Shown here: positions 1 through 64,000 of the stretch, one piece after another
How the letters are laid out: every line of letters starts with the position of its first letter
Position numbering within the stretch: position 1 is the first letter of the stretch
Assembly (NCBI GenBank): GCA_017883205.1
Contig: JADGNZ010000016.1
Coordinates: 1 to 64,000, forward strand
Source: Thermoanaerobaculia bacterium
GTDB taxonomy: Bacteria; Acidobacteriota; Thermoanaerobaculia; Gp7-AA8
Reading direction: 5' to 3'
Length of the DNA: 64,000 nucleotides
The notes under the pieces: generated by a model
Database searches by the model: none
What the model was told of the DNA's origin: nothing
The model's input: the letters and a program-made list of their open reading frames with translations, nothing else
Program-made: the position numbers and the translations under genes

Positions 1-165
1 ACGAAAGACCCTCGAGTCTTTAACGAAAGACCCTCGAGTCTTTAACGAAAGACCCTCGAGTCTTTAACGAAAGACCCTCGAGTCTTTAACGAAAGACCCC
101 CGAGTCTTTAACGAAAGACCCCCGGGTCTTTAACGAAAGACCCCCGAGTCTTTAACGAAAGACTC
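1..165. repeat. Tandem array of a 22-bp palindromic unit
   Basis: Seven complete 22-bp units lie head to tail, starting at 1, 23, 45, 67, 89, 111 and 133, with an eighth that breaks down near 165. Each unit holds AAAGAC and GTCTTT as inverted arms around a six-base core (CCTCGA in the first four, CCCCGA in units five and seven). In unit six the core is CCCCGG, which lengthens the perfect arms to AAAGACCC/GGGTCTTT. Each junction contains TAA and the unit length is not a multiple of three, so the array is not coding. There are no spacers, so it is not a CRISPR array. It begins at the window edge, so its full copy number is unknown. Its role is unknown; tandem hairpins of this sort could act in termination or as protein binding sites. 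Confidence 0.95.
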
Positions 166-436
166 TGATCTCTTGCAAGATGGCGAGTGGCAGATGAACT
201 AACGGCATGTAAGATCAGTAACTTACCAGCCTTGAATGAAGAAACAGACTCCATCGAGCTTGAGTAATTGCGAGGCGGAGTCCGTCAAATGGGAGTTGAG
301 CGCTAGCTACTCAAGCCTGATCGCGACATTCGCTCCTCCGAGGATCGCAACCTTCGAGGCAGGACCAGCGGACGGTTTTGCAACGCTGCCCTTGGGCATT
401 CACAGCCCGACCGGCGTCGCGCGGCCGATTCTGCCC
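166..436. other. Intergenic stretch with no supported gene
   Basis: Between the 22-bp array and the end of the sugar transferase gene there is no reading frame with recognisable protein character. A 73-codon open frame at 236-457 has no family resemblance and runs antisense into the transferase 3' end. No clear terminator hairpin with a T run was seen. Confidence 0.6.
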
Positions 437-1879
437 TTAACTGGCGCCGCGCCCTGAAAGAACCGCCGGAATCGTTCGCAGCAGGATCTTCAGGTCGAGC
501 GATGGCGACCAGTTGTCGATGTACTGCAGATCGAGCTGCATCCAGCGGTCGAAATCGACGTTGTTCCTGCCCGACACCTGCCACAGACACGTCAGTCCCG
601 GCTTCATCGACAACCGGCGGCGGTGCCACCGGTGGTATGCGGCCACTTCCTCGGGGATCGGCGGGCGCGGGCCGACCAGGCTCATGTCGCCTTTGAGCAC
701 GTTCCAGAGCTGCGGCAGCTCGTCGAGCGAGAACTTCCGCAGCACACGGCCGACGGCGGTGATGCGCGGATCGGACTTCGCTTTGAACACCGGCCCGGTC
801 ATCTGATTCAAGTGCGTGACTTCGCCGCGCCGCTCGTGCGCATCCTCGAACATCGTCCGGAACTTGAAGAGCATGAAGAGCCGTCCGTTGAGACCCATCC
901 GCTCCTGCTTGAAAAGGACCGCGCCCGGTGACGAGAGCTTGATGGCCAGGGCGGCGATGGCGATCGCAGGAAGCGACAGCGTGAGAAGAATCATCGAGAC
1001 GGCGATGTCCAGAAGGCGCTTCAGTGCGAGCTGCGTCTCGTTCGAGGGTGTCGTCGTGAAGGTGAGGAACGGAATCCCCTCCAGCTCCTCCAACTCGATA
1101 CGGGCCACCCGGTTGGGGAAGAAGTTCATCGCCACGCGGGCGCGGATGCCGAGCTCTTCGCACATCAGGAAGATCTGCTTCATCTCGTCGAGCTTCTTGC
1201 GCGTGACGGCGAACACGATCTCGTCGATCGGCTCGGCGAACTGGCCGCCCTCGAGCAGCCGGCGCAGATCGGGGACGGTGCCATAGACGCGGAAACGCGC
1301 CCAGCCGTTCGACAGCCGGTGACCATCGGAGACAAAGCCGAGGATCTTGTAGCCCCAGTACTTGTGGCCTTCGACCGTGCGCGCCACTTCGATGGCCCGC
1401 CGGCCCGTGCCGACGATGAGAATCGTCCGGTAGTTGAGACCCTTCGCACGAACGTAGCGGGCGATGATCCGGACCACGATCTTCTCGAGGACCAGCAGCA
1501 GCGCTGCCAGCACGCCGAAGAGGACGAACCACGCACGCGACAACTGGCGGAGTGGAATGAGGTAGGCCAGGGTGGCCAGGATGGCGTTGCCGACGAACAC
1601 CACGCGAATGGCGGTCAGCGCCTCGCGCAGGAGCGGGATCGTGCGGTGGCTGTGATAGCTGTGGTAACTGAAGAGAAGAACCGACCAGAGGATCAAGACG
1701 ACCGGATAGATCTTGATGTAATCGCGAAGGGGGAAAAGGCCGGTGGGAAAGTGTGCCGGAGCCACGCGCGGCAGCACGACATCACGAACGAAGAACGCTG
1801 CAAAAAAAGCAGCCGTCGTGAGGGCCAGGTCGGCAACATAGACGACCCTCGCGATCATGCGCGCTTTCTCTTTAAGCAT
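437..1879 (-). CDS. Polyprenyl glycosylphosphotransferase (initiating sugar transferase)
   Basis: Inner-membrane enzyme expected to move a sugar-1-phosphate from a nucleotide sugar to undecaprenyl phosphate, the first step of a repeat unit. The 480-residue protein has four hydrophobic N-terminal helices (about 10-135), a nucleotide-binding-like middle domain opening with ILIVGTGRRA (153-162), another membrane segment (about 290-313), and the C-terminal bacterial sugar transferase domain with FKFRTM (338-343), DELPQLW, LVGPRP and QVSGRNN. This order and length fit the WcaJ/WbaP-type family; the sugar cannot be read from sequence. The ATG is preceded by AGAGG at good spacing. It is the last gene of the minus-strand run, 94 bp after the upstream glycosyltransferase. 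A second, unrelated initiating enzyme of the WecA type lies at 17363. Confidence 0.95.
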   Translation of the reverse strand: MLKEKARMIARVVYVADLALTTAAFFAAFFVRDVVLPRVAPAHFPTGLFPLRDYIKIYPVVLILWSVLLFSYHSYHSHRTIPLLREALTAIRVVFVGNAILATLAYLIPLRQLSRAWFVLFGVLAALLLVLEKIVVRIIARYVRAKGLNYRTILIVGTGRRAIEVARTVEGHKYWGYKILGFVSDGHRLSNGWARFRVYGTVPDLRRLLEGGQFAEPIDEIVFAVTRKKLDEMKQIFLMCEELGIRARVAMNFFPNRVARIELEELEGIPFLTFTTTPSNETQLALKRLLDIAVSMILLTLSLPAIAIAALAIKLSSPGAVLFKQERMGLNGRLFMLFKFRTMFEDAHERRGEVTHLNQMTGPVFKAKSDPRITAVGRVLRKFSLDELPQLWNVLKGDMSLVGPRPPIPEEVAAYHRWHRRRLSMKPGLTCLWQVSGRNNVDFDRWMQLDLQYIDNWSPSLDLKILLRTIPAVLSGRGAS

Positions 1880-1973
1880 CTAACCTCTTGCCTCGGCGAA
1901 CGACTTCTCGAATGTAACGCACTACGGGCTGACCGGTATACGGAAATCGCGGCGAACGCGTCTACGACAATCT

Positions 1974-3467
1974 TCAGCGGGCGATTTCCGAAAAAAGCCG
2001 CTCGTACGCATCGGTCACAGCCGTCCAGCCATACTTCTCAGCCGCCCGAGCCCGCGCGGCGATTCTCATCTGCGCCCGCCTCGCCGGCGAATCGAGACAC
2101 TCCTGAATTGCCCGGGAAAGCGTCTCGGACGGACGCAGCTTGAAGTAACCGACCGCGTCCCCTCCCACTTCCCGGTTCTCCGGCGTGTCATGCGCCAGCA
2201 CACAGCCCCCCGAAGCCATCGCCTCGATCATCGCCGGATGCGTCCCCCCCACCTCGGTCGCCTGAATGTAGACGAGCGCATGGCGCTGAAGAGTCCGATA
2301 GTCGGCGCCAAACAGAGCCCCCGGAAACAGGATTCGCTCCGATGCGTGGCTGTGCAGCTCGGCTTCGAGGTCACGGGCGTACGAGGCGGAGCCGAGCATG
2401 ATGAGAGGGGGTGGGGAGTGGGGGGTGGGGGGTGGGAGAGAAGCGTCCGAAGACCGACGAGTGCCGGCGTCGAGGATGTTGCCGGAGCGGGCGTTGCCCA
2501 CCAACGGACTGCCTGTCGACTCCTCCCCCACACCCGACTCGCGACTCCCGACTCCCGTCGTCTCTTCTCCCACACCCCACCCCCCACTCCCCACACCCTT
2601 GACAAGCGAGGGTCGCGAGTCGGGAGTCGGGGGTCGTAGCGTTCCGACTCCCGACTCCCGATCCGCGACTCCCGTCGTCTCCTCTCCCACACCCCACCCC
2701 CCACTCCCCACCCCCTCGTACGCCCTCACCACTTCCAGCGGATTGTTCTCCGGCTCGAAGCGGCTCACGTAGAGGATGTAGTTGCCGGACTGGACGCCGA
2801 GCCGGTCGAGGACATCGCTGTCCTCTTCGATCGGAAACTCAGCGCCGTACGGGATCATGACCGGCTCGATGCCGTAACGCCCGCGGTAGTAGTCCGCGAT
2901 GACATCGGCGTCGGCGACGACGCGCGAGGCGAAGAGCGCGGAGAACGATTCGCCGATCGCGTAGACCGCCTTTCCCATCACATTCCACTTGCGCCGGCGA
3001 CGCTCGATTCCGTCGACATTGATCGCCACCGGAATCCGCGCCGCGCGGAGAAGCGGGAGCACGAAGGCATTGGCTGCATTGCAGAGGAGGATCACGTCGA
3101 AATCGCGCCGCAGCGCATCAAGCGCCGAAAGAAAGGTGTGGCTGACGGTCTCGAAGTACTTGTGGCGAAGGGCAGGGAGGACGATGCGTTGGACGCCGTG
3201 CCAGGGGGTGGGGTGTCGGGGGTGGGGGGTGGGAGAGGTTTTGGCTCCACTCTCGCCACGAACTGCCAACTCTCCGGGTGCTGGAGTTGGCCCGGAGCCG
3301 CTCCCACTCCCCACCCCCCACTCCCCACCCCCCGCACGGCAGTACACCGACACCTCGTGCCCGCGCGCGACCAGCCGCGTCGATAGCTCCGCGGCGAACG
3401 TCTCGAAGCCGCCGTAGCGCGGAGGCACACCACGCGTGCCGGCGATGGCGATCTTCAACGAAACCAT
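1974..3467 (-). CDS. GT4-type glycosyltransferase carrying two in-frame heptamer-repeat insertions
   Basis: Retaining glycosyltransferase of the GT-B fold, N-terminal half like DUF1972/rhamnosyltransferase proteins: KIAIAGTRGVPPRYGGFETF near the start, YILYVSRFEPENNP opening the second lobe, and TEVGGTHPAMIEAMASGG as the donor-site loop. The chosen ATG gives 497 residues and overlaps the upstream gene by 13 bp; a longer frame upstream lacks family character. Two segments do not belong to the family. Residues about 45-89 (GGEWGVGSGSGSG to PTPHPRHPTP) lie between two N-lobe strands. Residues about 252-354, with GVGSGGWGVGEETTG present twice and ending PPPTPHSPPP, lie between VVRAYE and LIMLGSASY. 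Both are encoded by heptamer-repeat elements. The core motifs flanking them are intact, so the enzyme may tolerate them as surface loops; activity is uncertain. Confidence 0.9.
   Translation of the reverse strand: MVSLKIAIAGTRGVPPRYGGFETFAAELSTRLVARGHEVSVYCRAGGGEWGVGSGSGSGPTPAPGELAVRGESGAKTSPTPHPRHPTPWHGVQRIVLPALRHKYFETVSHTFLSALDALRRDFDVILLCNAANAFVLPLLRAARIPVAINVDGIERRRRKWNVMGKAVYAIGESFSALFASRVVADADVIADYYRGRYGIEPVMIPYGAEFPIEEDSDVLDRLGVQSGNYILYVSRFEPENNPLEVVRAYEGVGSGGWGVGEETTGVADRESGVGTLRPPTPDSRPSLVKGVGSGGWGVGEETTGVGSRESGVGEESTGSPLVGNARSGNILDAGTRRSSDASLPPPTPHSPPPLIMLGSASYARDLEAELHSHASERILFPGALFGADYRTLQRHALVYIQATEVGGTHPAMIEAMASGGCVLAHDTPENREVGGDAVGYFKLRPSETLSRAIQECLDSPARRAQMRIAARARAAEKYGWTAVTDAYERLFSEIAR
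2406..2715. repeat. Inverted heptamer-repeat element inside the GT4 gene (second lobe)
   Basis: On the plus strand the element opens with G-rich heptads (GGGGTGG, GGGAGTG; 2406-2440) and closes with the complementary C-rich heptads (2682-2715). Inside are further blocks of the GACTCCC and CCCCACT heptamers (about 2519-2599) and of GGGAGTC (2608-2637). A stretch of about 40 bp around TCTCCCACACCCCACC occurs twice in direct order (about 2556-2594 and 2672-2711) with one mismatch, pointing to internal duplication. The element stays open in the coding frame. G runs of four or more at short spacing make a G-quadruplex plausible, and the two ends can pair as a long hairpin. Confidence 0.9.
3204..3333. 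repeat. Inverted heptamer-repeat element inside the GT4 gene (first lobe)
   Basis: A G-rich arm (3204-3238, GGGGGTGGGGTG onward) and a complementary C-rich arm (3300-3333, CTCCCACTCCCCACC onward) flank about 60 bp of sequence that itself holds short inverted repeats (GGCTCC near 3242, GGAGCC near 3295). Same design as the element at 2406-2715. Confidence 0.9.
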
Positions 3468-4540
3468 CCGGCGATCTGGCGGTCGGAGACGCGGCGCCGG
3501 CTCTGAATGGCGCGTCGTTTCTCCATGATCCGGCGCCGATTCTTCCACAGCCACGCAAGCGCTGGAAGCGAGCTGCGCTCGATCGTCAGCGCAGCAATGA
3601 TGACGACGAGATCGCGTCCGATCTCGAACGGCGCATTTCGCAGAGCGAGATAAATCCCTTCGTTCTTCAGCCGCAGCAGAAAGCGGTTCTTGACACCGTG
3701 CATGTTGATGACCGCGGAAAGCGCGCCCCGCTTCTCCGGCGTCACCGTGCGCACGTGATGACCGACGGCATCGGAAACGTAGATCGCGCGCCAGCCAAAG
3801 AGCTGGCCGCGCCAGGCCACGTCCGCATCCTCACGAAAGGCGAAGAAATCCTCATCGAGAAACTCGCCGCCGATTGTGACGTCGCGGATGAACGACATTC
3901 GGTAGAGCGCGGCGGCACCGGAGACGCCGAAGACCTCGATGCGGGAGCCGGGAGTCGGGGGTCGGGGGTCGGAGCGAAAGGCGGCAACCTGCTTTGCTGA
4001 TTCGTGCGCGGCTGCAAGGGGCTCTGCGAACGGCTGTGAGCCGGGGTTGAGTCTCTCCGACTCCCGACTCCCGACCCCCGACCCCCGACCTTGCCCAATA
4101 TCGAAATGCCGCCCAGACCGCGTCATCCGAATGCCCATCGAATCGATCAGACCACTCTCCGCCTGGAGTAGTTTGCCGGTGGCCATGCCAAACGTTTCGC
4201 CGGCAATTTCGAGGGCTGCGACGAGACGATCGATGTACTCCGGTTCGAGAAAGGCGTCGGGATTGAGGAGGAGCACGAATTCGCCGTTGGCGAGGCGCAC
4301 CCCCTGATTGACCGCAGCGCTGAACCCGCGGTTCGTATCGTTGATGATCTGCCGCGCGGACGGCCACGCGTTCCGCCCGATCATGATTGAATCGTCGTCG
4401 GAGGCGTTGTCGATGTGAATCAGCTCGATGCGGTCGTGGGTCTGCTTGCCGAGTGCAGCGAGGCAGCGCTCCAGAAATCGCGCGCTGTTCCAGCTAACGA
4501 TGATGACGGAGACCAATCCGTTCGTCAGACCCCGCTCCAT
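3455..4540 (-). CDS. GT2 family glycosyltransferase with an in-frame repeat insertion
   Basis: Inverting GT-A glycosyltransferase acting at the cytoplasmic face on lipid-linked sugar. The chosen ATG (361 residues) overlaps the preceding gene by 16 bp and puts LVSVIIVSWNSARFL at the N-terminus. Family features are the nucleotide-binding strand, DNASDD, NRGFSAAVNQG, and LLLNPDAFL at about 90-98 as the DXD-like metal site, then EDADVAWRG as the acceptor-side motif. Residues about 151-200 are an insertion that starts GSGVGSRESER and ends DPRPPTPGSR, encoded by a heptamer-repeat element between DIGQG and IEVFGVSG. It sits where relatives have a short linker just before the conserved GVSGAAALYR segment, so the fold may survive. 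An alternative start 126 bp upstream would add low-complexity sequence with no homology. Confidence 0.9.
   Translation of the reverse strand: MERGLTNGLVSVIIVSWNSARFLERCLAALGKQTHDRIELIHIDNASDDDSIMIGRNAWPSARQIINDTNRGFSAAVNQGVRLANGEFVLLLNPDAFLEPEYIDRLVAALEIAGETFGMATGKLLQAESGLIDSMGIRMTRSGRHFDIGQGRGSGVGSRESERLNPGSQPFAEPLAAAHESAKQVAAFRSDPRPPTPGSRIEVFGVSGAAALYRMSFIRDVTIGGEFLDEDFFAFREDADVAWRGQLFGWRAIYVSDAVGHHVRTVTPEKRGALSAVINMHGVKNRFLLRLKNEGIYLALRNAPFEIGRDLVVIIAALTIERSSLPALAWLWKNRRRIMEKRRAIQSRRRVSDRQIAGWFR
3942..4090. repeat. Inverted GGGAGTC heptamer element inside the GT2 gene
   Basis: The plus strand opens with GGGAGCCGGGAGTCGGGGG-type heptads (3942-3973) and closes with the complementary GACTCCC and GACCCCC heptads (4057-4090). 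The roughly 80-bp interior is not repetitive and is unlike the interiors of the other elements. The whole element is read in frame by the glycosyltransferase gene. Confidence 0.9.
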
Positions 4541-5529
4541 CGTGCGAAAGCCTTCCGCATCACGCCGGCGTAGGCGCGCGCGGCGTGCAGGCGCCCGAGG
4601 TGACGGTTGGCGAGGCCGGCGAGTGCGAGAGGGATGCGGAGGAGCATCCCGAAAACGATCGCCCACCGCAGAACTTCGGCCTCACCGGGTGTGTGCCATT
4701 TGCGCGCATAGAGCCACATGTTGCGGTACCAGAGCGCGATGAACTCCGCGAACGGAACGTGCTCGAGACTGGCGCCGCCGAAGTGCCGCGCGCGCGCTGC
4801 GGGGACGACGAAGATCGTTTTGCCGGCTGCGGCAAGACGCCGGCAGTAGTCGACATCTTCGAACCAGGCCGGCGTGAACCGCTCGTCGAGCGGGCCGACC
4901 TCGGTAAAGACTTCGCGCCGCACCAGCAATGCCGCCGCTGCAGGCTGCTCGACCGGCTGCGGATGCGTCAGTTCGAGCTCGCGGTAGCGGTAGCGCGCCG
5001 TCATCGGGTTGTCGGGAAAAAGCTTGTCGATGCCGAACGCTTCGCTGATGAGCGTGGCCAGCGTCGGCAGGCGCCGCAACTGAAACTCGCGCTGCGATTC
5101 GCCCGCTTCATCGGAAAGAAGAGGGGCGGCAGCGGCAATAGCCGGATTCTCGTCCAGAAACTCCACCAGGATCTCGAGCGTGCGTGGCGAGAGCTCGCAG
5201 TCGGGATTGAGCAGGAACAGATAGCGCCCGCTGGTGCGGCTGGCCACGCGATTGACGCCGGCCGCAAAGCCGTCGTTGACCGCGCCGCGAATCACTTCGA
5301 CGTCCTTGCCCATCGCCGCCAGCGTGGCATCGGACGAGGCGTTGTCATAGACGACGACCTCATACTCGAGGCGTCCGCAGGCGGCCTGGAGCGACTGCAG
5401 GCAGCGCTCGATCCAACGTTCGCTGTTCCACGTCACGATGGCGATCGAGAGATCGAGCGGACCGGTGGCAATGCCCCGCAACATCGGCGCTGGCTGGTCG
5501 CTGCTCAGTTGTCTCGTTGCCTTTGCCAT
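4525..5529 (-). CDS. GT2 family glycosyltransferase
   Basis: Rhamnosyltransferase-like GT2 protein of 334 residues from the ATG at 5529, which has GAGG upstream and overlaps the previous gene by 25 bp; a downstream ATG at 5484 is a possible start. The GT-A domain begins with LSIAIVTWNSERWIERCL and carries YDNASSD, NDGFAAGVNR and FLLNPDCEL (DXD-like). After the sugar-binding segment come AAALLVRREVF and DERFTPAWFEDVDYCRR, both typical of this family, then a basic, partly hydrophobic C-terminal tail likely to touch the membrane. No repeat insertion is present, in contrast to the neighbours on both sides. The acceptor and donor cannot be inferred. Confidence 0.93.
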   Translation of the reverse strand: MAKATRQLSSDQPAPMLRGIATGPLDLSIAIVTWNSERWIERCLQSLQAACGRLEYEVVVYDNASSDATLAAMGKDVEVIRGAVNDGFAAGVNRVASRTSGRYLFLLNPDCELSPRTLEILVEFLDENPAIAAAAPLLSDEAGESQREFQLRRLPTLATLISEAFGIDKLFPDNPMTARYRYRELELTHPQPVEQPAAAALLVRREVFTEVGPLDERFTPAWFEDVDYCRRLAAAGKTIFVVPAARARHFGGASLEHVPFAEFIALWYRNMWLYARKWHTPGEAEVLRWAIVFGMLLRIPLALAGLANRHLGRLHAARAYAGVMRKAFARWSGV

Positions 5530-6611
5530 TGCTTGACTGCCTCGATCAGCGGCCTTGTCACCGCAGCCCACCCGAAGCGAGGCTGGATCCGGATCAGGTT
5601 AGATACGCACCGCGCGTAGAAAGCGTCGTCCGTCATCAATTTCGCGATCGCGTCGGCAACGGCCGGCGCGTCCGATGGTGGCACAACGATACCCAACTCT
5701 TCCGCCGCCACCAGCTCAGCAGCAAACCCTTCCTCAGTTGTGATGACCGGAACCGCCGCCGCAATCGCATCGAACAACCTCGTTCGAATCGAGTACGCAG
5801 CCTCCGCTGTCGGACGATGAAGCATGATAGCGACTTTGCTGCGGCGCAGCCACGAAAGGCGGCTGTTGTACGGCATCCACGAGTCGTTGGCTTCGACGAA
5901 CGCTCCGCCGGCGGTGATCCACTCGTCGAGACGGTCTTCGCGCCTCCGGTCGACGGTGTGCTGATTCGGACGTGCACGGCCCAGGAACAGAAGGCGGCAG
6001 TCGATGCCGCGGCGATTGACCGCGATGATCGCCTCGACCGCAGTCGCCGGATCGAGCCACTCCCAGATCCCGCCACCCCACAAAACGATGTTCTCGCGCT
6101 CCTGTGGTGCCGGTGCACCAAAGTCTTCGACGCCGAATGGGACCTCGATGATGGGGCATTGCGCGCCGCGATAGAGCTCACGCTGTTTCTTCGTAGCGAC
6201 GACGAGCAGGTCGCCGGTGGCGACCGCTCTCCGGACACGCCAGCGCTCCGCCTCGATGTGAATCCTCTGCCGCATCGAAGGATGACGGCCGTACATCTCG
6301 TTGAGCTCGAGAAGCACGGGATCAAAGAGATCGTAAACGATCCGCTGTCCGCGACGCTGCCGCCGGAAGCCGCGCGCAGGCTGTCCGATCAGCACATCGG
6401 CCTCGCGTATTCGCGCGTTTGCTTCGACGACTCGGCGAGCAGCAACGCTGAAACTCGCCGGCGCAGGAAGCTCCCCTTCGCGCTTGCAGATTAGCGTGAC
6501 CGTGAAGTGCTTCGCCAATTCGCCGGCCAGATGCCACGCGCGAATCCCGGGGCCGGCCATCCGTTCGCCAACGACATCCGGCGTGTGCACGACGATGTTC
6601 ACGCGGCGCAC
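5505..6611 (-). CDS. GT4-like glycosyltransferase
   Basis: GT-B fold glycosyltransferase of 368 residues. The N-lobe begins VNIVVHTPDVVGERMAGPGI, with GPGIRAWHLAGEL as the usual glycine-rich acceptor loop. The C-lobe starts after VPFGVEDF and ENIVLWGGGIWEW, and the donor-site region reads AYSIRTRLFDAIAAAVPVI then TTEEGFAAEL, a variant of the E-x7-E motif seen in GT4 enzymes. A recognisable C-terminal helix follows. It overlaps the next gene by 25 bp. The gene upstream is separated from it by a 54-bp stretch made of AAGGATG heptamers, so its translation may be less tightly coupled than elsewhere in the run. Confidence 0.88.
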   Translation of the reverse strand: MRRVNIVVHTPDVVGERMAGPGIRAWHLAGELAKHFTVTLICKREGELPAPASFSVAARRVVEANARIREADVLIGQPARGFRRQRRGQRIVYDLFDPVLLELNEMYGRHPSMRQRIHIEAERWRVRRAVATGDLLVVATKKQRELYRGAQCPIIEVPFGVEDFGAPAPQERENIVLWGGGIWEWLDPATAVEAIIAVNRRGIDCRLLFLGRARPNQHTVDRRREDRLDEWITAGGAFVEANDSWMPYNSRLSWLRRSKVAIMLHRPTAEAAYSIRTRLFDAIAAAVPVITTEEGFAAELVAAEELGIVVPPSDAPAVADAIAKLMTDDAFYARCVSNLIRIQPRFGWAAVTRPLIEAVKQWQRQRDN

Positions 6612-6617
6612 TCTATC

Positions 6618-6688
6618 GAAGGATGAAGTCAGAAGGATGAAGGATGAGTTGAAAGCACTCTTCGTTCATCCTTCATCCTTCATCCTTC
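6618..6688. repeat. Inverted AAGGATG heptamer repeat
   Basis: GAAGGATGA-type heptads on the left (6618-6648) face TTCATCC heptads on the right (6664-6688) across about 17 bp, forming an inverted repeat. This is a different heptamer from the G-rich ones in the neighbouring genes. Read leftward it contains TGA, which supplies the stop codon of the GT2 gene at 6666, so that protein ends in repeat-encoded residues (RRMKDEG). Confidence 0.9.
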
Positions 6689-7613
6689 GTATCAGCCCCT
6701 CAACGATTCCTCGCAGCGACGAGCGTCCCGTCATTAGTAACTTCGCGTCTTCCCACAGAAGCGCGCTGATGCGGCCGACGCCCCGATGGCGGCGTGCTAC
6801 GAAATATCGGTTGCGTGTTCGAAGACGGCGCGCGTCGCCGCCAAGGAGAGGCGCCGATTGCGAACCGCGATGAGTCGCCTTGATGACCGGCAGAACTTCG
6901 GTGCGCCAGCCAGCTTCGTGCAGACGAGCGCAGAGCTCGACGTCTTCGTAGTAGGCAAAGAACTGCTCGTCGAAGATTGTGTGGCCGAGGGCTTCGCGGC
7001 GGTAGAGCGCAGCGGTTGCGGAGACGCCCCATGCGGGGGTCGGGGGTCGGGGGTCGGGGGTCGCAACGAGCGACCTTGTCATGACTCCGACGCCCGACTC
7101 ACGACTCACGACTCCCGCAGCATGGTCGGGTGTCGGAACGAGCGACCTTGTCATGACTCCGACACCCGACTCCCGGCTCCCGACTCCCGCAGCATGGCCT
7201 ATCTGTCGAAACGTCCCGTCGCTGATGTCGATTCCGGCGCCGTCGATCGTGGTCTCGTCGCGGCGGAGGATCGTCTGCACTGCGGCAAGTTTCGGATCGG
7301 CGTCGAGCGCGGCAGCGACTGTGGCGAGCCAGTCGCGATCGAGAACGACGTCGTTGTTGACGAGCGCGATGTAGTTGCCGGTTGCGTGACGGAAGGCTTC
7401 ATTGTTGCCGCCCGCGAAGCCGAGGTTGGTCTCGCTTCGGAAGACGTGAAGGCCGTGCCGGAAGGCGATGCGCTCCGCGGCTGGCGTGCGCGAGCCGTTG
7501 TCGAGAACGATCACTTCCTTCGGCGGAAGGGTCTGCGAAGCAATCGAATCAAGACAGGCGCGGAGCATGTCGCCGCCGTCGATATCGAGAACGATCACGG
7601 AGACGTCAGTCAT
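6666..7613 (-). CDS. GT2 family glycosyltransferase with a duplicated 24-residue insertion
   Basis: GT2 enzyme of 315 residues, ATG at 7613 overlapping the upstream membrane protein gene by 8 bp. Family motifs are VSVIVLDIDGGDMLRACLDS at the N-terminus, LDNGSRT, NLGFAGGNNEAF, LVNNDVV (86-89, DXD-like) and FFAYYEDVELCARLHEAGW. Residues about 140-194 are foreign to the family: two tandem 24-residue copies of a unit beginning HAAGVGSRESGVGVMTRSL, then DPRPPTPA. They interrupt the protein between DGTFRQIG and WGVSATAALYRR, the same position as the insertion in the GT2 at 3455. The C-terminal residues RRMKDEG derive from the AAGGATG repeat, so the native end may have been lost or replaced. An upstream ATG adds 27 residues without family character. 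Confidence 0.9.
   Translation of the reverse strand: MTDVSVIVLDIDGGDMLRACLDSIASQTLPPKEVIVLDNGSRTPAAERIAFRHGLHVFRSETNLGFAGGNNEAFRHATGNYIALVNNDVVLDRDWLATVAAALDADPKLAAVQTILRRDETTIDGAGIDISDGTFRQIGHAAGVGSRESGVGVMTRSLVPTPDHAAGVVSRESGVGVMTRSLVATPDPRPPTPAWGVSATAALYRREALGHTIFDEQFFAYYEDVELCARLHEAGWRTEVLPVIKATHRGSQSAPLLGGDARRLRTRNRYFVARRHRGVGRISALLWEDAKLLMTGRSSLRGIVEGLIRRMKDEG
7034..7197. repeat. Heptamer element with a 72-bp tandem duplication inside the GT2 gene
   Basis: GGGGGTC heptads at 7034-7063 are followed by two near-identical 61-bp segments (7065-7125 and 7137-7197), each opening AACGAGCGACCTTGTCATGA and ending in GACTCCC-type heptads plus GCAGCATGG. The period of 72 bp is exactly 24 codons, so the duplication kept the reading frame. 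Confidence 0.93.
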
Positions 7614-9633
7614 GCTGCATCCAGTCGAGATTGGCGCTTCCGTCCAGGCAGCGCAACTGCGCGCGTCCGCCCGAGCCGGCGTTGATGCCCGCATCGATCA
7701 TGGTGTAGCCGTAAATCGCACCACTCGGCGGCAGGACGAACGCGTGCCCGCCGATCTCGATCGTGGCCCCGCTGCGCGACTGATAGCGGAGCGTGGAAGG
7801 TCCGGGTTTGGCCAGGAACGAGAGCGTGTCTCCAGCATGAACGACCCAGCCTCCCTGATAGAGAAAACGCGAAACGGTCCACTCGGAAGGGAACAGCTCG
7901 CCGCCGGAATGGATCACGTGCGCATCCTCGAATTCGACGCGGTCAGCGGGTCGACGTCCGTACGTGAATGCCGCGAGAAGCAGCGCGGCGAAGAGGAGCG
8001 GTGCGATCCCCATCATCGCGCGCCGAGCGGAGCGGGAGTGGGGGGTGGGGAGTGGGGAGTGGGGAGCCGCGGATGAGTGGTGGAGAATGCGACGCAGATT
8101 CGATCCGCCCGGAAACATCCACACCCCACTCCCCACACCCCACCCCCTTGATCCAGCAATACCAAGCATGCCGAGCACGACGATCAGTAAGACGCTCCCA
8201 ACAGTTGCCGCGAGGTTCGGGCGGATGAAGCTCGGCATGAGGCGCGAGAAATCGCTGTGCCACCGTTCGCTCAGCGCCTCACCGACGAAGTTCTCGCCGG
8301 TGGCGAGGTGAAACAGCCGCCAGGGAAACGCCGCGCCGTGGGCGACGAGCATCAGCGTCCAGCCGGCAATGAGAGCCCGCATCCCCGCGCCCACCCTCTC
8401 CCACAATGCTGCGCTTCCGAGTGCGAGGACGGGCATCAGGACGACGATGTAGCGAAGTGGCGGAGACCAGCCGCCGTGCCATTCCGAGCGCGGCACGAGA
8501 TAAAGAATGTAGAGAAGCGATGCGCTGATGCCCAGACGGAAACCTTCCGGCATCTCACGCCATCGCGCAAGGGCCACGATCGCCAGTACGTACAGCGGCG
8601 CCTGAAAAAGAAGACCGCCTGCGCCGTCTAGCACGAGGCCGAAGAGACCGCGCCAATACGACATCGGTCCGCCCGGAATGAGCTCCTGCCACGAATGCGT
8701 GTTCATCGGATTGCCTGTGATCAGCCAGGCCACCACCAGCGGCACAGCGACGACTGCCCCGGCGATGACGAGTTGCTTGCGCGTCCGCAAGGCGCGCGCG
8801 AGCAACACAATCGCAATCAGGCCGAATCGGATCTTGAGCAGCACGAGCGCGAAGATCGCCGTGATCCATCGAGCGGGACGCCGTTGCCGCACGCCGCGCA
8901 ACGCCTCGAGGAAGCAGAACGCCGCCGGCACTTCCGGCCAGATGCGCGTCGCATAAAACACAATCGGCGGCCCGAAGGCGATCAGCGGGAAGAGCGCGCG
9001 CGTTGTCGCGTCCTCGATTCCTTCGTCTTCGAGAAAGCGAACCGTCGATCGCGCAAGAAGGGCTCCGAACAACGCAATCACGGCGAGCGCGCCAGGCACA
9101 CCTCCGAGCGCGTAGCCGGGCATCATCAGGATCGGGAGGAAGGGCTCGTGACGCGAGTACTGCTCGCCATGAGCTCCCCTCGGGTCACCCGGCTGCGGAG
9201 CGAGATCGGGACGGCCGATGTCGGAGTGCGCGATCTCCCGATATTGATTGGTGAGATCGAGATCGTGATCGCGCACCAGCGACTCGGACATCATCAGGTA
9301 ATAAGGCTCATCGCCATCGATCGGCGTCCGCAGTTGAAGCGGGATCATCACCGCGTAACCGATCGCAGCGATGAGGAAGGCGCGGTTCGCGCTCCAGCGC
9401 ACTTCATCGGCAAACGCAAGGAAAGCGAGAGGAATGGCGAGGATGCCCACGCCGATCGTCACCAGCGCGAGATACGGGTCAATGTCGACATGCAGCACGC
9501 GCCCGTAGGCCCACAGAATGGCAAAGGCGATCGCCGCCCCGAGCTGCGTGCTCAGACAGCGCCAGAGCGCGCGGGCGCGCAATGCCAGGAGCGGCATTGC
9601 GAGAGCAGCGACGATGAAAAGCGCCAGTTTCAT
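7606..9633 (-). CDS. Multi-pass membrane glycosyltransferase-like protein (GT39/GT-C type)
   Basis: Predicted inner-membrane protein of 675 residues with about eleven to thirteen transmembrane helices. A motif GDEPYY (about 107-112) sits in the first large external loop; acidic DE residues there are the hallmark of PMT/ArnT-like enzymes, which take sugars from polyprenyl-phosphate donors on the periplasmic side. The start at 9633 forms an ATGA overlap with the stop of the upstream gene. Residues about 495-538 (RGWGVGSGVW to PHSPLPTPHS) are encoded by a heptamer element and lie between two late helices, ahead of AMMGIAPLLFAALLLAAFTY. A C-terminal domain of about 115 residues, probably periplasmic, follows. 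Donor and acceptor are unknown. Confidence 0.85.
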   Translation of the reverse strand: MKLALFIVAALAMPLLALRARALWRCLSTQLGAAIAFAILWAYGRVLHVDIDPYLALVTIGVGILAIPLAFLAFADEVRWSANRAFLIAAIGYAVMIPLQLRTPIDGDEPYYLMMSESLVRDHDLDLTNQYREIAHSDIGRPDLAPQPGDPRGAHGEQYSRHEPFLPILMMPGYALGGVPGALAVIALFGALLARSTVRFLEDEGIEDATTRALFPLIAFGPPIVFYATRIWPEVPAAFCFLEALRGVRQRRPARWITAIFALVLLKIRFGLIAIVLLARALRTRKQLVIAGAVVAVPLVVAWLITGNPMNTHSWQELIPGGPMSYWRGLFGLVLDGAGGLLFQAPLYVLAIVALARWREMPEGFRLGISASLLYILYLVPRSEWHGGWSPPLRYIVVLMPVLALGSAALWERVGAGMRALIAGWTLMLVAHGAAFPWRLFHLATGENFVGEALSERWHSDFSRLMPSFIRPNLAATVGSVLLIVVLGMLGIAGSRGWGVGSGVWMFPGGSNLRRILHHSSAAPHSPLPTPHSRSARRAMMGIAPLLFAALLLAAFTYGRRPADRVEFEDAHVIHSGGELFPSEWTVSRFLYQGGWVVHAGDTLSFLAKPGPSTLRYQSRSGATIEIGGHAFVLPPSGAIYGYTMIDAGINAGSGGRAQLRCLDGSANLDWMQHD
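8034..8148. repeat. Inverted heptamer element inside the membrane glycosyltransferase gene
   Basis: A G-rich arm of GGGGAGT and GGGGGGT heptads (8034-8067) faces CCCCACT and CCCCACA heptads (8120-8148) across about 52 bp. The G arm has five G runs of four or more separated by one to three bases, a strong G-quadruplex pattern. Confidence 0.92.
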
Positions 9634-10871
9634 CGTTTTGGATACTCGACGGAGTCGACCGCCAGCCGCGATTGCGCATGAAGATCGCCAGCGGCAACGA
9701 CGCGGAGGGAGACGATATCGGACGCGCAACTCACCGTCGTGCGGCCCGCGCCGACGACCCAGGTGTTCGCGCCGTAGCCGCGGATCTCGCCCGGCGAGAA
9801 TCGCGGCAGCGGATTGCGCGAAGCGAAAAACTGCTCGCGGCGCATGAATCCGAAGTCGGCCGTGTCGCCGATGCGGATCGGGCGCACGGTCACGCGACCG
9901 CGCTGATCCTTCGCTTCGATCGCGCCGACCACGTGTCCCGATCGAAGGCGCTCGAAGTACCCGCCATACGTCGTCACCGTCGCCTCGGAAACGTGAGGCG
10001 GTAACGCGATCGGCAGCGACTCGCCGGCCGCCAATGCGCGGGAGACTGGCTGCGCCTCCCCCACCAGCGGCGTGTAGTTGCGAGCGATCGGCAACGCCCG
10101 GGCGATGATGCCGCTCCAGGGCCAGAGCGCGAATACAGCCACAGCCGTCGCGTGCGATAGCGGCCGTATGCGATCTATCAGAGGAACGAGGAAGACCATC
10201 GCCGAGGCTACATAGACCGTCGCCAGCGAGTAGCGCGCAAAGCAGGCGCCGAGGAGCAGGATGACGGCGATGGCGAGGCTCGCGATGTTGCGGGAGCTTG
10301 TGCTCGTCGATATCCCGAGACTTCGCAACCCAACCACGAGCAACGCGAGTGCAAACGGCAGAAACGTCATCATCCCCGCCCGCACCGGCGTCGCCACAGC
10401 GACGGCCAGCACGGCGATGAGGAACGCCGGCGTCCCGCCGGCTGGCCCGGCGGCGTCTCGCCGCCGCCGCATAGCGAAGAGCAGCGCCAGGCTTCCCGCC
10501 AGCACGACGAGCTCGCGAACGATGCGCACGTCGTGCAACGGAATCCAGCGGAGCAGCACGATTCCGACGACGGTCAGCGCGATCTCCGGCGGCGAGACGC
10601 CGCCGAGCCAGCCGGCGGGACGCCAGCGCTCCTCCACGTTCGCAGTGCTCGCGTACACCGCCATCGCCGCGGCCCCGTACGCCAGCGCCACGATCACGCC
10701 ATACGCAAGCAGCCGCCCGCGCTCATCGGCCAGCGTCATCATCGCCACGATCAGGAGGGGCACCGCGCATTGCACTGCGGCTGCCCAGCGCGTCCCGCGC
10801 ACGGTCCACGCGCAGATCAGGACCAGCGCGATTACGAGCGGAAGATGGACGTCGATGGGTGTCGTCAGCAC
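9630..10871 (-). CDS. Multi-pass membrane protein of unknown function
   Basis: Hydrophobic protein of about 413 residues with eight to ten predicted helices and a soluble C-terminal part of roughly 130 residues rich in beta-type sequence. It has no motif that names a family; position and layout suggest a partner or relative of the membrane glycosyltransferase downstream, with which it overlaps by ATGA. The GTG at 10871 overlaps the dapF stop codon by 7 bp and is preferred; an ATG at 10901 would deepen the overlap. Two copies of a 40-bp sequence in opposite orientation (10426-10465 and 10588-10627) are read in frame and give RRRDAAGPAGGTPAFL and WRPAGWLGGVSPPE, both of which look like repeat-derived loops between helices. 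Confidence 0.75.
   Translation of the reverse strand: MLTTPIDVHLPLVIALVLICAWTVRGTRWAAAVQCAVPLLIVAMMTLADERGRLLAYGVIVALAYGAAAMAVYASTANVEERWRPAGWLGGVSPPEIALTVVGIVLLRWIPLHDVRIVRELVVLAGSLALLFAMRRRRDAAGPAGGTPAFLIAVLAVAVATPVRAGMMTFLPFALALLVVGLRSLGISTSTSSRNIASLAIAVILLLGACFARYSLATVYVASAMVFLVPLIDRIRPLSHATAVAVFALWPWSGIIARALPIARNYTPLVGEAQPVSRALAAGESLPIALPPHVSEATVTTYGGYFERLRSGHVVGAIEAKDQRGRVTVRPIRIGDTADFGFMRREQFFASRNPLPRFSPGEIRGYGANTWVVGAGRTTVSCASDIVSLRVVAAGDLHAQSRLAVDSVEYPKR
10426..10465 (+). repeat. 40-bp GC-rich repeat, copy 1
   Basis: Copy 1 of a 40-bp element containing GGCGTCCCGCCGGCTGGC and CGGCGGCGTCTCGCCGCC. It matches copy 2, which is inverted at 10588-10627, at 38 of 40 positions. Both lie inside the membrane protein gene. 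The composition and in-frame reading as an AGGTPA-like peptide resemble dispersed REP-like elements. Confidence 0.92.
10588..10627 (-). repeat. 40-bp GC-rich repeat, copy 2 (inverted)
   Basis: Reverse complement of the element at 10426-10465 with two C/T differences. The pair is separated by 122 bp and could form a large cruciform or an mRNA hairpin. Confidence 0.92.
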
Positions 10872-11728
10872 ACCACGTTCTCGGCTGGATTGCGGACCCA
10901 CTCCGGATCGAAGCCCTCGATCGTATCCGGCGTCATCGAGGCGCGGTAAACGACGCGTGCGTCGCCGCGGAGCTGGACGTCACGAACGTCGCTGCCGTCG
11001 AGGGCGAACGAAACCTCGAGCGTGATTCCGCTTCGGGTCAGCACCTTCACGGGTGACTTCGTCTTCCCGAAGAGCGCGCTCGTCACCGCCGAGGCAACGA
11101 CGCCCGATCCGCAGGAAAGAGTCTCCGCTTCCACGCCGCGCTCGTAGGTGCGCACTTCGATCGCTCCCGGCTCGCGGACGACGACGAAGTTGATGTTGGC
11201 GCCGGCAGGCTGCAGGCCCGGGTGCGTACGAAGGGCGCGGCCGAGGGGGACAATGTCCTGGGACCAGAGGTTGTCGCGCAGGAAGACGACATAGTGCGGC
11301 ACGCCGACGACGATCGAACTACCGCGGATCACGGTCTCGCCGACGCGCAAAGGGCGATCCGCTTGAAACGAGTGTGGCTGCGGCAGGGTTAGCGTCACGA
11401 GTCCGCCATCGCTGACTTCGGCGGCGACGACGCCTGCGCCCGTCTCGATGGTCATCTTCTTCGGCGCAATCACGTTCACGAGAGCAAAACGCGCCGCGCA
11501 ACGGGTACCGTTCGCGCAGAAGTCTGCCGGCGAGCCATCGGCGTTGAGGTAGCGCATACGGAACGTCGCCTTCCCCGTGTTCTCGATGAGGATGACACCG
11601 TCCGCCCCGACCGAAAGGTGGGGAGTACAGATGCGCCTGGTGAGCGCGGCGGCATCGCCGATGCGGCCCGACCGGTTGTCGATGACCACAAAGTCGTTTC
11701 CCCCGCCCGCCATCTTCGAGAACGTCAT
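10865..11728 (-). CDS. dapF: Diaminopimelate epimerase
   Basis: Interconverts LL- and meso-diaminopimelate in the lysine and peptidoglycan pathway, in the cytoplasm, using two cysteines without cofactor. From the ATG at 11728 (AGGA upstream) the protein has 287 residues, the usual family length. The first catalytic cysteine is Cys71 in DFCANGTRC and the second is Cys206 in ETLSCGSGVVA. The N-terminal FSKMAGGGNDFVVIDNR and the SVGADGVILIE segment are also diagnostic. The first cysteine motif reads CANG where most relatives have CGNG. It is the first gene of the minus-strand run and its stop overlaps the next gene, so a housekeeping gene appears to lead a glycosyltransferase operon. Confidence 0.96.
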   Translation of the reverse strand: MTFSKMAGGGNDFVVIDNRSGRIGDAAALTRRICTPHLSVGADGVILIENTGKATFRMRYLNADGSPADFCANGTRCAARFALVNVIAPKKMTIETGAGVVAAEVSDGGLVTLTLPQPHSFQADRPLRVGETVIRGSSIVVGVPHYVVFLRDNLWSQDIVPLGRALRTHPGLQPAGANINFVVVREPGAIEVRTYERGVEAETLSCGSGVVASAVTSALFGKTKSPVKVLTRSGITLEVSFALDGSDVRDVQLRGDARVVYRASMTPDTIEGFDPEWVRNPAENVVC

Positions 11729-11948
11729 CGGATCCTGTTTCGACGCTTGCAGTTGCATGGGTTGCGCATGAACGGCGGACGCGAGCGTGCCGCCGGAAGT
11801 TTTTGTGCCGGGCGTGGGTTCCGACCGGCGGCTCATTCTCGCATGTAACGGCGCGCTCCCTTGATTCGTCTAACTTGGGGACGCACCGGCGCCGGAAGCC
11901 GCCGTCCCATCGGCAATGACCGACATCTCGTTCAATCGGAGCATATTC
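11729..11948. promoter_or_regulatory. Divergent intergenic region between dapF and the VWA gene
   Basis: About 220 bp separate two divergently read genes, so promoters for both should lie here. I cannot point to convincing -35/-10 pairs. GGAG seven bases before the GTG at 11949 is the likely ribosome site of the VWA gene. Confidence 0.4.
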
Positions 11949-13649
11949 GTGAAACGACTTCGCTTCATTCGCGTCACATCGGCCATCCTCATCGCAGCGC
12001 TCACCACCGGACCTCTGGCAGCCCAGCAGAAAACGCCACAGCCGGCTGAAGTCCCGAAGCTGGTCGAGAACATCGACGTCCACGTCATCGGCGTCGATGT
12101 CGTCGTCACGGACAAGAAGGGCAACCCGGTCACCGGCCTGACGAAGGACGACTTCCGGATCTTCGAGAACAACGAGGAGAAGCAAATCTCGAACTTCTAC
12201 GAGATCGACGGAAGAGTGGCCAAACCTCCAGTCACTGCCGGGGCCGCGCCCACGCCGGTACCCGCACCGGCCGCAGCGCCGAAGGCAGAGATCAGCGAGC
12301 AGTTGAAGCGCCGCATCATTTTCTACATCGACAACCTCTCCCTCGCTCCCTTCAACCGCAACCGCGTCTTCAAGCAGATGAAGGACTTCGTCAAGGACGT
12401 CATGCGGCCGGGCGACGAGGCCATGCTGGCGACATACAACCGAAGCCTCAAAGTGCGCGTGCCCTTCACACGCGACCCCATCCAGATCCAGCAGATGCTC
12501 GACTCCATCGCCGGTGAGTCGGGATTTGGAATTGCGAACAAGAGCGAAGCCAAAGACGTGATGGGGCGCATCCGGGACGCCACGAATTACGACGATGCGC
12601 TGGCCGATGCGCGTACCTACGCGTCGTCCGTCGACCACGATCTGCGGCAGAGCGTGGAGTCGATCAACGGTCTCCTCACGACACTCGCCGGCGTGGAAGG
12701 AAAGAAGATTCTCGTCCTGACAACCGAGGGCTTCCAGATTCAGCCGGGGCGCGAAGTCTTCGCGATGATCGATGACGTGGCGAAGGACAAAGGGTGGCAG
12801 TCCAGCTCGACGCTCGAGGCGATGAGCTACAACGGCGCGCCACTGATCGAGTCGATCGCCAAAACGGCCAACGCCAACGGCATCACGATCTACGCAATTC
12901 ACGCAGGCGGCCTCGCCGCGGGGAGCGAAGGGACGTCGGCTGACAACCAGCAGGCGATCTCATACAACGTCACTTCCGCGGCCGTCTCGAATACCACCGA
13001 ATCGCTCCAGCTCATGGCCGAGCTGACCGGCGGCCTGGCCACCACGCGCACGAACAACTTCGCCGGCGCGTTCAAGAACATCGGGCGCGATCTCGACTCG
13101 TATTACTCCCTCGGGTACCGCGCCGGAACGGAGCGTGTCGACCGGCAGCGCACCCTCGAAGTGCGTGTCAATAACAGAGCACTCAAGGTCCGTAACCGGC
13201 AGACCTTCGTCGAGAAATCAACGTTCCAGGACATGAGCGACCGCGTCATCGCGAACCTGCTTTACAAGACCAAGTCGAACGATCTGAATGTCCGCGTCAA
13301 GGTCAATGCGCCGATTCCGGCTGACGATCTCTTCAAGATCCCTGTCGAGATTCAGATCCCGGTCGACAACCTCACGCTACTGCAGCAGGGTGAAGCCTAC
13401 ATGGGCGGCTTCTCGATCTACGTCGTCGTCGGGAACAAAGACGGCGACATGTCGGACGTCTCGCGCAAGTCACACCAGATCACGATTCCGCTGGCCGACT
13501 TTCCGAAGAGCAAGGGGCGGTACTACACATACACCCTCGATCTGATGTGCGAGCGCGGCTTGAACAAGATCTCCATCGGCGTGGTCGACGACGTCTCGAA
13601 CGTCAGCGGCTTCGACCGGCAACAGGTGATCGCGCAGGACCTCCGGTAA
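11949..13649 (+). CDS. Secreted VWFA-related protein of the acidobacterial type
   Basis: Exported protein of about 566 residues. The preferred GTG has GGAG seven bases upstream and yields a clean signal peptide (VKRLRFIRVTSAILIAALTT, cleavage near LAAQQ); an ATG at 11916 lacks a ribosome site. After the signal comes a beta-rich segment, VDVVVTDKKGNPVTGLTKDDF, that precedes VWA domains in a family largely confined to Acidobacteriota, then a VWA-like domain: IIFYIDNLSLAPFNR in place of the classic DxSxS, VMRPGDEAMLATY, and KKILVLTTEGF. A YYSLGYR segment and a C-terminal beta domain follow. Function in this family is unknown. It is the best taxonomic marker in the window. A proline/alanine-rich linker lies near residues 95-115. 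Confidence 0.9.
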   Translation: MKRLRFIRVTSAILIAALTTGPLAAQQKTPQPAEVPKLVENIDVHVIGVDVVVTDKKGNPVTGLTKDDFRIFENNEEKQISNFYEIDGRVAKPPVTAGAAPTPVPAPAAAPKAEISEQLKRRIIFYIDNLSLAPFNRNRVFKQMKDFVKDVMRPGDEAMLATYNRSLKVRVPFTRDPIQIQQMLDSIAGESGFGIANKSEAKDVMGRIRDATNYDDALADARTYASSVDHDLRQSVESINGLLTTLAGVEGKKILVLTTEGFQIQPGREVFAMIDDVAKDKGWQSSSTLEAMSYNGAPLIESIAKTANANGITIYAIHAGGLAAGSEGTSADNQQAISYNVTSAAVSNTTESLQLMAELTGGLATTRTNNFAGAFKNIGRDLDSYYSLGYRAGTERVDRQRTLEVRVNNRALKVRNRQTFVEKSTFQDMSDRVIANLLYKTKSNDLNVRVKVNAPIPADDLFKIPVEIQIPVDNLTLLQQGEAYMGGFSIYVVVGNKDGDMSDVSRKSHQITIPLADFPKSKGRYYTYTLDLMCERGLNKISIGVVDDVSNVSGFDRQQVIAQDLR

Positions 13650-13710
13650 GCTTTTTCCACATAAGGTAGAGGTTTGCACCGCTTCGCGATTTCCGAGGTA
13701 GCCTCGGAGT

Positions 13711-13926
13711 GTGAGGATTGCATCGACGCCGAAATCTCAGCTCGTGGCCGATAGAGTAGCGGAAGGCCTTCGCGAAGCAGCACTGCTCTGGTTCGTATTC
13801 TCAGCACTCGATGCGCTAGTCAGTAGCCGCCTGACGGCGCCATGGCTGGCGGCGAATTCGATCGGATCGATTGTGGTTTGGTTTGCAGGCATGTACGTTG
13901 AACTCGTGGTGAAGGAGCTCGCATGA
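13711..13926 (+). CDS. Small membrane protein of unknown function
   Basis: Open frame of 71 codons from GTG with two hydrophobic segments (ALLWFVFSALDALV and a second near the C-terminus, NSIGSIVVWFAGMYVELVV). No family recognised. Support for it being real comes from the ATGA overlap with the next small gene, which has its own AAGGAG site inside this gene's last codons. It lies 61 bp after the VWA gene on the same strand. The ribosome site for its own GTG is poor: GGAG is too close, and GAGG lies a little far upstream. Confidence 0.55.
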   Translation: MRIASTPKSQLVADRVAEGLREAALLWFVFSALDALVSSRLTAPWLAANSIGSIVVWFAGMYVELVVKELA

Positions 13927-14108
13927 ATCTGACCATGCTCGTCGCAGACATTAACCCGATGTACTACGGAACTTTAGCGTTCCTGATCTTCTCCGGCATG
14001 CTCGCCAGTATCGGATTCTGGGCTCTTCATAACTTGAAGAAACAGAAGAAGCGGCAGATCGGGTTCTCTACCGTGGCACCGGAATCTCGCTCACAATCCG
14101 CTGAATGA
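13923..14108 (+). CDS. Small single-pass membrane protein, duplicate A
   Basis: Protein of 61 residues with MLVADINPMYYGTLAFLIFS, one transmembrane helix, then a basic stretch NLKKQKKRQ and the tail APESRSQSAE. It is a close paralogue of the next gene: INPMYYGT, AFL, FS, W-A, H, KK-K and the tail APESRS-SAE are shared. AAGGAG six bases before the ATG is a good ribosome site. Function unknown; the charge pattern suggests the C-terminus is cytoplasmic. The last codons lie in a duplicated segment that, on the other strand, matches the 3' end of the MoxR gene. Confidence 0.7.
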   Translation: MNLTMLVADINPMYYGTLAFLIFSGMLASIGFWALHNLKKQKKRQIGFSTVAPESRSQSAE

Positions 14109-14384
14109 ACCTTTGTTCCGGCGAGGCGCCGGCGCGGACATTTGATGACTGCGAGGATGTCGTCGCAAAGGAGCCCACATGATCGCGATGATCCCTGCTG
14201 CCGAGATCAACCCGATGTACTACGGAACGTTCGCTTTTCTGGGGTTTTCCAGCTTTTTCATCATTGGCGGGCTTTGGGCGGTCCACGGCATCAAGAAGGA
14301 AAAGCGCGAGCGTGATGCCGCCGCCTCTACCGCGGCACCGGAATCTCGCTCACGATCCGCTGAATGAATCGCTGTTCCGGCGAG
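14066..14384. repeat. Tandem duplication spanning a small gene and the moxR 3' end
   Basis: The 60 bp at 14066-14125 recur at 14325-14384 with five mismatches, and the similarity extends upstream through the two small membrane genes (offset 256-259 bp). The right copy contains the true 3' end of the MoxR gene on the minus strand. The left copy therefore carries a stranded fragment (about 14068-14124, minus) reading EQRFIQRIVSEIPVPR and a stop, identical to the real MoxR C-terminus. Confidence 0.9.
14179..14367 (+). CDS. Small single-pass membrane protein, duplicate B
   Basis: Protein of 62 residues, paralogue of the gene at 13923: AEINPMYYGTFAFLGFSSFF, one helix, a charged HGIKKEKRERD stretch and APESRSRSAE. 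AAAGGAG precedes the ATG. Its 3' end overlaps the convergent MoxR gene by 41 bp, so the same bases encode APESRSRSAE in one direction and the MoxR C-terminus in the other. Because both copies of the duplication keep this frame open, the small protein seems to be under selection, but no function can be named. Confidence 0.7.
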   Translation: MIAMIPAAEINPMYYGTFAFLGFSSFFIIGGLWAVHGIKKEKRERDAAASTAAPESRSRSAE

Positions 14385-15289
14385 CCATCGGCGCGCAGCA
14401 GGCGCCGGTCCTTCATCACGATCCGGTGCGACAACACCGGACCCGCCAGCCGCTTCACATCCTCGGGGATCACGAAGTCGCGGCCATTGACCATTGCCAG
14501 TGCCTGACAGGCCTTGAAATACGTCAGCGCGCCGCGGGTGGAGACGCCGAGGGCTGCTTCGGCGTGCGTGCGCGTGGTCTCGACGATCGCCATCAGGTAA
14601 TCGACAAGCGATTCGTTCACGTGAATCGACGCGACATGCGCCTGCAGATCGCGGACTTCCTGCTCTTCGAGGACCGGCTCGAGGTGCTCGAGCGCGTCCT
14701 GCGCCCCGCCAGAGCGAAGGAGCTTCTTTTCGTCGATTGGATTCGGATAGCCGATCGTCAGCTTCATCAGGAAGCGGTCGAGCTGCGACTCGGGGAGCGG
14801 ATACGTCCCAACGTGCTCAATCGGATTCTGCGTCGCCAGCACGAGAAACGGATCGGGCAGCGGCAAGCGCTTCTTCTCGATCGAGATCATCCCCTCGCTC
14901 ATCGCTTCGAGCAGCGCGGACTGCGATTTGGGCGTTGCGCGGTTGATCTCATCCGCGAGCAGGATGTTCGTGAACACCGGGCCGGAGACGAACTCGAACT
15001 CCTGCGCGTCCTGGTTGTAGATCGTTACGCCGACGATGTCCGCGGGCAGCAGGTCGCTCGTGAACTGAATGCGCTGGAACGATAGCGACAACGACCGCGC
15101 CAGTGCATGCGCCAGCATCGTCTTGCCAACACCGGGCACATCCTCGAGCAGAATGTGCCCTTTCGAGAGCAACGCGGCGATGCAGAACTGCACCACTTCG
15201 CTCTTGCCGCGGATCACACGCTCGACATTCGCCTGCAGCGCAGCGATTTTCTCGAACGTCGGGTGGCGTGAAAGCGGCTGCGTCGTCAT
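14327..15289 (-). CDS. MoxR-family AAA+ ATPase
   Basis: Cytoplasmic AAA+ ATPase of 320 residues, of the MoxR/AAA_3 group whose members act as chaperone-like factors, often with VWA proteins. Walker A is GVGKT (53-57), Walker B is LADEIN (111-116), and NPIEHVGTYPLPESQLDRF is the family's sensor/arginine-finger region. The C-terminal lid domain includes GRDFVIPEDVKRLAGPVL. It lies 65 bp after the ETF-QO gene on the same strand, and near a VWA protein on the other strand. A classic MoxR operon would also contain DUF58 and VWA membrane proteins, which are not seen here. The 3' end overlaps a small convergent gene and has been duplicated next door. Confidence 0.95.
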   Translation of the reverse strand: MTTQPLSRHPTFEKIAALQANVERVIRGKSEVVQFCIAALLSKGHILLEDVPGVGKTMLAHALARSLSLSFQRIQFTSDLLPADIVGVTIYNQDAQEFEFVSGPVFTNILLADEINRATPKSQSALLEAMSEGMISIEKKRLPLPDPFLVLATQNPIEHVGTYPLPESQLDRFLMKLTIGYPNPIDEKKLLRSGGAQDALEHLEPVLEEQEVRDLQAHVASIHVNESLVDYLMAIVETTRTHAEAALGVSTRGALTYFKACQALAMVNGRDFVIPEDVKRLAGPVLSHRIVMKDRRLLRADGSPEQRFIQRIVSEIPVPR

Positions 15290-15354
15290 TTCAAAGCGCC
15301 CGATGCAACAGAGGGAACCGGCATGTCATTTCGACGCCGCGCCGCGCTCGCAGG

Positions 15355-17058
15355 TTACAACTTCTTGTAGTGCGGGCCGCCTCCACCTTCCGGCGGCACC
15401 CATGTGATGACCTGATAGGGGTCCATGATGTCGCACGTCTTACAGTGGAAGCAGTTCGTGAAGTTGAGGAACGGCACCTTGCCGCGGCCATCAGCGGTCG
15501 GTTGCGGCTCGTAAACCTGCGCCGGACAGAAGTGAAAGCACGGATTGCCGAACTCCTCGGTGCAACGCGTGATGCAGACTTCGGTGTCCGCGATCAGCAG
15601 GTGCGCAGGCTGATTCTCTTCGTGAATGACGCCACCGTTGTAGACGTCCGTGACTTTGTCGAACGTCAGCACGCCGTCGAACTTGATCTTCTCGGGCGGA
15701 TGCGGATGATCGGCGCCGAAGTAGCGCTGGATCCGCTCCATCCGCTCGTGACCGGCATGTCCTTCGAGTCGGTTCATGACGCCGTAGCCGCGGCCACCGG
15801 TCACGATGCCGAGACCGGCGTTGATCAATCCCGCGAGCTGACCGTATTCGAACGCCTGATGGAAATTGCGCTGCTTCCACAGCTCCTCGCGCGCCCATGA
15901 AGCTTCGAACATCGCCTCGTACTCGCTCAACTGCGCGGTCGAGTAATCGTTGTTGAGCAACGCCTGGAACGTCGTCTCGGCAGCCAGCGATCCCGACTTG
16001 ATGCCGAGGTGGATGCCTTTGAGGCGCGCGCCATTGAGGTAGCCAGCCGAGTCGCCCGTGATGAGAAAGCCGGGACCATACATCCGCGGCATCGAAAAGT
16101 AGCCGCCCTCGGGAATCGCTTTCGCTCCGGCGCTGATCATCTTGCCGCCTTCCAGCAGCGGTCGGATGGAGGGATGCGTCTTGTAACGCTGAAACTCCTG
16201 ATGCGGATCGAGCGTGGGGTTCTTGTAATCGAGTCCGACGACGAGACCGATGTCGATGACGCGGTCTTTCATCCCGTAGATGAAGCCACCGCCGAACGTA
16301 TCGCCGTCGAGCGGCCAGCCAAGCGTATGAATCACATTTCCGAGCGGGAAACGGTCGTCGGGCAGTTGCCACAACTCCTTCACCCCGACCGAGTAGACCT
16401 GCGGATTTTTTCCCGCGTACAGATCGAAGCTGCTTGCAAGCTGTTTCGTGAGCGTGCCGCGCGGGCCCTCCGCGAGAATCGTCACTTTGGCGCGAATGTC
16501 GACGCCGGGCTCGAAGTTCGCTTTTCGCTGGCCGTTCTTGTCGATGCCCTTGTCGCCGGTTCGGACGCCGACGACGCGCCCGTCCTCGATCAGAACGCGA
16601 GAGGCAGCGAACTCCGCGAAGAGGTCGACGCCCATCTCGCCCACGATCGGCGCCATCCACCGGACCATCTCGCCGAGCGAAATGACGTAGTTGCCGAGAT
16701 TCTGCAGTGGCGGCGGCATGATCGGCGCCGCGATCTTCATCGACTCGAAGAGGTACCAGAAGCCATCGTCAGTGACCGGCGATTCGATCGGGCATCCGCG
16801 CTCGAGCCAGTCCGGCATCAGCTCGGCGATTCCGCGCGGATCCATGACTGCTCCGGAAATGCCGTGAGAGCCGATCTCCTGCCCTTTCTCGAGCACGGCG
16901 ATCGACAGCCCTTCCAGTTTCTTCTCAGGGTTGGAATCGTTGTGAGCCTTGACCAGCTCGGCGAGCCGGTAGGCGGCGGCCAGCCCGGCCGGTCCGGCAC
17001 CGACGATCACGACATCGACCTCGAGGGTCTCCCGCTCGATGCCGGGAAGTTCAGCCAT
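15355..17058 (-). CDS. Electron transfer flavoprotein-ubiquinone oxidoreductase
   Basis: Membrane-associated FAD and 4Fe-4S enzyme that passes electrons from reduced ETF to the quinone pool, linking fatty-acid and amino-acid oxidation to respiration. The 567-residue length is typical. The FAD Rossmann motif is VVIVGAGPAGLAAAYRLAEL (about 16-35), followed by EKGQEIGSHGISGAVMDPRG, and GDSAGYLNGARLKGIHLGIK is the second FAD region. The C-terminal ferredoxin-like domain has the cluster cysteines in CFHFCPAQVYEP and NFTNCFHCKTCDIMDP. No etfAB genes are in the window. Its upstream region holds one arm of a heptamer element beginning 39 bp before the start codon. Confidence 0.97.
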   Translation of the reverse strand: MAELPGIERETLEVDVVIVGAGPAGLAAAYRLAELVKAHNDSNPEKKLEGLSIAVLEKGQEIGSHGISGAVMDPRGIAELMPDWLERGCPIESPVTDDGFWYLFESMKIAAPIMPPPLQNLGNYVISLGEMVRWMAPIVGEMGVDLFAEFAASRVLIEDGRVVGVRTGDKGIDKNGQRKANFEPGVDIRAKVTILAEGPRGTLTKQLASSFDLYAGKNPQVYSVGVKELWQLPDDRFPLGNVIHTLGWPLDGDTFGGGFIYGMKDRVIDIGLVVGLDYKNPTLDPHQEFQRYKTHPSIRPLLEGGKMISAGAKAIPEGGYFSMPRMYGPGFLITGDSAGYLNGARLKGIHLGIKSGSLAAETTFQALLNNDYSTAQLSEYEAMFEASWAREELWKQRNFHQAFEYGQLAGLINAGLGIVTGGRGYGVMNRLEGHAGHERMERIQRYFGADHPHPPEKIKFDGVLTFDKVTDVYNGGVIHEENQPAHLLIADTEVCITRCTEEFGNPCFHFCPAQVYEPQPTADGRGKVPFLNFTNCFHCKTCDIMDPYQVITWVPPEGGGGPHYKKL

Positions 17059-17362
17059 GCGTTTGCTCCTTCAGAAAAGTCGCGGCATTCTATACGTGGG
17101 GGGTGGAGTGTTGGGGGTGGGGTGTGGGAGTAAAGCTGATCGTCGCTCGCTTTGCATTACCTGGAGGTTGAGATTCGGGCGTCGCTGAGAAGCAATCGCC
17201 ACCGGCACTCGACTCCGCTCGACGCACCACCATCAATCGGCGCGTTCTTTCAACATCCGATACCCGCTATCGACACGCACACACGTGATCCATCCCACAC
17301 CGATCTCCCACACCCCACTCCCCACTTCCCACCCCCCACTGCTATTCTTCTCATCCACTCCC
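17059..17362. other. Divergent intergenic region containing a heptamer element
   Basis: The 304 bp between ETF-QO (minus) and the WecA-like gene (plus) should contain promoters for both. They are mostly occupied by an inverted heptamer element (17097-17340) with about 175 bp of non-repetitive interior that encodes nothing recognisable. No convincing promoter hexamers were seen. Confidence 0.7.
17097..17340. repeat. Intergenic inverted heptamer-repeat element
   Basis: A G-rich arm (17097-17130: GGGGGTGGAGTG, GGGGGTGGGGTGTGGGAG) and a complementary C-rich arm (17305-17340: CTCCCACACCCCACTCCCC) flank about 175 bp. It has the same arm sequences and orientation as the intragenic elements at 2406, 3204 and 8034 but lies between genes, showing that the element is not a feature of one protein family. 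Confidence 0.9.
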
Positions 17363-18457
17363 ATGGCTCAATACGCCGTTCCCCTCGTCCTCCTTTTCAT
17401 TGCCAGCGCGCTCACGTCCGTCGTCACGACCGGCGCGGTAAAGCGGATCGCCGAGGAAGTGGGAGCGATCGATCGCCCGAACGAGCGGAAGTTTCACGCG
17501 GTAGAAACGCCGCGGATGGGTGGGCTGGCCATCATTTTTGGCTTCGGGTTTCCGTTGATGCTCCTCGCCGCCAATGACCACGCCGCGGAGCTGGTCTCGA
17601 AGAACCTCACGTACCTCTTCGCCGTCCTGGCCAGCGGCTCGCTCATCGTCGGCCTTGGCGTCTACGATGATCTCCTCGGTTCCGACGCCCCGAAGAAGTT
17701 CATCGTTCAAACCGCTGCCGCCATCATCCTCGTCAGCTTCGGGTTCCAGTTTTCATCGATCTCAATCGCAGGGTTCACGCTCCGCCTCGGCATTCTCGGA
17801 TCGGTCGTTTCAGTGATCTGGATTGTCGGCGTGATCAACGCTGTCAATTTCATCGATGGGATCGACTCGCTCGCGACGCTGGTGTCCATTACGATCGCCG
17901 TGGCTTTCGGCGTCATCGCGATCATCCGTCACGACGTGTTCTCTCTCGTCATCATGACCGCGCTGACGGGAAGCCTGATCGGGTTTTACCGGTGGAACCG
18001 GCCGCCCGCCAAAATCTTCATGGGCGACACCGGCAGCCTTTTCATCGGCCTGCTCCTTGCGGCCTGTTCGATCGCTCGCCCGATCAAATCGCCCACCGCC
18101 CTGATCGTCGGCGGACCGATGCTGGCTCTCGCGCTCCCGGTGCTCGACACGCTCATCGTCATGAAGCAGCGTTTTGGTGCAGAGTCGGCAATCGGGGCGC
18201 GCGTGGCGCGGATGTTCAACGCCGACCGCCGCCACTTCCATCACATCCTCGTCGAGAAGTACGGCAGCATCACGAAAGCCATCCTATCCATCTGGTTCAT
18301 CACGCTGCTCTTTGCCGTTGCCGCTGTGCTCACAGTGATCGAGGAGTTGAGGAACGCCGGTTACTGCGTCGGCGTCGCCGGTTTCCTTGCCATGCTGTTT
18401 CTCCGCTACTGGTTCCGGCGTCACGCAGTCAGTCCGCCGGTCGAGCGGCAGGCCTGA
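17363..18457 (+). CDS. WecA/MraY-family undecaprenyl-phosphate glycosyl-1-phosphate transferase
   Basis: Polytopic inner-membrane enzyme expected to transfer GlcNAc-1-phosphate or a related amino-sugar phosphate to undecaprenyl phosphate, the usual start of ABC-exported O-polysaccharides. The 364-residue protein has about ten helices and the family's cytoplasmic motifs: DDLLGSDAPKKF, NAVNFIDGIDSLA, FMGDTGSLFIG and DRRHFHHIL, the last matching the HIHH-like substrate loop. The ATG at 17363 is chosen because the in-frame extension upstream (from 17285) is only repeat-encoded Pro/Thr/His-rich sequence. It opens the plus-strand operon that continues to Wzt. Confidence 0.93.
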   Translation: MAQYAVPLVLLFIASALTSVVTTGAVKRIAEEVGAIDRPNERKFHAVETPRMGGLAIIFGFGFPLMLLAANDHAAELVSKNLTYLFAVLASGSLIVGLGVYDDLLGSDAPKKFIVQTAAAIILVSFGFQFSSISIAGFTLRLGILGSVVSVIWIVGVINAVNFIDGIDSLATLVSITIAVAFGVIAIIRHDVFSLVIMTALTGSLIGFYRWNRPPAKIFMGDTGSLFIGLLLAACSIARPIKSPTALIVGGPMLALALPVLDTLIVMKQRFGAESAIGARVARMFNADRRHFHHILVEKYGSITKAILSIWFITLLFAVAAVLTVIEELRNAGYCVGVAGFLAMLFLRYWFRRHAVSPPVERQA

Positions 18458-18461
18458 CGCT

Positions 18462-20218
<1,757 letters not shown>

Positions 20219-20222
<4 letters not shown>

Positions 20223-21295
20223 GGATTCTTCACCTCGGCACCGACTCGTTCGGCGGATACGGCGGCATTGCGCTCTTCAATCGCGAGTTCATCAGCGCAC
20301 TGGTTGCGCATCCCGCGTGCGAGGAAGTCGTCGTCCTTCCGCGGCTGATCCCGAGGCAACCCGAGGCGGTGCCGGACAAGGCGACATTCGTCACCGGCGC
20401 CGCACGAGGGAAATTCGCCTACGTGCGCGCCATTCGGCAGGCTCTGCGCAGCGGGCCATTCGACCTGGTCGTGTGCGGTCACGTCAACCTTCTTCCCCTC
20501 GCACGGCTCACGGGTCAGAGTCCGCTTCTGATTACTCACGGCATCGACGCGTGGAAGCGACTCCGCGATCCGATCTCCAACTATCTGGTTCACAAGATTC
20601 GCGGCGTGATCTCGGTTAGCGATCTAACGCGGGAGCGTTTCATCGCGTGGTCGCACTTCAGCGGCCCGGCGTTCGTGCTCCCCAACGCCGTTCGCGTCAA
20701 GAATTACGGCGTCCGGGCGAGACGGCAGGATCTCATCGACCGATGGTCACTCGCTGGCAAACGCGTGCTGCTCACGCTCGGCCGAATCGTCGGCACGGAA
20801 CGGTACAAAGGGTTTGATGAGGTGCTCGACGCCATGCCCGCTCTCCTTCGCGCGCAGCCCGAGGTCGTCTACATGATTGCGGGAAGCGGTAGCGACATTC
20901 CCCGCCTGAAGCTACGGGCAGCCGAGCTAGGCGTCGCTGATTCCGTTCGTTTCACAGGTTTCATCGCGGAGGACGAGAAGCCCGATCTCTACAATCTGGC
21001 CGATGTCTACGTGATGCCCAGCCGCGGCGAAGGTTTCGGATTCGTCTTTCTCGAGGCCATGGCGTGCGGTGTTCCGGTAATCGCCAGCTGCCTCGACGGA
21101 GGACGCGAAGCAGTGCGCCTGGGCGCTTTGGGACCGCTCGTCGACCCCACCAATCCGGCGGAGATCCGTGTGGCCATTGAAGACGCCCTCTCCTCCGGTG
21201 CGCCGCGCGCGATTCCCGAAGGGTTGGAATTCTTCAGCTACGAAAATTTCGAACGCCGTACGCACGCCATCATTGACGCCTTGACGACTGCATGA
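20219..21295 (+). CDS. GT4 family glycosyltransferase
   Basis: Retaining GT-B glycosyltransferase of 358 residues. N-lobe: MRILHLGTDSFGGYGGIALF with the glycine loop; C-lobe: VLLTLGRIVGTERYKGFDEV, VRFTGFIAEDE and MPSRGEGFGFVFLEAMACG, which contains the E-x7-E donor motif. Likely uses a GDP- or UDP-sugar in the cytoplasm. It is bracketed by ATGA overlaps with asnB and gmd, so GDP-mannose-derived sugars made by the next gene may be its donor; that is inference. Confidence 0.94.
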
Positions 21296-22269
21296 CACTA
21301 GCAACCGTGAAGCGCGCGTTGATCTTCGGGGTGTCGGGGCAGGATGGCGCCTATCTCTCCCGCTTGCTGCTCGAGCGTGGATACGAAGTGCATGGCGCTT
21401 CGCGCGATGCGGAGTCGCAACCGTTCCAGCGTCTCAGCACCCTGGGCATCCGCGATCGCGTCGTCACTCACTCCGCCGCGGCGCGCGATTTCCGAGAGCT
21501 GCTCCAACTGATCGGCAGCATCCGTCCCGACGAGATCTACAACCTCGCCGGTCAGAGCTCCGTCGCCCTCTCGTTTTCGCAGCCGGTCGAAACGATGGAC
21601 AGCATCGCGCAGGCCACGCTCGTCATGCTCGAAGTCATCCGCTACCTGAAGCTGCCGGTGCGCCTTTACAACTCCGCGTCAAGCGAATGCTTTGGAGATA
21701 CGCCGCCGGGAACTGCCAGCGACGAATCGACGCCATTCTTTCCCCGCAGCCCCTACGCGATGGCCAAGGCAGCCGCGCACTGGACGACTGTCAATTATCG
21801 CGAGGCGTACGGCATCTATGCCTGTTCGGGCATCCTTTTCAATCATGAATCGCCCTTGCGCTCCGAGCGATTCGTGACCAGAAAGATCGTCACCGCCGCC
21901 GCCGAGATCGCCGCCGGCAGCCGCCGCCGCGTCACCCTCGGTCGCCTCGACGTCTCCCGCGACTGGGGCTACGCCGCCGAATACGTCGAGGCCATGTGGC
22001 GCATGCTGCAGCAGGACGAGCCCCAGGATTTCGTCATCGCCACCGGTGAGAGCCACACGCTGGAAGAGCTCACCGCCGCCGCATTCGCCCACTTCAATCT
22101 CGACTGGCACGACCACGTCGACATCGACCCCTCCCTCTTCCGAGCCTCCGAAATCACCCACAGCCGGGGCAATCCCGAAAAAGCGCGCCGCGTCCTCGCG
22201 TGGGAGGCGGAGACGAAGTTTGGGGAACTGGTCAGGCTATTGACAGAGAGCGTTCAGTGTCCGAGATGA
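21292..22269 (+). CDS. gmd: GDP-mannose 4,6-dehydratase
   Basis: Extended short-chain dehydrogenase that converts GDP-mannose to GDP-4-keto-6-deoxymannose, the precursor of GDP-rhamnose, fucose, perosamine and others. The 325-residue protein has GVSGQDGAYLS (13-23) at the cofactor site, YNSASSE with the catalytic Ser/Glu pair, Y155-x3-K159 in SPYAMAKAA, and FNHESPLRSERFVTRKI followed by LGRLDVSRDWGYA, both specific to the GMD group. No reductase or GDP-perosamine synthase is immediately beside it; the epimerase and aminotransferases at 39-44 kb belong to another pathway. Overlaps the preceding gene by 4 bp. Confidence 0.94.
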   Translation: MTLATVKRALIFGVSGQDGAYLSRLLLERGYEVHGASRDAESQPFQRLSTLGIRDRVVTHSAAARDFRELLQLIGSIRPDEIYNLAGQSSVALSFSQPVETMDSIAQATLVMLEVIRYLKLPVRLYNSASSECFGDTPPGTASDESTPFFPRSPYAMAKAAAHWTTVNYREAYGIYACSGILFNHESPLRSERFVTRKIVTAAAEIAAGSRRRVTLGRLDVSRDWGYAAEYVEAMWRMLQQDEPQDFVIATGESHTLEELTAAAFAHFNLDWHDHVDIDPSLFRASEITHSRGNPEKARRVLAWEAETKFGELVRLLTESVQCPR

Positions 22270-22372
22270 TCGTCACGAATCCAGCACGTCGCGTGGGTGA
22301 CCGAGCGATCGTAATCGCGCAATCAGCACGACTAACCTGAGGATCACATCGCGCGATAAACTACGCCCTCCC

Positions 22373-23188
22373 TTGCACACGATTATCAAACCGCGCCGCG
22401 GCCTTGCCCAACTCGACCTCGCGGAAGTCTGGCAGTACCGGGAGCTTCTCGGATTCCTCGCCTGGCGCGACATCGTCATCCGATACAAGCAGACCACCAT
22501 CGGCGTGCTCTGGGCCTTCATCCGGCCGTTTCTGACGATGGTCATCTTCACAGTCGTGTTCGGGCGGATCGCGAAACTGCCGTCCGAAGGCGTTCCCTAT
22601 GCCGTGTTCAGCTTCACGGCTCTCCTGCCGTGGCAGTTCTTCTCGACCGCGTTTGCCGAGGCGGCGAATTCGATCGTCGGGAACGGCCACATGATCTCGA
22701 AGATCTACTTCCCGCGGCTGATCCTGCCGCTGTCGTCGGTAGCCGTCGGCATCATCGACTTCCTCATCTCATTCGTGATCCTCATCTTCATCATGATCGG
22801 TTACCACACGCCGGTCTCGGCGCGTGCGGCGGCGCTGCCGCTCTTTTTCTTGCTCTGCGTCGTCTTCACGATGGGACTCGGCATCTTTTTCGCCTCGTTG
22901 TACGTGCGGTTTCGCGACATGCGCCATCTCATCCCGTTCCTCACGCAGTTCGGCATGTACGTGTCACCGGTGATTTTCAGCAGCACGAAGATTCCGGCGA
23001 AGTGGCGGCTTCTCTATTCGCTCAACCCGATGGTGGCTGTGATCGACGGCTTCCGCTGGTCGCTCCTCGGCACGACGGAGCTGTACGTGCCGGGAATCGT
23101 GGCAGGCACGATCACATCGATCGTTCTGCTCGTCGTCGGTCTCTTCTACTTCAAGAAAACAGAGCGCGTGTTCGCGGACGTGATGTGA
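22373..23188 (+). CDS. wzm: ABC-2 type polysaccharide exporter, permease (Wzm)
   Basis: Six-helix inner-membrane permease of 271 residues that with Wzt exports undecaprenyl-linked polysaccharide. Recognisable segments are ELLGFLAWRDIVIRYKQT at the cytoplasmic N-terminus, GVLWAFIRPFLTMVIFTVVF, FASLYVRFRDMRH and the C-terminal YSLNPMVAVIDGFRW. TTG at 22373 is the best available start; no ATG or GTG was found in frame in the 103 bp after gmd and no strong ribosome site is visible. Its stop and the Wzt start overlap by one base (TGATG). Confidence 0.93.
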   Translation: MHTIIKPRRGLAQLDLAEVWQYRELLGFLAWRDIVIRYKQTTIGVLWAFIRPFLTMVIFTVVFGRIAKLPSEGVPYAVFSFTALLPWQFFSTAFAEAANSIVGNGHMISKIYFPRLILPLSSVAVGIIDFLISFVILIFIMIGYHTPVSARAAALPLFFLLCVVFTMGLGIFFASLYVRFRDMRHLIPFLTQFGMYVSPVIFSSTKIPAKWRLLYSLNPMVAVIDGFRWSLLGTTELYVPGIVAGTITSIVLLVVGLFYFKKTERVFADVM

Positions 23189-24420
23189 TGAGCGAGGCCG
23201 TCAACGCGCAGGGAATCGGAAAGATCTATCGCCTCGGCGAGCAGGCTGCGGCCTACAGCCTGCTGCGCGAGCGCATCGCACAAGCGGTGAAGGCACCTTT
23301 CGGCCGCGGTGAGCCGCCGCCTCGGGTCGAGGAGTTCTGGGCCCTCAAAGACGTCTCGTTCACGATCGGCGCGTCCGAGGTTGTCGGCCTCATCGGAAAA
23401 AACGGAGCTGGTAAATCGACGCTGCTGAAGATTCTCAGCCGCATCACCGAGCCGACCGAGGGACGGATCGATCTCTACGGCCGCGTGTCCAGCCTGCTCG
23501 AAGTGGGGATCGGCTTTCATCCGGAGCTGAGCGGCCGCGACAACATCTACCTCAACGGCGCCATCCTCGGCATGTCGCGGCAGGAGATCCGGCGCAAGTT
23601 CGATGAGATCGCCGATTTCGCGGAGATCTCGAAGTTCCTCGATACGCCGGTCAAGCGGTACTCATCGGGCATGTACGTGCGGCTGGCGTTCGCCGTGGCG
23701 GCGCACCTCGAGCCGGACATCCTCATCGTCGATGAAGTCCTGGCCGTCGGCGACTCCGCGTTCCAACAGAAATGCCTCGGCAAGATGCGCGACATCCGCT
23801 CGAAGGGACGGACGGTCATCGTCGTCAGCCACAGCATGTCGACGGTCAGCGCGCTGTGTCAGAAGGTTCTCTGGATCGATGCCGGCCGGGTTCGTATGGC
23901 CGGCGAAACGTCCAAGGTCATCTCCAGCTACCTATCCGAGGGAGCGAAGCGCGAGATCTCCTGGAGTCCGAGAACGCATTATCCACTTCCTCTCAACTAC
24001 GACACCGTCTTCATCAGCCGCGGCGATACCGGAGAATCGATCGATCCCATTCCGGGCGACGTGCCGGTCGACATCATTCTCGATTTCACCGTCAGCGAGC
24101 CGCTCAGCCCGAGCCGGATTGAAGTGCGGGTTGCCAGCGACAGCGGCGAGATCCTCTTTTCCTCGACCAGCGCGGACCACCTACCGGAGCAGAATCACGA
24201 GTGGACGCTCGGCTCGCATCGGTTCCGGTGCCGCATCCCGCCCAATCTTCTCGTTCCCGGCGTCTATCTCGTATCCATCTCGGAACCGCGCGGCGCCTAC
24301 GCCGTCGTCCACGACAGCGTTCTTTCGTTCACCGTGAGCGAAGAGAACAGCCTGTTCGCACGCGATGCGCGCGCCGGACGGATTGCGCCACTACTGGAGT
24401 GGACGATGCAGCGTCTCTAG
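23188..24420 (+). CDS. wzt: ABC polysaccharide exporter, ATPase with C-terminal glycan-binding domain (Wzt)
   Basis: ATP-binding subunit of 410 residues. Walker A GKNGAGKST lies near residue 70, the signature region is KRYSSGMYVRLAFAVA, and Walker B is ILIVDEVLAVGD. From about residue 250 a beta-sandwich domain follows (HYPLPLNYDTVFIS to SFTVSEENSLF), as in Wzt proteins that recognise the finished chain end, so export is probably linked to a specific chain terminator. The FkbM methyltransferase that converges on this gene is a candidate for making such a mark, though this is inference. Stop codons of the two genes overlap in CTAG. Confidence 0.95.
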   Translation: MSEAVNAQGIGKIYRLGEQAAAYSLLRERIAQAVKAPFGRGEPPPRVEEFWALKDVSFTIGASEVVGLIGKNGAGKSTLLKILSRITEPTEGRIDLYGRVSSLLEVGIGFHPELSGRDNIYLNGAILGMSRQEIRRKFDEIADFAEISKFLDTPVKRYSSGMYVRLAFAVAAHLEPDILIVDEVLAVGDSAFQQKCLGKMRDIRSKGRTVIVVSHSMSTVSALCQKVLWIDAGRVRMAGETSKVISSYLSEGAKREISWSPRTHYPLPLNYDTVFISRGDTGESIDPIPGDVPVDIILDFTVSEPLSPSRIEVRVASDSGEILFSSTSADHLPEQNHEWTLGSHRFRCRIPPNLLVPGVYLVSISEPRGAYAVVHDSVLSFTVSEENSLFARDARAGRIAPLLEWTMQRL

Positions 24421-25154
24421 CCGCGCCGCAAGAAGAGCATGTCGCATTCGATGAGGCACCCTTCGTCATTAGCCCTGAACTCCGTCATGCGCAGAAGCTC
24501 GAAGCCACGCAAGTGCAGCCAAGTGAAGATGTCGCCCGCCAGCGGCCCGCCACGATAGAGCTCCTCAAACTGCGCTTCGCAATAGATAGCGTCGATGCGA
24601 TCGAGCACCGGCTCCGCTCCCTTCAGCACCTCGAGCTCGAAGCCCTGGACATCGAGCTTGAGCAGACCAATGCGCTCGATGCGATGTTCGGCGACGTAAT
24701 TGTCGACTGTATCGATCACCACAGGAATGCTGTCGACGGTCGAAAAATCGATGCCGTAAAGGCCGGCTTTCAGGACTGCGCCATTTTCGAAAAACGAGCT
24801 AGCTTCGTCGAATCCGCTGACATGGAAAGCGCGCTCTCCGCGCTCCGCTCCGAGAGCCGTCGCGTTGATGACGATGCCATTGCCATAGGGAGTCAGGGCC
24901 TCCTGGAGCTTCTGGCGCGGGCCAGCCAGCGGCTCGAAGGCATGAATGGACGCCCAGGGCTGGTGCGCCAGGACGCTCTCGCTGAAGTTGCCGATGTTCG
25001 CGCCGACGTCGAAGACGACAGCGCCGCGCCGGAGGGACAGGTCGGCGAGGTCCGGATACCGCTCGCGCAACTCGATCGGGTGACGCCCCAAGCGGAGGCG
25101 CAAATCATTCCGCAGGCGCAACGATGTCAGCGCCAGAACCGCTGGTCGAAACAT
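24417..25154 (-). CDS. FkbM family methyltransferase
   Basis: SAM-dependent methyltransferase of 245 residues, likely acting on a sugar hydroxyl in the cytoplasm. SAM motif I is VVFDVGANIGNFSESVL, followed by HAFEPLAGPRQKL, then LLKLDVQGFELEVLKGAEPV, the signature of the FkbM group. The gene converges with wzt, sharing four bases (CTAG), and is divergent from the next gene across 36 bp. Confidence 0.93.
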   Translation of the reverse strand: MFRPAVLALTSLRLRNDLRLRLGRHPIELRERYPDLADLSLRRGAVVFDVGANIGNFSESVLAHQPWASIHAFEPLAGPRQKLQEALTPYGNGIVINATALGAERGERAFHVSGFDEASSFFENGAVLKAGLYGIDFSTVDSIPVVIDTVDNYVAEHRIERIGLLKLDVQGFELEVLKGAEPVLDRIDAIYCEAQFEELYRGGPLAGDIFTWLHLRGFELLRMTEFRANDEGCLIECDMLFLRRG

Positions 25155-25190
25155 GAGACATTCTAGAGCGCACTACAATGTTCGCCACGC

Positions 25191-26303
25191 ATGAAGAATC
25201 GCATCGCCATCGTCGTCACCACGATCTTCGAGCCCCTCTTCATCGATGGCTACGTCGAGAACCTCCGCCGCTTCGGCCGCGAGGACGTCGAGATCATCGT
25301 CATCATCGACCGGAAGACACCGGCCTCGGTGGCCGAGCGCTGCGCGCACTACGGTCTGATCTGCCCGACGCTCGATGAGCAGGAAGCGTTTCTCGCCCGC
25401 TTTCCGTCGATGGCAGGCCGCATTCCGTATGACAGCGACAACCGGCGCAACATCGGTTTTCTGATGGCCCTCGACCGCGGCGCCGAGCTGCTGATCAGCA
25501 TCGACGACGACAACTACTGCATCGATGACGTCGACTTCGTCAGCGAGCATCTCGCGGCAGGAAGAACCATCGACGCCGCTGCCACCGCGAGCGGCGACGG
25601 ATGGCTCAACATCTGCTCGCTGCTGCAGTCATCGACGAAGGACGAGATCTTTCCCCGAGGATTTCCCTATTTCGCGCGCCGGCACGAACGGACACTGAGT
25701 GAGGAACGCTGCGATCCCGCGCGCGTGGCCATCAACGTCGGGCTTTGGCTGAGCGATCCGGACGTCGATGCCATGACGCGACTCGTGCAGGCACCCCGCA
25801 TCGGCTCTGCGCAGGACCGTTCACTGCGTCTCGGAACGAACACGTGGACGCCCATCAACACGCAGAACACGGCTGTCGTGCGCGACGCCATCGCCGCCTA
25901 CTACTACGTCCGCATGGGCTTCTCCCTCGGCGGCCTGACGATCGACCGCTACGGCGACATCCTCAGCGGTTACCTGATTCAGAAGTGCGTGAAAACGCGC
26001 GGCGACGCCATCCGCATCGGCTCGCCCATCGCCGATCACCGCCGCACGCCACACAATCTCTTCAAGGATCTCTACCACGAGCTGGCAGGGATGGTATTGC
26101 TCGAAGACCTGCTGCCATGGTTCAAGGAGATGACGATCGGCGAAGGGACGTATTCCGAAATGTACGCAGCTGTGGCCGATGCGCTCGCAGAACGGAGCGC
26201 GTCGATGCGCGGTTTCGTCTGGGATGACGGCGGCCGCGACTTCCTCGTCGACACCGCCGCAAACATGCGCGCGTGGCTAGACGCCATTCGCATGATCGGA
26301 TGA
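25191..26303 (+). CDS. Putative GT-A-fold glycosyltransferase of an uncharacterised family
   Basis: Protein of 370 residues. The N-terminus RIAIVVTTIFEPLFIDGYVE and the segment RRNIGFLMALDRGAELLISI followed by DDDNY look like a nucleotide-sugar fold with a DDD metal motif, reminiscent of plant RGP/UDP-arabinopyranose mutase-like GT75 proteins, but I cannot assign a family firmly. Later features are INVGLWLSDPDVDAMTRL, TPINTQNTAV and a C-terminal helical region ending RDFLVDTAANMRAWLDAIRM. The 3' end of a paralogue survives at 27422-27529. It is the first gene on its strand after the FkbM gene, 36 bp away, and converges with an acyltransferase 5 bp downstream. Confidence 0.8.
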   Translation: MKNRIAIVVTTIFEPLFIDGYVENLRRFGREDVEIIVIIDRKTPASVAERCAHYGLICPTLDEQEAFLARFPSMAGRIPYDSDNRRNIGFLMALDRGAELLISIDDDNYCIDDVDFVSEHLAAGRTIDAAATASGDGWLNICSLLQSSTKDEIFPRGFPYFARRHERTLSEERCDPARVAINVGLWLSDPDVDAMTRLVQAPRIGSAQDRSLRLGTNTWTPINTQNTAVVRDAIAAYYYVRMGFSLGGLTIDRYGDILSGYLIQKCVKTRGDAIRIGSPIADHRRTPHNLFKDLYHELAGMVLLEDLLPWFKEMTIGEGTYSEMYAAVADALAERSASMRGFVWDDGGRDFLVDTAANMRAWLDAIRMIG

Positions 26304-26308
26304 CGCCG

Positions 26309-27361
26309 TTAGCGGTCGACCGTCGCGAAGTGCTTTCGAAGATCCTTCAACGGCCGCTCGATGAAGTGCCACGACGCCGCGGCCGCTGCGAAGGCAAGCG
26401 TGATGCTGACGAACATGAGGGCTCCTCCCGCGGGCGCGCGCAGCCGATAGAACCCGCACGCCTTCAAAACCGCCTCGGGAATGAAGTTGTGAAAGAGATA
26501 TAGGCCATAGCTGATACGCCCGACGTACATCACGGCACGAGTCTGGAGGAGATTGCCGAAAATGCCCGGAATACCACGAGCGGCGCCCCCCACGAGTGCG
26601 ATGGAGAGAGTCATCACGGCAACCTCCACAAAGCCACGGTTCCTTCCACCGGCACCGATGCAGAAGAGCACCCCCGACAACGCTGCGCTCAAGCCCAGAA
26701 TGCGCGAAAGCTGCGCCGGAGCCTCGAAAGAAACGACGGCCAGAGCCGCGCCCGCAGCAAGATAGTCCACACAGGCGGGCAGGAGGTATTCGCCGTTGGG
26801 CAGCGTGGTGGCCCAGCGAAAGACAACTCCACCGAAAATCGCCAAACCCAGCAACGTGAAAATCACACGACGAGGAAGGATAAGGATGACGATTGGCCAG
26901 ATCAGGTAGAACTGCTCCTCGACTGCCAGTGACCAAAGATGCGTCGACGACCCCGGCAAGCGATGCGTCACGAAGTAGAAGTTCGTCAGGTATGTGGCGA
27001 ACCAAGGAAGCGAGCCTGCAAAGACGCCAAGTCCCGCGATCCAGGCATAGAAGAGCGCGAGGTAATAAGTTGGACAGATACGCAGGAAACGACGGAAGTA
27101 AAAGTTACCCATCGCCTGCGCTAGCCGCTTTGGGCCAGCGGCGATGATCCCTCGATCGATCCAGAGGATGCTCGTGATCAGGAATCCGCTGAGGACGAAA
27201 AACAGCTCTACCCCGTAGTATCCGAGGGGCACGAATCGCCTGGAAGGCCAGTCCTCCGGCCAAAAATGCGAGAGCAGGACGATCACGATGGCGATAGCTC
27301 GCGCTCCATCCAGCTGAGGCCGATACGTCAACCGGTCGGAAACAGACGAAGCGACCAACAA
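26309..27361 (-). CDS. Acyltransferase family 3 (OafA-like) membrane protein
   Basis: Polytopic membrane O-acyltransferase of 350 residues, about ten helices, that would acetylate sugars using acyl-CoA. YRPQLDGARAIAIVIVLLSH opens the domain with the usual catalytic-region histidine, then YYGVELFFVLSGFLI, FYFRRFLRICPTYYLAL and THLWSLAVEEQFYLIWP, all standard for the family; SWHFIERPLKDL closes it. The gene lies on the opposite strand to its neighbours and is inserted between a GT-A-like gene and a fragment of its paralogue. The 11-bp sequence GATGACGCCGT occurs on both sides (26299-26309 and 27390-27400). Confidence 0.94.
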   Translation of the reverse strand: MLVASSVSDRLTYRPQLDGARAIAIVIVLLSHFWPEDWPSRRFVPLGYYGVELFFVLSGFLITSILWIDRGIIAAGPKRLAQAMGNFYFRRFLRICPTYYLALFYAWIAGLGVFAGSLPWFATYLTNFYFVTHRLPGSSTHLWSLAVEEQFYLIWPIVILILPRRVIFTLLGLAIFGGVVFRWATTLPNGEYLLPACVDYLAAGAALAVVSFEAPAQLSRILGLSAALSGVLFCIGAGGRNRGFVEVAVMTLSIALVGGAARGIPGIFGNLLQTRAVMYVGRISYGLYLFHNFIPEAVLKACGFYRLRAPAGGALMFVSITLAFAAAAASWHFIERPLKDLRKHFATVDR

Positions 27362-27421
27362 GGCTGGATGATATGCGACGAGGGGTAAGATGACGCCGTG
27401 ACCGCCGGCCTGTTCGAAAAG

Positions 27422-27529
27422 ACGAGCGCAACATTGCTTGGCTTCGTACAGGATGACAGTCGCGATTTCCTTGTCGACACCGCCGCGAACATGCGCGCCT
27501 GGCTTGATGCGGTAAAGACGATCGGATGA
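27422..27529 (+). pseudogene. 3' remnant of a paralogue of the GT-A-like gene at 25191
   Basis: The frame ending at TGA 27527-27529 reads LLGFVQDDSRDFL then VDTAANMRAWLDAVKTIG, nearly the same as the C-terminus of the protein at 25191 (RGFVWDDGGRDFL then VDTAANMRAWLDAIRMIG). Similarity fades upstream of about 27422 and an in-frame stop lies at 27392. The rest of the gene is gone; the acyltransferase gene occupies the space. The remnant's stop overlaps the ATG of the deacetylase gene. Confidence 0.88.
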
Positions 27530-28284
27530 GTATCAGCATTCTCTGGATCGGCGCCCATCCCGACGATGAGTTGTTCGTCGCCCCATGGCTGGCGCGATTG
27601 CAAACCACGGCCGGAGCCAAACTCTCGTTTCTGATCGCCACCCGCGGTGAGCACGGCGATTGCCGGTTGCCCGGCAGCGACGGCCGCGACCTCGGCGCCC
27701 TTCGCGAAGCGGAGATGCACGACGCCGCCGCGGCGTTCGGCGGCGATGTGCACTTTCTAGGGTGGCGGGATGGTGTCGCGTCCCAGCCCAATGCAGTTCT
27801 TCGCATCTGGGCGGCAGACGCCGGCGGGAAGAAGAACCTTCGCGACCAGCTCCGTGCAGCCATCGGCCGCTTCGCGCCGGACTGGATTGTGACGTTTGAC
27901 CGCCGTCACGGCTGCACGTGGCACGCTGATCATCGCGCGCTCGGTGCCCTCGTGCAGTCGCTTGCGCTGCCGATTCCGGTCACTCTCGCGGAATCGCGTG
28001 TCAACTTCTCACGGCCCCTGCACATCGAGCCGGGAGTGCCGGAAGCCGTCTGTCTTTCGGTTTCGGGCACCTGGGATTACCTCGTGCGGGACATGGCATC
28101 GCACCCGTCGCAGTTCGATGCGGGCACGCTCGACCTGTTCCGCAACGCGGCGCCGGAACAGCGCGTCGTGTGGCTGCTGCACATTCCGGCGTGGCGGCGG
28201 TGGCACTACCTTCGGGACAATGCCGTCGCCGCAGCGCGGCGCGTGAAGTCGTTCGTTCGCGACCGCGTCTTGCCGCGCGGGTAA
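27526..28284 (+). CDS. PIG-L/LmbE family N-deacetylase
   Basis: Zinc-dependent deacetylase of 252 residues, a family acting on N-acetylglucosaminyl and similar groups. WIGAHPDDELF carries the AHPDDE zinc motif (10-15), RGEHGDCRLPG and LREAEMHDAAAAFG follow, and H133-A-D-H136 supplies further ligands. It would act in the cytoplasm, perhaps on an amino sugar of the growing chain. The ATG overlaps the stop of the upstream paralogue remnant by ATGA, implying that the lost gene once formed an operon with it. The next gene starts 1 bp after its stop. Confidence 0.92.
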   Translation: MSISILWIGAHPDDELFVAPWLARLQTTAGAKLSFLIATRGEHGDCRLPGSDGRDLGALREAEMHDAAAAFGGDVHFLGWRDGVASQPNAVLRIWAADAGGKKNLRDQLRAAIGRFAPDWIVTFDRRHGCTWHADHRALGALVQSLALPIPVTLAESRVNFSRPLHIEPGVPEAVCLSVSGTWDYLVRDMASHPSQFDAGTLDLFRNAAPEQRVVWLLHIPAWRRWHYLRDNAVAAARRVKSFVRDRVLPRG

Positions 28285-28285
28285 G

Positions 28286-29227
28286 ATGCCGCGCATGACG
28301 GCTGCGCGTCCGCTGCTGACGATCATCATCCCCAGCTACAACCAGGGCTCGTACATCCGCGAGACGATCGATTCGACGCTGGCGCAGGACTACAGGCCGA
28401 TCGAGGTACTCGTCGTCGATGGCGCATCGAAGGACGACACGGTAGCCGTGCTGCGAAGCTATGACGGCGTGGCGGAGTTGCAATGGTGGTCGGAGCCGGA
28501 CCGCGGCGTCGTCGACGCGGTCAATAAAGGGATGGAGAGAGCACGGGGCGAGATCGTGGCCATCCAGAGCTCGGATGATGTCTACGTTCCCGGCGCGTTT
28601 TCCGAGGCGGTGGCCGCGTTTCAGGAAGACCCCGCCACGGGTCTCGTCTACGGCGACGTCGAGTACATCGATGCCGCCTCGGTCGTTAGCGGACGAACGC
28701 ACCTGCCGCCGTTCACGCTGCACGAGTACGTCGGAAAGCTGACGTACATCCCGCAGCCGGCCGCCTTTTTCACGGCCGAGGCAATGCGCGAGGCAGGCAA
28801 ATGGCGCGAAGACATCAGCTACGCGGCCGATGCCGAGTTCTATCTCCGCATCGCGTTGCGACGCCCCGTCCGCAAGATCGATCGCGTTCTGGCGCGCTAT
28901 CGCTATCACGACGCGCAGCGGGAGAAGGCTGGGGGACGAATCCAGCGCGATTGGGAGAAAGCAATCGAGCCCTTGACGCGATCGGGTGACCGGCGTCTTC
29001 GGCGATACGCACGAGGCAGCATCGACCTGACGCGGGTGCACTACACGCCGGAAGCGCGTTGGGTCAAACGCACGGTCGCCGCGTATCACGCGCTGATGGT
29101 GAATCCTGCGGTCATCTGCAATGCCGACTTTCGCGCCATCCGCGACCTGTTGCCGGGGCGCTATCCGATCTGGCGCTTTCTCTCGCGCGTCAAGCGCACT
29201 CTCGGCTTTCCGGCGCGCCGCTCCTAG
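28286..29227 (+). CDS. GT2 family glycosyltransferase
   Basis: GT-A enzyme of 313 residues. LLTIIIPSYNQGSYIRETID starts the domain; LVVDGASKDDT, WWSEPDRGVVDAVNKGM, SSDDVYVPGAF (the DXD equivalent is SDD) and QPAAFFTAEAMREAG are characteristic of GT2 members like those of WbbD/PgaC-type loci. YRYHDAQREKAGG marks the end of the catalytic domain and a basic helical tail follows. Start ATG at 28286 directly after the deacetylase stop; a second ATG three codons on is possible. Confidence 0.93.
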   Translation: MPRMTAARPLLTIIIPSYNQGSYIRETIDSTLAQDYRPIEVLVVDGASKDDTVAVLRSYDGVAELQWWSEPDRGVVDAVNKGMERARGEIVAIQSSDDVYVPGAFSEAVAAFQEDPATGLVYGDVEYIDAASVVSGRTHLPPFTLHEYVGKLTYIPQPAAFFTAEAMREAGKWREDISYAADAEFYLRIALRRPVRKIDRVLARYRYHDAQREKAGGRIQRDWEKAIEPLTRSGDRRLRRYARGSIDLTRVHYTPEARWVKRTVAAYHALMVNPAVICNADFRAIRDLLPGRYPIWRFLSRVKRTLGFPARRS

Positions 29228-29240
29228 CTTAAGCTTAGCT

Positions 29241-30011
29241 ATGGCCAGACCGATTCATCCTGTAGCAGAGGAAGTGATTACGACTCGCAGTGCGCCGCTG
29301 CCGGATGGGAGCGTCGTTCCCGCAACCTCGTTCGTTTCACGCGAATCGTGTCAACTGATCTATGAGCTGGCAGAGCGAAGCGGGGCAACACAAGGTGTCG
29401 AGGTCGGGATGGCGTTCGGGGTGTCGACTGTCTGCCTCGCTGACGCGCTGCGATCCATTGCCGGCCCAAAGGCGAGACTGATCACCTTCGATCCGACGCA
29501 GCGACTCACCGATTCATGGAACAGCGCGGGACTCTGGCAGGTCGAGCGCGCCGGGCTTTCCAGCGTCGTCGAGCTGCGCCACGAAACGTCGCAGCGAGGA
29601 TTGCCCAAGCTTGTCGACTCCGGATATCGCTGTCAGCTCGGATTCATCGATGGCTGGCATACGTTCGATCACACGCTCATCGATTTCTTTTACATCGATC
29701 AGATGCTCGACGTCGGCGGTCACATCGTTTTCGACGATACGCTCTACCCTTCGATCCACCGCGTCGTCCGATTCGTGCTGGCCAATCGCAACTACGAACT
29801 GGCTGGGATTGAACATGTCGACCATTACACCCGGCCGCTCCTTCGGGCGAAGCGAATGGGTAAACGGCTCCTGCACCGGTTGGCGCGAACCAATCTGGAT
29901 CCTTCCGAAGCACATGCGGCGATCTTTCGTCAGATTGAGTCGGCACAAATGGTCGGCGTTCGTAAAGTCAGCGACGACGACAGGCGCTTCGATCACTTCG
30001 CGGCGTTTTGA
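29241..30011 (+). CDS. Class I SAM-dependent methyltransferase
   Basis: Protein of 256 residues of the Methyltransf_24 type. GVEVGMAFGVSTVCLADAL is SAM motif I, ITFDPTQ the acidic end of strand 2, and LGFIDGWHTFDHTLIDFFYI with GGHIVFDDTLYPS the later conserved elements. The ATG at 29241 lies 13 bp after the preceding glycosyltransferase. Its 3' end overlaps a convergent glycosyltransferase by 19 bp. Substrate unknown, presumably a sugar. Confidence 0.9.
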   Translation: MARPIHPVAEEVITTRSAPLPDGSVVPATSFVSRESCQLIYELAERSGATQGVEVGMAFGVSTVCLADALRSIAGPKARLITFDPTQRLTDSWNSAGLWQVERAGLSSVVELRHETSQRGLPKLVDSGYRCQLGFIDGWHTFDHTLIDFFYIDQMLDVGGHIVFDDTLYPSIHRVVRFVLANRNYELAGIEHVDHYTRPLLRAKRMGKRLLHRLARTNLDPSEAHAAIFRQIESAQMVGVRKVSDDDRRFDHFAAF

Positions 30012-31081
30012 ATCGAGCCTGATCGGAATTGGCGGCCGGTAAGAGCCGGCCCGGACATCCTTCCCTGCTCGATCGCGCGGAGCCGGGCAATCCGCTCCCC
30101 TGGATCGACCGTTTCGATGCCGCGGTAACGGCGGATCGCTCCTGTCGTCTGCGATGTCTTCCCAGGTTGCGGCGGATGTTCGAGGTGCAGGAGCGGCATG
30201 TAGGCAAAACGATACACGCCGCCGAGAAAGCGCGCTCGATCGAAGAAGTCGTTGTCCTCTCCGCCCCAGCCGACGAACGATTCGTCGAAACCGCCGATGG
30301 CCTCGTACGCATCGCGGCGCACGATGATGCTGCCGCCATCGAGATTCTGAACCACCATCCCCGGCACGCCAGGCGGCAGGGCCTCCGTCACAAACACACG
30401 TTTCGTTTCATCAGCGTCGAGATAGAAGAGGAAGCGTTTCAGATCGATGAAGGACCATCCCTCATCCACGCGCGCCACCGCTTCGAAGGCGTACCGTTCG
30501 GGAACGAGCACGTCGTTGTCGTGCATGACCAGGATGTCGCTCTGCGCATGACGCGCCGCGACATTGAACGCCCAAGCGCGGCAGTACGGAAGGCCGGGCT
30601 CGGGAAGCGGCGTGTGGATGTAGCGGACCCAGGACGGGAGCAGGCGCTCGATCTCGCGCTCAGCCGATTGCTCCACGATGATGCATTCGAAGGCGACTCC
30701 GCTTTGTGCAGCGATGTTGCGGAGTGTGGCCAGGAGATGCGGCAGCCGGTCCATGCCGCGGTGACCGATCAGAAACGACAGACGCGGCGGGCCGCTCATC
30801 GGCACCGGAGCATCGCGCATCGTTACCGGCCAGCGCGTCAGCGCCTTTTTCATCAACCGCGCCGCCGTCGAGGGAAAGACTTTGCCGATATGAAGGTCGG
30901 AGGCGAACCGCCAGCAGCATTGCACGCCACGATCATTCATCGCGATCGTTTCCCGGCGGTTGCGGATCTGCAGCCACGGCTCGGGACGGCCGTCTTCCGC
31001 GCCGATGCCGAGCATGCGCATCTCGAACGGGATCCAGTCATAGACCAGAGCGCCGATCGTGTGCCGAAGGCTGACCTTCAT
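29993..31081 (-). CDS. GT2/GT7-like glycosyltransferase
   Basis: Protein of 362 residues from the ATG at 31081 (GGAG five bases upstream). After an N-terminal extension of about 90 residues, LSFLIGHRGMDRLPHLLATL begins a GT-A domain, ILVMHDNDVLVPE holds the DXD-like metal site, and FVGWGGEDNDFFDRARFLGG is the galactosyltransferase-type (GT7 C-terminal) motif that binds the acceptor. A function in adding hexose or HexNAc is plausible. The N-terminal extension includes VYDWIPFEMRMLG and CCWRFASDLHIGKVF of unknown role. It is divergent from the next gene across 43 bp. Confidence 0.9.
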   Translation of the reverse strand: MKVSLRHTIGALVYDWIPFEMRMLGIGAEDGRPEPWLQIRNRRETIAMNDRGVQCCWRFASDLHIGKVFPSTAARLMKKALTRWPVTMRDAPVPMSGPPRLSFLIGHRGMDRLPHLLATLRNIAAQSGVAFECIIVEQSAEREIERLLPSWVRYIHTPLPEPGLPYCRAWAFNVAARHAQSDILVMHDNDVLVPERYAFEAVARVDEGWSFIDLKRFLFYLDADETKRVFVTEALPPGVPGMVVQNLDGGSIIVRRDAYEAIGGFDESFVGWGGEDNDFFDRARFLGGVYRFAYMPLLHLEHPPQPGKTSQTTGAIRRYRGIETVDPGERIARLRAIEQGRMSGPALTGRQFRSGSIQNAAK

Positions 31082-31124
31082 GGCTCCGGATTCTAACCGG
31101 GTCACTCGTTGCTATCCTTGGCGA

Positions 31125-32060
31125 ATGGGCAACGGCGCGCTCGTCACGACGATCATCCCGGTCTTCAACCGGCCGGCGTTGCTCGCCGAGGCGGTCGGGA
31201 GCGTGCTCGATCAGACGTACCGTCCGATCGAGATCATCATCGTCGACGATGGCTCGACCGACGACACGCCCGCGGTTGCCGACGACCTGGCCGCACGGCA
31301 TCACGGAGTCATCAGGACGATCCACATCGGCAATGGCGGGCCAGGACTAGCTCGCGAGGCAGGCCGGATCGCCGCACGCGGCGATTACATCCAGCATCTC
31401 GACAGCGACGATCTGCTGTTTCCGCACAAGTTCGAACTGCAGGTCGCGGCGCTGGAAGCATCACCCGAATGCGGCGCCGCATACGGCTGGACTCGATTCC
31501 GGCACCGGGACGGCCGCGTCGAGCCGCGCCCGTGGAAACGCTCGGGCGAACGGATCGAGACGATGTTCCCCGCTATGCTCACGATGCGTTGGTGGGACAC
31601 GCCGACACCGCTGTACCGTGTGTCGCTGATCGTCGCTGCGGGACCGTGGACCGGCCTGCGCATCGAAGAGGATTGGGAGTACGACTGCCGCATGGCTGCA
31701 CGCGGCGTTCGCCTGGCCTGGTGCGCGGAATGGGTATGCGAAGTGCGCGCGCACGAGCCAGTGCCGGTGACGCAGGCCACAATGCGCGACCGGGCGCGGT
31801 CCCACATGCTCGTGCTCGAGCACGCCCGCGGCGCCGGACTCGATCCGCAGTCGCCGCCGATGCAGCAGTTCGCTCGCGAGCTCTTTCACGTCGGCCGCCA
31901 GTGCGGCGCCGCAGGCCTCATCGACGAATCGCAGCAGCTTCTGGAGAAGGCGCGCGAGATCGGCGACAAACGCGACATCCGCGCCTACGAATTCGTCGCT
32001 CGCCACATCGGCTGGCGGAACGCCGGGCGCGCCGCGGCGTGGCTCGATCGGCTGCGGTAG
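31125..32060 (+). CDS. GT2 family glycosyltransferase
   Basis: GT-A enzyme of 311 residues: TTIIPVFNRPALLAEAVGSV, then IEIIIVDDGSTDDT, GPGLAREAGRIAARGDYIQH, and LDSDDLLFPHKFEL at 92-105 as the metal site, then RWWDTPTPLYR and EEDWEYDCRMA. The C-terminal half is helical and ends GWRNAGRAAAWLDRLR. The start at 31125 is chosen because family homology begins at once; the longer frame upstream is antisense to the neighbouring gene. A decayed relative lies at 57114-57555. Confidence 0.93.
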   Translation: MGNGALVTTIIPVFNRPALLAEAVGSVLDQTYRPIEIIIVDDGSTDDTPAVADDLAARHHGVIRTIHIGNGGPGLAREAGRIAARGDYIQHLDSDDLLFPHKFELQVAALEASPECGAAYGWTRFRHRDGRVEPRPWKRSGERIETMFPAMLTMRWWDTPTPLYRVSLIVAAGPWTGLRIEEDWEYDCRMAARGVRLAWCAEWVCEVRAHEPVPVTQATMRDRARSHMLVLEHARGAGLDPQSPPMQQFARELFHVGRQCGAAGLIDESQQLLEKAREIGDKRDIRAYEFVARHIGWRNAGRAAAWLDRLR

Positions 32061-32171
32061 GGGTTGGTACCATGATGGTCGCCGAGAATGCGGCGAATCG
32101 CGCACGGCTGCTGCTCGTGCTCTTCTGGTCTGCGTTAGAGCGGCGCGCTCGCGAGCTATACTCCCCCACCG

Positions 32172-33593
32172 ATGAGCGAGCCGGAAAAGAGCGACGTGCG
32201 CTCTCGTGCAAGTGCACCGAGGAGCCAGCCGCCCAACGCCAGCGCCGCCGCCACTCTGCTCCTCGGCGCTCTACTCACCGTGCAGATCCTCCTCGCGATC
32301 CGCTCGGCCACCGGTCCGTTGGCCGGCGACGAACCGTACTACGCGGCGAAGGCTCGCTATTTTGCTGAGCATCATCGGTTCGCCCCCGCATCCTCCTCCG
32401 AGCTTGCGGTTGAATCAGGTCGCAGGTGGGGAGTGTCGGACTGGAGGCCGCCGGGCTACCCGCTCTTCGTCGCGTTCGTCGCCGGCCGGAATTTCGATCC
32501 GCCAGGACTACACCGTCGAGTCGCGGCAATTCAGTCGGGGCTCATGGCTATCGCGATCATCCTGGTATTTCGCACCATCGCACGCCTCACTTCCAATCGC
32601 TCACATCTTGCGATTGCGGCGGCACTGGGAGTCGCGCCATGGCCGTTCGAATTCACAACGTTGATCGGGCCCGATTCGCTCACTGCGAGCGTGAGCGCGA
32701 TCGGGCTGGTGGTTCTCGCCAGCGCGGTCAGAAAGTCGAGCGCAAGGGCAGCATTTGCCGGGGCTCTGCTGCTCAGCATCACGTTCACATTCCGCCCCGA
32801 GACCATCGTGCTGCCGCCGCTGCTGATCGTGGCCGCAGCTCTCCTCTCATCGCGACATCGAAGGCACATTTTTCTTGCCGGCGTGGGGGCATTCGCGATT
32901 GTGCTCGCGGGACAATGCGCTTATCGCGAGGCATTCGTCGGACGACTGCAAGTGTTCGGGCCACAGCGTCTGCCGGACCAGGGGGCATTCGACTGGGCAG
33001 GCACGTGGATAGGTACGGAACATGAGAACGATTACTTCGTCTTTTCGTTGAGGAACGGACAGGGAGCTCGCTCAGTGCCCGATCGAGCCTTCGGCGACGC
33101 TGCGGAACAGGCGGCGTTCGAGACGATCATCAATCGCGTTCAGCGCGAAGGTGGTTATTCAGAAACTGATGATCGAGCGTTTGCAGCGCTGGCCCGGAAG
33201 CGCTGGCACGATCATCCGGTGACGGTACTCGCCGCCCGCCTCTGGCACCCCATCCATCTCTGGGTGAATAGTGAGACAAATTCGCAACTGCTCGCGGCTT
33301 TCACCCGCGTTCCGCGGCGAGTGCGGCAAGCGCTGCTTGGAATGCTGCTCCTCTTCAAACTCGCCGCGATCGCGGCATTCGCGTTTGCCGTCGTCCAAAC
33401 TGTCCGCAAAGGCCCGGCGGAGCCGTTCAGCGCGTTGTGCATTCTCTTCGTCGTCGTGCGAACAGTGCTGATCGGCGTGATCCTCAACTCCCAGGGACAT
33501 CGACTGATGGTCTCTGACTGGACCCCGCTCCTGGCCTCATCGATCGTGCTACTCGCCCAAACTGGCCGGCACCACCGAGCGAACGCGCATTGA
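32172..33593 (+). CDS. Multi-pass membrane glycosyltransferase-like protein (GT39 type)
   Basis: Protein of 473 residues with about nine to eleven helices. AGDEPYYAAKARYFAEHH (from 51) in the first periplasmic loop is the acidic motif of PMT/ArnT-like enzymes that use polyprenyl-phosphate sugars. DWRPPGYPLFVAFVAG and APWPFEFTTLIGPDSLTAS are further loop segments typical of the group. It is one of three proteins in the window with this GDE motif. Its stop overlaps the following methyltransferase start. Confidence 0.85.
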   Translation: MSEPEKSDVRSRASAPRSQPPNASAAATLLLGALLTVQILLAIRSATGPLAGDEPYYAAKARYFAEHHRFAPASSSELAVESGRRWGVSDWRPPGYPLFVAFVAGRNFDPPGLHRRVAAIQSGLMAIAIILVFRTIARLTSNRSHLAIAAALGVAPWPFEFTTLIGPDSLTASVSAIGLVVLASAVRKSSARAAFAGALLLSITFTFRPETIVLPPLLIVAAALLSSRHRRHIFLAGVGAFAIVLAGQCAYREAFVGRLQVFGPQRLPDQGAFDWAGTWIGTEHENDYFVFSLRNGQGARSVPDRAFGDAAEQAAFETIINRVQREGGYSETDDRAFAALARKRWHDHPVTVLAARLWHPIHLWVNSETNSQLLAAFTRVPRRVRQALLGMLLLFKLAAIAAFAFAVVQTVRKGPAEPFSALCILFVVVRTVLIGVILNSQGHRLMVSDWTPLLASSIVLLAQTGRHHRANAH

Positions 33594-34474
33594 GCAACTC
33601 CACGCATAACTCGGTCATACGGGAGCCGTGGTATTCCGATCGTCTGATTTGTCCGGAGTGCCGCGCGCCGCTTGTGCTTTCGGAATCTTGCCGCAGCTGC
33701 GGATTTCGCGTGCCTCAAGGCAGTCCCCTCGATCTGCGCCCACGACAACCGCTCTGGCGAACGGTGAGGTTCCCTGTCGGAACGACCGCGCCGCAGGATC
33801 TGAGGAGCTGTTCGCTTGCCCGCCCCGTTGTGACATACACAGGCCCTCGAGCCGTCCGCGACTCGGCAGAGCTTTTCTCCGCGGTTGCTGCGTCGCTTGC
33901 TCCCGGCGCCCGGCTGCTCGACCTCGGATGTGGCCAGCGTGATCAGGCCCCGGTGGCCGCGCACTACGACCTGCGCTATGCAGGCGTGGACTACTCGTCA
34001 CCGGAAGCGGACCTGCTGGCCGACGCACACGCGCTACCTTTCAGCGACGCATCGTTCGATCACGTCCTTTCCTATGCTGTCTTCGAACATCTGCACAACC
34101 CGTACATCGGGGCAACGGAAGTGGCGCGCGTCCTGGTGCCGGGCGGACTGTTCTTTGGCGCAGTCTCGCAAGGCGAGCCATTCCATGAGTCGTACTTCCA
34201 CCACACTGCGCTCGGCGTACTGGCACTCCTGAATGCGACCGGCTTCACAGTCCGCCAGATGTGGCCGTCCTATGACACGCTGCATGCGCTCGCGGTGATG
34301 GGCCGCTATCCGCGTCTGACCCGATTGCTGATCGAGGCCCTTCACCGATTCGCGAAGGCGACACCCTTCCTTGCCCCGCGGGCGTTCCTTCGCGGGTCGA
34401 AGCGTGAAAAGGAGATCGAAGCAATTCATCGCGCCGCCAGCGTCTGCTTTGTCGCTCAAAGGCTCCACACCTGA
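33590..34474 (+). CDS. SAM-dependent methyltransferase with N-terminal zinc ribbon
   Basis: Protein of 294 residues. Cysteines 21, 24, 34 and 37 (CPEC and CRSC) form a likely zinc ribbon. RLLDLGCGQRDQAPVAAHYD is SAM motif I, AGVDYSSPEADLLADAHALP motif II, and FDHVLSYAVFEHLHNPY with ARVLVPGGLFFG complete a class I methyltransferase. The start is TTG overlapping the previous stop (TTGA). The C-terminal part contains the hydrophobic basic helix ARAFLRGSKREKEIEAIHR region. Substrate unknown. Confidence 0.9.
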   Translation: MSNSTHNSVIREPWYSDRLICPECRAPLVLSESCRSCGFRVPQGSPLDLRPRQPLWRTVRFPVGTTAPQDLRSCSLARPVVTYTGPRAVRDSAELFSAVAASLAPGARLLDLGCGQRDQAPVAAHYDLRYAGVDYSSPEADLLADAHALPFSDASFDHVLSYAVFEHLHNPYIGATEVARVLVPGGLFFGAVSQGEPFHESYFHHTALGVLALLNATGFTVRQMWPSYDTLHALAVMGRYPRLTRLLIEALHRFAKATPFLAPRAFLRGSKREKEIEAIHRAASVCFVAQRLHT

Positions 34475-34484
34475 TCGAATAACC

Positions 34485-35579
34485 ATGATGAGCTCCGCAA
34501 TCCACACCCCTAACGCGGCCAGCGCTGACTCCTCTGTCGATCGGCGAGGCCGCCTCGGCGGGTGGTCACGGGCGATCAGCGGCATCGCTCTCTCCGTTCT
34601 CGCCTTCGAAGCAGTGTTCCGCTTCCTTTCCTTCGAAGTGACACGCGTAGACCCGGTGAGTCATCGTCAGGTGTTGACCATGACGCATCGCCTGGGAGAG
34701 GGATTTGGAGTCAGTCACTGGGACGCAAGTGGAATTCGGCAATCCCCTGCAAACTGCACGAGCTGCCCGCGAGTCCTGGTTCTGGGCGACTCGTTTACCG
34801 AGGCTCTGCAGGTCAATGACCCGGATGCCTACCCGGCAGTGGCCGAGGCACTTCTCTCTTCGACGCAACCCATCCTGCTCGTCAATGCGGGACAAGCCAG
34901 CCGTTCGCCTGCGGACTATGTGTTCGATGCACTGCGAAATCGACAGCTCGTACAACCCGCATGGACCGTCATTCAGTTGAACCTCGATGACCTGGGGCCG
35001 GACGCCTTCATCGACGCGAAGATTCACTTCCTGGAGCAAGGGACAAAGTTATTAACTCCGGTAGCGCCGCCCTCTCATGTCTACGGTCGGATCACCAGAT
35101 TGCTTGGCGTGCTGCGCGGTCACTCGGCCCTCGTCAACTATGCTCTTTATCGCCTCGACGTAATCCGGCAGACACGACGTCCGCCTCGCTGGTTCATCGC
35201 TGGATCAGAACCGGATGGCAGACCCGCGCCAGAAGCGAGGAAGTATCCCGTCGAACGGGAGCTGGATTTGATGCGAGCGTCCTACGAAAACCGGATCACG
35301 TTTCTGTTTCTGCCTCCCTTCAACACCGCGATCGAGAGCGGAGAAACTCGGTTTGAACGCTATTGCCTTTCAACACCGGGGAGCTGCGTCAACCTCCGGG
35401 CATCGTTCGATGGTTTCCGGCAACGGGGTACCGCTCCTTACGGTTTTCCGAACAGCCGTTTCGGAGAAGGGCATCTCAACCGCGACGGACATGCTGCAGC
35501 CCGCGCGACTTCTGGCAGACGAGCTTCAGAGGCTGCGACAACATGGTCTTTTCTAGCCTTCGATTCTTTGTATTCCTGA
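34485..35579 (+). CDS. SGNH/GDSL hydrolase-like protein, probably frameshifted near its end
   Basis: Single-helix anchored (about 29-49) periplasmic protein of the AlgJ/AlgX-like SGNH type that assists O-acetylation with an MBOAT partner, here the next gene. VLVLGDSFTEAL holds the nucleophile Ser103 in block I and GEGHLNRDGHAAA the late D-x-x-H equivalent. After HAAA the annotated frame yields an atypical tail (TSGRRASEAATTWSFLAF), while the +1 frame gives ARLLADELQRLRQHGLF and a stop at 35556, which looks like the natural C-terminus. One extra base (or two missing) between 35493 and 35505 would explain this. It may be a sequencing error or a true lesion; the active-site residues precede it. 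Confidence 0.8.
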   Translation: MMSSAIHTPNAASADSSVDRRGRLGGWSRAISGIALSVLAFEAVFRFLSFEVTRVDPVSHRQVLTMTHRLGEGFGVSHWDASGIRQSPANCTSCPRVLVLGDSFTEALQVNDPDAYPAVAEALLSSTQPILLVNAGQASRSPADYVFDALRNRQLVQPAWTVIQLNLDDLGPDAFIDAKIHFLEQGTKLLTPVAPPSHVYGRITRLLGVLRGHSALVNYALYRLDVIRQTRRPPRWFIAGSEPDGRPAPEARKYPVERELDLMRASYENRITFLFLPPFNTAIESGETRFERYCLSTPGSCVNLRASFDGFRQRGTAPYGFPNSRFGEGHLNRDGHAAARATSGRRASEAATTWSFLAFDSLYS

Positions 35580-36994
35580 TCGTTCTCCTGCTGCTGGTCG
35601 CGCACATTCGGTCGAACCGCGCGAATAAAGTGGTGCTCTGCATCTCTTCGTGTCTCTTCTACGCGGCATGGGACTTCCGCTACCTCGGACTTCTGTTGCT
35701 GATCAGCGGCATCGACTTCGTGGCGGCGGCCCGGATTCATGAGACGAATGTCTTTTCAAAGCGGCGTTTCTGGTTGGCGCTGAGCATCGTCACGAATCTT
35801 GGAATTCTCGCGTACTTCAAATACGCGGACTTCTTCATCCATTCGCTCAACGGCGTTCTGGGCTCCTACGGCAGAGAGGTTCCGCTGCTGCATGTGTTCC
35901 TTCCTGCCGGCATCAGCTTCTATACCTTCAAGTCGATGAGCTACACGATCGACGTCTACCGTCGTCAGCTCACTCCGGCACGCACGCTGATGGAGTACGC
36001 GATGTTCGTGTCGTTCTTCCCTGACCTGATCGCCGGTCCCATCGTGCGCGCATCGGTATTCATCCCGCAGCTGGACAACCAGATCGGCCCGACGCGGAGC
36101 CGTCTCCAGGAGGGAAGCTCTCTTTTCCTTGTGGGTCTGGGAAAAAAGCTTCTCGTGGCGGATTACATGGGACCCATCGCGGACACAGTCTTCCAGCACC
36201 CCGGCGCCTGGAGCATCGGCATGGCGTGGACCGGACTGATCGCCTACACGATTCAGATCTACTGCGACTTCTCTGGCTACTCGGACATGGCCGTTGGTAC
36301 TGCGCGGATGCTGGGTTACGACCTCCCGCAGAATTTCCGGATGCCTTATCTCTCCGGGGATGTCTCGGAGTTCTGGCGTCGCTGGCACATCACACTGAGT
36401 GAGTGGCTGCGTGACTATTTGTACATTCCACTAGGCGGTAATCGCAAGACACCCTCGCGAACGTATCTCAATCTCATGCTTACGATGATCCTCGGCGGAC
36501 TGTGGCACGGAGCGGGTTTGAACTTCGTTCTCTGGGGCGCGCTGCACGGCGCTGCCCTTTCGATTCATCGGGGATGGAGCCGCATGGGGCTTCGCATGCC
36601 GCGCCGGGCCGGCCAGATTCTCACACTCCTCTTCGTCTCCCTTGCATGGGTGCCGTTCCGCGCGGTCGACGCCGCAACAACCCAAGTGATGTTCCGCCGG
36701 CTCTTCCTGGTCGATGGAAGTGGCAACCACTGGCTTCCTATCGTCGTTCCGGCAGGCCTGATCCTCGTTCTGGCAGGGCACGCCATTGGAGTGTGGATCG
36801 AGAAATCGGACCGGAGCGCGAACTTCGTCCTCAAGGCGTTCGACCTTCAGATCACGGACCATCCTCTGTCAGGGCGCCAACTTGTTTTCGGCATGAGGAC
36901 AGTCAGCGGCGCGTTCCTCGTCTCCACCATCGTGTTGTTAATCGCGCTCTTCGCTGCCACCGAGTCAAGCCCTTTCATCTACTTCCGCTTTTAG
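35543..36994 (+). CDS. MBOAT family O-acyltransferase (AlgI-like)
   Basis: Polytopic membrane protein of 483 residues that moves acetyl groups across the inner membrane onto an exported polysaccharide, as AlgI does in alginate. Motifs: CISSCLFYAAWDFRYLGLLL, GISFYTFKSMSYTIDVYRR, FFPDLIAGPIVRAS, WRRWHITLSEWLRDYLYIPL, and the catalytic His322 in GGLWHGAGLNFVLWGALHG. ATG at 35543 overlaps the SGNH gene whichever frame that gene ends in. Together they form an acetylation module. Confidence 0.95.
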   Translation: MVFSSLRFFVFLIVLLLLVAHIRSNRANKVVLCISSCLFYAAWDFRYLGLLLLISGIDFVAAARIHETNVFSKRRFWLALSIVTNLGILAYFKYADFFIHSLNGVLGSYGREVPLLHVFLPAGISFYTFKSMSYTIDVYRRQLTPARTLMEYAMFVSFFPDLIAGPIVRASVFIPQLDNQIGPTRSRLQEGSSLFLVGLGKKLLVADYMGPIADTVFQHPGAWSIGMAWTGLIAYTIQIYCDFSGYSDMAVGTARMLGYDLPQNFRMPYLSGDVSEFWRRWHITLSEWLRDYLYIPLGGNRKTPSRTYLNLMLTMILGGLWHGAGLNFVLWGALHGAALSIHRGWSRMGLRMPRRAGQILTLLFVSLAWVPFRAVDAATTQVMFRRLFLVDGSGNHWLPIVVPAGLILVLAGHAIGVWIEKSDRSANFVLKAFDLQITDHPLSGRQLVFGMRTVSGAFLVSTIVLLIALFAATESSPFIYFRF

Positions 36995-37062
36995 CCCGCT
37001 GCCCTGTCGCGCGCAAGCCCGGCCGCACCAACAAGGCGATAGCAGGTGACAAGCAGAAAGGA

Positions 37063-37389
37063 TTAGCGCGTCGCCTTCACACGGGACGAGTGATCTCCGG
37101 CAGTCGCAACGACGAAGTCCTCTACCTGCGCGATCGGCCTCGCGCCCGGAAACGCGCGAAGGTCAGCCGGTGAGACAACAACCACATCCCAGGTTTTCGC
37201 CCCGGGCGGGAGTGAGACCCGCCGCCGCCATGGATCACCAGTCGACCGACGGCGGCAGCATCGCCGCTGCGCCGACCGCCAGCGTTCGGAGCCGATTCGT
37301 ACGGACCGGCTCAATCATCATCTGCACAGAGCCATGCTCGATTCTAACTTCAACTGATTCAACCGCTGCCGTGTCGTGGTTCGCTCGAT
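37063..37389 (-). pseudogene. Possible remnant of an unidentified coding region
   Basis: The 395 bp between the MBOAT gene and the next minus-strand gene hold two minus-strand frames with protein-like composition: one ends SVDW and a stop near 37239, and a second, shifted frame continues RRRVSLPPGAKTWDVVVVSP to a TAA at 37063. Read together across a frameshift they would make a C-terminal domain with alternating hydrophobic strands. No family is recognised and no start is evident. It lies downstream of, and on the same strand as, the membrane protein at 37390, so it may be a lost extension of it or of a deleted gene. The remaining bases of the gap show nothing. Confidence 0.35.
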
Positions 37390-39321
37390 TCAATCGGCCG
37401 TGCGAGATCGCTCACTGGAGCGGTAGATCGTCCACGCACCCGAGCGGCTCACGGGAGTCCAGAACTGTGATCGCACGTCCCGCGCAACGACGAGGTAGTC
37501 CGCTTCGCGGGCGATTGCGCTGGCAACGGCCACATTGGCGGGATCGCGCAGGAACGCTGACCAGAGCGCGGCGCGCTGCGACACAGAAGAAACTCCCGGA
37601 GGAGCGAGAAACTGCTCGGTGTATGGCGTCGGAAGCCATGACCGCCGCTCGGCGATCCAGGTCGCAGGAAGCTCGCCGCGAATGGTAAGACCGCCAGGAT
37701 CGACCAAGATCGAGCGCCGCGGTGTGTGATCCCTGATCCAGACGAGGGATCGGTAGTAGTCACCGGGAATCGTTACCCCTCGGGATTCCGAATGCATCAG
37801 CCGGTAGTACGGAAACTGCAAGATGTAGGCGGAGGTCTCGATAACTCCCAAAGCGACCAGAAACGCTGCCGTGATCTTCTGCCAGCGGTCCAGGCTGCCA
37901 CGGAACCACATCTCGATCGTCATCGCGATCAGCGGAGCAAAGGCCACGGCCAGTAGCGAGCCGGTCTTGATCGAGAAGTCCACCTGGCCGGTCGAACTGC
38001 CGGAGATGTAAAGAAACGACGGAATCGCGACCGCCGCGACAATCAGCACGTGAAAGAACGACAGCGCTTTCCGTCCCGCCACGGCCAGCAGTCCCCACAG
38101 CGGCAGCATCCCGAAAGTGACCATTCTCAGAAACTGCCCCCCGTCGAACGCAAACGCTGCGTGGCGTGAGTCGCTGGAGCTCAGCACGTGTATCGCCAGA
38201 AACATCGCTGCCGCCGCTCCCCCCATGACCACGGCCCAGGTAAGCACCAAAAGGGGGCGCGCAATGCGACCGAGCGCAAGCCAGAGGAGCAGTGCTGCGA
38301 CGAGCGCGAAGAGCAGCGTGACGCTGTAGCCGATCACCATCGACAACGCTGCCGTTCCCAGTACCAGGTCGATCGTGCGCCGCTCGCGATTCCAGCGCTC
38401 TACCTGCATCGCCGTGAACAGCGCCAGCACGAGCGCAAAGGTGTTGTTCCCGAACACGATCATGCTGTTGAGCGGCGAGAGCAGGAGATGGTTCCGGGTC
38501 GGCATCGCCAACCACCCGAGTGAAAACCGTGCGCCGATGGTTTGGTAGTAGTAGACGGTGAACGGCGCGAAGAGCGCCACCGCCATCGTTGCCTGCGCAG
38601 TGCGGGGGTCGCTTTGCGGATCGGTCGCCACGACGACCGCAACCAGCGTATGCACCAGCAACGCCGCCGTGAGCAGGTTCACCAGGATCAGAGCATTAAA
38701 CGCGGGGATGGCTACACCGCAGAAGTCCGTCAGAATCGCCGGCAGCGCGAAGTACAGCCAGTGATAGTTGAGGGGGCCGCTATCGGTGACATGCGCCAGC
38801 GGCAACAGCGGCGAGGCTCGCATCGTGGCCAGGATGGACACGAGATTGCCGAAGTCGATGGCGAAGAGCCCGTGAAACACCACGTCGTTGCCGGCGGGAG
38901 CTCCGTATCCGAGCCACGCCAACGCGAATAGAACAGGCAGCACGATCGACACGACGAATCGCGAGCGCCTCCACGCCGGAAGGAGCTCGGCAAGCGTGGT
39001 CCGAAACCGGCCAAACTTCGCCGCGGCGCCCGCGAGAACCACACAGACCACGACGTCCGCGATCGCCGGAGTAACCGGAAGGAGCTTGCGCGCGAAAAAC
39101 CAGGGAACGATCAGGATCACCACCAGTACGCTCGCGGCGGTGAAACGCAGATCAGCGGGCATCGCACGCAGATGAGGAAGGCGCATGACCAGCGCACACG
39201 CGGGAAGGAGAAACGCGCCAACGAAGACGACGAAGACAATCGCGCCGGCGAAGCCGCCGGCAAGATGCACCACGATTGCGGCGTCGAGCAGGACCACGGC
39301 GATGAGGATCAGCTTCTTCAT
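37390..39321 (-). CDS. Large multi-pass membrane protein, GT-C-like
   Basis: Protein of 643 residues with about twelve to fourteen helices and a C-terminal soluble part. Loop residues GNDVVFHGLFAIDFGNL and DSGPLNYHWLYFALPAIL resemble the first and second periplasmic loops of membrane glycosyltransferases, but the DE motif seen in the other GT39-like proteins here is absent. The C-terminal region (ILVDPGGLTIRGELPATWIA onward) looks like the periplasmic part of the same class. Family and substrate are uncertain. It is the last gene of the minus-strand amino-sugar operon, 30 bp after the acetyltransferase. Confidence 0.8.
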   Translation of the reverse strand: MKKLILIAVVLLDAAIVVHLAGGFAGAIVFVVFVGAFLLPACALVMRLPHLRAMPADLRFTAASVLVVILIVPWFFARKLLPVTPAIADVVVCVVLAGAAAKFGRFRTTLAELLPAWRRSRFVVSIVLPVLFALAWLGYGAPAGNDVVFHGLFAIDFGNLVSILATMRASPLLPLAHVTDSGPLNYHWLYFALPAILTDFCGVAIPAFNALILVNLLTAALLVHTLVAVVVATDPQSDPRTAQATMAVALFAPFTVYYYQTIGARFSLGWLAMPTRNHLLLSPLNSMIVFGNNTFALVLALFTAMQVERWNRERRTIDLVLGTAALSMVIGYSVTLLFALVAALLLWLALGRIARPLLVLTWAVVMGGAAAAMFLAIHVLSSSDSRHAAFAFDGGQFLRMVTFGMLPLWGLLAVAGRKALSFFHVLIVAAVAIPSFLYISGSSTGQVDFSIKTGSLLAVAFAPLIAMTIEMWFRGSLDRWQKITAAFLVALGVIETSAYILQFPYYRLMHSESRGVTIPGDYYRSLVWIRDHTPRRSILVDPGGLTIRGELPATWIAERRSWLPTPYTEQFLAPPGVSSVSQRAALWSAFLRDPANVAVASAIAREADYLVVARDVRSQFWTPVSRSGAWTIYRSSERSRTAD

Positions 39322-39351
39322 TCGTGATCCGGCCCGAAGTCGCGCCTTTCG

Positions 39352-39855
39352 TCAGCGCGCCTTCAACCGTGCCGGGACCCCAGCCACGGTGGCGCCGGCG
39401 GGCACGTCGCGCGTCACCACAGCACCGGCACCAACCAACGCGCCTTCTCCGATGGTCACGCCGCCGAGAATGGTCACGCCCGAGCCGATGCTGGCCCTCT
39501 TTCTGACCAGGGTTCGCTCGCACGTCCAATCCTCGCGGGCCTGAAGCGATCCGTCAGGATTCACCGCCTTCGGTCTCCGGTCATTGATGAACATGACGCC
39601 GTGCCCGATGAAGCACTCGTCTTCAATGGTCACGCCTTCGCAGATGAATGTGTGGCTGGAGATCTTGCAGCGCGCGCCGATAAAAGCACCTCGCTGGATC
39701 TCCACGAACGCGCCGATCTGCGATCCGTCTCCGATGCGGCAGCCATAGAGATTGACGAACGAAAAGATCCTAACCCCTTCGCCCAGCTCCACGTCGTCCG
39801 CGAGGCGGATGAAGTTCTCGATGTCGTACTTCGCGTCTCTTTTGGGGTGGCTCAC
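39352..39855 (-). CDS. Left-handed beta-helix N-acetyltransferase (WbpD/WlbB-like)
   Basis: Hexapeptide-repeat acetyltransferase of 167 residues, GTG start at 39855 with GGGAGAAG upstream and a GTGA overlap with the aminotransferase stop. Repeats such as IGDGSQIGAFVEIQRGAFIG and ISSHTFICEGVTIEDECFIG fold the helix; GHGVMFINDRRP then VRKRASIGSGVTILGGVTIG match enzymes that acetylate the 3-amino group of UDP-2-acetamido-3-amino-uronic acid. Together with the aminotransferase and the Gfo/Idh dehydrogenase in this operon a UDP-2,3-diacetamido sugar pathway is likely. A much longer upstream frame is a shadow of the aminotransferase gene. Confidence 0.9.
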   Translation of the reverse strand: MSHPKRDAKYDIENFIRLADDVELGEGVRIFSFVNLYGCRIGDGSQIGAFVEIQRGAFIGARCKISSHTFICEGVTIEDECFIGHGVMFINDRRPKAVNPDGSLQAREDWTCERTLVRKRASIGSGVTILGGVTIGEGALVGAGAVVTRDVPAGATVAGVPARLKAR

Positions 39856-41069
39856 GTTCTTCTCCCTCGATCTTCCGCCAGATCGATGCAGGCTTCGATC
39901 ACGCGCTGTTGCTCGTCGTCCGTCATCCCATGGAACAGAGGGAGAAGTATGGTGTGATCGCGCAGCCATTCGCTCTCGGTCAGACAGCGGCAGGACTGCT
40001 CTGGGCACGGTTTCGGACCGCAAGCCCAGCGCGAGCGGTCCGCATACGCCAGTTCCTGGTGTGCATTGGTGATTCCTCTCTTGCAGGCGATTCCTCTGTC
40101 GAGGAGGTACTGCATCGCTTCGATCTGAGAAATGTCGCTTCCTTCTCGCAGGAACACGGGATAGCTCTGCCAGTTCGAACGCGCCCATGGCTCTTCGGCG
40201 GGCGGCGTGAAGAAGGGGTGATCACGAAACGCATCGCGGTAGCGGTCCGCCCGTTGCCGGCGCTCGGCGACGGTAGCGCTCATGCGCGCGAGCTGCGGCC
40301 GTCCGATCGCGGCCTGCAGATCGGTCATTCGAAAATTGAATGCTGGCTCGACGTAATCCTCGAATACGACCGTTGTAGACCGATGACGCACCGTATCGGG
40401 CACGGTCATTCCGTGCTGGCGCAGCAATCGGAAGCGTGCCGCAAGCGCCTCGTCCGCGGTCGTCAGCATGCCGCCGTCCCCGGTCGTCACGATCTTTCGC
40501 GGGTGGAACGAAAAGCAGGCCACCAGACCGTGGGGACGTCCGATCCGTTCCCACCGTCCTTTCCAATGCACTTCGCTTCCGATCGCACACGCCGCGTCCT
40601 CGACGACCGGCAGCCCGTGACGGGAGGCGATCGCCAAAATGCTGTCGAGATCACACGGGATGCCGATCTGATGAACGCAGAGGATGGCTTTTGTCTGAGG
40701 CGTCAGCGCGGCCTCGAGCGCGCGCGGATCCATCCCCAGTGTCTGGCGTCGAACATCAACGAATACGGGCCGCGCGCCGACCGCGACCACCGAATTCGCG
40801 GTAGCCACGAAGCTGTGGCTGACGGTCACCACGTCGTCTCCCGGCTTCACTCCAACGGCCAGCAGCGCAAGTTGCAGAGCGACCGTACAGTTCGCCACGG
40901 CAACCGCATGATATGCACCGACAGCGGCGGCAAACTCGGATTCGAAGGCCGCCACCTCCGGCCCCTGCGTGACCCAACCGGAACGGATCACGCGCGTGGC
41001 GGCATCGACCTCTTCGTCGCCGAGCGACGGGCGAACGATCGGAACACGAGTGCGGACGGTATCGGTCAT
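39852..41069 (-). CDS. DegT/DnrJ/EryC1/StrS family aminotransferase
   Basis: PLP-dependent sugar aminotransferase of 405 residues that aminates a nucleotide-linked keto sugar. IRSGWVTQGPEVAAFESEFA, NCTVALQLALLAVGV, VVEDAACAIGSE and CFSFHPRKIVTTGDGGML, with the PLP lysine K192, are classic. FNFRMTDLQAAIGRPQL is the later conserved segment. The insert PKPCPEQSCRCLTESEWL near the C-terminus carries three cysteines. Overlaps both neighbours by about 4 bp. Confidence 0.95.
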   Translation of the reverse strand: MTDTVRTRVPIVRPSLGDEEVDAATRVIRSGWVTQGPEVAAFESEFAAAVGAYHAVAVANCTVALQLALLAVGVKPGDDVVTVSHSFVATANSVVAVGARPVFVDVRRQTLGMDPRALEAALTPQTKAILCVHQIGIPCDLDSILAIASRHGLPVVEDAACAIGSEVHWKGRWERIGRPHGLVACFSFHPRKIVTTGDGGMLTTADEALAARFRLLRQHGMTVPDTVRHRSTTVVFEDYVEPAFNFRMTDLQAAIGRPQLARMSATVAERRQRADRYRDAFRDHPFFTPPAEEPWARSNWQSYPVFLREGSDISQIEAMQYLLDRGIACKRGITNAHQELAYADRSRWACGPKPCPEQSCRCLTESEWLRDHTILLPLFHGMTDDEQQRVIEACIDLAEDRGRRT

Positions 41070-42100
41070 TCCCAGTTTTTCACGCGCATCCCCGAGGCTA
41101 GCTGCTCGGCGCGCGCTAATGGTATCGCGCGGAAGCCGGCGACCAGATCAGCGATTCCGCGCTCGGCGGGAACGGAAGGACGAAATCCAAGAGCGCGCTC
41201 CGCCTCGCTCGAGTCAGCCAGGAGCCGCAGTACATCACCCGGCCGCGGCTCGACGTGCTCGATGGGCAGATCGGCGTTTCCAACCACCCGCCGGACCAAC
41301 TCCGCCAGCTCGTTGATGGAGATCTCCCGGCCGGAGCCGGCATTGAATGTACGGCCTTCCACTCCCTTCGCCACCGCGGCAAGAGCGATGGCCGTGGCCG
41401 TATCGTAGACGTGCGTCAGGTCCCGGGTCTGTTCGCCGTCGCCGAAGATGACCAGAGGATGGCCGGTCACTGCCCGAAGGACAAAGCGAGGAAGCACTTC
41501 GCCCGAGTCGCCTTCAAAGTGGGAACGCGGTCCATAGGAATTGAACGGCCGCACGACCACCGTCTGGAATCCGTAGCAGCGGTAAAACGATCGCGCGTAG
41601 CACTCGCCCGCCAGCTTGCTCGATCCATAAATGGTGTGCGGGTCCGTGGGATGGTCCTCCGTCATCGGCACCGACCGCGCCGTCCCATACACCTCCGACG
41701 ACGACACATGGACGACTCGTCCGGCCTTTGCCTGGCGAGCTGCGGCCAGCACGGTCATCGTGCCGCGGGCATTGACGTCCTCGTTCTCGAACGGCGAATG
41801 AATCGAGTGCCTGACCCCGAGACATGCCAGATGAAAAACCGTATCGCCTTCGCGGAGAACACGCACGAGCCGCTCTCCGTCGCGGACGTCGCCCCAGACC
41901 ACTTCCGGCTCTCTCCCAACCTCGCCGCCACAATCGAGGTTTGCGATCGCGCCGGTGGCGAGGTTGTCGAACACGACGACCTCGGCGCCGCTTTTCAGCA
42001 GCAGCCGCGTGAGCGACGACCCGATGAATCCTGCCCCCCCGGTGACGACACAACGTCGTCCGGCCAGGCCGTCAAGCGTTGGAATCTGAAGTTCAGTCAC
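41066..42100 (-). CDS. NAD-dependent sugar epimerase/dehydratase
   Basis: Extended short-chain dehydrogenase of 344 residues. TGGAGFIGSSLTRLL (20-34) binds NAD; VFHLACLGVRHS, HVSSSEVYGTA and Y158-x3-K162 in YGSSKLAGE give the active site; RPFNSYGPRSHFEG and QTRDLTHVYDTA are typical of UDP-sugar 4-epimerases, UDP-xylose synthases and related enzymes. It probably reshapes a UDP-sugar for this operon, but the exact reaction cannot be read. ATGA-type overlaps join it to both neighbouring genes. Confidence 0.93.
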   Translation of the reverse strand: MTELQIPTLDGLAGRRCVVTGGAGFIGSSLTRLLLKSGAEVVVFDNLATGAIANLDCGGEVGREPEVVWGDVRDGERLVRVLREGDTVFHLACLGVRHSIHSPFENEDVNARGTMTVLAAARQAKAGRVVHVSSSEVYGTARSVPMTEDHPTDPHTIYGSSKLAGECYARSFYRCYGFQTVVVRPFNSYGPRSHFEGDSGEVLPRFVLRAVTGHPLVIFGDGEQTRDLTHVYDTATAIALAAVAKGVEGRTFNAGSGREISINELAELVRRVVGNADLPIEHVEPRPGDVLRLLADSSEAERALGFRPSVPAERGIADLVAGFRAIPLARAEQLASGMRVKNWE

Positions 42101-43005
42101 TCGTGTCCTGCCTTTTCCTCGCCCGTCGGAATCATCCTTGCCCCGAGCGCCGCAATCATGAGGCCAGCCAGAAGGATCGTCGATGCTACCAGCCCTGATG
42201 CCGCCAGGACCTTCGCGTTAAGACCGAGCCCGGGAGCGAGCATGGCCAGAGCCAGTTCGCGCACCCCGTAGCCATTGAACGACACGGGAAGCATTGTGGC
42301 GAACGCCGCCACCGCCGCAATGGAGACGAGGGCGGCGGCGGGAGCGTGTACGCCGGTGGCGGCGATTCCAGAGGCAAGGCCTCCCAACGCCAGCAGCTGA
42401 TTGACGGTCGTCCAACCGAGGATCGGTCGGAACGAGCCGGGGATCAGAAGAATGATGATGAAAAGCGCGGCAAGGCACACCACCAGAATCCCGCCCCACC
42501 TCGGGCTCAGGAACAGCAGACTGGATGCGACCGCGATCACCGTCAATACGCCCGCTCCCGCCAGCCTCTCCAGAATCGCCACCTTCGTCAGTCGTCCCAG
42601 CATCGCTTGTCCGTATCCCGCCTCGAAGCCGCGAAGGACGTCGACACCGATTCCTCCCGGAGCGAGAACGACAGCCGCCTGCGCCCTTAGGCTCAGAACC
42701 ATCGCTGCCCGTCGCGCGCGAAGCGGCGAAGCTCTTACGCTTACCAGAACCGCCCTCCAACGTAAGCCCGCGACCATGGCTGCTCCCGCCTGAAGCATCA
42801 CGCCAAGCACCATCGGACCGATCCGGCATCCGCGGAGCACCGCCAGAACTCCGGCGCCGCTAATCCACCAGATCGATGCTCCCAGTGCGATGACTGCCGG
42901 CAGAATGCGAAGCGTCCACCGCCGCAGCGGGCTCGTGCCCGCATTCGTTTCCGTCGAGTGGTCTTCCCCTTCTACACCGGTGTCACGGGCTTCTTTCGCG
43001 AGCAC
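42097..43005 (-). CDS. Flippase-like membrane protein (UPF0104/YbhN type)
   Basis: Membrane protein of about 302 residues with seven to nine helices from the lysylphosphatidylglycerol-synthase transmembrane-like family. VLSLRAQAAVVLAPGGIGVD then VLRGFEAGY, and FATMLPVSFNGYGVREL, match the two conserved loops of that family (GG.G.D..R and P.S..G.G.RE). Members are thought to handle lipid-linked substrates. The GTG at 43005 is chosen; an ATG at 43056 with GGAGAG upstream is a real alternative and would add 17 residues and a larger overlap with the methyltransferase gene. Confidence 0.85.
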   Translation of the reverse strand: MLAKEARDTGVEGEDHSTETNAGTSPLRRWTLRILPAVIALGASIWWISGAGVLAVLRGCRIGPMVLGVMLQAGAAMVAGLRWRAVLVSVRASPLRARRAAMVLSLRAQAAVVLAPGGIGVDVLRGFEAGYGQAMLGRLTKVAILERLAGAGVLTVIAVASSLLFLSPRWGGILVVCLAALFIIILLIPGSFRPILGWTTVNQLLALGGLASGIAATGVHAPAAALVSIAAVAAFATMLPVSFNGYGVRELALAMLAPGLGLNAKVLAASGLVASTILLAGLMIAALGARMIPTGEEKAGHE

Positions 43006-43547
43006 ACGACTCCTTCCAGCCCGGTGTAGGTATACCGGAAGCGGCGCATCGACCATCCATCTCTCTCCGGAAACAACAGCCGATTGTCTGTCTCCGACCG
43101 GACATGCCGCCCTCTGTCCATTCTGCGCAGAAAGTACGGTAACCAGTTCAGGATGGTAGGGCTCGGAAGCACCGCGTCAAACACGGTCGTCCATCCCCCC
43201 TCCCGCGTTGCGCGAATCATAAGTCCGAAACTCCAGACCTCATCGAATACCCCATCGCGAAAGGGCAAGGCATCGGCGGTGCCGACGATCGCCGTTCGTC
43301 CGCGTCCGACGAACGCCTGGGTGTACGACGGAGATGCATCGACACCAACCGGATCGATTTGAAGTTGCTCGAGCAACGATACGGGCCCGCAGCCAACGTC
43401 AAGGACACGGCCCGGGCGAATCCGGTCGCCGCGTTGCCGCAACAGTTGTCGAATGAGCGCCTTCGCTGCTCCCGGCGCGGCGATGAACTGGACAATCTTG
43501 TAAAGCCGCGGATCCTCCAGAAAGTTGAACCACTGCCGGTTGCGCAT
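42972..43547 (-). CDS. SAM-dependent methyltransferase, apparently with an internal deletion
   Basis: Short class I methyltransferase of 191 residues. Motif I is GRVLDVGCGPVSLLEQL, then PVGVDASPSYTQAF, TADALPFRDGVFDEVWSFGL and the late segment GGWTTVFDAVLPSP. Between FGL and REGGWTTVF relatives usually have a helix of about 15-20 residues (a HHL-type segment followed by a conserved helix before RPGG); here only MIRAT remains. The frame is intact across the gap, so an in-frame deletion is suspected, and activity is doubtful. The C-terminal RRFRYTYTGLEGVVC segment is otherwise normal. Confidence 0.8.
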   Translation of the reverse strand: MRNRQWFNFLEDPRLYKIVQFIAAPGAAKALIRQLLRQRGDRIRPGRVLDVGCGPVSLLEQLQIDPVGVDASPSYTQAFVGRGRTAIVGTADALPFRDGVFDEVWSFGLMIRATREGGWTTVFDAVLPSPTILNWLPYFLRRMDRGRHVRSETDNRLLFPERDGWSMRRFRYTYTGLEGVVCSRKKPVTPV

Positions 43548-43561
43548 CGGTCAGGATTGTC

Positions 43562-44689
43562 TCAGGAAACGGCTCTCGACCGGGGAAGCTGTCGGGAAAC
43601 CTCGATGACGGCATCGATGACCTGATCGACATCGGCGTCCGACAGCTCCGGAAACATCGGCAACGAAATCTCCGTGGCAGCCAGCTCCTCAGCCACCGGG
43701 AAGTCGCCCGGCTTGTACCCAAGAAACGCGTAGGCAGGCTGAAGATGCACTGGGCGCGGGTAGTGGACGCCCGTCTGCACCCCCCGCGCTTCGAGCCGCG
43801 CACGGAGCTCGTCTCGTTGGGCGTGGAAGACGGGAAAGATGTGCCAGATCGGCTCCGACCACTCATTCCTCGGCAGGAGAGAAAGACCGTCGGCCAGTTT
43901 CAATCCTTCGAAGTAGCGAGCAGCGATGGCGCGCCGGCGCGCATTCCAGGCGTCCAGATACCGGAGCTTCACCGAAAGCACAGCCCCCTGAAACCCGTCC
44001 ATCCTCCAGTTGAACCCCAACTCGACGTGGTTATGACGCCCCTGCTGCGCATGGTCGCGCAGGCTTCGGACACGATCGGCGATGGCGACGTCGTCAGTCA
44101 TGACCGCCCCACCTTCGCCAAACGCTCCGAGGTTCTTGCCGGGGTAAAAGCTCGTGGCGTTGACGAGGCCGAAGGTGCCGGTTTGGAGTCCTTTGTATTT
44201 CGCGCCGATCGACTGCGCGCAGTCCTCGATGACAGGAACGCCGCGCTCGCCGGCGATCTCCACGATCGGGTCGAGGTCAACAGGCTGGCCGTAAAGGTGG
44301 ACCGGCAGGATGGCTTTTGTCTTCGGGCCGATGGCTTCCGCGAGCTTCGACGGATCCATCCCGCAGGTCGCCCGATCGACATCGACGAACACGGGCCGGG
44401 CGCCAGCATAACTGATCGCCCACGCCGTCGAGATCCAGGTGTGAGGAGCCGTCACTACTTCGTCTCCCGGTGCAACGCCGGCACCGAGCAGCGCCGCGTG
44501 CACGGACGTAGTCCCGGAGTTCACACACACGACCTCGCGGCAACCCAGGTACGCCGCCAACTCCTTTTCGAATCTCGCGACGGCCGGACCATTCGCGAAC
44601 CCCTGGGTGTCGATAACGTTCTCCAGAGCAGCGAGAACTTCCTCGCGAAGGGCAGCTGTCTGCTTCTTCAATGAAAGAAACGGAATCAT
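43562..44689 (-). CDS. DegT/DnrJ/EryC1/StrS family aminotransferase (WbpE/WlbC-like)
   Basis: Second sugar aminotransferase of 375 residues. MIPFLSLKKQTAALREEVLA, VNSGTTSVHAALLGAGVAPG, VIEDCAQSIGA and TSFYPGKNLGAFGEGG with K185 as the PLP lysine resemble the WbpE/WlbC and FdtB group that aminates position 3 of the sugar. With the dehydrogenase (47592) and N-acetyltransferase (39352) it would form the 3-acetamido route. It is 28 percent or less similar in appearance to the aminotransferase at 39852 by eye, so the two probably serve different sugars; this is a visual estimate only. Overlaps the upstream gene by 4 bp. Confidence 0.93.
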   Translation of the reverse strand: MIPFLSLKKQTAALREEVLAALENVIDTQGFANGPAVARFEKELAAYLGCREVVCVNSGTTSVHAALLGAGVAPGDEVVTAPHTWISTAWAISYAGARPVFVDVDRATCGMDPSKLAEAIGPKTKAILPVHLYGQPVDLDPIVEIAGERGVPVIEDCAQSIGAKYKGLQTGTFGLVNATSFYPGKNLGAFGEGGAVMTDDVAIADRVRSLRDHAQQGRHNHVELGFNWRMDGFQGAVLSVKLRYLDAWNARRRAIAARYFEGLKLADGLSLLPRNEWSEPIWHIFPVFHAQRDELRARLEARGVQTGVHYPRPVHLQPAYAFLGYKPGDFPVAEELAATEISLPMFPELSDADVDQVIDAVIEVSRQLPRSRAVS

Positions 44690-45501
44690 CGAACATCCCC
44701 CATGTGATCATTGGTCTTGAGATTGGGGCTCGGGTTATCGAGATCATGGTCGGCAAGCGCGGCGATGTCGTCGAACTTCTCGAATGCCGCTCCGCGGCTA
44801 CGAATCAAGTCGAGTAACTCCAGGAGCACATCGCGCGTACCGCGTCTTTGCCAAGTGACACCCTTCGCCGGCTCCAGCGAGCCGAAGATTTTCTCACGCG
44901 TGGAGTCATAGAAAGTCCGGGACGGCGCATTGCAACCAACAAACGTCGGATGGAAATTGAAAACCTTCAGCCCGGGAGAAAAAAGTCTTCGCGAGATCTC
45001 CGCCAGAGGCAGTTCATCCGGCCAGTATTCAAAAAAAACATCGTCCTCCAGAAATATCGGGATACGAACGATGCCGGTCCAGTGGCGAAGCGGCCGGATC
45101 GCCTTCGCCATCAACGTTGCGAACTGCGAGTCAGCGATGATTCCCGCCCGGCGCAGCTGCTGCCAGGCCTCAGTTGACTCGATGAAACGATGGCTACGAG
45201 AAGTGCGACAAGACGGAAAGGCCATCTGCAAATGCTGAACGACCTCGCGGGGGCTCGAGCCATGTGACGATCCGGATCCGAAATTGGGATGCCAGCCGTT
45301 AGTCGACGACCCGAGGCGAACAGAAACATCCAGCACGGGGCACGCGTTTGTCCTGAATACGTGTAGCGGAATTTCGTGATCGTTCGCGATATCGAGCAGC
45401 GTCTTGGAGGCCCAGGCCGGGGCCCAATCCTGATCCGACGTAAGGACGAAGACCGGTTCTGATTCGAGCCTCGACAGGATCCCGGTCCCCTTCTCAGGCA
45501 C
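44686..45501 (-). CDS. WbmS-like polysaccharide deacetylase family protein
   Basis: Protein of 271 residues, GTG start at 45501 with AGGGG seven bases upstream, overlapping the acyltransferase gene by 8 bp. VFVLTSDQDWAPAWASKTLL carries the D-x-D-W motif, and WHPNFGSGSSHGSS with FRTNACPVLD and TSRSHRF follow the pattern of WbmS-like NodB-fold proteins found in O-antigen loci. The late FNFHPTFVGCNAPSRTFYDS is also conserved. It would deacetylate or otherwise hydrolyse a sugar intermediate; activity is not established for this group. Confidence 0.85.
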   Translation of the reverse strand: MPEKGTGILSRLESEPVFVLTSDQDWAPAWASKTLLDIANDHEIPLHVFRTNACPVLDVSVRLGSSTNGWHPNFGSGSSHGSSPREVVQHLQMAFPSCRTSRSHRFIESTEAWQQLRRAGIIADSQFATLMAKAIRPLRHWTGIVRIPIFLEDDVFFEYWPDELPLAEISRRLFSPGLKVFNFHPTFVGCNAPSRTFYDSTREKIFGSLEPAKGVTWQRRGTRDVLLELLDLIRSRGAAFEKFDDIAALADHDLDNPSPNLKTNDHMGDVR

Positions 45502-46531
45502 GCTCAATCCCCTTGCTGGTCTCGGAATACCGGCGTCCGCAGCGACCGCATACTGCCACTCCCGCAAGAAACTTCAGCTTCTCTCTGCATTCGCACACAA
45601 CTCCGGCAACACGACAGGGAGATCCGAACGCGAGGGAGTGCGCAGGGATGTCTCTCGTCACCACGGATCCGGTGCCGATGAAGGCATGGTCGCCGATGGC
45701 GACGAGCTGATTGACCGCGGCGCAAGGTGCCAGCCAAACGCCATCGCCGATCGTGACGCTACCCGACACTTCGCTGCATGCCACAAGGCAGACTCCCCGT
45801 CCGGCGCGCACGTTATGGGCCACGTGAACGAGGTTATCGACCTTCGTGTCCGCACCAAGAAACGTCCAGTCGCCCAGCAAGCCTTTGTCAATACACGTGC
45901 TGGATCCGATTGCCACGCCTTCTTGTAACCACACACCTCCGCAATGTTTGACTAGGATCTTCCTGCCATCGGCAACCGCCGTCTCAAAGCCGTCTCCTCC
46001 CACGGTCGCATTCGCTTTGATGGTGACACCGGGGCCGACATACGTGTTTCCTTCGATCACGACACCCGCGCCGATCACCGCCCCACTCCCGACCACGACA
46101 TTCGGGCCGATGATGCTGTGAGCTGAAATTTGCGAGTCGCTGGCAATCCGGCCTTCGAGGCGTTCATAGCGATCATGCTGAGCCATCCATTGATGAATGG
46201 CGTAGAACGCTTCCTTCGGGGATCCAGGCGTAGTCAGAACACTGTTGCCTTCCGGCACACGCTGCGCAAGGCCGGGACGCGTGAGGACAACGCATCCAGA
46301 CAATGGCTCGATCAAGGAAAGCAAAGCTTCAGAGTCAAAATAGACCAGCGAACCAGCGTGATCGCGAACGTCGACGTTCGACAACGACCGCTGGCATGTG
46401 ACCTGCCGGTCTTCGCCGTCCAGCGACAGTCCGAGCAACTCGACAAACAGCGAGGCGCGCGTTGCTTCGAACTTCAACCGGCGCGGACGGCCGTCTGAGT
46501 CGAGCAAGCTTTCAGCAACGACCGTAGGCAT
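45494..46531 (-). CDS. LpxD-like hexapeptide acyltransferase with C-terminal zinc ribbon
   Basis: Protein of 345 residues. The N-terminal 120 residues resemble the uridine-binding domain of LpxD, then hexapeptide repeats form a left-handed beta-helix (IIGPNVVVGSGAVIGAGVVI, GPGVTIKANATVGGDGFE, KVDNLVHVAHNVRAGRGV with the catalytic-type histidine pair). The C-terminus carries CECREKLKF and VCGRCGRRY, four cysteines that suggest a small zinc ribbon not found in housekeeping LpxD. It may acylate an amino sugar at position 3 or 4. It sits between the deacetylase and a GT2, overlapping the former. Confidence 0.88.
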   Translation of the reverse strand: MPTVVAESLLDSDGRPRRLKFEATRASLFVELLGLSLDGEDRQVTCQRSLSNVDVRDHAGSLVYFDSEALLSLIEPLSGCVVLTRPGLAQRVPEGNSVLTTPGSPKEAFYAIHQWMAQHDRYERLEGRIASDSQISAHSIIGPNVVVGSGAVIGAGVVIEGNTYVGPGVTIKANATVGGDGFETAVADGRKILVKHCGGVWLQEGVAIGSSTCIDKGLLGDWTFLGADTKVDNLVHVAHNVRAGRGVCLVACSEVSGSVTIGDGVWLAPCAAVNQLVAIGDHAFIGTGSVVTRDIPAHSLAFGSPCRVAGVVCECREKLKFLAGVAVCGRCGRRYSETSKGIERA

Positions 46532-46576
46532 TCGTTCTCCTCGACCCTGCCTGGCAATCGCGACGAAGGCCCTGGG

Positions 46577-47560
46577 TCATGATCCGTCCTTCCCATCCTC
46601 CGGTCCGGCTCCATTCACGCTTTCCTCGACAATGAAGCGAGGGCGACCTCGGACCTCCTCCAGGGTGCGCCACAGGTACTCGCCAAAGAGACCCAGCACC
46701 AGCATCAGAGTCCCCGAAGAGATCAGAATGACCACCATCAGCGCGGACCATCCTTCAGCGGCCACACCCCCAAACACCCGTCCGGAGGTGAGCTTGTTGA
46801 CGATCAAGAGAACCGCGTACGCGAAACCCACCAGGGCGTAGATGAAACCAAGCGCCGAAGCGAGCTTCAGCGGAGCCACGGAAAAGCCGAATAGCGAGTC
46901 CATGGCCAGTCGGAGTTTTTTTCGCAGTGTCCAGCTCGATTTGCCGGACGATCGCGCCTTCTTTTCGTACCGGACTTCCGCTTGGCGGAAACCCAACCAT
47001 GAAACCAGCGCGACGAGCGATGTGTTTCGTTCGGGAATCGCTTTCAGTATGTCCACCACCCGGCGGTCCAGGAGAAAGAAGTCAGCGCCGGTCGCGGGAA
47101 GGCGGACGGACGTCCACCGATTCATCAAGCGGTAATAGGCGGAGGAAAGCGCGAGTGAGAGCTCGGACACGCCTTCGCGCCCCTCTCGAACGGCCCAGAC
47201 GACCTGAGCGCCACCTCGCCACGACTGCACGAGATCGGGGATGAGCTCCGGCGGGTCTTGACCGTCAGCCGCCAGAATCACGACCGCCGCGCCTCTCGCG
47301 TACGACATGCCGCAAAGTATCGCCATGTGGCTGCCGGCATTTCGGGCGAGACGGATTCCTCGTACACGCGGGTCGCGGTCCGCCCAGGAACGCACCACTT
47401 CGAGGGTCCCGTCATCACTGTGGTCGTCCACGACGATGACCTCCGAGCTCGTATCCGCCGGCAGGTTCGCGAGCACGCGCGGGATCATTACGCTGAGGTT
47501 CGCGGCTTCGCGATACGCCGGCAGGACTACCGACAGGCCGTTGCCGGAGTCTTGCGTCAA
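46577..47560 (-). CDS. GT2 glycosyltransferase of the dolichol-phosphate mannosyltransferase/GtrB type
   Basis: Protein of 327 residues predicted to load a sugar onto polyprenyl phosphate for use by periplasmic GT39-like enzymes. SVVLPAYREAANLSVMI starts the GT-A domain, VDDHSDDGT and RNAGSHMAILCGMSYA follow, ADGQDPPELIPDL is the metal site, YEKKARSSGKSSWTLRKK the JM region, and two C-terminal transmembrane helices complete the family layout. TTG at 47560 is the chosen start, since an in-frame ATG is missing between the previous stop and the first conserved strand. Confidence 0.88.
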   Translation of the reverse strand: MTQDSGNGLSVVLPAYREAANLSVMIPRVLANLPADTSSEVIVVDDHSDDGTLEVVRSWADRDPRVRGIRLARNAGSHMAILCGMSYARGAAVVILAADGQDPPELIPDLVQSWRGGAQVVWAVREGREGVSELSLALSSAYYRLMNRWTSVRLPATGADFFLLDRRVVDILKAIPERNTSLVALVSWLGFRQAEVRYEKKARSSGKSSWTLRKKLRLAMDSLFGFSVAPLKLASALGFIYALVGFAYAVLLIVNKLTSGRVFGGVAAEGWSALMVVILISSGTLMLVLGLFGEYLWRTLEEVRGRPRFIVEESVNGAGPEDGKDGS

Positions 47561-47591
47561 AGGACCACCAGCCTGTCTGGAAACTCGAGAG

Positions 47592-48611
47592 TCATAGCTC
47601 GACGGGCCTGCCTGAATCTCGTAGCGATCGGATCGCGGCTTCCAGGGTTCGAATCGAAGCCAGTCCGTGGTGTCCGCTCGCGCGCGATACGCCGCGGCCA
47701 CGAAGCACCGCGGCAATCTCGCTGAATTCGGCCGCGATCGCCTCATTCGCCTTGATCGCCGGTGCCCGCATGTCCCCTTTGCGGTAACTGACGAGTATCT
47801 GTCGCCTGCTCTCGAGGTCGGTCACATCGAATGCGACTCCCTGGTCGTAGAGCTTGATCTTCGCGTCCTGGTCGAGATCATCGAATATCAAGGATTGCTT
47901 CGAACCGGCGAAGATCATCCGTCGCACCTTGACGGGAGAGAGCCAGGAGAGATGCAGGTGAGCGGTCATTCCGTCGCCATAGTCCAGATGAAGATACGCC
48001 ACGTCGACCGTTCCGCTCGGATTGTGGCTCGTGCCCATCGCCGAGACGGTTCTCGGCGCCCGGCCGAGGATGTAGTGAAGGATCGAGAGATCGTGCGGCG
48101 CAAGATCCCAGATGACGTCGACATCCGGTTGGAAGAGGCCGAGGTTGATCCGAACCGAGTCAATGTAGAGGAGGTCGCCAAGGTTTCCGGCGTCAAACTG
48201 TCGTTTGATCTCCTCAACGGCATTCGTAAACAGGAACGTGTGGTCGACGAAAATCTTCAGGCCGGCCGTATCCGCCAGCGCCAGGAGTTTCTCCCCTTCC
48301 TCGACTGTCGCCGTGAAGGGCTTCTCAACCAGAACGTTGGACCCGGCCTCCAGGCATTGGCGCGCCAATGCGCAGTGCGATGCCACCGGAGTTGCGATAG
48401 CCACGAGATCGGGCTTCCCGGCCAGCAGTCCATCCAGGGTTTCCGCGGGTACCGCCGAGGGATAGAACGCCGCCACCGACTTCAAACGCGCGGGGTCGGC
48501 GTCGCACAGCCCCGATAGTCGGAAATCAATGCTAGCGGAGAAGTTCCGGGCGAGATTCGGTCCCCAATAGCCGAGGCCCAGGACCGCCGCTTGCAGAAGC
48601 TCCTCGTTCAC
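47592..48611 (-). CDS. Gfo/Idh/MocA family oxidoreductase (WlbA/WbpB-like)
   Basis: NAD-dependent sugar dehydrogenase of 339 residues. AAVLGLGYWGPNLARNF holds the Rossmann glycine motif (12-17), VLVEKPFTATVEEGEKLL the conserved E-K-P, VDHTFLFTNAVEEIKRQFDA and IWDLAPHDLSILHYI the catalytic region. In the WlbA/WbpB group it oxidises the 3-hydroxyl of UDP-N-acetylglucosaminuronic acid for the aminotransferase. It is the first gene of the operon; a longer TTG-started frame is possible but a GTG at 48611 is better placed. Confidence 0.9.
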   Translation of the reverse strand: MNEELLQAAVLGLGYWGPNLARNFSASIDFRLSGLCDADPARLKSVAAFYPSAVPAETLDGLLAGKPDLVAIATPVASHCALARQCLEAGSNVLVEKPFTATVEEGEKLLALADTAGLKIFVDHTFLFTNAVEEIKRQFDAGNLGDLLYIDSVRINLGLFQPDVDVIWDLAPHDLSILHYILGRAPRTVSAMGTSHNPSGTVDVAYLHLDYGDGMTAHLHLSWLSPVKVRRMIFAGSKQSLIFDDLDQDAKIKLYDQGVAFDVTDLESRRQILVSYRKGDMRAPAIKANEAIAAEFSEIAAVLRGRGVSRASGHHGLASIRTLEAAIRSLRDSGRPVEL

Positions 48612-48783
48612 GTTACCAATCCATTGGTGTCCCGAGTGCAAAAATGCATCCGAGCAGGGACAGAATCTCTCATCGGTTTATCATAACGCGTCCGGGTCGC
48701 GGTTCGCCGTTTGACAGCGATCTCGACATCATCCTGCCGCCGGTGCAGAGTACCTCACCGTAAGTCTTCTGGAGAGACGGATC
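48612..48783. promoter_or_regulatory. Divergent promoter region between the two biosynthetic operons
   Basis: 172 bp separate the minus-strand amino-sugar operon from the plus-strand acyl operon. A TATGAT-like -10 on the minus strand (complement of 48680-48685) and a TTGACA at 48711 on the plus strand are visible, but neither has a matching partner at the right spacing. GGAGAG is a good ribosome site for the gene at 48784. Confidence 0.35.
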
Positions 48784-49374
48784 ATGCTCGACCCAAACAC
48801 CGACCCTGAACTTCGGAACCAAATTCTCACGTACCTCCTGAGCGAAGCGATGACCGATCGCGAGCGCGCACGGCTGCTCGGGCTTCCGGAAGGCTGCAGA
48901 ATTCGGGAGCGGGCGAAAATCCTGGCTCCGGAAAAACTCATCATGGGAACTAATGTCTGGATCGGCGAGGGGGCCGTTCTGGACGCGCAGGGTGGGCTCG
49001 CCATTGGCGACAATACACAGATTGGGCTGAACGTGTTCATCTGGACGCATACCAGCCACATGCAGGCGCTCGCAGGAAAAACCGGCAGCCTGAGCAAAGA
49101 AGGGATCGAGTACTTCCCGACGAAGATCGGGAAGAATTGTTTCATCGCCGGTCCGTCCGTCATCGCGCCCGGCGTAACGATAGGAGACGGCGTGATCATC
49201 TCCCCGTTCGCGATGGTAGACAGCGACGTTCCTGACGGCGAGATCATCAGCCCGCACCTTACCGCACGCCGTGAGTTGAAGAAAGTTGAGAAGGAGCTCA
49301 GGGACTTGCGCAAGTCCTTTGAAGAGATGAGGAGTCTCGTGGCCAGGTTAACAGGCACCGACCCTGAAAGCTGA
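48784..49374 (+). CDS. Hexapeptide acyltransferase (LbH type)
   Basis: Protein of 196 residues with hexapeptide repeats (ILAPEKLIMGTNVWIGEG, GGLAIGDNTQIGLNVFIWTH, KIGKNCFIAGPSVIAPGVTI then GDGVIISPFAMVDSDVP) and a charged C-terminal helix of about 35 residues that may form a coiled coil (ELKKVEKELRDLRKSFEEMR). Such enzymes take acyl groups from CoA or carrier protein. It leads an operon that also encodes an acyl-carrier protein and acyl-activating enzyme, so it could be the transfer step of that cassette. A GGAGAG ribosome site precedes the ATG. Confidence 0.88.
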   Translation: MLDPNTDPELRNQILTYLLSEAMTDRERARLLGLPEGCRIRERAKILAPEKLIMGTNVWIGEGAVLDAQGGLAIGDNTQIGLNVFIWTHTSHMQALAGKTGSLSKEGIEYFPTKIGKNCFIAGPSVIAPGVTIGDGVIISPFAMVDSDVPDGEIISPHLTARRELKKVEKELRDLRKSFEEMRSLVARLTGTDPES

Positions 49375-49379
49375 ATCGG

Positions 49380-50561
49380 ATGTACATCCTGAGCGAGACC
49401 GATCTAAGTGCAGACCTCACGCCGTTGGACGAGGCGTGGCGGCGGCCGGAGAGCTTCGTCTTGCTGCCGGACAAGTCCGGCGTGTCGCGGGAGTGGCTTG
49501 GCCACGCGCTCGGGGAAGTGCCTCGAGAGTTGGACCACGACCATTTCGGGTTGCTAACTTCCGGCAGCACCGGGCAGCCGAAGCTGATCATTGGGTCGCG
49601 CGATCGCGCAAAGAGCCTGGCGGCGGTCCTCCACAGGCTTCAGCTCAGTGAGCCGGTGCGGCAGACAGTCCTGCTTCTCCCTCTCAGTTACACATATGCC
49701 TTCGTAAACCAATGGGTTTGGGCCACGGTTCACAAGAGGACGCTGGTCCCGACACACGGCCTCAGCGATCCGGAAGGGGTCGAAGCGGCGTTGCAGACGG
49801 CTACGGATGCCATGCTCTGTCTGGTCGGCGCACAAGTTCCGATGTTGGCTCGCTATTTCAGCGACCGATCGTTTCCAGGCGTCCTCCGGGTTCACTTTGC
49901 AGGTGGCCGTTTTCCCCAGGAGCGGCTTGATGTCGTCCGGTCGTTGTTTCCTCGGGCGATGATCTTCAGCAACTATGGCTGCGCCGAGGCCATGCCGCGG
50001 CTGACGCTGCGCCGTGCCGAGGATTCAGACGATCCGAACGACATCGGCAAGCCTTTGCCCGGCGTTGCGCTGAAAAACGGAGCCGATGGCGAGTTGCTGT
50101 TTCAAAGCCCGTACGGTGCCGTAGGCTTCGTTGGCGCGGAAGCCTTCCAGGCGATTGGCCCCGACAAATGGGCCGGCACCGGCGACCTCGCAGAACCTAC
50201 GCCATCGGGCACATGGCGGCTGTCGGGTCGTTCCAGGGAGGTGTTCAAGCGCTACGGGGAGAAGATCTCGCTTTCTCTGCTGATGTCGACGGTGAGCGGA
50301 GCCTGGAAGAATAACGCTTTGTTCTATCGTGAAAAGGATCGGGCCGGCGAAGAGGGACACGTCCTGTTGCTGGCGCCGGCCCCATCCGAAACTGAAGTGA
50401 GAGCAATCCTGAAAGGATTTCGCGCCAACCATGCGAGAGTCCTCTGGCCACTGCGAATCGAAAGCGTTGATTCCTTTCCGCTCCTGCCGAACGGGAAGGT
50501 GGACGTGCTGACGGCGTCGACCCTTCCCGGCAGAACTGTCCATTGGTATCAAAGGATCTGA
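49380..50561 (+). CDS. AMP-binding (ANL superfamily) acyl-activating enzyme
   Basis: Adenylate-forming enzyme of 393 residues, shorter than the typical 500 or more, lacking part of the N-terminal region. LLTSGSTGQPKLIIGSRDRA (58-77) is the P-loop, FVNQWVWATVHKRTLV follows, FAGGRFPQERLDVVRSLFP and SNYGCAEAMPRLTLR are core motifs, and SGRSREVFKRYGEKISL plus LLPNGKVDV (catalytic Lys) end the protein. It would make acyl-AMP and load a carrier protein; the next gene encodes such a carrier. Starts 5 bp after the acyltransferase gene. Confidence 0.9.
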   Translation: MYILSETDLSADLTPLDEAWRRPESFVLLPDKSGVSREWLGHALGEVPRELDHDHFGLLTSGSTGQPKLIIGSRDRAKSLAAVLHRLQLSEPVRQTVLLLPLSYTYAFVNQWVWATVHKRTLVPTHGLSDPEGVEAALQTATDAMLCLVGAQVPMLARYFSDRSFPGVLRVHFAGGRFPQERLDVVRSLFPRAMIFSNYGCAEAMPRLTLRRAEDSDDPNDIGKPLPGVALKNGADGELLFQSPYGAVGFVGAEAFQAIGPDKWAGTGDLAEPTPSGTWRLSGRSREVFKRYGEKISLSLLMSTVSGAWKNNALFYREKDRAGEEGHVLLLAPAPSETEVRAILKGFRANHARVLWPLRIESVDSFPLLPNGKVDVLTASTLPGRTVHWYQRI

Positions 50562-50564
50562 TTG

Positions 50565-50810
50565 ATGACGAATCTTGAAAAGTTGAGGGAGTTGGTGATC
50601 GATGTCTTCCTGCTCGATCCGGCGGAGTTCCGTTTCGACTTGACCCGGGAAGAGGTGGATACCTGGGACTCGCTGGCGTTGGTGTCGCTGGCGGTAGGCA
50701 TCAAGTCGACCTTCGGCTACCATCCGACGCCCGCCGAAGCAATGAGCATCCATAGCGTTCGGGATGTCATTCGAATCCTCAGCGAGAAAGGTGTTCGTTT
50801 TGAAGAGTGA
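50565..50810 (+). CDS. Acyl carrier protein
   Basis: Small acidic carrier protein of 81 residues. The 4'-phosphopantetheine attachment site is Ser36 in DTWDSLALVSLAVG, followed by the usual helix. AAAGGA eight bases before the ATG is a good ribosome site; a TTG three bases earlier is less likely. As a dedicated carrier in a surface-polysaccharide operon it should hold the acyl group made by the upstream ligase until the reductase pair or an acyltransferase uses it. It is not the housekeeping ACP, since it lacks that gene's neighbours and its DSL context differs. Confidence 0.92.
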   Translation: MTNLEKLRELVIDVFLLDPAEFRFDLTREEVDTWDSLALVSLAVGIKSTFGYHPTPAEAMSIHSVRDVIRILSEKGVRFEE

Positions 50811-51732
50811 GCTGCCGCCTCTTTGGACACTTCAGGAGCTAGGCTCACTGGACCCGGAAACGACCTGGGTGTGGGCCGGCCCCACCGTCGCTGCGCGCGT
50901 CTCCGCGCAATTTCGCTACGCGCAGACCACGCCCGGCGATCCGCTCCCTGACCGAGTGGCCACGCTGATCGTCGTTGGCGGAGGAACCATCATCGATCAG
51001 GCCAAGCTTCGCGCGCGGGACTCCGGCCGGAGCATCCGCCTGATAGCCATCCCTTCGATTTGGGGCAGCGGTGCCGAAGCGTCGCCGATCGTCGTGCTCG
51101 ATCATGAGGGCGCCAAGGACATCCGGATCCATTCGAAGTACCTCCCTGACGGCCGGGCCATCTGGCCGGAACTGGCTGCCTCGATTCCTCCCGCACGCGC
51201 CCGGGAAGCATGCGGCGACTGCTGGGCACACGCGCTGGAGGGCTTCCTCTCGCCGCTGGCCGGCGATGACCTCCGCCAGGAGTTGTCTGATGTGATGCGC
51301 TCGATGCTGGCACTGCCACTGGCCAACGACCCGCGTTGGTTCGAGGTGGGCGCACGTGCGTGCGCCGGGCAGGCGCGTTCGAGCGTAGGGCTGGTGCACG
51401 GCCTGGCCCACGCCCTGGAGTCGCCGCTTCGCGCTGCGCAGCCGTCAGCAGGCTGGCATCACGCCAAACTCTGCTCGCTGTTTCTCTACCCGGTCATGCA
51501 ATGGAATCGCACGATCTCCGATTCATGGAGCCAGAAGCTGGCTGACTATCAGCTGGATGAGGCCGCGATCATGGCCGTGGCCCGCGAGTTGTTCAACCCT
51601 CAGACGTACAACGGCATCGTACCGATTCTGGCCGAGCATTGGCGGAGCGTACTGCTGAACCCATGCACGCGAACCAACAGCACGCTGGTTCGTCCATCGG
51701 CCCTCGACTACTTCCGCCAGACCTTCCCATGA
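50800..51732 (+). CDS. Iron-containing alcohol dehydrogenase family protein
   Basis: Metal-dependent alcohol dehydrogenase of about 310 residues, shorter than typical members. VVGGGTIIDQAKLRARD binds the cofactor, IPSIWGSGAEASPIVVLD is the conserved S-G-S-E loop, and the metal ligands lie in GLVHGLAHALESPL and WHHAKLCSLFL. The TTG at 50800 has AAGGTG six bases upstream and overlaps the carrier gene; a GTG at 50791 is an alternative. Expected to interconvert an alcohol and an aldehyde, so it may act after the LuxE/LuxC pair or supply the aldehyde. Substrate unknown. Confidence 0.85.
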   Translation: MKSELPPLWTLQELGSLDPETTWVWAGPTVAARVSAQFRYAQTTPGDPLPDRVATLIVVGGGTIIDQAKLRARDSGRSIRLIAIPSIWGSGAEASPIVVLDHEGAKDIRIHSKYLPDGRAIWPELAASIPPARAREACGDCWAHALEGFLSPLAGDDLRQELSDVMRSMLALPLANDPRWFEVGARACAGQARSSVGLVHGLAHALESPLRAAQPSAGWHHAKLCSLFLYPVMQWNRTISDSWSQKLADYQLDEAAIMAVARELFNPQTYNGIVPILAEHWRSVLLNPCTRTNSTLVRPSALDYFRQTFP

Positions 51733-52772
51733 GCCGCCTGCTGGACCAGCCGCCGTTTGCTCCGCGGGACGATGCCGGTTTCCTTGCCGAAATGAACTTG
51801 CTGAGCCGTTTTCATCTCGACGGCTGCCTCGAGTATCGTCGCATTTGGCCTGACTGGTCGCCAGCGACGGACATCGCGGGACTGCCGTTCCTCCATGTCG
51901 GGCTGTTCAAACGGCTGTTGCTTCGCACGACCTCGGATACCGTGCAGCACCGAAGGACGCTGACGTCATCGGCGACGACCGGCAGCTCGCCCAGCCAGAT
52001 CGTGCTCGATCAGAAGAGCTCTGTCCTTCAGGCACAGAGCAGTCTGGCGATCCTCCGTGAGATGGTTGGCCCCGAAATGCGTCCTCTGATTGTCCTCGAC
52101 GATGCGCGGTCTTTGCACCGGCGGAGCGTAACCGCGCGGGTCGCGGCGGCGATGAGCCTCAAGCCGCTGGCCAGCGAAATCCACTTCGTGCTCGACGAAT
52201 CCGTGCAGCCTCCGATCGTCCGGTGGGACGCCGTCCGCGAGATTCTCCTCCATCACAACGATCTCCTGGTCTATGGATTCACCTCGATCCTTTGGCAGTC
52301 GTGGACATCCGGACAGTTTCCCGCGGAAGTACGCGGGCTGTTGGCGGGCAAGCGAATCCACTTCGTCCACAGCGGCGGCTGGAAAAAACTGGAGAGCTTA
52401 AGCGTCACGCGGGAGACCTTCGATGCGCGATTGCTCGAAGGGTTGTCTGACGGCTCCCATGTCGTCGACTACTACGGCCTGGTCGAGCAGGTCGGGATCA
52501 TCTATCCCCTTTGCGAGCACGGCTATCGACACGTTCCCCGTTGGGCCGGCATCGTCGTCCGCGATCCGTGGACGATGGAGCCGCTTGCCAACACGGAGGG
52601 TTTGCTGCAATCGATGAATGTGCTCGCGTACGGTGCCCCGTACCACAACGTGCTGACCGAAGACCTTGGCCGTCTGGTACCAGGAGAATGCTCCTGCGGC
52701 CGGGCCGGCCGCCGGTTCGAGCTTCTGGGACGGGCTCCGCAGGTCGAAGTGCGAGGCTGCGCCAATGTCTGA
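51729..52772 (+). CDS. LuxE-like acyl-protein synthetase
   Basis: Protein of 347 residues similar to LuxE, the component of bacterial fatty acid reductase that activates an acid with ATP and transfers it to a cysteine. LTSSATTGSSPSQIVLD (78-94) is the glycine/serine loop, FVHSGGWKKLESLSV and VVDYYGLVEQVGIIYP are conserved, and the C-terminus ends RGCANV, placing a cysteine where LuxE proteins carry the acyl-accepting residue. The ATG overlaps the previous stop by ATGA, and its 3' end overlaps LuxC by 8 bp. No luciferase genes are nearby. Confidence 0.9.
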   Translation: MSRLLDQPPFAPRDDAGFLAEMNLLSRFHLDGCLEYRRIWPDWSPATDIAGLPFLHVGLFKRLLLRTTSDTVQHRRTLTSSATTGSSPSQIVLDQKSSVLQAQSSLAILREMVGPEMRPLIVLDDARSLHRRSVTARVAAAMSLKPLASEIHFVLDESVQPPIVRWDAVREILLHHNDLLVYGFTSILWQSWTSGQFPAEVRGLLAGKRIHFVHSGGWKKLESLSVTRETFDARLLEGLSDGSHVVDYYGLVEQVGIIYPLCEHGYRHVPRWAGIVVRDPWTMEPLANTEGLLQSMNVLAYGAPYHNVLTEDLGRLVPGECSCGRAGRRFELLGRAPQVEVRGCANV

Positions 52773-53955
52773 GCACCTGCACTACTTCTCCACCGACATG
52801 CGCCGTTGGGCCGTCACATTGCCGTTCGATCTCGACGCCGTGATCGGCCAGTGGGACCAATTGCGCGCGGTGATGGTGCGCCACATGCCCGAGGCGTTCA
52901 ATCGCGACGAATGGGCATACCTGATCACGTTCCTTGATCCGCACAATCTCGAAAGGCCGTTTCTGCAGGCGTTCGGACGGCGGGAAGCGCTCGCCGAGAG
53001 TTCAATCAACGGCTCGATCGACTCGCTTGCGCGGCCGCGCGGCCCGGTGGCGGTCTGGCTGCCAAACAATGTCAGCTTGCTGGGACCATTGATGCTGGTG
53101 CTGGTGAGTCTCACGGGTAATCGCGTCCGGCTCAAGGCGGGATCGCAAGCCGAGGATTTGACCGGCGCGTTGTTGGACTTCGCGCGAGCGCACCTTCCCA
53201 GCGGTCCGCTTGCCGCCTTCCTCGACGACTGCGTGCAACTGGAGAGGTTCGATCGCGACGACCCGCGAAATCGGGAGATGGCCAAGGGCGCCGCTGTGCG
53301 CGTAATGTTCGGTTCGGATGAGAGCATCGCGGCCATAGACGCACTCGAACACATCCCCGGGGGCGGCGCCATCGCCTTTTCCGACAGGCGTTCAGAAGTC
53401 TGGATGGAGACTAGCCAGCTACATCAGGACACTCTGAAGATATTGATCAAGGTGTTCGCCATCTACGGCCGCGCTGGATGCACCTCGCCCAGTCGGGTGG
53501 TGCTTCTCAACGGGCGGCGGGAGGAAGCCGTCGCTCTCCGCGATCGGCTGCTGGAGCTGTGGCCATACGCCGTGCGGAATGACATGCCGATTCACGTGGC
53601 ATCGGAGAACATCATGGCGCGCCAGTGGGCGGCCGCATTGGGTTGGGATGCGGAACTTGCACCACGGAACAGCGTGATGGTCGCCGCGGGGACCCCCGGC
53701 CTGTCGCCGGTAGCGGGGCTGATGTCGTTGCTGGTAGTGCCGGCAACGGTCGAGCAGGCCGTGCAGACGCTGCCTGCGAACATTCAGACGATAGGGTATG
53801 CCCTGGAGCGGCCGGGGGATCCGCGGTGGCTTCAAATCCTGGCCCCGACCTCCGCCAAGCGCTTCGTGCCGTTGGCCCAGATGCACCACTTTGGGCCGCT
53901 GTGGGATGGCTACGACTATTGGCGGCAGTTGTTTGAGATCGTTGAAATCGCCTAG
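52765..53955 (+). CDS. LuxC-like acyl reductase
   Basis: NADPH-dependent acyl-CoA/acyl-protein reductase of 396 residues, similar to LuxC, which reduces an acyl thioester to an aldehyde. GRAGCTSPSRVVLLNG (235-250) contains the catalytic Cys239, and VAVWLPNNVSLLGPLMLVLV with RLKAGSQAEDL forms the nucleotide region. The protein is somewhat shorter than marine LuxC. It is directly coupled to the LuxE-like gene, so together they should act as a fatty-acid-reductase-like complex on whatever is bound to the carrier or LuxE cysteine. Followed by 76 bp and then a membrane protein. Confidence 0.9.
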   Translation: MSEHLHYFSTDMRRWAVTLPFDLDAVIGQWDQLRAVMVRHMPEAFNRDEWAYLITFLDPHNLERPFLQAFGRREALAESSINGSIDSLARPRGPVAVWLPNNVSLLGPLMLVLVSLTGNRVRLKAGSQAEDLTGALLDFARAHLPSGPLAAFLDDCVQLERFDRDDPRNREMAKGAAVRVMFGSDESIAAIDALEHIPGGGAIAFSDRRSEVWMETSQLHQDTLKILIKVFAIYGRAGCTSPSRVVLLNGRREEAVALRDRLLELWPYAVRNDMPIHVASENIMARQWAAALGWDAELAPRNSVMVAAGTPGLSPVAGLMSLLVVPATVEQAVQTLPANIQTIGYALERPGDPRWLQILAPTSAKRFVPLAQMHHFGPLWDGYDYWRQLFEIVEIA

Positions 53956-54031
53956 CCGGCACGGGCCGGCGGCGTTGGTTGCACACGCGCCACTCTTCTC
54001 CATCCTCAACTCAGGCTATCCTACCCCCTCG

Positions 54032-55495
54032 ATGGAAGAGCACCGCTCACGCAATGTCGGTATCCTGATTGCGCTTCAGGTAGCGTATCTGGCTTGGTTG
54101 CTTCTGTTCGGCCGCTTCATGGGCGGGGACGAGATCGCGTACAAAGCCCCCGGCCGCGAGTGGGCACGTAGCGGCGCATTCATCGCTCCCGAACTGACGG
54201 GGTACGGCGTGTGGCGTGACCCGAAACATCCCTACGAGGTGCGGCGAGGTTTTGGCCCTCCCCTTTTCACATTCGCGTTCGGCCTATTCGTGAAAGTCTT
54301 CGGATTCAACCCCGTGACAAGTGTTGCCTTCGATGGCCTGATTCACATCCTTCTCGGATGGGCGACCTGGGCACTGGCGAGGGCGCTTGGACCGCGGCTT
54401 CCCTATGAAGCGGCGATGATCGCGGCGGCGGCCACGATTCCACTTACCACCGGTGGACGGCCAGATGAGTTGGGAGCACTGCTGGCGATGTTCGGCTCGG
54501 CCATCCTCCTTCGCAGCGTCACATCAGGGCGCGCCGCCGCCGCCGGCATACTCTTCGGCCTGTCCGGCGGCACGAGCCTGGTCGCTGGAATCATTCTGCT
54601 GGCGTGGCCCACCCGTGCTTTCTTCCAGAAGCGGGATGCGGGCTGGAAGCCGCTCGGAGTATTCCTCTTCTGTGGCACGCTCACCTTCGCAATGGTGATG
54701 ACGCCTCTGATTCTAATTACTCCTTACGGGCTCCAGCAGATTTGGCGGAGCACCCGTACCTCCGTAAGCCCTACCTACCGCTGGGCATTCGAGTTCGCCC
54801 TGCGCTATGGTCGATCTCACTATCTGGCGTGCTGCGCGGCACTCGTGATCGCGACCGCCCATGCGGTTCAAGCGGTTCGTCAGCGTGACTGGCGAAGATG
54901 GTTCGAGCTCTGGATACCCCCCCTCGCGGGTCTCTGCGCTCTGCTCGTCCTGCTTCCCGCCAAGTACTATTACATCTGGATCATCGATCTCTCTCTCTTC
55001 GCCGCAGCAGTTTGTGCGGTGGCGATGCAGTCGTGGCGCGTTCGAACGCGGGCGTTCGTCGTAGCTCTGGCAATGTTGTTCTGGTGCGCGGCCTCCTCGC
55101 GATTCGTTTTCATGTCGTTGGTCCGGGCAACGCTTCCTCCCGATCAGCGGATGACGGAGAACGTTGCGTTGTTGCACAGGATGATTCCGGCAGGCAGCGG
55201 TGTGATGACATACGACTTCTGGCCGGCCCTGGCCGGTTCGTCCTATCGAACGTACTCGACTGAAGCTGATCCGCCGTGGAGCGACGTCGACTACATCATC
55301 CTGACCGGCAACGGTTCCGGCGCGTCCGGACAGCCACAGACGCTTCGTCCGGAGCAATTGAGCTATGTCAACGGTCATTACTCGCCGATCTACAACAACC
55401 TCAACCGTCAACCGTTTCGACTGGGACCCATTCACACCAACAGCGCGTGGGGCTACGGGCCGCTGATTTTGAAGCGAAACGACTCGGCGCGATGA
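54032..55495 (+). CDS. Multi-pass membrane glycosyltransferase-like protein (GT39 type)
   Basis: Protein of 487 residues with about nine to ten helices. GGDEIAYKAPGREWARSGA (from 31) is the first-loop acidic motif of PMT/ArnT-like enzymes, and HPYEVRRGFGPPLFTFAFGL and TTGGRPDELGALLAMFGS are further loop segments. A periplasmic C-terminal part of about 110 residues follows (RMTENVALLHRMIPAGSGVM onward). Start chosen at 54032, since the longer frame upstream overlaps the LuxC gene in another frame. It is the last gene of the acyl operon. Confidence 0.85.
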   Translation: MEEHRSRNVGILIALQVAYLAWLLLFGRFMGGDEIAYKAPGREWARSGAFIAPELTGYGVWRDPKHPYEVRRGFGPPLFTFAFGLFVKVFGFNPVTSVAFDGLIHILLGWATWALARALGPRLPYEAAMIAAAATIPLTTGGRPDELGALLAMFGSAILLRSVTSGRAAAAGILFGLSGGTSLVAGIILLAWPTRAFFQKRDAGWKPLGVFLFCGTLTFAMVMTPLILITPYGLQQIWRSTRTSVSPTYRWAFEFALRYGRSHYLACCAALVIATAHAVQAVRQRDWRRWFELWIPPLAGLCALLVLLPAKYYYIWIIDLSLFAAAVCAVAMQSWRVRTRAFVVALAMLFWCAASSRFVFMSLVRATLPPDQRMTENVALLHRMIPAGSGVMTYDFWPALAGSSYRTYSTEADPPWSDVDYIILTGNGSGASGQPQTLRPEQLSYVNGHYSPIYNNLNRQPFRLGPIHTNSAWGYGPLILKRNDSAR

Positions 55496-55551
55496 TCGTT
55501 TGTTCGGCAAAAACGCCGGCGGAGGCTCTCCTCGATCTTCACTCAACCGAT

Positions 55552-56782
55552 TCACCGCCTCCGCAGGATCCCTCGGACCTTGGCCGGCCAGTCCGGATAC
55601 ATGAACGGTTTTTCGAATAGGACGAACAAAGCGGCGCAGATAGCTACACAGCCTGGAAGCAACACCAATCCCTGCATTGCAATGAAACCTCCATACGGCA
55701 AGTTGGACCACCGAAGAACAGTCCAATGACCCAGGAAATGATACGTAAACTGGTGGTAGAGATAGATCGTGTAGCACATCCCACCGATCAGGACGAGAGG
55801 GCGCAGGCGCATGATTCGGTTGGCCCAGATACCGCGCATCGTCCCGACGAACAACATCGCAATGCAGACTGCCAATAGAAAGTCACCGATCAGCAACCGG
55901 GACGAAACGACAACTCCATTCTGAAGTTGTGACGTCACAAACCCAGCCTGGACAAGCACCGGCATACCCACGCAACCGAGTACCGCAAGTATGCTCCAGC
56001 CGGCGCCCTTTTGAGGTTCCCTTCCAGTCAGCGACAAACAGGTCCGCCATGACGAGCCCGACCACAAAGAACGGCAGGAATCGGAGGATCGTCGCGCCGG
56101 GGTTTACGCCCATCCTCATTGCGACGAAATCAAGCGCGGCCGCTCCTGCTCCCAACCCCACCAGGCTCACGCGGCGAAGGATCTTCGGCTTTATGGAGTA
56201 GAGCGCGCAAATCATCGGCGCGAGAAGGTAGAACTGAATCTCGATCTCCAGCGACCAGGCCACATTGTTGATCGTGCTGCCCACGCCGTACACGAAGTTG
56301 TGCGAGTAGAGAAGGCTGGCGAGAAGATGCGGCATCATCACGCCGGGGCGGAGATCGGGGCGCCCTCCAGCCCAGTAGTAATCCGCCGCCTTGAGAAGGA
56401 AAAGCAACACCATGTTGATGAAGTAGGTTGGCTCGATGCGCGTCACTCTGCGCGCGAAATAGCGCCGCAACCGAACCTTGGTACCGCTTCGGATTCGTTG
56501 CAGAACGAAGGGAAGTCCCAGTACAAATCCGCTGATCGCAAAAAAAACTTCCACACCGACAAATCCGGTGCGAAGAAGAGAGTCCAACGCCGCTCCCAAG
56601 CCCGTCGGCCAGTGGCCGTGTGCGCTGTAGAACTGAAGCGACAAAGCATTGAGATGGAACAGCATCACCGTGATGATGGCGATGAAGCGGAGGCCGTCGA
56701 TCTCGGGAATGAAGCGGCCGGAGGACGTGACGCGGGAGAGCGATTGCTCCAGTCTCGCGGCCGCTCGACAGACCAGACTCAA
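55552..56782 (-). pseudogene. Frameshifted acyltransferase family 3 (OafA-like) gene
   Basis: The upstream part (from 56782) encodes RFIPEIDGLRFIAIITVMLF, FVGVEVFFAISGFVLGLPFV, RYFARRVTRIEPTYFINMVL and NVAWSLEIEIQFYLLAP, the standard beginning of an O-acyltransferase. The frame then leaves homology after VMADLFVADW. The matching remainder, GWSILAVLGCVGMPVLVQ through IGGMCYTIYLYHQFTYHF and LFEKPFMYPDWPAKVRG, lies in another frame ending at 55552. The shift occurs between about 56005 and 56035, in GGAAGGG or AAAAGG runs. Either a real lesion or a sequencing error; both halves together have the usual length. It converges with the membrane glycosyltransferase. Confidence 0.85.
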
Positions 56783-57113
56783 GAGGCATCACCGGACAGC
56801 CCGCGGCCGGCTCCCTCTGCTGACGGACTTCGGTAGTGCATCACGGTTTGATTTGATCCTACCGGACATTCGCCTCACCGTGAAGCATCGCGGGGCTCAT
56901 CCTGTTGATTCCAGGGCCGGTTCCCACGCAGCGCGCGCGTCATCGGCAGGCCTGCGCATGCGCATAATCTTGACGAGCACGCAAGAACGAAGTCGAAGCA
57001 CTCCGGGATGAGAGCTTTACTTCGCCGTCCTATCGGCAGGAGCTGGATTTAGGTTAGGCGACAGCGTTGCGTCAAGACGCAAGTCTCCATCGCGTTTATG
57101 ATCCTCTCGCCCG
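56783..57113. other. Intergenic stretch with no recognised gene
   Basis: About 330 bp separate the frameshifted acyltransferase from the decayed GT2. No coding frame of note is present. A 7-bp perfect inverted repeat TTGCGTC-AA-GACGCAA sits at 57067-57082. It may contain divergent promoters, but none is convincing. Confidence 0.6.
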
Positions 57114-57555
57114 ATGACTTCCGTACCGCTCGTATCGACGATCATTCCGCTCTTCAACCGCTCGGCCATGCTGCAGCCGGCCGTCGCGAGCGTCGTGGCA
57201 CAAACATACCGGCCGATCGAGATCATCATCGTCGACGATGGTTCTCGCAAGTTCGAGTTGCAGGTCGCGGCGCTCGAAGCGCTTCCGGAAGCGGGCATCG
57301 CGTACGGCCTGGTGCGCTACCGCGACGAGAATGGGAACGAGATCGCGTGCGACTGGAAGCCCGCCAATCAGAAACAACGAACCATCCTTCCGTCGTTTCT
57401 CATCGGCAGAACTCGACGCCGAATCGAGGCGGCTCGCGACGCTGGCGCGATCGCTTTCCAAATCCTCCGACATGGACGCTTACAGGATCATCGCCGGCGT
57501 GATCGGCTGGAAGCGCGCCGGCCGCGCTGCCGCATGGCTGGAGCGGCATCGATGA
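57114..57555 (+). pseudogene. Decayed GT2 glycosyltransferase with internal deletions and a frameshift
   Basis: The first 44 codons match the GT2 at 31125: VSTIIPLFNRSAMLQPAVAS then RPIEIIIVDDGS. It then jumps straight to RKFELQVAALEALPEAG, which in the intact gene is 57 residues further on, so the segment with the LDSDDLL metal site is gone. A later shift to the +1 frame gives KSSDMDAYRIIAGVIGW then KRAGRAAAWLERHR and a stop at 57555, matching the intact C-terminus (GWRNAGRAAAWLDRLR). Two large internal deletions and a frameshift make it non-functional. Confidence 0.9.
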
Positions 57556-57652
57556 CCACAATCTCGGCGACGACGAGCTTCGACAGCGGAGGCCTTTGCA
57601 CTGGCGGACGGCCTGCGCCTGACAAGACCGCCAAGCCATGGGATCGGCTGCG

Positions 57653-58555
57653 ATGGTAAGCATCTCCGTCGTCATGCCGGTCTACAACGGCGAAGCCACC
57701 CTCGCCGCGACGATCGAGAGCGTTCTCAGTCAGTCGCTGCCCGATTTCGAGCTCATTGTTGTCGATGACGGCTCAACCGATGCCACACCATCGCTATTGG
57801 CTGCTTACACTGCGAAGGATGCTCGCATCCGGACCGTGCGGCAGGAAAACGCAGGCATCACGGCTGCGCTGATCCGCGGATGCGCAGAAGCCGCAGGCGA
57901 ATTCATCGCACGACACGACTGCGGCGATCGCTCGCGTCCGCTACGGCTCGCTGCCGAGAGGTCGCTGTTCGACGATCAGGGCGTCGTACTCGCCGGCTGC
58001 ACGACGATCTTTTTCGCGCCGGAAGGTGAGACGCTGTACACGGCTGGCGCCGAGGGCGACAAGATTCGCGACAGTCTCCTCCACGATCCGGTTGAGACGA
58101 TCCGCAGCCTGCCCCATCATGGTTCGGCCATGTTTCGTCGCAATGCATACGAGAAAGCCGGGGGCTATCGCATGGAATTCTATTTTGCCCAGGACCTCGA
58201 CCTCTGGATCCGGCTCGCCCGGAACGGCAGCGTGGCAATCACCCGCGAGACTCTCTATGAAGCCGGGAGCGGCACGGGAGCGATCAGCAGCCGCCATCGT
58301 CCGGAACAGGTGGCATCCGCGGGGATTGCCATCGCCCTTCGCGACGGTGGCGACGAAACGCAACTGCTGGCGCGAGCGGCCGCCATTCGTCCTCGGCGGA
58401 AACACGGACGGGGCGCCGAGGCTCGAGCCCTCTACTTCATCGCCAGTTGCTTGCGCCGCAACGGGGATCCCGCCTGGCGCCGGTACCTGCGCCAATCGCT
58501 GCAACACGATCCGCTCCAGCTGCGAGGCTGGCTCCTGGCGATGCGACGCAAATGA
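57653..58555 (+). CDS. GT2 family glycosyltransferase
   Basis: GT-A enzyme of 300 residues from the ATG at 57653; an ATG five codons earlier is possible. VSISVVMPVYNGEATLAATI, VVDDGSTDATPSLL, ENAGITAALIRGCAEAAGEF and ARHDCGDRSRP, where D-x-x-D replaces the classic DXD, then HGSAMFRRNAYEKAGGYR and FAQDLDLWIRLA are family motifs. The C-terminal 70 residues are helical and basic. The stop overlaps the methyltransferase start by ATGA. Confidence 0.92.
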   Translation: MVSISVVMPVYNGEATLAATIESVLSQSLPDFELIVVDDGSTDATPSLLAAYTAKDARIRTVRQENAGITAALIRGCAEAAGEFIARHDCGDRSRPLRLAAERSLFDDQGVVLAGCTTIFFAPEGETLYTAGAEGDKIRDSLLHDPVETIRSLPHHGSAMFRRNAYEKAGGYRMEFYFAQDLDLWIRLARNGSVAITRETLYEAGSGTGAISSRHRPEQVASAGIAIALRDGGDETQLLARAAAIRPRRKHGRGAEARALYFIASCLRRNGDPAWRRYLRQSLQHDPLQLRGWLLAMRRK

Positions 58556-59340
58556 AGCCACCAATACCGAACCCGAGTTGGCCACCGGAAGTCGTGGAGA
58601 TCTACCACAACGACATGCGGGAGATGTGGGATCCCGATATCGAGAGGCACTCGTACCACTCATATCAGAACCAGCTCGACCTCTACCGCTCCATCGTCAG
58701 CCGTTACCAGCCATCGACAGTGCTCGATGTCGGTTGCGCGCAGGGGACACTGGCAATCCTGCTTGCCGAGGATGGGCATACCGTCACAGCGCTCGACATC
58801 CGGCAGCACTTCCTGGACTATGCGCAAACCAGGTGGGAACGTGGCGCCATTCACTTCGTGGCCGCAAATATCTTCGACAACCCGGACCTGGGCCGCTTCG
58901 ATCTCGTCTTTGGCAACCAGATCATCGAGCACCTCGTCTACCCGGCCGCGTTCCTGCAAACATTGGCGGCCTACACGAATCCGCACGGCGTTCTGGTGGT
59001 GTCCACGCCGAACCATGATTACTTTCGCTCGAAGTTACCGAGCTATCGCGAGCTCGGTGATCCAAAGGCGCATGAGTCGAAGCAGTTTTCGGCAGGCGGA
59101 GGCGATCATTTCTTTGCCTATACCGAGCAGGAGCTGCGGGCCGCCGCGGCCGAGGCTGGACTCGATGTTCTGGAGATGATCTATTTCGAGACGCCCGCGA
59201 TCTCCGGGCATTTCTTCGTGCGCTTCCTTCACCGGATCATTCCATTGGCGTTCTTGAAGAAGACGGATCGTCTGTTACTGCGCATGTCGCCGCGCAAGCT
59301 CGCACACCAGCTCTGCATGGTGCTGCGGAGGCCGGAGTGA
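58552..59340 (+). CDS. Class I SAM-dependent methyltransferase
   Basis: Protein of 262 residues. TVLDVGCAQGTLAILLAEDG is motif I, TALDIRQHFLDYAQTRW motif II, FDLVFGNQIIEHLVYP and LVVSTPNHDYFRSK are the later elements, the last typical of sugar and lipid O-methyltransferases of the UbiG-like fold. A hydrophobic C-terminal part (AISGHFFVRFLHRIIPLAFL) may touch the membrane. Coupled by ATGA overlaps to both neighbours. Confidence 0.92.
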   Translation: MKPPIPNPSWPPEVVEIYHNDMREMWDPDIERHSYHSYQNQLDLYRSIVSRYQPSTVLDVGCAQGTLAILLAEDGHTVTALDIRQHFLDYAQTRWERGAIHFVAANIFDNPDLGRFDLVFGNQIIEHLVYPAAFLQTLAAYTNPHGVLVVSTPNHDYFRSKLPSYRELGDPKAHESKQFSAGGGDHFFAYTEQELRAAAAEAGLDVLEMIYFETPAISGHFFVRFLHRIIPLAFLKKTDRLLLRMSPRKLAHQLCMVLRRPE

Positions 59341-59861
59341 GGTTGCGGCTCGCTATGGGACGGCTTCGCGCGCTCTGGCTGCGCTTGCGCGGCGCCAGGG
59401 TAGGTGCGAAGTCTCTTGCTGGTCCTCGTCTGGTCGCGCGAAACGTCTCCGGCATCACACTCGGGATGCGCGTGGAGATCGAGCATGACGTGTTCCTCAA
59501 GCTCGTGAGCAGTGAAGCGCGGCTTACGGTGGGCGACTATGCCTTCATCGGGCACGGATGCGAGATCGATGTCTACACCTCTGTGTCGATCGGCGCGCAC
59601 ACGCTGCTGGCACCAGGAGTCTTCGTTACGGATCACACGCACAACCACGCCGCCTCGCGGCGGATCGACGAGCAGGGAATCCGTGGTGGCCCGGTAACGA
59701 TCGGCGACGACGCCTGGCTGGGGGCGCACTGCATCGTAATGGCCGGCGTGACCATCGGCGACGGTGCGATTGTCGGGGCCGGCGCCGTGGTGACCAGGGA
59801 TGTCGCACCGAACGCGGTCGTGGCCGGCGTCCCCGCGAAGGTGATCGGGAGCCGCAGCTGA
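59337..59861 (+). CDS. Hexapeptide O-acetyltransferase (WcaF/NodL-like)
   Basis: Left-handed beta-helix acyltransferase of 174 residues, GTG start at 59337 overlapping the previous stop. GDYAFIGHGCEIDVYTSVSI, GAHTLLAPGVFVTDHTHNHA with the active histidines, GPVTIGDDAWLGAHCIVMAG and GDGAIVGAGAVVTRDVAPNA with VAGVPAKVIG at the end are diagnostic. It would acetylate a sugar hydroxyl using acetyl-CoA. The stop and the following GT4 start overlap by one base. Confidence 0.94.
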   Translation: MRLRLAMGRLRALWLRLRGARVGAKSLAGPRLVARNVSGITLGMRVEIEHDVFLKLVSSEARLTVGDYAFIGHGCEIDVYTSVSIGAHTLLAPGVFVTDHTHNHAASRRIDEQGIRGGPVTIGDDAWLGAHCIVMAGVTIGDGAIVGAGAVVTRDVAPNAVVAGVPAKVIGSRS

Positions 59862-61045
59862 TGGCGCGTTACCGTCTCGCCATCGTCGCATCGCATGTCA
59901 TTCAGTACCAGGATCCGTTCTTCCGGCTTCTGGCCGCGGATCCCAGCGTCGACCTCACCGTGCTCTATCTCTCGAATGCCGGCGCGCGAACCTATCGCGA
60001 CGCGGACATGGGAACCACGCTTCAGTGGGACGTCGAGCTTCTGACTGGCTACCGTCACCTGTTCCTTCGCAACCTCGTGAACGACAGCAATCGTGGCTGG
60101 ACGCGGCACATCAATCCGGGAATCGTGCCGGCCCTTCTGCGCGGACATTCCGATTTGGTCATTTTCATGCTGGGCTGGGGCTCGATCAGCGCCATGCTCG
60201 GCATCCTCACCTGCCGCATGGCGGGCATCCCATTTTTTCTTTATGGCGACAGCAGTTTCCCCCCAGCCGAAGATTCGGCGAGAAGGCGCGTCCGGGCGAG
60301 ACTCTTGCGATTCCTCTTCCGGAACACGACTGGCTTCATGGTCTCGGGAGTGCTCAACGCCGCGTACTACAGGCACTACGGCGCGGACGACCGTCACTTC
60401 TTTCTGCTGCCGTGGGCGGTCGACAACGAACGCTTCGAGAAAGCCAGCAGCTTCGCGTCGGGCGAAAGGGAGCGGATGCGCGCATCGCTCGGTATCCGTC
60501 CCGATCAGATCGTCTTTGTCTTCTCAGCGAAGCTCGTGGAGCGCAAGGATCCTATGTCGCTTCTGCGCGCATACGAATTGATGCCTGGCCGCGACCGCGC
60601 TGTGGTTCTTTTTCTCGGGGACGGCATCCTGCGCGAAACCCTCGAGACGTATGCGCGCGAGCATGAACTTGAGGGTGCGCTCTTCGCCGGTTTCGTGAAC
60701 CAGAGCGAACTGCCGAAATACTACGGTTTGGCGGATGTCTTCGTGCTGCCGTCAACCTATGAGCCGCGAGGGGCGGTGATCAACGAAGCGATGGCGTGCG
60801 GACTTCCGGTCATCGTCACTGACCGCTGCGGATCGATCGGCGACATCGTCCTCGAAGGCGAAAATGCCTTCATCTATCCGGCAGGCGACGCGGTCGCGCT
60901 GGCAAACGCGATGACGAAGCTCGCTGAAGACGACGCCTTGTGCGAACGGATGGCATCGCGGTCGCGCGAGATCATCAGCACCTGGAGCTTCGCACGCGGA
61001 GTGGCGGGAGTACGGGAGGCCATCGGATGGATGACCTCGCGATAA
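59861..61045 (+). CDS. GT4 family glycosyltransferase
   Basis: GT-B enzyme of 394 residues. LAIVASHVIQYQDPFFRLLA begins the N-lobe, VFVFSAKLVERKDPMSLLRA the C-lobe, and STYEPRGAVINEAMACGLPV carries the E-x7-E donor motif. A longer frame upstream (from 59558) is only a shadow of the acetyltransferase gene. It ends 19 bp inside the next gene's coding start, typical of this strand's tightly overlapped genes. Confidence 0.93.
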   Translation: MARYRLAIVASHVIQYQDPFFRLLAADPSVDLTVLYLSNAGARTYRDADMGTTLQWDVELLTGYRHLFLRNLVNDSNRGWTRHINPGIVPALLRGHSDLVIFMLGWGSISAMLGILTCRMAGIPFFLYGDSSFPPAEDSARRRVRARLLRFLFRNTTGFMVSGVLNAAYYRHYGADDRHFFLLPWAVDNERFEKASSFASGERERMRASLGIRPDQIVFVFSAKLVERKDPMSLLRAYELMPGRDRAVVLFLGDGILRETLETYAREHELEGALFAGFVNQSELPKYYGLADVFVLPSTYEPRGAVINEAMACGLPVIVTDRCGSIGDIVLEGENAFIYPAGDAVALANAMTKLAEDDALCERMASRSREIISTWSFARGVAGVREAIGWMTSR

Positions 61046-61935
61046 CGATCGCCATTCCGACCTACAACCGGGCCGCCGTCGCCGTGCAGGCCGTGCGGCG
61101 CATTCTCGACCTTGTTCCGAAGCCGGCCGCCATCCTGGTCGTCGACCAGACAGAGACCGGAACGCCCGAGCTGGCGCGATGGGCCGAGGAGGGAGCGATC
61201 CGCTGGATCCGCCTCCCGCACCCATCGATTCCTCACGCCATGAACGAGGCGCTGATCGAGGCAACGACACCGCTGGTCCTGTTTCTCGATGACGACGTGG
61301 TGCCGGTTCCCGGCATCGTGTTCGAGCATGCAGCCGGATACCGCGACGAGCGTGTCTGGGCAACCGTCGGCCAGTGTCTCGAGCCTGGACAAGTGCCTGA
61401 TCACTACACCGGACCGTTCGACGCCACCGGCATCACCGATCTCGAATTCCGCTTCAACCACGACGAAGAGCGCCCGGTCGCCAACGTCATGGCCGGGAAT
61501 CTCTCCGTGAGACGAGATCGTGCGCTGGCCGTTGGCGGATTTGACGAGAACTTCATCGGCGTCGCCTATCGCTTCGAGACCGAATTCGCCGCACGCCTGG
61601 TAAGTGCCGGCGGCACGATTCTCTTCCAGCCCCGCGCGCACGTCGATCATCTGCGCATCCCCACCGGCGGCACGCGCACGTGGGGGGAGCACAAGACCAG
61701 CACGTCTCCGATGCACTCGGTGGGCGACTACTACTTCGCGCTTCACCACGCGCCATCGTTCTGGTCGTATGCCGCCCGGCGGTTGCGAAGAAACGTGGCC
61801 ACGACATTCCATCTCCGTCATCCGTGGACGATTCCAGGCAAACTGATCGGCGAAACGCGCGGCCTGCTGCTGGCGCGGCGCCTGGCGCGCAAGGGCCGGC
61901 GATTGATCGGAAAGCGCGAGTCGGGCGATGATTGA
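61027..61935 (+). CDS. GT2 family glycosyltransferase
   Basis: Protein of 302 residues. ITIAIPTYNRAAVAVQAV, LVVDQTETG, VLFLDDDVVPVPGIV (DDD metal site), NVMAGNLSVRRDRALAVGGF and DENFIGVAYRFETEFAARL are family motifs. The later HVDHLRIPTGGTRTWGEHK region and a basic C-terminal tail are usual. ATG at 61027 overlaps the GT4 by 19 bp. Confidence 0.93.
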   Translation: MDDLAITIAIPTYNRAAVAVQAVRRILDLVPKPAAILVVDQTETGTPELARWAEEGAIRWIRLPHPSIPHAMNEALIEATTPLVLFLDDDVVPVPGIVFEHAAGYRDERVWATVGQCLEPGQVPDHYTGPFDATGITDLEFRFNHDEERPVANVMAGNLSVRRDRALAVGGFDENFIGVAYRFETEFAARLVSAGGTILFQPRAHVDHLRIPTGGTRTWGEHKTSTSPMHSVGDYYFALHHAPSFWSYAARRLRRNVATTFHLRHPWTIPGKLIGETRGLLLARRLARKGRRLIGKRESGDD

Positions 61936-61995
61936 GCGGCGCCTCCAAGAAATGGCACGCGCGCCGATCGCGTTCCGCTGAACGACCTCCGCACG

Positions 61996-63399
61996 ATGAC
62001 AGTCACGGTTCTATTCGTCGCGTTCATGCTCCTCTCGGCAGCCATCGCGCTCGTCGATTGGAGGAGGGGTTGGCTGCTGGCCCTTCTCGTTGGAGTGCTG
62101 GCGGACCCCGTTCGTAAGCTGACGCCGGGTACGCCCGTAGCGATGTCTCTGAGCATCGTCGCGGTTTACCTTGTCATCATTTTTTCGGCCCAGAAGACTC
62201 TGCAGACTCACGCCCGCGAATTCTCGCTTCGTTTCTCCAACCTGTTCGGCGGGCTCACGGTGGTCCTGTTCTTCCTCTTTCTAGCAGCAGTCAACGGCCT
62301 CTTTACGTTCGGCCTGGAGGGTTGGAAAGCACCCGCACTCGGCCTCTTCCTCTATTGCGCCCCAATTCCCGCGGTAATCCTCGGATACGCCTATTTGCAA
62401 CGCGAGGAGCAGATCTACGACCTGTTCCGCTTCTACGCCATCGTGACGTCGATCGCGATGATCGGCACGCCGCTGGAGTACTTCAACCTGCCTTGGCGTG
62501 CCCTTGGGACCGTGGCGCTGTCCGAGGGAAATTATCGAATGATTACGGGCCTGACGATCCGGCTGCTGTCCGGGTTTTATCGCGCGCCCGACATCATGGG
62601 ATTGCACGCAGCAATCCTGACGATGATCGGTCTCATCATGGCTCTGCGTTCCCGCAGTTTCCGCACGGCGTGGGTTTGGATGCTTGTCACAGGCTGGGGA
62701 TTTCTCAACTGCCTGCTCAGCGGACGGCGCAAGGCGATCTACATGATCGTCGTCTTCCTTGCGGCGTTTCTCTGGCGATACTTTCGCCGTCTCTCCGCGG
62801 TTCACGTCATCTCGTTCGTGGCTCTCGGCCTCCTCACGATGTTCGTGATCAGCAGAGTCTCGGCGGGCGAAGAATCGAGCGCCTACACGCAGGGAGCCGC
62901 CACGACCCAGGACGAGATTTACAGCCGTCTGGAGGGAGGTCTAAGCGGTACTGTGGAGCAATCGGGGATCATGGGTGCCGGTCTCGGAACGGCGACACAG
63001 GGCGCCTATCACGTCCTCAACGAGAGTGGCGTGGCACGGCTCGGGTGGCAGGAAGGTGGCCTCGGAAAGCTGGCCGTGGAGCTCGGCGTACCGGGTCTGA
63101 TCGCCGTCGGAATGTTGGGAGCCGCGATGGTGATGACGATCCTCAAGATCTCCGCACACCCTGACGTTCCCGGCTCAACCCAGCTCACACGGGCGGCGCT
63201 CTTCGGCATCGTCGTCGCGAATGTCGTCGAGTTCATGGCCTCCGCACAGGCCTACTCAGATGCCTTGCTCACACTCCTGGCGGCATTCTTCGTTGGATGT
63301 CTGTTTGCCACCGCATCGCTCGATGAGCGACTGGCAGAGGCGACGGCAACGGAGAGCAGCGCCTTACCGCGGCCATTGACGTCACCGGTCACCCCGTAG
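61996..63399 (+). CDS. O-antigen polymerase/ligase-like membrane protein
   Basis: Multi-pass protein of 467 residues, ten to twelve helices, of the Wzy/WaaL-like type that polymerises or ligates lipid-linked glycans at the periplasmic face. A large loop region contains SGFYRAPDIMGLHAAILTMI and CLLSGRRKAIYMIVVFLAA, and SGIMGAGLGTATQGAYHVLN followed by QEGGLGKLAVELGVPGLI is the family's pattern near the second loop. It is separated by 60 bp from the GT2 upstream. Polymerase or ligase cannot be decided from sequence. Confidence 0.88.
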   Translation: MTVTVLFVAFMLLSAAIALVDWRRGWLLALLVGVLADPVRKLTPGTPVAMSLSIVAVYLVIIFSAQKTLQTHAREFSLRFSNLFGGLTVVLFFLFLAAVNGLFTFGLEGWKAPALGLFLYCAPIPAVILGYAYLQREEQIYDLFRFYAIVTSIAMIGTPLEYFNLPWRALGTVALSEGNYRMITGLTIRLLSGFYRAPDIMGLHAAILTMIGLIMALRSRSFRTAWVWMLVTGWGFLNCLLSGRRKAIYMIVVFLAAFLWRYFRRLSAVHVISFVALGLLTMFVISRVSAGEESSAYTQGAATTQDEIYSRLEGGLSGTVEQSGIMGAGLGTATQGAYHVLNESGVARLGWQEGGLGKLAVELGVPGLIAVGMLGAAMVMTILKISAHPDVPGSTQLTRAALFGIVVANVVEFMASAQAYSDALLTLLAAFFVGCLFATASLDERLAEATATESSALPRPLTSPVTP

Positions 63400-63410
63400 C
63401 ACCGTAGCGC

Positions 63411-64000
63411 GTGCGCCTGCTCCACGTCGTCCCCACCTACCTTCCCGCGACGCGCTATGGAGGCCCGATCTACGCGGTCCACGGTCTTTGTCGCGCCCTG
63501 GCTGCTCGCGGACACGCGGTCGATGTCTTCACGACGAACGTCGATGGCGAGCACGACTCGAACGTGCCGCTTGGCGTGCCGGTGAGTCTCGACGGAGTGC
63601 AGGTCCACTACTTCGCCTCACCTGCCGGTCTGCGGCGAAGGATGTACGTCTCCCGCGCAATGGGCACAGCTTTAGCCGAGCGTATGTCCGCGTACGACCT
63701 CCTCCATCTGCACTCCGTTTTCCTCTGGCCAACGTACGCAGCAGCCCGGGCCGCAGAGCGCGCACGGGTGCCTTACGTCGTCTCGCCAAGGGGAATGCTC
63801 GTTCCCGAGCTGATCCGGCGAAAGAGCGCGCTCGTGAAGAACGCCTGGATCCGATTCGTGGAAAGCCACACCTTCCGCAAGTCGGCGGGCATTCACTTCA
63901 CGGCCGAGCGCGAGTGGGAAGACGCTCGCCAGGTTGCGATTCCGCTTCCGGCCCCATTCATCGTTCCGAACGGAATCGATCTCCCTCCCGCTGCGTCCAT
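63411..64000 (+). CDS. GT4 family glycosyltransferase, 5' part only
   Basis: Open to the end of the window from the GTG at 63411; at least 196 codons are seen. RLLHVVPTYLPATRYGGPIY then AVHGLCRALAARGHAVDVF, HLHSVFLWPTYAAARA, PYVVSPRGMLVPELIRRK and FIVPNGIDLP show the N-lobe of a GT4 enzyme similar to those that build teichuronic and O-antigen chains. The C-lobe lies beyond the window. It starts 11 bp after the polymerase/ligase gene. Confidence 0.9.
   Translation, partial: MRLLHVVPTYLPATRYGGPIYAVHGLCRALAARGHAVDVFTTNVDGEHDSNVPLGVPVSLDGVQVHYFASPAGLRRRMYVSRAMGTALAERMSAYDLLHLHSVFLWPTYAAARAAERARVPYVVSPRGMLVPELIRRKSALVKNAWIRFVESHTFRKSAGIHFTAEREWEDARQVAIPLPAPFIVPNGIDLPPAAS

Follow-up and report, generated by a model that had tools for sequence, protein, structure and literature searches.

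Unrelated bacteria have long been known to contain heptamer repeats, for which there is no agreed cause; they have been ascribed either to slippage or to G-quadruplexes. The G-rich representatives are described from Xanthomonas (GGGAATC) and Nostoc (GGGGATT), where tandem 7-bp units occur in many copies, mostly in intergenic DNA and with a preference for four units (Rehm et al. 2015, PMC4692102). Also related in form are the REPINs, inverted REP doublets with RAYT that are short, dispersed, variable in their spacer and mostly extragenic (PMC3116915), and the Rickettsia palindromic elements, which are tolerated as palindromic in-frame inserts in unrelated genes (PMC10969869). The features described here resemble the first in unit length, copy number, placement and the preference for four units, the second in the dispersed inverted doublets with a variable spacer, and the third in being palindromic inserts that genes tolerate in frame. 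They were found in a 64,000-nt stretch (the window) of a Thermoanaerobaculia (Acidobacteriota) genome, of which about 1.05 Mb was read piecewise, and they represent a class of short inverted elements that is spread over the whole genome.

A sequence-only reading had reported five elements that begin with G-rich heptamers and end with C-rich or GACTCCC heptamers, and all five are present in the window at the positions given (Table 1). They are not a chance product: the window contains 17 period-7 arrays and 0-1 arrays of each other period from 3 to 12; a search of its positions 1-20000 against Rfam gave no match. Two of the five elements are more complex than had been described. The element at 2406-2715 is compound, with CGGGNGT arrays (2535-2557, 2612-2636 and 2644-2661) nested between GGGGNGT arrays: the first GGGGNGT arm at 2407-2436 is followed by a unique interior, and the two GGGGNGT right arms (2569-2598 and 2686-2715) stem from a duplication of roughly 115 bp inside the element. 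Inside 7034-7197, there is a 72-bp tandem duplication. In case of the additional GAAGGAT pair, the right arm forms the last codons and the stop of a GT2 gene (..RRMKDEG*).

Table 1. Heptad elements of the window and the genes that carry in-frame inserts.
Feature	Position	Strand	Details
GT4-type glycosyltransferase gene, two inserts	1974..3472	-	Pfam Glyco_trans_4_4 and Glycos_transf_1
Compound element, loop 2 of GT4-type gene	2406..2715	.	GGGGNGT with nested CGGGNGT arrays
GGGGNGT pair, loop 1 of 1974..3472 GT4-type gene	3204..3333	.	arms 3204-3233, 3303-3333
GT2 glycosyltransferase gene, one insert	3455..4541	-	Pfam Glycos_transf_2
CGGGNGT pair in GT2 gene	3942..4090	.	arms 3942-3972, 4057-4090; 84-bp interior
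GAAGGAT pair, 3' end of GT2 gene	6618..6691	.	absent from the earlier list
GT2 glycosyltransferase gene with 7034-7197 insert	6666..7613	-	Pfam Glycos_transf_2
CGGGNGT element in GT2 gene	7034..7197	.	arms 7034-7063, 7087-7114, 7159-7189
Large membrane-protein gene with 8034-8148 insert	7606..9636	-	conserved in cluster
GGGGNGT pair in membrane-protein gene	8034..8148	.	arms 8034-8066, 8119-8147
GGGGNGT pair, 5' end of Glycos_transf_4 gene	about 17099..17340	.	absent from the earlier list

The elements have a common layout, in which a purine-rich 5' arm is followed by a short interior and an inverted arm. The purine-rich arm is the 5' one on both strands, and this polarity holds for 26/26 opposite-strand pairs of the same family and for 53/55 arrays that have a partner on one side only. 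For 56/70 strong arrays, a partner in inverted orientation lies no more than 200 bp away, as compared to 6/70 random places. The arms begin with AAGGAT or (C)GGG and are heptad arrays rather than short REP palindromes. In the three largest families, GGGGNGT, CGGGNGT and GAAGGAT, arm lengths peak at 30-31 bp, which corresponds to the modal four heptads plus 2-3 nt, and the phases at which the arms start and stop are both locked; the 31-bp peak is not clear in the small families AGAGATC and GGCAGAA. Interiors are unrelated between elements, with a single true match among 38 masked interiors (in the CGGTTGT family), and the idea that they were copied from one another or from elsewhere in the genome was rejected, apart from other dispersed repeats. 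Target-site duplications of 2-7 bp show no excess over shuffled flanks.

By sequence, G-tracts capable of quadruplex formation exist in the GGGGNGT and CGGGNGT families and are absent from GAAGGAT, AGAGATC, AATTGAC and GGCAGAA, and these latter families share the layout of the G-rich ones. As families without such G-tracts share the 30-31 bp arm, the preference for four units cannot result from G-quadruplex formation alone. The fifth unit position, where GGGGAGT and CGGGAGT have their only A, varies between A, G and T, with C nearly absent. An adenine-directed mutagenesis was considered for this free position and rejected, because the A positions of GAAGGAT behave otherwise and no suitable enzyme was found.

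Genome-wide, the pattern GGGGAGTGGGGAGTGGGG with one mismatch gave 122+111 matches, and its reversed control gave 0+1. In 400 kb of the host genome there are 64 period-7 arrays and at most 6 of any other period; 138 arrays were counted in 864 kb. The density is about one element per 10 kb in the 1.05 Mb examined; for the genome, several hundred elements are estimated, with ~600 element sites. Placement was analyzed with gene calls in which the elements were masked, since unmasked calls missed insert-bearing genes, and several “internal” placements in the masked calls were judged by eye to be mis-called starts. Although gene calling assigns about 81% of the DNA to coding sequence, 71/106 clusters are intergenic, and copies inside genes also occur in TilS, an aldehyde ferredoxin oxidoreductase, an aminotransferase and a methyltransferase. 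The elements are thus not special to glycosyltransferase-type enzymes, and a special link to surface-glycan enzymes, as suggested from the window, is not supported.

How do the genes in the window live with their inserts? The reading frame stays open across the inserts in all four host ORFs, and the inserts occupy loops that separate conserved blocks; orthologs from most other genera lack them and have short loops there. In the 6666-7613 gene, alignment places the conserved start at residue 28 of the listed ORF. Three of the four genes have Pfam matches in line with their earlier names (GT4, GT2 and GT2), but the product of 7606-9636, which had been termed a membrane glycosyltransferase, has no Pfam match that would verify this name. 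The dN/dS values of the host genes are 0.09-0.19, as compared to 0.13-0.17 in insert-free neighbors, so that purifying selection persists, and in the predicted model of the 6666-7613 enzyme the insert forms a disordered loop (pLDDT 26-29) within a fold that is otherwise predicted well. It is therefore supported that the inserts are tolerated in loops of working enzymes, as the sequence-only reading had assumed, and the in-frame copies illustrate how working enzymes gain extra disordered loops from such elements. For annotation, it should be kept in mind that peptides such as GEWGVGS, DSRLPTP or HPSSFIL can be insert signatures.

The inserts had further been regarded as a source of loop variation that is retained because it diversifies surface-glycan enzymes. 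The glycosyltransferase cluster is indeed unusually rich, with five elements in about 6 kb, and its loops do differ in both congeners, but nothing was found that would indicate selection for diverse loops. Outside the insert, the dN/dS analysis gave no hint of positive selection, the insert is predicted to be disordered, and the genome-wide bias is toward intergenic DNA, with in-gene copies also in housekeeping genes. An adaptive variation of glycan enzymes is thus not supported, and we regard this explanation as very improbable. Nor is it supported that stop-free heptamers are a coding adaptation, as the in-gene excess of stop-free units is not significant (p = 0.52, from rough counts). Roughly every second possible 7-mer is free of stops on both strands, so the heptad units are not unusual in that respect, and families with stops are present as well.

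The comparison with relatives is informative about the origin of the elements. For two insertions that only this genome carries, both congeners have exact empty sites. The GGGGNGT family is amplified only in this species (over 200 matches) and CGGGNGT in this genus, and at the same loops the congeners carry different heptads or other palindromes. The loop of 2406-2715 has only a few residues in most other genera, a CGGGNGT pair in genome G001 and a GGCGAAC-type array in G015; the 3204-3333 loop contains CGGGNGT pairs with unrelated interiors in both congeners. At the 3942-4090 site, there is a short CGGGNGT pair in G001, a single arm in G002 and a GCAGACC pair in G010. The 7034-7197 loop has one CCGACAG arm in G001 and an unrelated perfect palindrome in G002, and the place of 8034-8148 is occupied in G001 by the palindrome GTCATCCTGAGC..GCTCAGGATGACA. 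The own-only insertion at C2:4795 has arms that are each homogeneous and yet differ from each other, and at the orthologous site C2:3440 both arms apparently changed together over a seemingly shared, partly kept interior.

Across bacteria, GAAGGAT was found paired in at least eight phyla, and in several of them the second unit, counted from the outer end, is often the same variant, GAAGGCG. The distribution across genomes is one of patchy bursts, with recent ones in this species, in genome G276 and in Oscillochloris sp. ZM17-4. In viral contigs, the forward arrangement prevails over the reversed one by 10 to 0 and 2 to 0, and one viral contig has two identical copies that include the loop and an off-register unit. 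The comparison is one of draft genomes, and G002 carries the designation MAG, which could raise the suspicion of an assembly or binning artefact; yet elements occupy orthologous places in three separate draft genomes, the genes stay in frame, and elements recur in other phyla, among them in the record of Oscillochloris sp. ZM17-4, which is not marked as MAG. The probability of an artefact is practically negligible.

Simple-sequence repeats could in principle arise in place, if 7-bp slippage expands a seed and template switching at the hairpin keeps the arms complementary. Among the long simple repeats of bacteria, heptads are reported to be the most frequent, and slippage has already been proposed for them (PMC4692102; PMC4679880). 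Duplications inside elements, the unlike homogeneous arms at C2:4795 and the apparent joint change at C2:3440 would agree with such a process. Against it speak the sharp length peak with two phase-locked ends in three unit families, the exact empty sites, one species-wide unit with over 200 matches, the fixed polarity, and the recurrence of GAAGGAT with its GAAGGCG variant in several phyla, and it is rather unlikely. Another possibility is synthesis at breaks, in which an enzyme adds about 31 nt of templated heptads to both 3' ends, and these are joined over filler DNA. Such a mechanism would explain why polarity, arm length and the outer and inner phases are fixed, why interiors are unrelated and units species-specific, why the same sites are used again and why targets are not duplicated, but there is no candidate enzyme, and identical whole copies in a viral contig are difficult to reconcile with it. 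A reverse transcriptase was rejected as arm writer, as the single RVT_1 gene adjoins a CRISPR-like array without heptads. Break synthesis thus appears clearly unlikely.

Ordinary non-autonomous transposons of the MITE or REPIN type, moved as whole units by RAYT or another transposase, would have inverted ends, defined boundaries, bursts and empty sites, and the genome has 15 Y1_Tnp genes; the identical viral copies would also fit. However, interiors are not shared and target sites are not duplicated. Eight of the 15 Y1_Tnp genes were examined with short flanks and no heptad arrays adjoin them, so that a RAYT link found no support there, and among 11 widely spaced arm pairs in the 1.05 Mb, the six that were read contain no recognizable transposase that would mark an autonomous parent. 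Whole-unit transposition is therefore improbable.

We favor, with a probability of about one half, the reading that these are dispersing hairpins of a REPIN- or Rickettsia-element-like kind in which the arms, and not the interiors, are the conserved unit. A trans-acting enzyme would insert or copy the arms with defined ends and without duplicating the target, and the DNA between them would be passenger or filler. Existing copies may be rewritten or replaced, whereby congeners would come to hold different heptads at the same place, and insertions in genes would persist only if they keep the frame, contain no stop and fall into a tolerant loop, such as glycosyltransferase loops may provide. The locked phases, the arm length, polarity and inverted partners speak for dispersal, as do exact empty sites, species- or genus-limited amplification, patchy bursts, identical viral copies, different heptads in the same loops of relatives, and purifying selection on host genes. 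Against it stand the unshared interiors in this genus, where whole-element transposition predicts sharing, the lack of target duplications, of a parent element in the arm pairs read and of arrays beside the eight Y1 genes examined, the small families without a clear 31-bp peak, and the arm co-change over a shared interior at C2:3440, which plain transposition leaves unexplained.

The same layout with other heptads across phyla suggests a so far unrecognized kind of dispersing element and not a device for varying the cell surface. More tentatively, and with considerable doubt, dispersing hairpins of all these phyla might depend on an enzyme that recognizes or writes 31-bp arms in 7-bp steps. 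If so, a change of the unit sequence would leave arm length, end phases and polarity untouched, and the same process would also have produced the G-rich heptamer repeats of Xanthomonas and Nostoc, with the quadruplex as a side effect. The constancy of the 30-31 bp arm, its phases and its polarity across units and several phyla points to a specific process and makes the question testable.

In comparison with known systems, the arms differ from REPINs in being heptad arrays instead of palindromic REP 16-mers, and none of the RAYT-like genes considered (8/15) adjoins arrays. Unlike MITEs, the elements lack target-site duplications in the 2-7 bp range relative to shuffled flanks. Rickettsia palindromic elements, of about 150 bp, encode a conserved peptide, whereas the elements of this other phylum have unique interiors between heptad arms. 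The TAACTGA repeats of Beggiatoaceae, Cyanobacteria and Bacteroidetes (PMC4679880) likewise have a 7-bp unit, a patchy occurrence across phyla and a suspected horizontal spread, but they are almost all direct and mostly located upstream of start codons, in contrast to the inverted pairs found here. Convergent inverted pairs are known from the Xanthomonas repeats and occur here as well. In difference to the repeats of Rehm et al. (2015), many unit families coexist here with the same 30-31 bp arm, some of them without quadruplex G-tracts, units differ between congeners at one site, and in-frame copies are documented.

The heptad elements consist of a tandem array of 7-bp units (the arm), a short interior and an inverted arm, and the arm is the conserved unit that they have in common. 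The window lies on contig C20 of the 6.37 Mb draft genome G000 (the own genome), and the five elements that the sequence-only reading had found in frame inside glycosyltransferase-type genes are all confirmed at their positions. That reading had overlooked one GAAGGAT and one GGGGNGT pair, and it had recognised neither the compound nature of the element in GT4 loop 2 nor a 72-bp duplication in that of the first GT2 loop. The window also begins with a 22-bp tandem repeat (see table).

In the own genome such arrays far outnumber those of other periods: 400 kb hold 64 of period 7, where no other period exceeds 6, and 864 kb hold 138, where none exceeds 11. Their units belong to the families GGGGNGT, CGGGNGT, GAAGGAT, AGAGATC, CGGTTGT, AATTGAC, GGCAGAA and others. 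Gene calling with the elements masked gave 106 clusters in 1.05 Mb, i.e. one per 9.9 kb, which scales up to an estimated total of ~640. The majority (71) are intergenic, 19 lie across a gene end, and 16 were called internal, several of the latter being mis-called gene starts as judged by reading the sequence. Clear gene-internal elements outside the window interrupt, among others, an aminotransferase, an aldehyde ferredoxin oxidoreductase, TilS and a methyltransferase, and some elements occupy spacers of ribosomal-protein-operon-like DNA, e.g. between genes that by eye read as putative map and infA. One predicted protein has a signal-peptide-like stretch (FILHPSFFILVFTLLFISCA) that appears to be encoded in part by a GAAGGAT array.

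In an alignment of the orthologous glycosyltransferase clusters of 11 relatives, the own proteins carry 43 and 39 extra residues in the first and second GT2 loops, 36 and 96 in GT4 and 41 in the membrane protein, at loops that are short in most other genera and often hold different sequence in relatives. Outside the inserts, the host genes show dN/dS values of 0.09-0.19 versus the congeners, and insert-free neighbours are alike (0.13-0.17). In an AlphaFold model of the GT2 enzyme with the window 7034-7197 insert (mean pLDDT 77.7; third to fifth models ~50), the insert falls in a loop that separates two strands and has a pLDDT of 26-29. Other palindromic in-frame elements also occur in this same glycosyltransferase cluster.

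Heptad elements and related features. G001 and G002, congeners of G000; G010 and G015, other relatives; L-handles, loci examined
Feature	Position	Description
GT4 loop 2	window 2406-2715	G001: CGGGNGT pair; G015: GGCGAAC-type array
GT4 loop 1	window 3204-3333	G001 and G002: CGGGNGT pairs, interiors unrelated
Second GT2 loop	window 3942-4090	G001: short CGGGNGT pair; G002: one arm; G010: GCAGACC pair
First GT2 loop	window 7034-7197	G001: one CCGACAG arm; G002: perfect CTGGGAGCGCGGGCG palindrome
Membrane-protein loop	window 8034-8148	G001: GTCATCCTGAGC-type palindrome
GAAGGAT pair	window 6618-6691	
GGGGNGT pair	window 17099-17340	
22-bp tandem repeat	window 1-163	ACGAAAGACCCTCGAGTCTTTA, 7.4 copies; unit nearly palindromic
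Palindromic in-frame elements	L030 ~5570-5820; L029 ~4660-4990; L034 ~3910-4210	CTGGGAGCGCGGGCG.. and GTCATCC(T/C)GAGC.. types
Signal-peptide-like array	L075 ~7749-8423 (G000:C5:107749-108423)	GAAGGAT
Own-only insertions	C2:4795 and 11767	exact empty sites in both congeners
Retained sites	11338, 13200	CGGGNGT family in all three species
Site	3966	own GGGGAGT; G002 CGGGAGC-like; G001 CGGCTGT-like units
Site	12208	GAAGGAT vs CGGTTGT
Site	3440	AGCTCTT vs CGGCTGT-like units; both arms differ, interior looks partly shared
Wide-spaced heptad arms	G000 C2 159926-160862; C3 41831-42701; C11 45338-46387	~0.8-1 kb apart
RVT_1 gene	L250 (G000:C42:88934-89548)	599-codon open frame
Identical viral elements	L258 7031 and 8630	GAAGGAT

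An inverted partner lies within 200 bp of 56/70 strong arrays but of only 6/70 random places, and the purine-rich arm comes first in 26/26 same-family opposite-strand neighbours of the own sample and in 9/9 of G002 (46 versus 3 at a lower score threshold; 10 versus 0 and, in a second comparison, 2 versus 0 in viral contigs). Arm length peaks at 30-31 bp in 84/191 GAAGGAT arms (across phyla), 62/152 CGGGNGT arms and 30/89 GGGGNGT arms, counts that are non-independent wherever elements have common ancestry. All three families have phase-locked ends, on the outer as on the inner side. The pattern used to select GAAGGAT arms itself forces part of the phases, so the other two sets are the cleaner evidence. 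Within own GGGGNGT and CGGGNGT arms, position 5 of the unit is A, G or T at near-equal frequency and almost never C, the other positions being nearly fixed. No target duplication was seen at element flanks.

How could such elements disperse? When ~33 kb of the own genome were compared with the collinear DNA of G002, and at most sites also with G001, we found own-only insertions, retained families and sites at which the units differ between species. Transposition of whole elements does not fit on its own, because 38 masked interiors have essentially no sequence in common, and slippage alone does not fit because length, phases and polarity are fixed and empty sites exist. As the arm is the common conserved unit and neither process alone suffices, we favour dispersal by a trans-acting enzyme, which would act on, or write, the arms. 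The search for such an enzyme gave no candidate. Y1_Tnp (RAYT-like) genes occur at 15 places in the own genome, and no heptad arrays adjoin the 8 of these that were inspected. The sole RVT_1 gene found in the genome adjoins a CRISPR-like array; its open frame resembles an RT-Cas1 fusion, the Cas1 part by eye. Some heptad arms are widely spaced around minisatellite-like or gene-like DNA, and no autonomous parent element was seen among the pairs read.

The families differ in their distribution. A search of 396 genomes of the phylum for GGGGNGT gave 255 matches in the own genome and 2 in G002; every other genome had 0-2. CGGGNGT has 185, 196 and 288 matches in the three congeners (own genome included); G010 has 18, and the remaining relatives of that search have none. 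GAAGGAT is present in 16 of the 396 genomes, with 139 matches in one of them, and at least 115 stretches match its exact pair pattern. By name, the records that contain them belong to Acidobacteriota, Chloroflexota, Planctomycetota, Hydrogenedentes, Betaproteobacteria, Verrucomicrobia, Sumerlaeota and Armatimonadetes; these are mostly MAGs, and the record of Oscillochloris sp. ZM17-4 is not labelled as such. The viral sequence IMGVR_UViG_3300039109_000141 carries two GAAGGAT elements that are identical including loop and off-register unit, with different flanks.

The nearest described repeats were taken from open-licence literature, and earlier descriptions, notably cyanobacterial ones, may therefore have been overlooked. 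REPINs (PMC3116915) and Rickettsia palindromic elements (PMC10969869) serve as working analogues, with no family membership claimed. The G-rich heptamer repeats of Xanthomonas and Nostoc show a four-unit preference, which the authors linked to G-quadruplexes, and in Xanthomonas they also form convergent pairs (Rehm et al., PMC4692102). Both traits are shared by the elements described here, but GAAGGAT lacks quadruplex G-tracts and yet has the same four-unit preference.

What the first reader, a model, noticed from the sequence alone, without database searches (positions are those of the whole stretch)
48784..53955. Carrier-protein plus LuxE/LuxC reductase cassette inside a polysaccharide locus
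Seen: one tightly overlapped plus-strand operon encodes a hexapeptide acyltransferase, a short AMP-forming acyl ligase, a dedicated acyl carrier protein (Ser36), an iron alcohol dehydrogenase, a LuxE-like protein ending RGCANV and a LuxC-like protein with Cys239 in GRAGCTSPSR. Known: LuxE activates and carries an acyl group on cysteine, and LuxC reduces it to an aldehyde; in luminous bacteria they serve luciferase, which is absent here. Inferred: the operon makes an aldehyde or alcohol from a carrier-bound acid and uses it to modify a sugar of this locus, perhaps as an unusual acyl, alkyl or amine-derived substituent. The operon faces the amino-sugar operon across a 172-bp divergent region, suggesting joint use.
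Basis: partly seen in the sequence, partly recalled or inferred. Interest (0 to 1): 0.78.

Follow-up and report, generated by a model that had tools for sequence, protein, structure and literature searches.

The report
Hydroxyacyl-making cassette for sugar decoration
A bacterial sugar-coat gene cluster carries a five-gene cassette, related to genes the cholera bacterium uses on its O-antigen, that most likely turns one end of a small diacid into an alcohol and hangs the other end on an amino sugar; it is an undescribed, widely shared variant of a known kind of module.

Summary
In detail: HMM searches confirm hexapeptide transferase, short AMP-forming ligase, carrier protein (weak Pfam score, motif intact), Fe-alcohol dehydrogenase, LuxE and LuxC in one overlapping operon at 48784-53955. 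The active-site cysteines of LuxE and LuxC align with the solved LuxC/LuxE complex. The core order ligase-ACP-ADH-LuxE-LuxC recurs in a tight clade spanning seven named phyla. About 70 further relatives carry a related cassette, usually with an SDR instead of Fe-ADH. The hexapeptide gene is not part of the conserved core.

Best explanation: an RfbKLMN-type module (Vibrio cholerae O1 tetronate genes; Aeromonas flagellin islands). LuxE, LuxC and ADH reduce one carboxyl of a short dicarboxylic acid to an alcohol. The ligase loads the other carboxyl on the ACP, and an acyltransferase puts the hydroxyacyl group on an amino sugar. Relatives carry a WecD-fold N-acyltransferase and, in three loci tested, WecE. 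The window instead has a hexapeptide transferase facing a 3-amino-sugar operon. A same-genus genome keeps the locus but carries another acyl-building cassette in this slot.

Substrate and target sugar are inferred, not shown.

The parts
48784..49374 (+). Hexapeptide-repeat (LbH) acyltransferase, candidate for transfer of the hydroxyacyl group to the sugar amine
   Evidence: Hexapep 46.4 bits; best PDB relative 8vr6 acetyltransferase 1.4e-17; not conserved beside the core in the close clade
49380..50561 (+). Short (393 aa) AMP-forming acid:ACP ligase (RfbL/WbeL-like role)
   Evidence: PF00501 53.5 bits; P-loop TSGSTG and catalytic Lys region in A6/A7; AF2 pLDDT 86.5, Foldseek to MenE, DltA and acyl-ACP synthetase; 50-54% identity in the nearest clade members
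50565..50810 (+). Dedicated acyl carrier protein, DSL motif Ser36
   Evidence: PP-binding 19.2 bits, sub-threshold; NCBIfam ACP 1.7e-4; found directly after the ligase in all 12 close relatives
50764..51732 (+). Iron-type alcohol dehydrogenase (RfbM-like role), probable start TTG 50800
   Evidence: PF00465 32 bits, just over cut-off; metal-site D/H residues invariant with Vibrio RfbM-like proteins
51729..52772 (+). LuxE-type acyl-protein synthetase, acyl-carrying Cys344
   Evidence: PF04443 131.8 bits, 3.9e-38; Cys aligns with 7xc6 LuxE; clade 100/100
52765..53955 (+). LuxC-type acyl reductase, catalytic Cys239
   Evidence: PF05893 45.5 bits; Cys aligns with 7xc6 LuxC
54032..55495 (+). Multi-pass membrane protein, probable last gene of the operon; possibly a GT-C-type glycosyltransferase (inference)
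   Evidence: Same strand, 76 bp after LuxC, at least 7 hydrophobic segments, no Pfam or PDB match; 39% homologue at the same place in same-genus genome G002
47592..48611 (-). Gfo/Idh/MocA oxidoreductase resembling UDP-GlcNAc 3-dehydrogenase; first gene of the divergent amino-sugar operon
   Evidence: Pfam; NF040723 131.8 bits, below its 450 cut-off
46577..47746 (-). GtrB/ArnC-family polyprenyl-phosphate glycosyltransferase
   Evidence: 5ekp GtrB 2.4e-64, ArnC 1.9e-39
45494..46531 (-). LpxD-like hexapeptide N-acyltransferase, alternative candidate for the acyl transfer
   Evidence: TIGR01853 174 bits, below cut-off
43562..44689 (-). DegT sugar aminotransferase, nearest solved relatives DesV/QdtB/WbpE (3-aminotransferases)

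Best explanation
The operon is a variant of the RfbKLMNO-type hydroxyacyl cassette. LuxE activates one carboxyl of a short dicarboxylic acid (malate or succinate are candidates) as acyl-AMP and holds it on Cys344. LuxC takes it on Cys239 and reduces it to the semialdehyde, and the Fe-ADH reduces that to an alcohol. The short AMP-forming ligase then activates the remaining carboxyl and loads the hydroxy acid on Ser36 of the ACP. An acyltransferase, most likely the hexapeptide protein 48784-49374 (alternatively the LpxD-like 45494-46531), transfers the hydroxyacyl group to the amine of an amino sugar made by the divergent operon. A GtrB/ArnC-type enzyme then probably puts the sugar on a polyprenyl phosphate for use in the surface glycan. 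Shown by sequence: gene content, order, catalytic residues, conservation, exchange with another acyl cassette in a same-genus genome. Inferred: substrate, reaction order, target sugar and final glycan.
For: HMM assignments and catalytic residues. Core order ligase-ACP-ADH-LuxE-LuxC conserved in the 13-member clade, Fe-ADH in 12 of 13. In 69 wider relatives LuxC is adjacent in 69, ligase in 66, ACP in 57, and an SDR or Fe-ADH in 47. Vibrio-like genomes carry ACP-ligase(473 aa)-FeADH(374)-LuxE::LuxC(825), matching V. cholerae O1 tetronate genes VC0248-0252, whose WbeL is 471 aa and whose deletion removes O1 antigen (PMC3441752). RfbL is reported to activate 2,4-dihydroxybutanoate for RfbK or CoA (PMC12208996), and RfbN carries a LuxE domain (PMC4772473). 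In nine close relatives the next gene (beyond a GT2 in L049) encodes a protein of no Pfam family, predicted at pLDDT 94.5 and closest in fold to WecD, the dTDP-Fuc4N N-acetyltransferase (TM 0.71); three of these loci carry WecE above its curated cut-off. Same-genus genome G002 keeps the locus flanks but has KAS III x2, SDR x2, an ANL ligase and an Antibiotic_NAT-family transferase in this slot, and no LuxE.
Against: No biochemistry exists for this clade that I could find. The V. cholerae pathway itself is described as putative in part. The transferase differs between window and relatives, so the N-acyl end point is carried over by analogy. The window's ACP and ADH score only near Pfam cut-offs. 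Identity to the Vibrio RfbKLMN-like proteins is low (ligase 19%, ADH 18-20%). The Fe-ADH and ligase give no clue to chain length. The V. cholerae O1 proteins themselves could not be fetched for a direct comparison.
Confidence: 0.68

Rival explanations
1. A lipid-sugar cassette: LuxE/LuxC reduce a medium or long fatty acid and the ACP and ligase handle fatty chains, giving a fatty acyl or alkyl group on the glycan, as suggested for Aeromonas and enterobacterial flagellin islands.
For: Luminous LuxE/LuxC act on fatty acids; papers on the related SDR-type cassettes propose a 'liposugar' (PMC7874193; PMC4875605).
Against: No thioesterase (LuxD) or chain-elongation genes in the operon; two separate acid-activating enzymes fit a diacid better; the cassette with assigned chemistry (V. 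cholerae O1) makes a C4 hydroxy acid.
Confidence: 0.14
2. The ACP and ligase feed LuxE: the acid is loaded on the ACP, passed to LuxE and LuxC, and leaves as a free aldehyde or alcohol that is used as an alkyl or amine-derived substituent (one form of the reader's proposal).
For: Gene order ligase-ACP-ADH-LuxE-LuxC; ADH makes an alcohol.
Against: LuxE activates free acids itself, so a second ligase for the same carboxyl would be redundant; relatives end in N-acyltransferases beside amino-sugar aminotransferases; no glycosyl-alkyl or aminating enzyme acting on an aldehyde is attached to the cassette.
Confidence: 0.1
3. The cassette is a passenger in the locus, serving an unrelated small metabolite.
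For: Strong LuxE match only in this one of 148 related genomes, so it probably arrived laterally; L050 and L052 have no obvious sugar genes directly beside it by the HMMs used.
Against: In a same-genus genome the same slot holds another acyl-building cassette between conserved glycan genes; in most long relatives glycosyltransferase, aminotransferase or acyltransferase genes lie within 9 kb (39 of 55; 5 of 7 in the close clade).
Confidence: 0.06

Closest known systems
Vibrio cholerae O1 rfbKLMNO (wbe; VC0248-VC0252), 3-deoxy-L-glycero-tetronate on perosamine
   Same: ACP, AMP-forming ligase, LuxE and LuxC functions, and by recall Fe-ADH (RfbM) and a hexapeptide transferase (RfbO); lies among amino-sugar genes
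   Different: LuxE and LuxC are separate genes here (fused in the Vibrio relatives fetched); ligase about 80 aa shorter; gene order differs; sugar genes are not the perosamine set; sequence identity low
Aeromonas Group II flagellin glycosylation island cassette (orf1-3, luxE, luxC)
   Same: ACP, reductase, AMP-ligase, LuxE and LuxC in one cluster beside glycosyltransferases (PMC7874193)
   Different: Reductase is an SDR, not Fe-ADH; LuxE in another well-separated clade; flagellin rather than a surface polysaccharide locus
Luminescence operon luxCDABE fatty acid reductase
   Same: LuxE and LuxC families, conserved acyl-carrying cysteines
   Different: No luciferase or LuxD found here; has ACP, ligase and ADH; LuxE separated from the lux-type row by a very long branch
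WecD/WecE (Fuc4NAc synthesis)
   Same: Relatives of this cassette carry a WecD-fold transferase and WecE
   Different: Not present in the window itself; donor would be hydroxyacyl-ACP rather than acetyl-CoA

Membership tests
RfbKLMNO-type hydroxyacyl (tetronate) cassette | Dedicated ACP next to AMP-forming ligase | tested here: met
RfbKLMNO-type hydroxyacyl (tetronate) cassette | LuxE and LuxC functions with acyl-carrying cysteines | tested here: met
   separate genes instead of a fusion
RfbKLMNO-type hydroxyacyl (tetronate) cassette | Iron-type alcohol dehydrogenase with metal site | tested here: met
RfbKLMNO-type hydroxyacyl (tetronate) cassette | Hexapeptide transferase (RfbO) in the operon | tested here: inconclusive
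   A hexapeptide gene is present but orthology to RfbO could not be tested, and it is absent from the close relatives' cassettes
RfbKLMNO-type hydroxyacyl (tetronate) cassette | Sequence clade with V. cholerae O1 proteins | tested here: inconclusive
   O1 locus not retrievable; Vibrio RfbKLMN-like LuxE falls in a neighbouring branch of the same half of the tree, 98/90
RfbKLMNO-type hydroxyacyl (tetronate) cassette | Product is 3-deoxy-L-glycero-tetronate | not testable with these tools
   Needs glycan chemistry or enzyme assays
Bioluminescence lux operon | luxAB luciferase and luxD present | tested here: not met
   No such gene among the neighbouring window genes scanned with Pfam; luxAB/luxD were not searched for genome-wide
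Aeromonas/Enterobacteriaceae flagellin-island acyl cassette | SDR (3-oxoacyl-ACP reductase) in the cassette and pse/flagellin genes beside it | tested here: not met
   Fe-ADH instead of SDR; no pse or flagellin genes recognised among the neighbours scanned

The most novel reading that the evidence does not exclude
The clade ligase(short)-ACP-FeADH-LuxE-LuxC, shared across seven named phyla, is a distinct, undescribed biosynthetic module that makes an N-linked omega-hydroxyacyl group other than tetronate for 3- or 4-amino-deoxy sugars, is passed between phyla as a unit, and exchanges with other acyl-building cassettes (KAS III/SDR type) in a fixed slot of the glycan locus while the terminal transferase is replaced freely.
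Probability: 0.35. Interest if true: 0.6.

Novelty: new variant of a known kind. Interest (0 to 1): 0.45.

Why it matters
LuxE and LuxC are textbook bioluminescence proteins, yet most relatives found here sit in glycan loci of bacteria not known to glow. A conserved, transferable cassette gives a clear, testable function for them: making hydroxyacyl groups for amino sugars. The V. cholerae O1 tetronate pathway rests largely on sequence inference, and a compact split-gene version from other organisms would be convenient for in vitro reconstitution. The module also gives a sequence signature for predicting unusual N-acyl substituents from genomes.

Tried and rejected
Tried without result: finding the V. 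cholerae O1 locus itself (a ToxS search in the order, then genus-wide searches: 228 genomes of the Vibrio-like genus gave four RfbN-like fusions, and those whose neighbourhood was fetched lie in a nonulosonate-type locus). A paper for structure 8vr6 (none held). Pfam/NCBIfam on the WecD-fold gene of relatives (no family). Promoter/terminator scan (no excess over shuffles). Homology for the membrane protein 54032-55495 (none in Pfam or PDB). Rejected: luminescence role (no luciferase gene seen, distant LuxE); chance clustering (order conserved in the whole clade); the hexapeptide gene as part of the conserved core (absent from the close clade). My HMM for hexapeptide and GT2 genes is narrow, so counts of sugar neighbours are lower bounds.

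Full report
OBSERVATION. Pfam supports each assignment: Hexapep; AMP-binding 53.5 bits; PP-binding 19.2 (just under its 20.8 cut-off); Fe-ADH 32 (just over 31.3); LuxE 131.8; LuxC 45.5. The ACP serine is residue 36 in a WDSL motif. LuxE Cys344 (RGCANV) and LuxC Cys239 (GCTSPSR) align with the cysteines of the solved LuxC/LuxE complex 7xc6. The residues expected at the Fe-ADH metal site (D152, H156, H212/H216, H233) are invariant between the window, its relatives and Vibrio proteins. The ADH probably starts at TTG 50800, which gives the same 11-bp overlap with the ACP as in relatives.

CONSERVATION. A scan of one genome per species with a LuxE profile gave at least 572 relatives, of which 80 were kept. 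Eleven of those, plus one from a whole-genome search (L033), form a clade with the window (LuxE 49-59% identical, support 100/100). They come from Pseudomonadota, Verrucomicrobiota, Acidobacteriota, Kiritimatiellota, Myxococcota, Omnitrophota and Planctomycetota. The core ligase-ACP-ADH-LuxE-LuxC is in the same order throughout; L051 alone lacks the ADH and has the ligase and ACP in one reading frame, and the contig of L043 ends inside the cassette. In the other 69 loci LuxC is adjacent in all, ligase in 66, ACP in 57 and a reductase (usually an SDR) in 47. These counts come from loci chosen by LuxE similarity, and some contigs are short. The window's hexapeptide gene is not part of this core.

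WHAT THE CASSETTE SERVES. In nine close relatives the next gene downstream (in L049 after an intervening GT2 gene) encodes a protein of about 235 aa; the representatives tested have no Pfam or NCBIfam family. Its AlphaFold model (pLDDT 94.5) is closest to WecD, the dTDP-4-amino-4,6-dideoxygalactose (dTDP-Fuc4N) N-acetyltransferase (TM 0.71, E 1.5e-10). In three loci the aminotransferase nearby is WecE above its curated cut-off (548-597 bits against 375). So in relatives the cassette sits beside the enzymes that make and N-acylate an amino sugar. The window lacks the WecD-fold gene; a hexapeptide transferase stands first in the operon instead. Facing it is an operon with a Gfo/Idh oxidoreductase nearest to UDP-GlcNAc 3-dehydrogenase, a DegT aminotransferase nearest to the 3-aminotransferases DesV, QdtB and WbpE, an LpxD-like N-acyltransferase, a WbmS-like deacetylase and a GtrB/ArnC-type polyprenyl-phosphate glycosyltransferase. 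I infer a 3-amino sugar as acceptor; this is the weakest step.

CASSETTE EXCHANGE. A same-genus genome (G002) has no LuxE match but keeps the locus. Window 59877-63991 matches at 72% DNA identity, the membrane protein after LuxC at 39%, and the start of the protein at 37390-39321 at 69%, in consistent order and orientation. Between them G002 carries two KAS III genes, two SDRs, an AMP-forming ligase, an Antibiotic_NAT-family transferase and a GT2 34% identical to the window's GtrB/ArnC-type one. The slot thus appears to hold interchangeable acyl-building cassettes.

KNOWN RELATIVES. In V. cholerae O1 the tetronate genes are VC0248-VC0252; WbeL is 471 aa and its deletion removes O1 antigen (PMC3441752). 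RfbL is reported to activate 2,4-dihydroxybutanoic acid and to attach it to RfbK or CoA (PMC12208996). RfbN carries a LuxE domain (PMC4772473). That RfbM is an Fe-ADH and RfbO a hexapeptide protein is from my own knowledge of Morona et al. 1995, which is not held. I could not fetch the O1 locus, but genomes of a Vibrio-like genus contain ACP-ligase(473)-FeADH(374)-LuxE::LuxC(825). Aeromonas Group II flagellin islands have ACP, 3-oxoacyl-ACP reductase, AMP-synthetase, LuxE and LuxC (PMC7874193), and enterobacterial islands have similar sets (PMC4875605); both papers suggest a liposugar.

MECHANISM. Two separate acid-activating systems in one operon make best sense if the substrate has two carboxyls. 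LuxE, LuxC and ADH turn one into a primary alcohol. The ligase loads the other on the ACP. An acyltransferase moves the hydroxyacyl group to a sugar amine. This fits 2,4-dihydroxybutanoate (from malate) in V. cholerae and would equally fit 4-hydroxybutanoate (from succinate). Diacid substrate, order of steps, identity of the transferase in the window, and target sugar are inferred. The ligase model has an ordinary ANL fold (nearest MenE, DltA, acyl-ACP synthetase) despite its short N-terminus.

VERDICT. New here, as far as I could search: the delimited split-gene, Fe-ADH clade across seven phyla, the swap of terminal transferase (WecD-fold or hexapeptide), and the exchange of whole acyl cassettes in one slot within a genus.

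Noticed in passing
55552-56782 (- strand): An acyltransferase-3 (OafA-like) gene is split between two overlapping frames (55883-56782 and 55552-56067), suggesting a frameshift, either a pseudogene or an assembly error.
   Followed up: no
L046:12209-12901 and homologues in L045, L047, L049, L051, L053, L033, L068, L069, L079, L106, L111: Widespread family of about 235 aa, no Pfam or NCBIfam model in the representatives tested, predicted WecD-like fold, in LuxE/LuxC cassettes; a candidate new sugar N-acyltransferase family.
   Followed up: partly
L170 (G002:C105:36001-56000): Same-genus genome carries a different acyl-building cassette (two KAS III, two SDRs, ANL ligase, Antibiotic_NAT transferase) at the equivalent place of the locus.
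   Followed up: partly
54032-55495: Membrane protein of about 487 aa with no Pfam or PDB relative, conserved in the same-genus genome next to the swapped cassette; may be a new GT-C-like glycosyltransferase.
   Followed up: partly
L153, L163, L164, L166: Vibrio-like genomes hold an RfbKLMN-like cassette inside a nonulosonate-type locus (NeuB-like and CMP-sugar synthetase-like genes, judged by eye) rather than a perosamine locus.
   Followed up: partly
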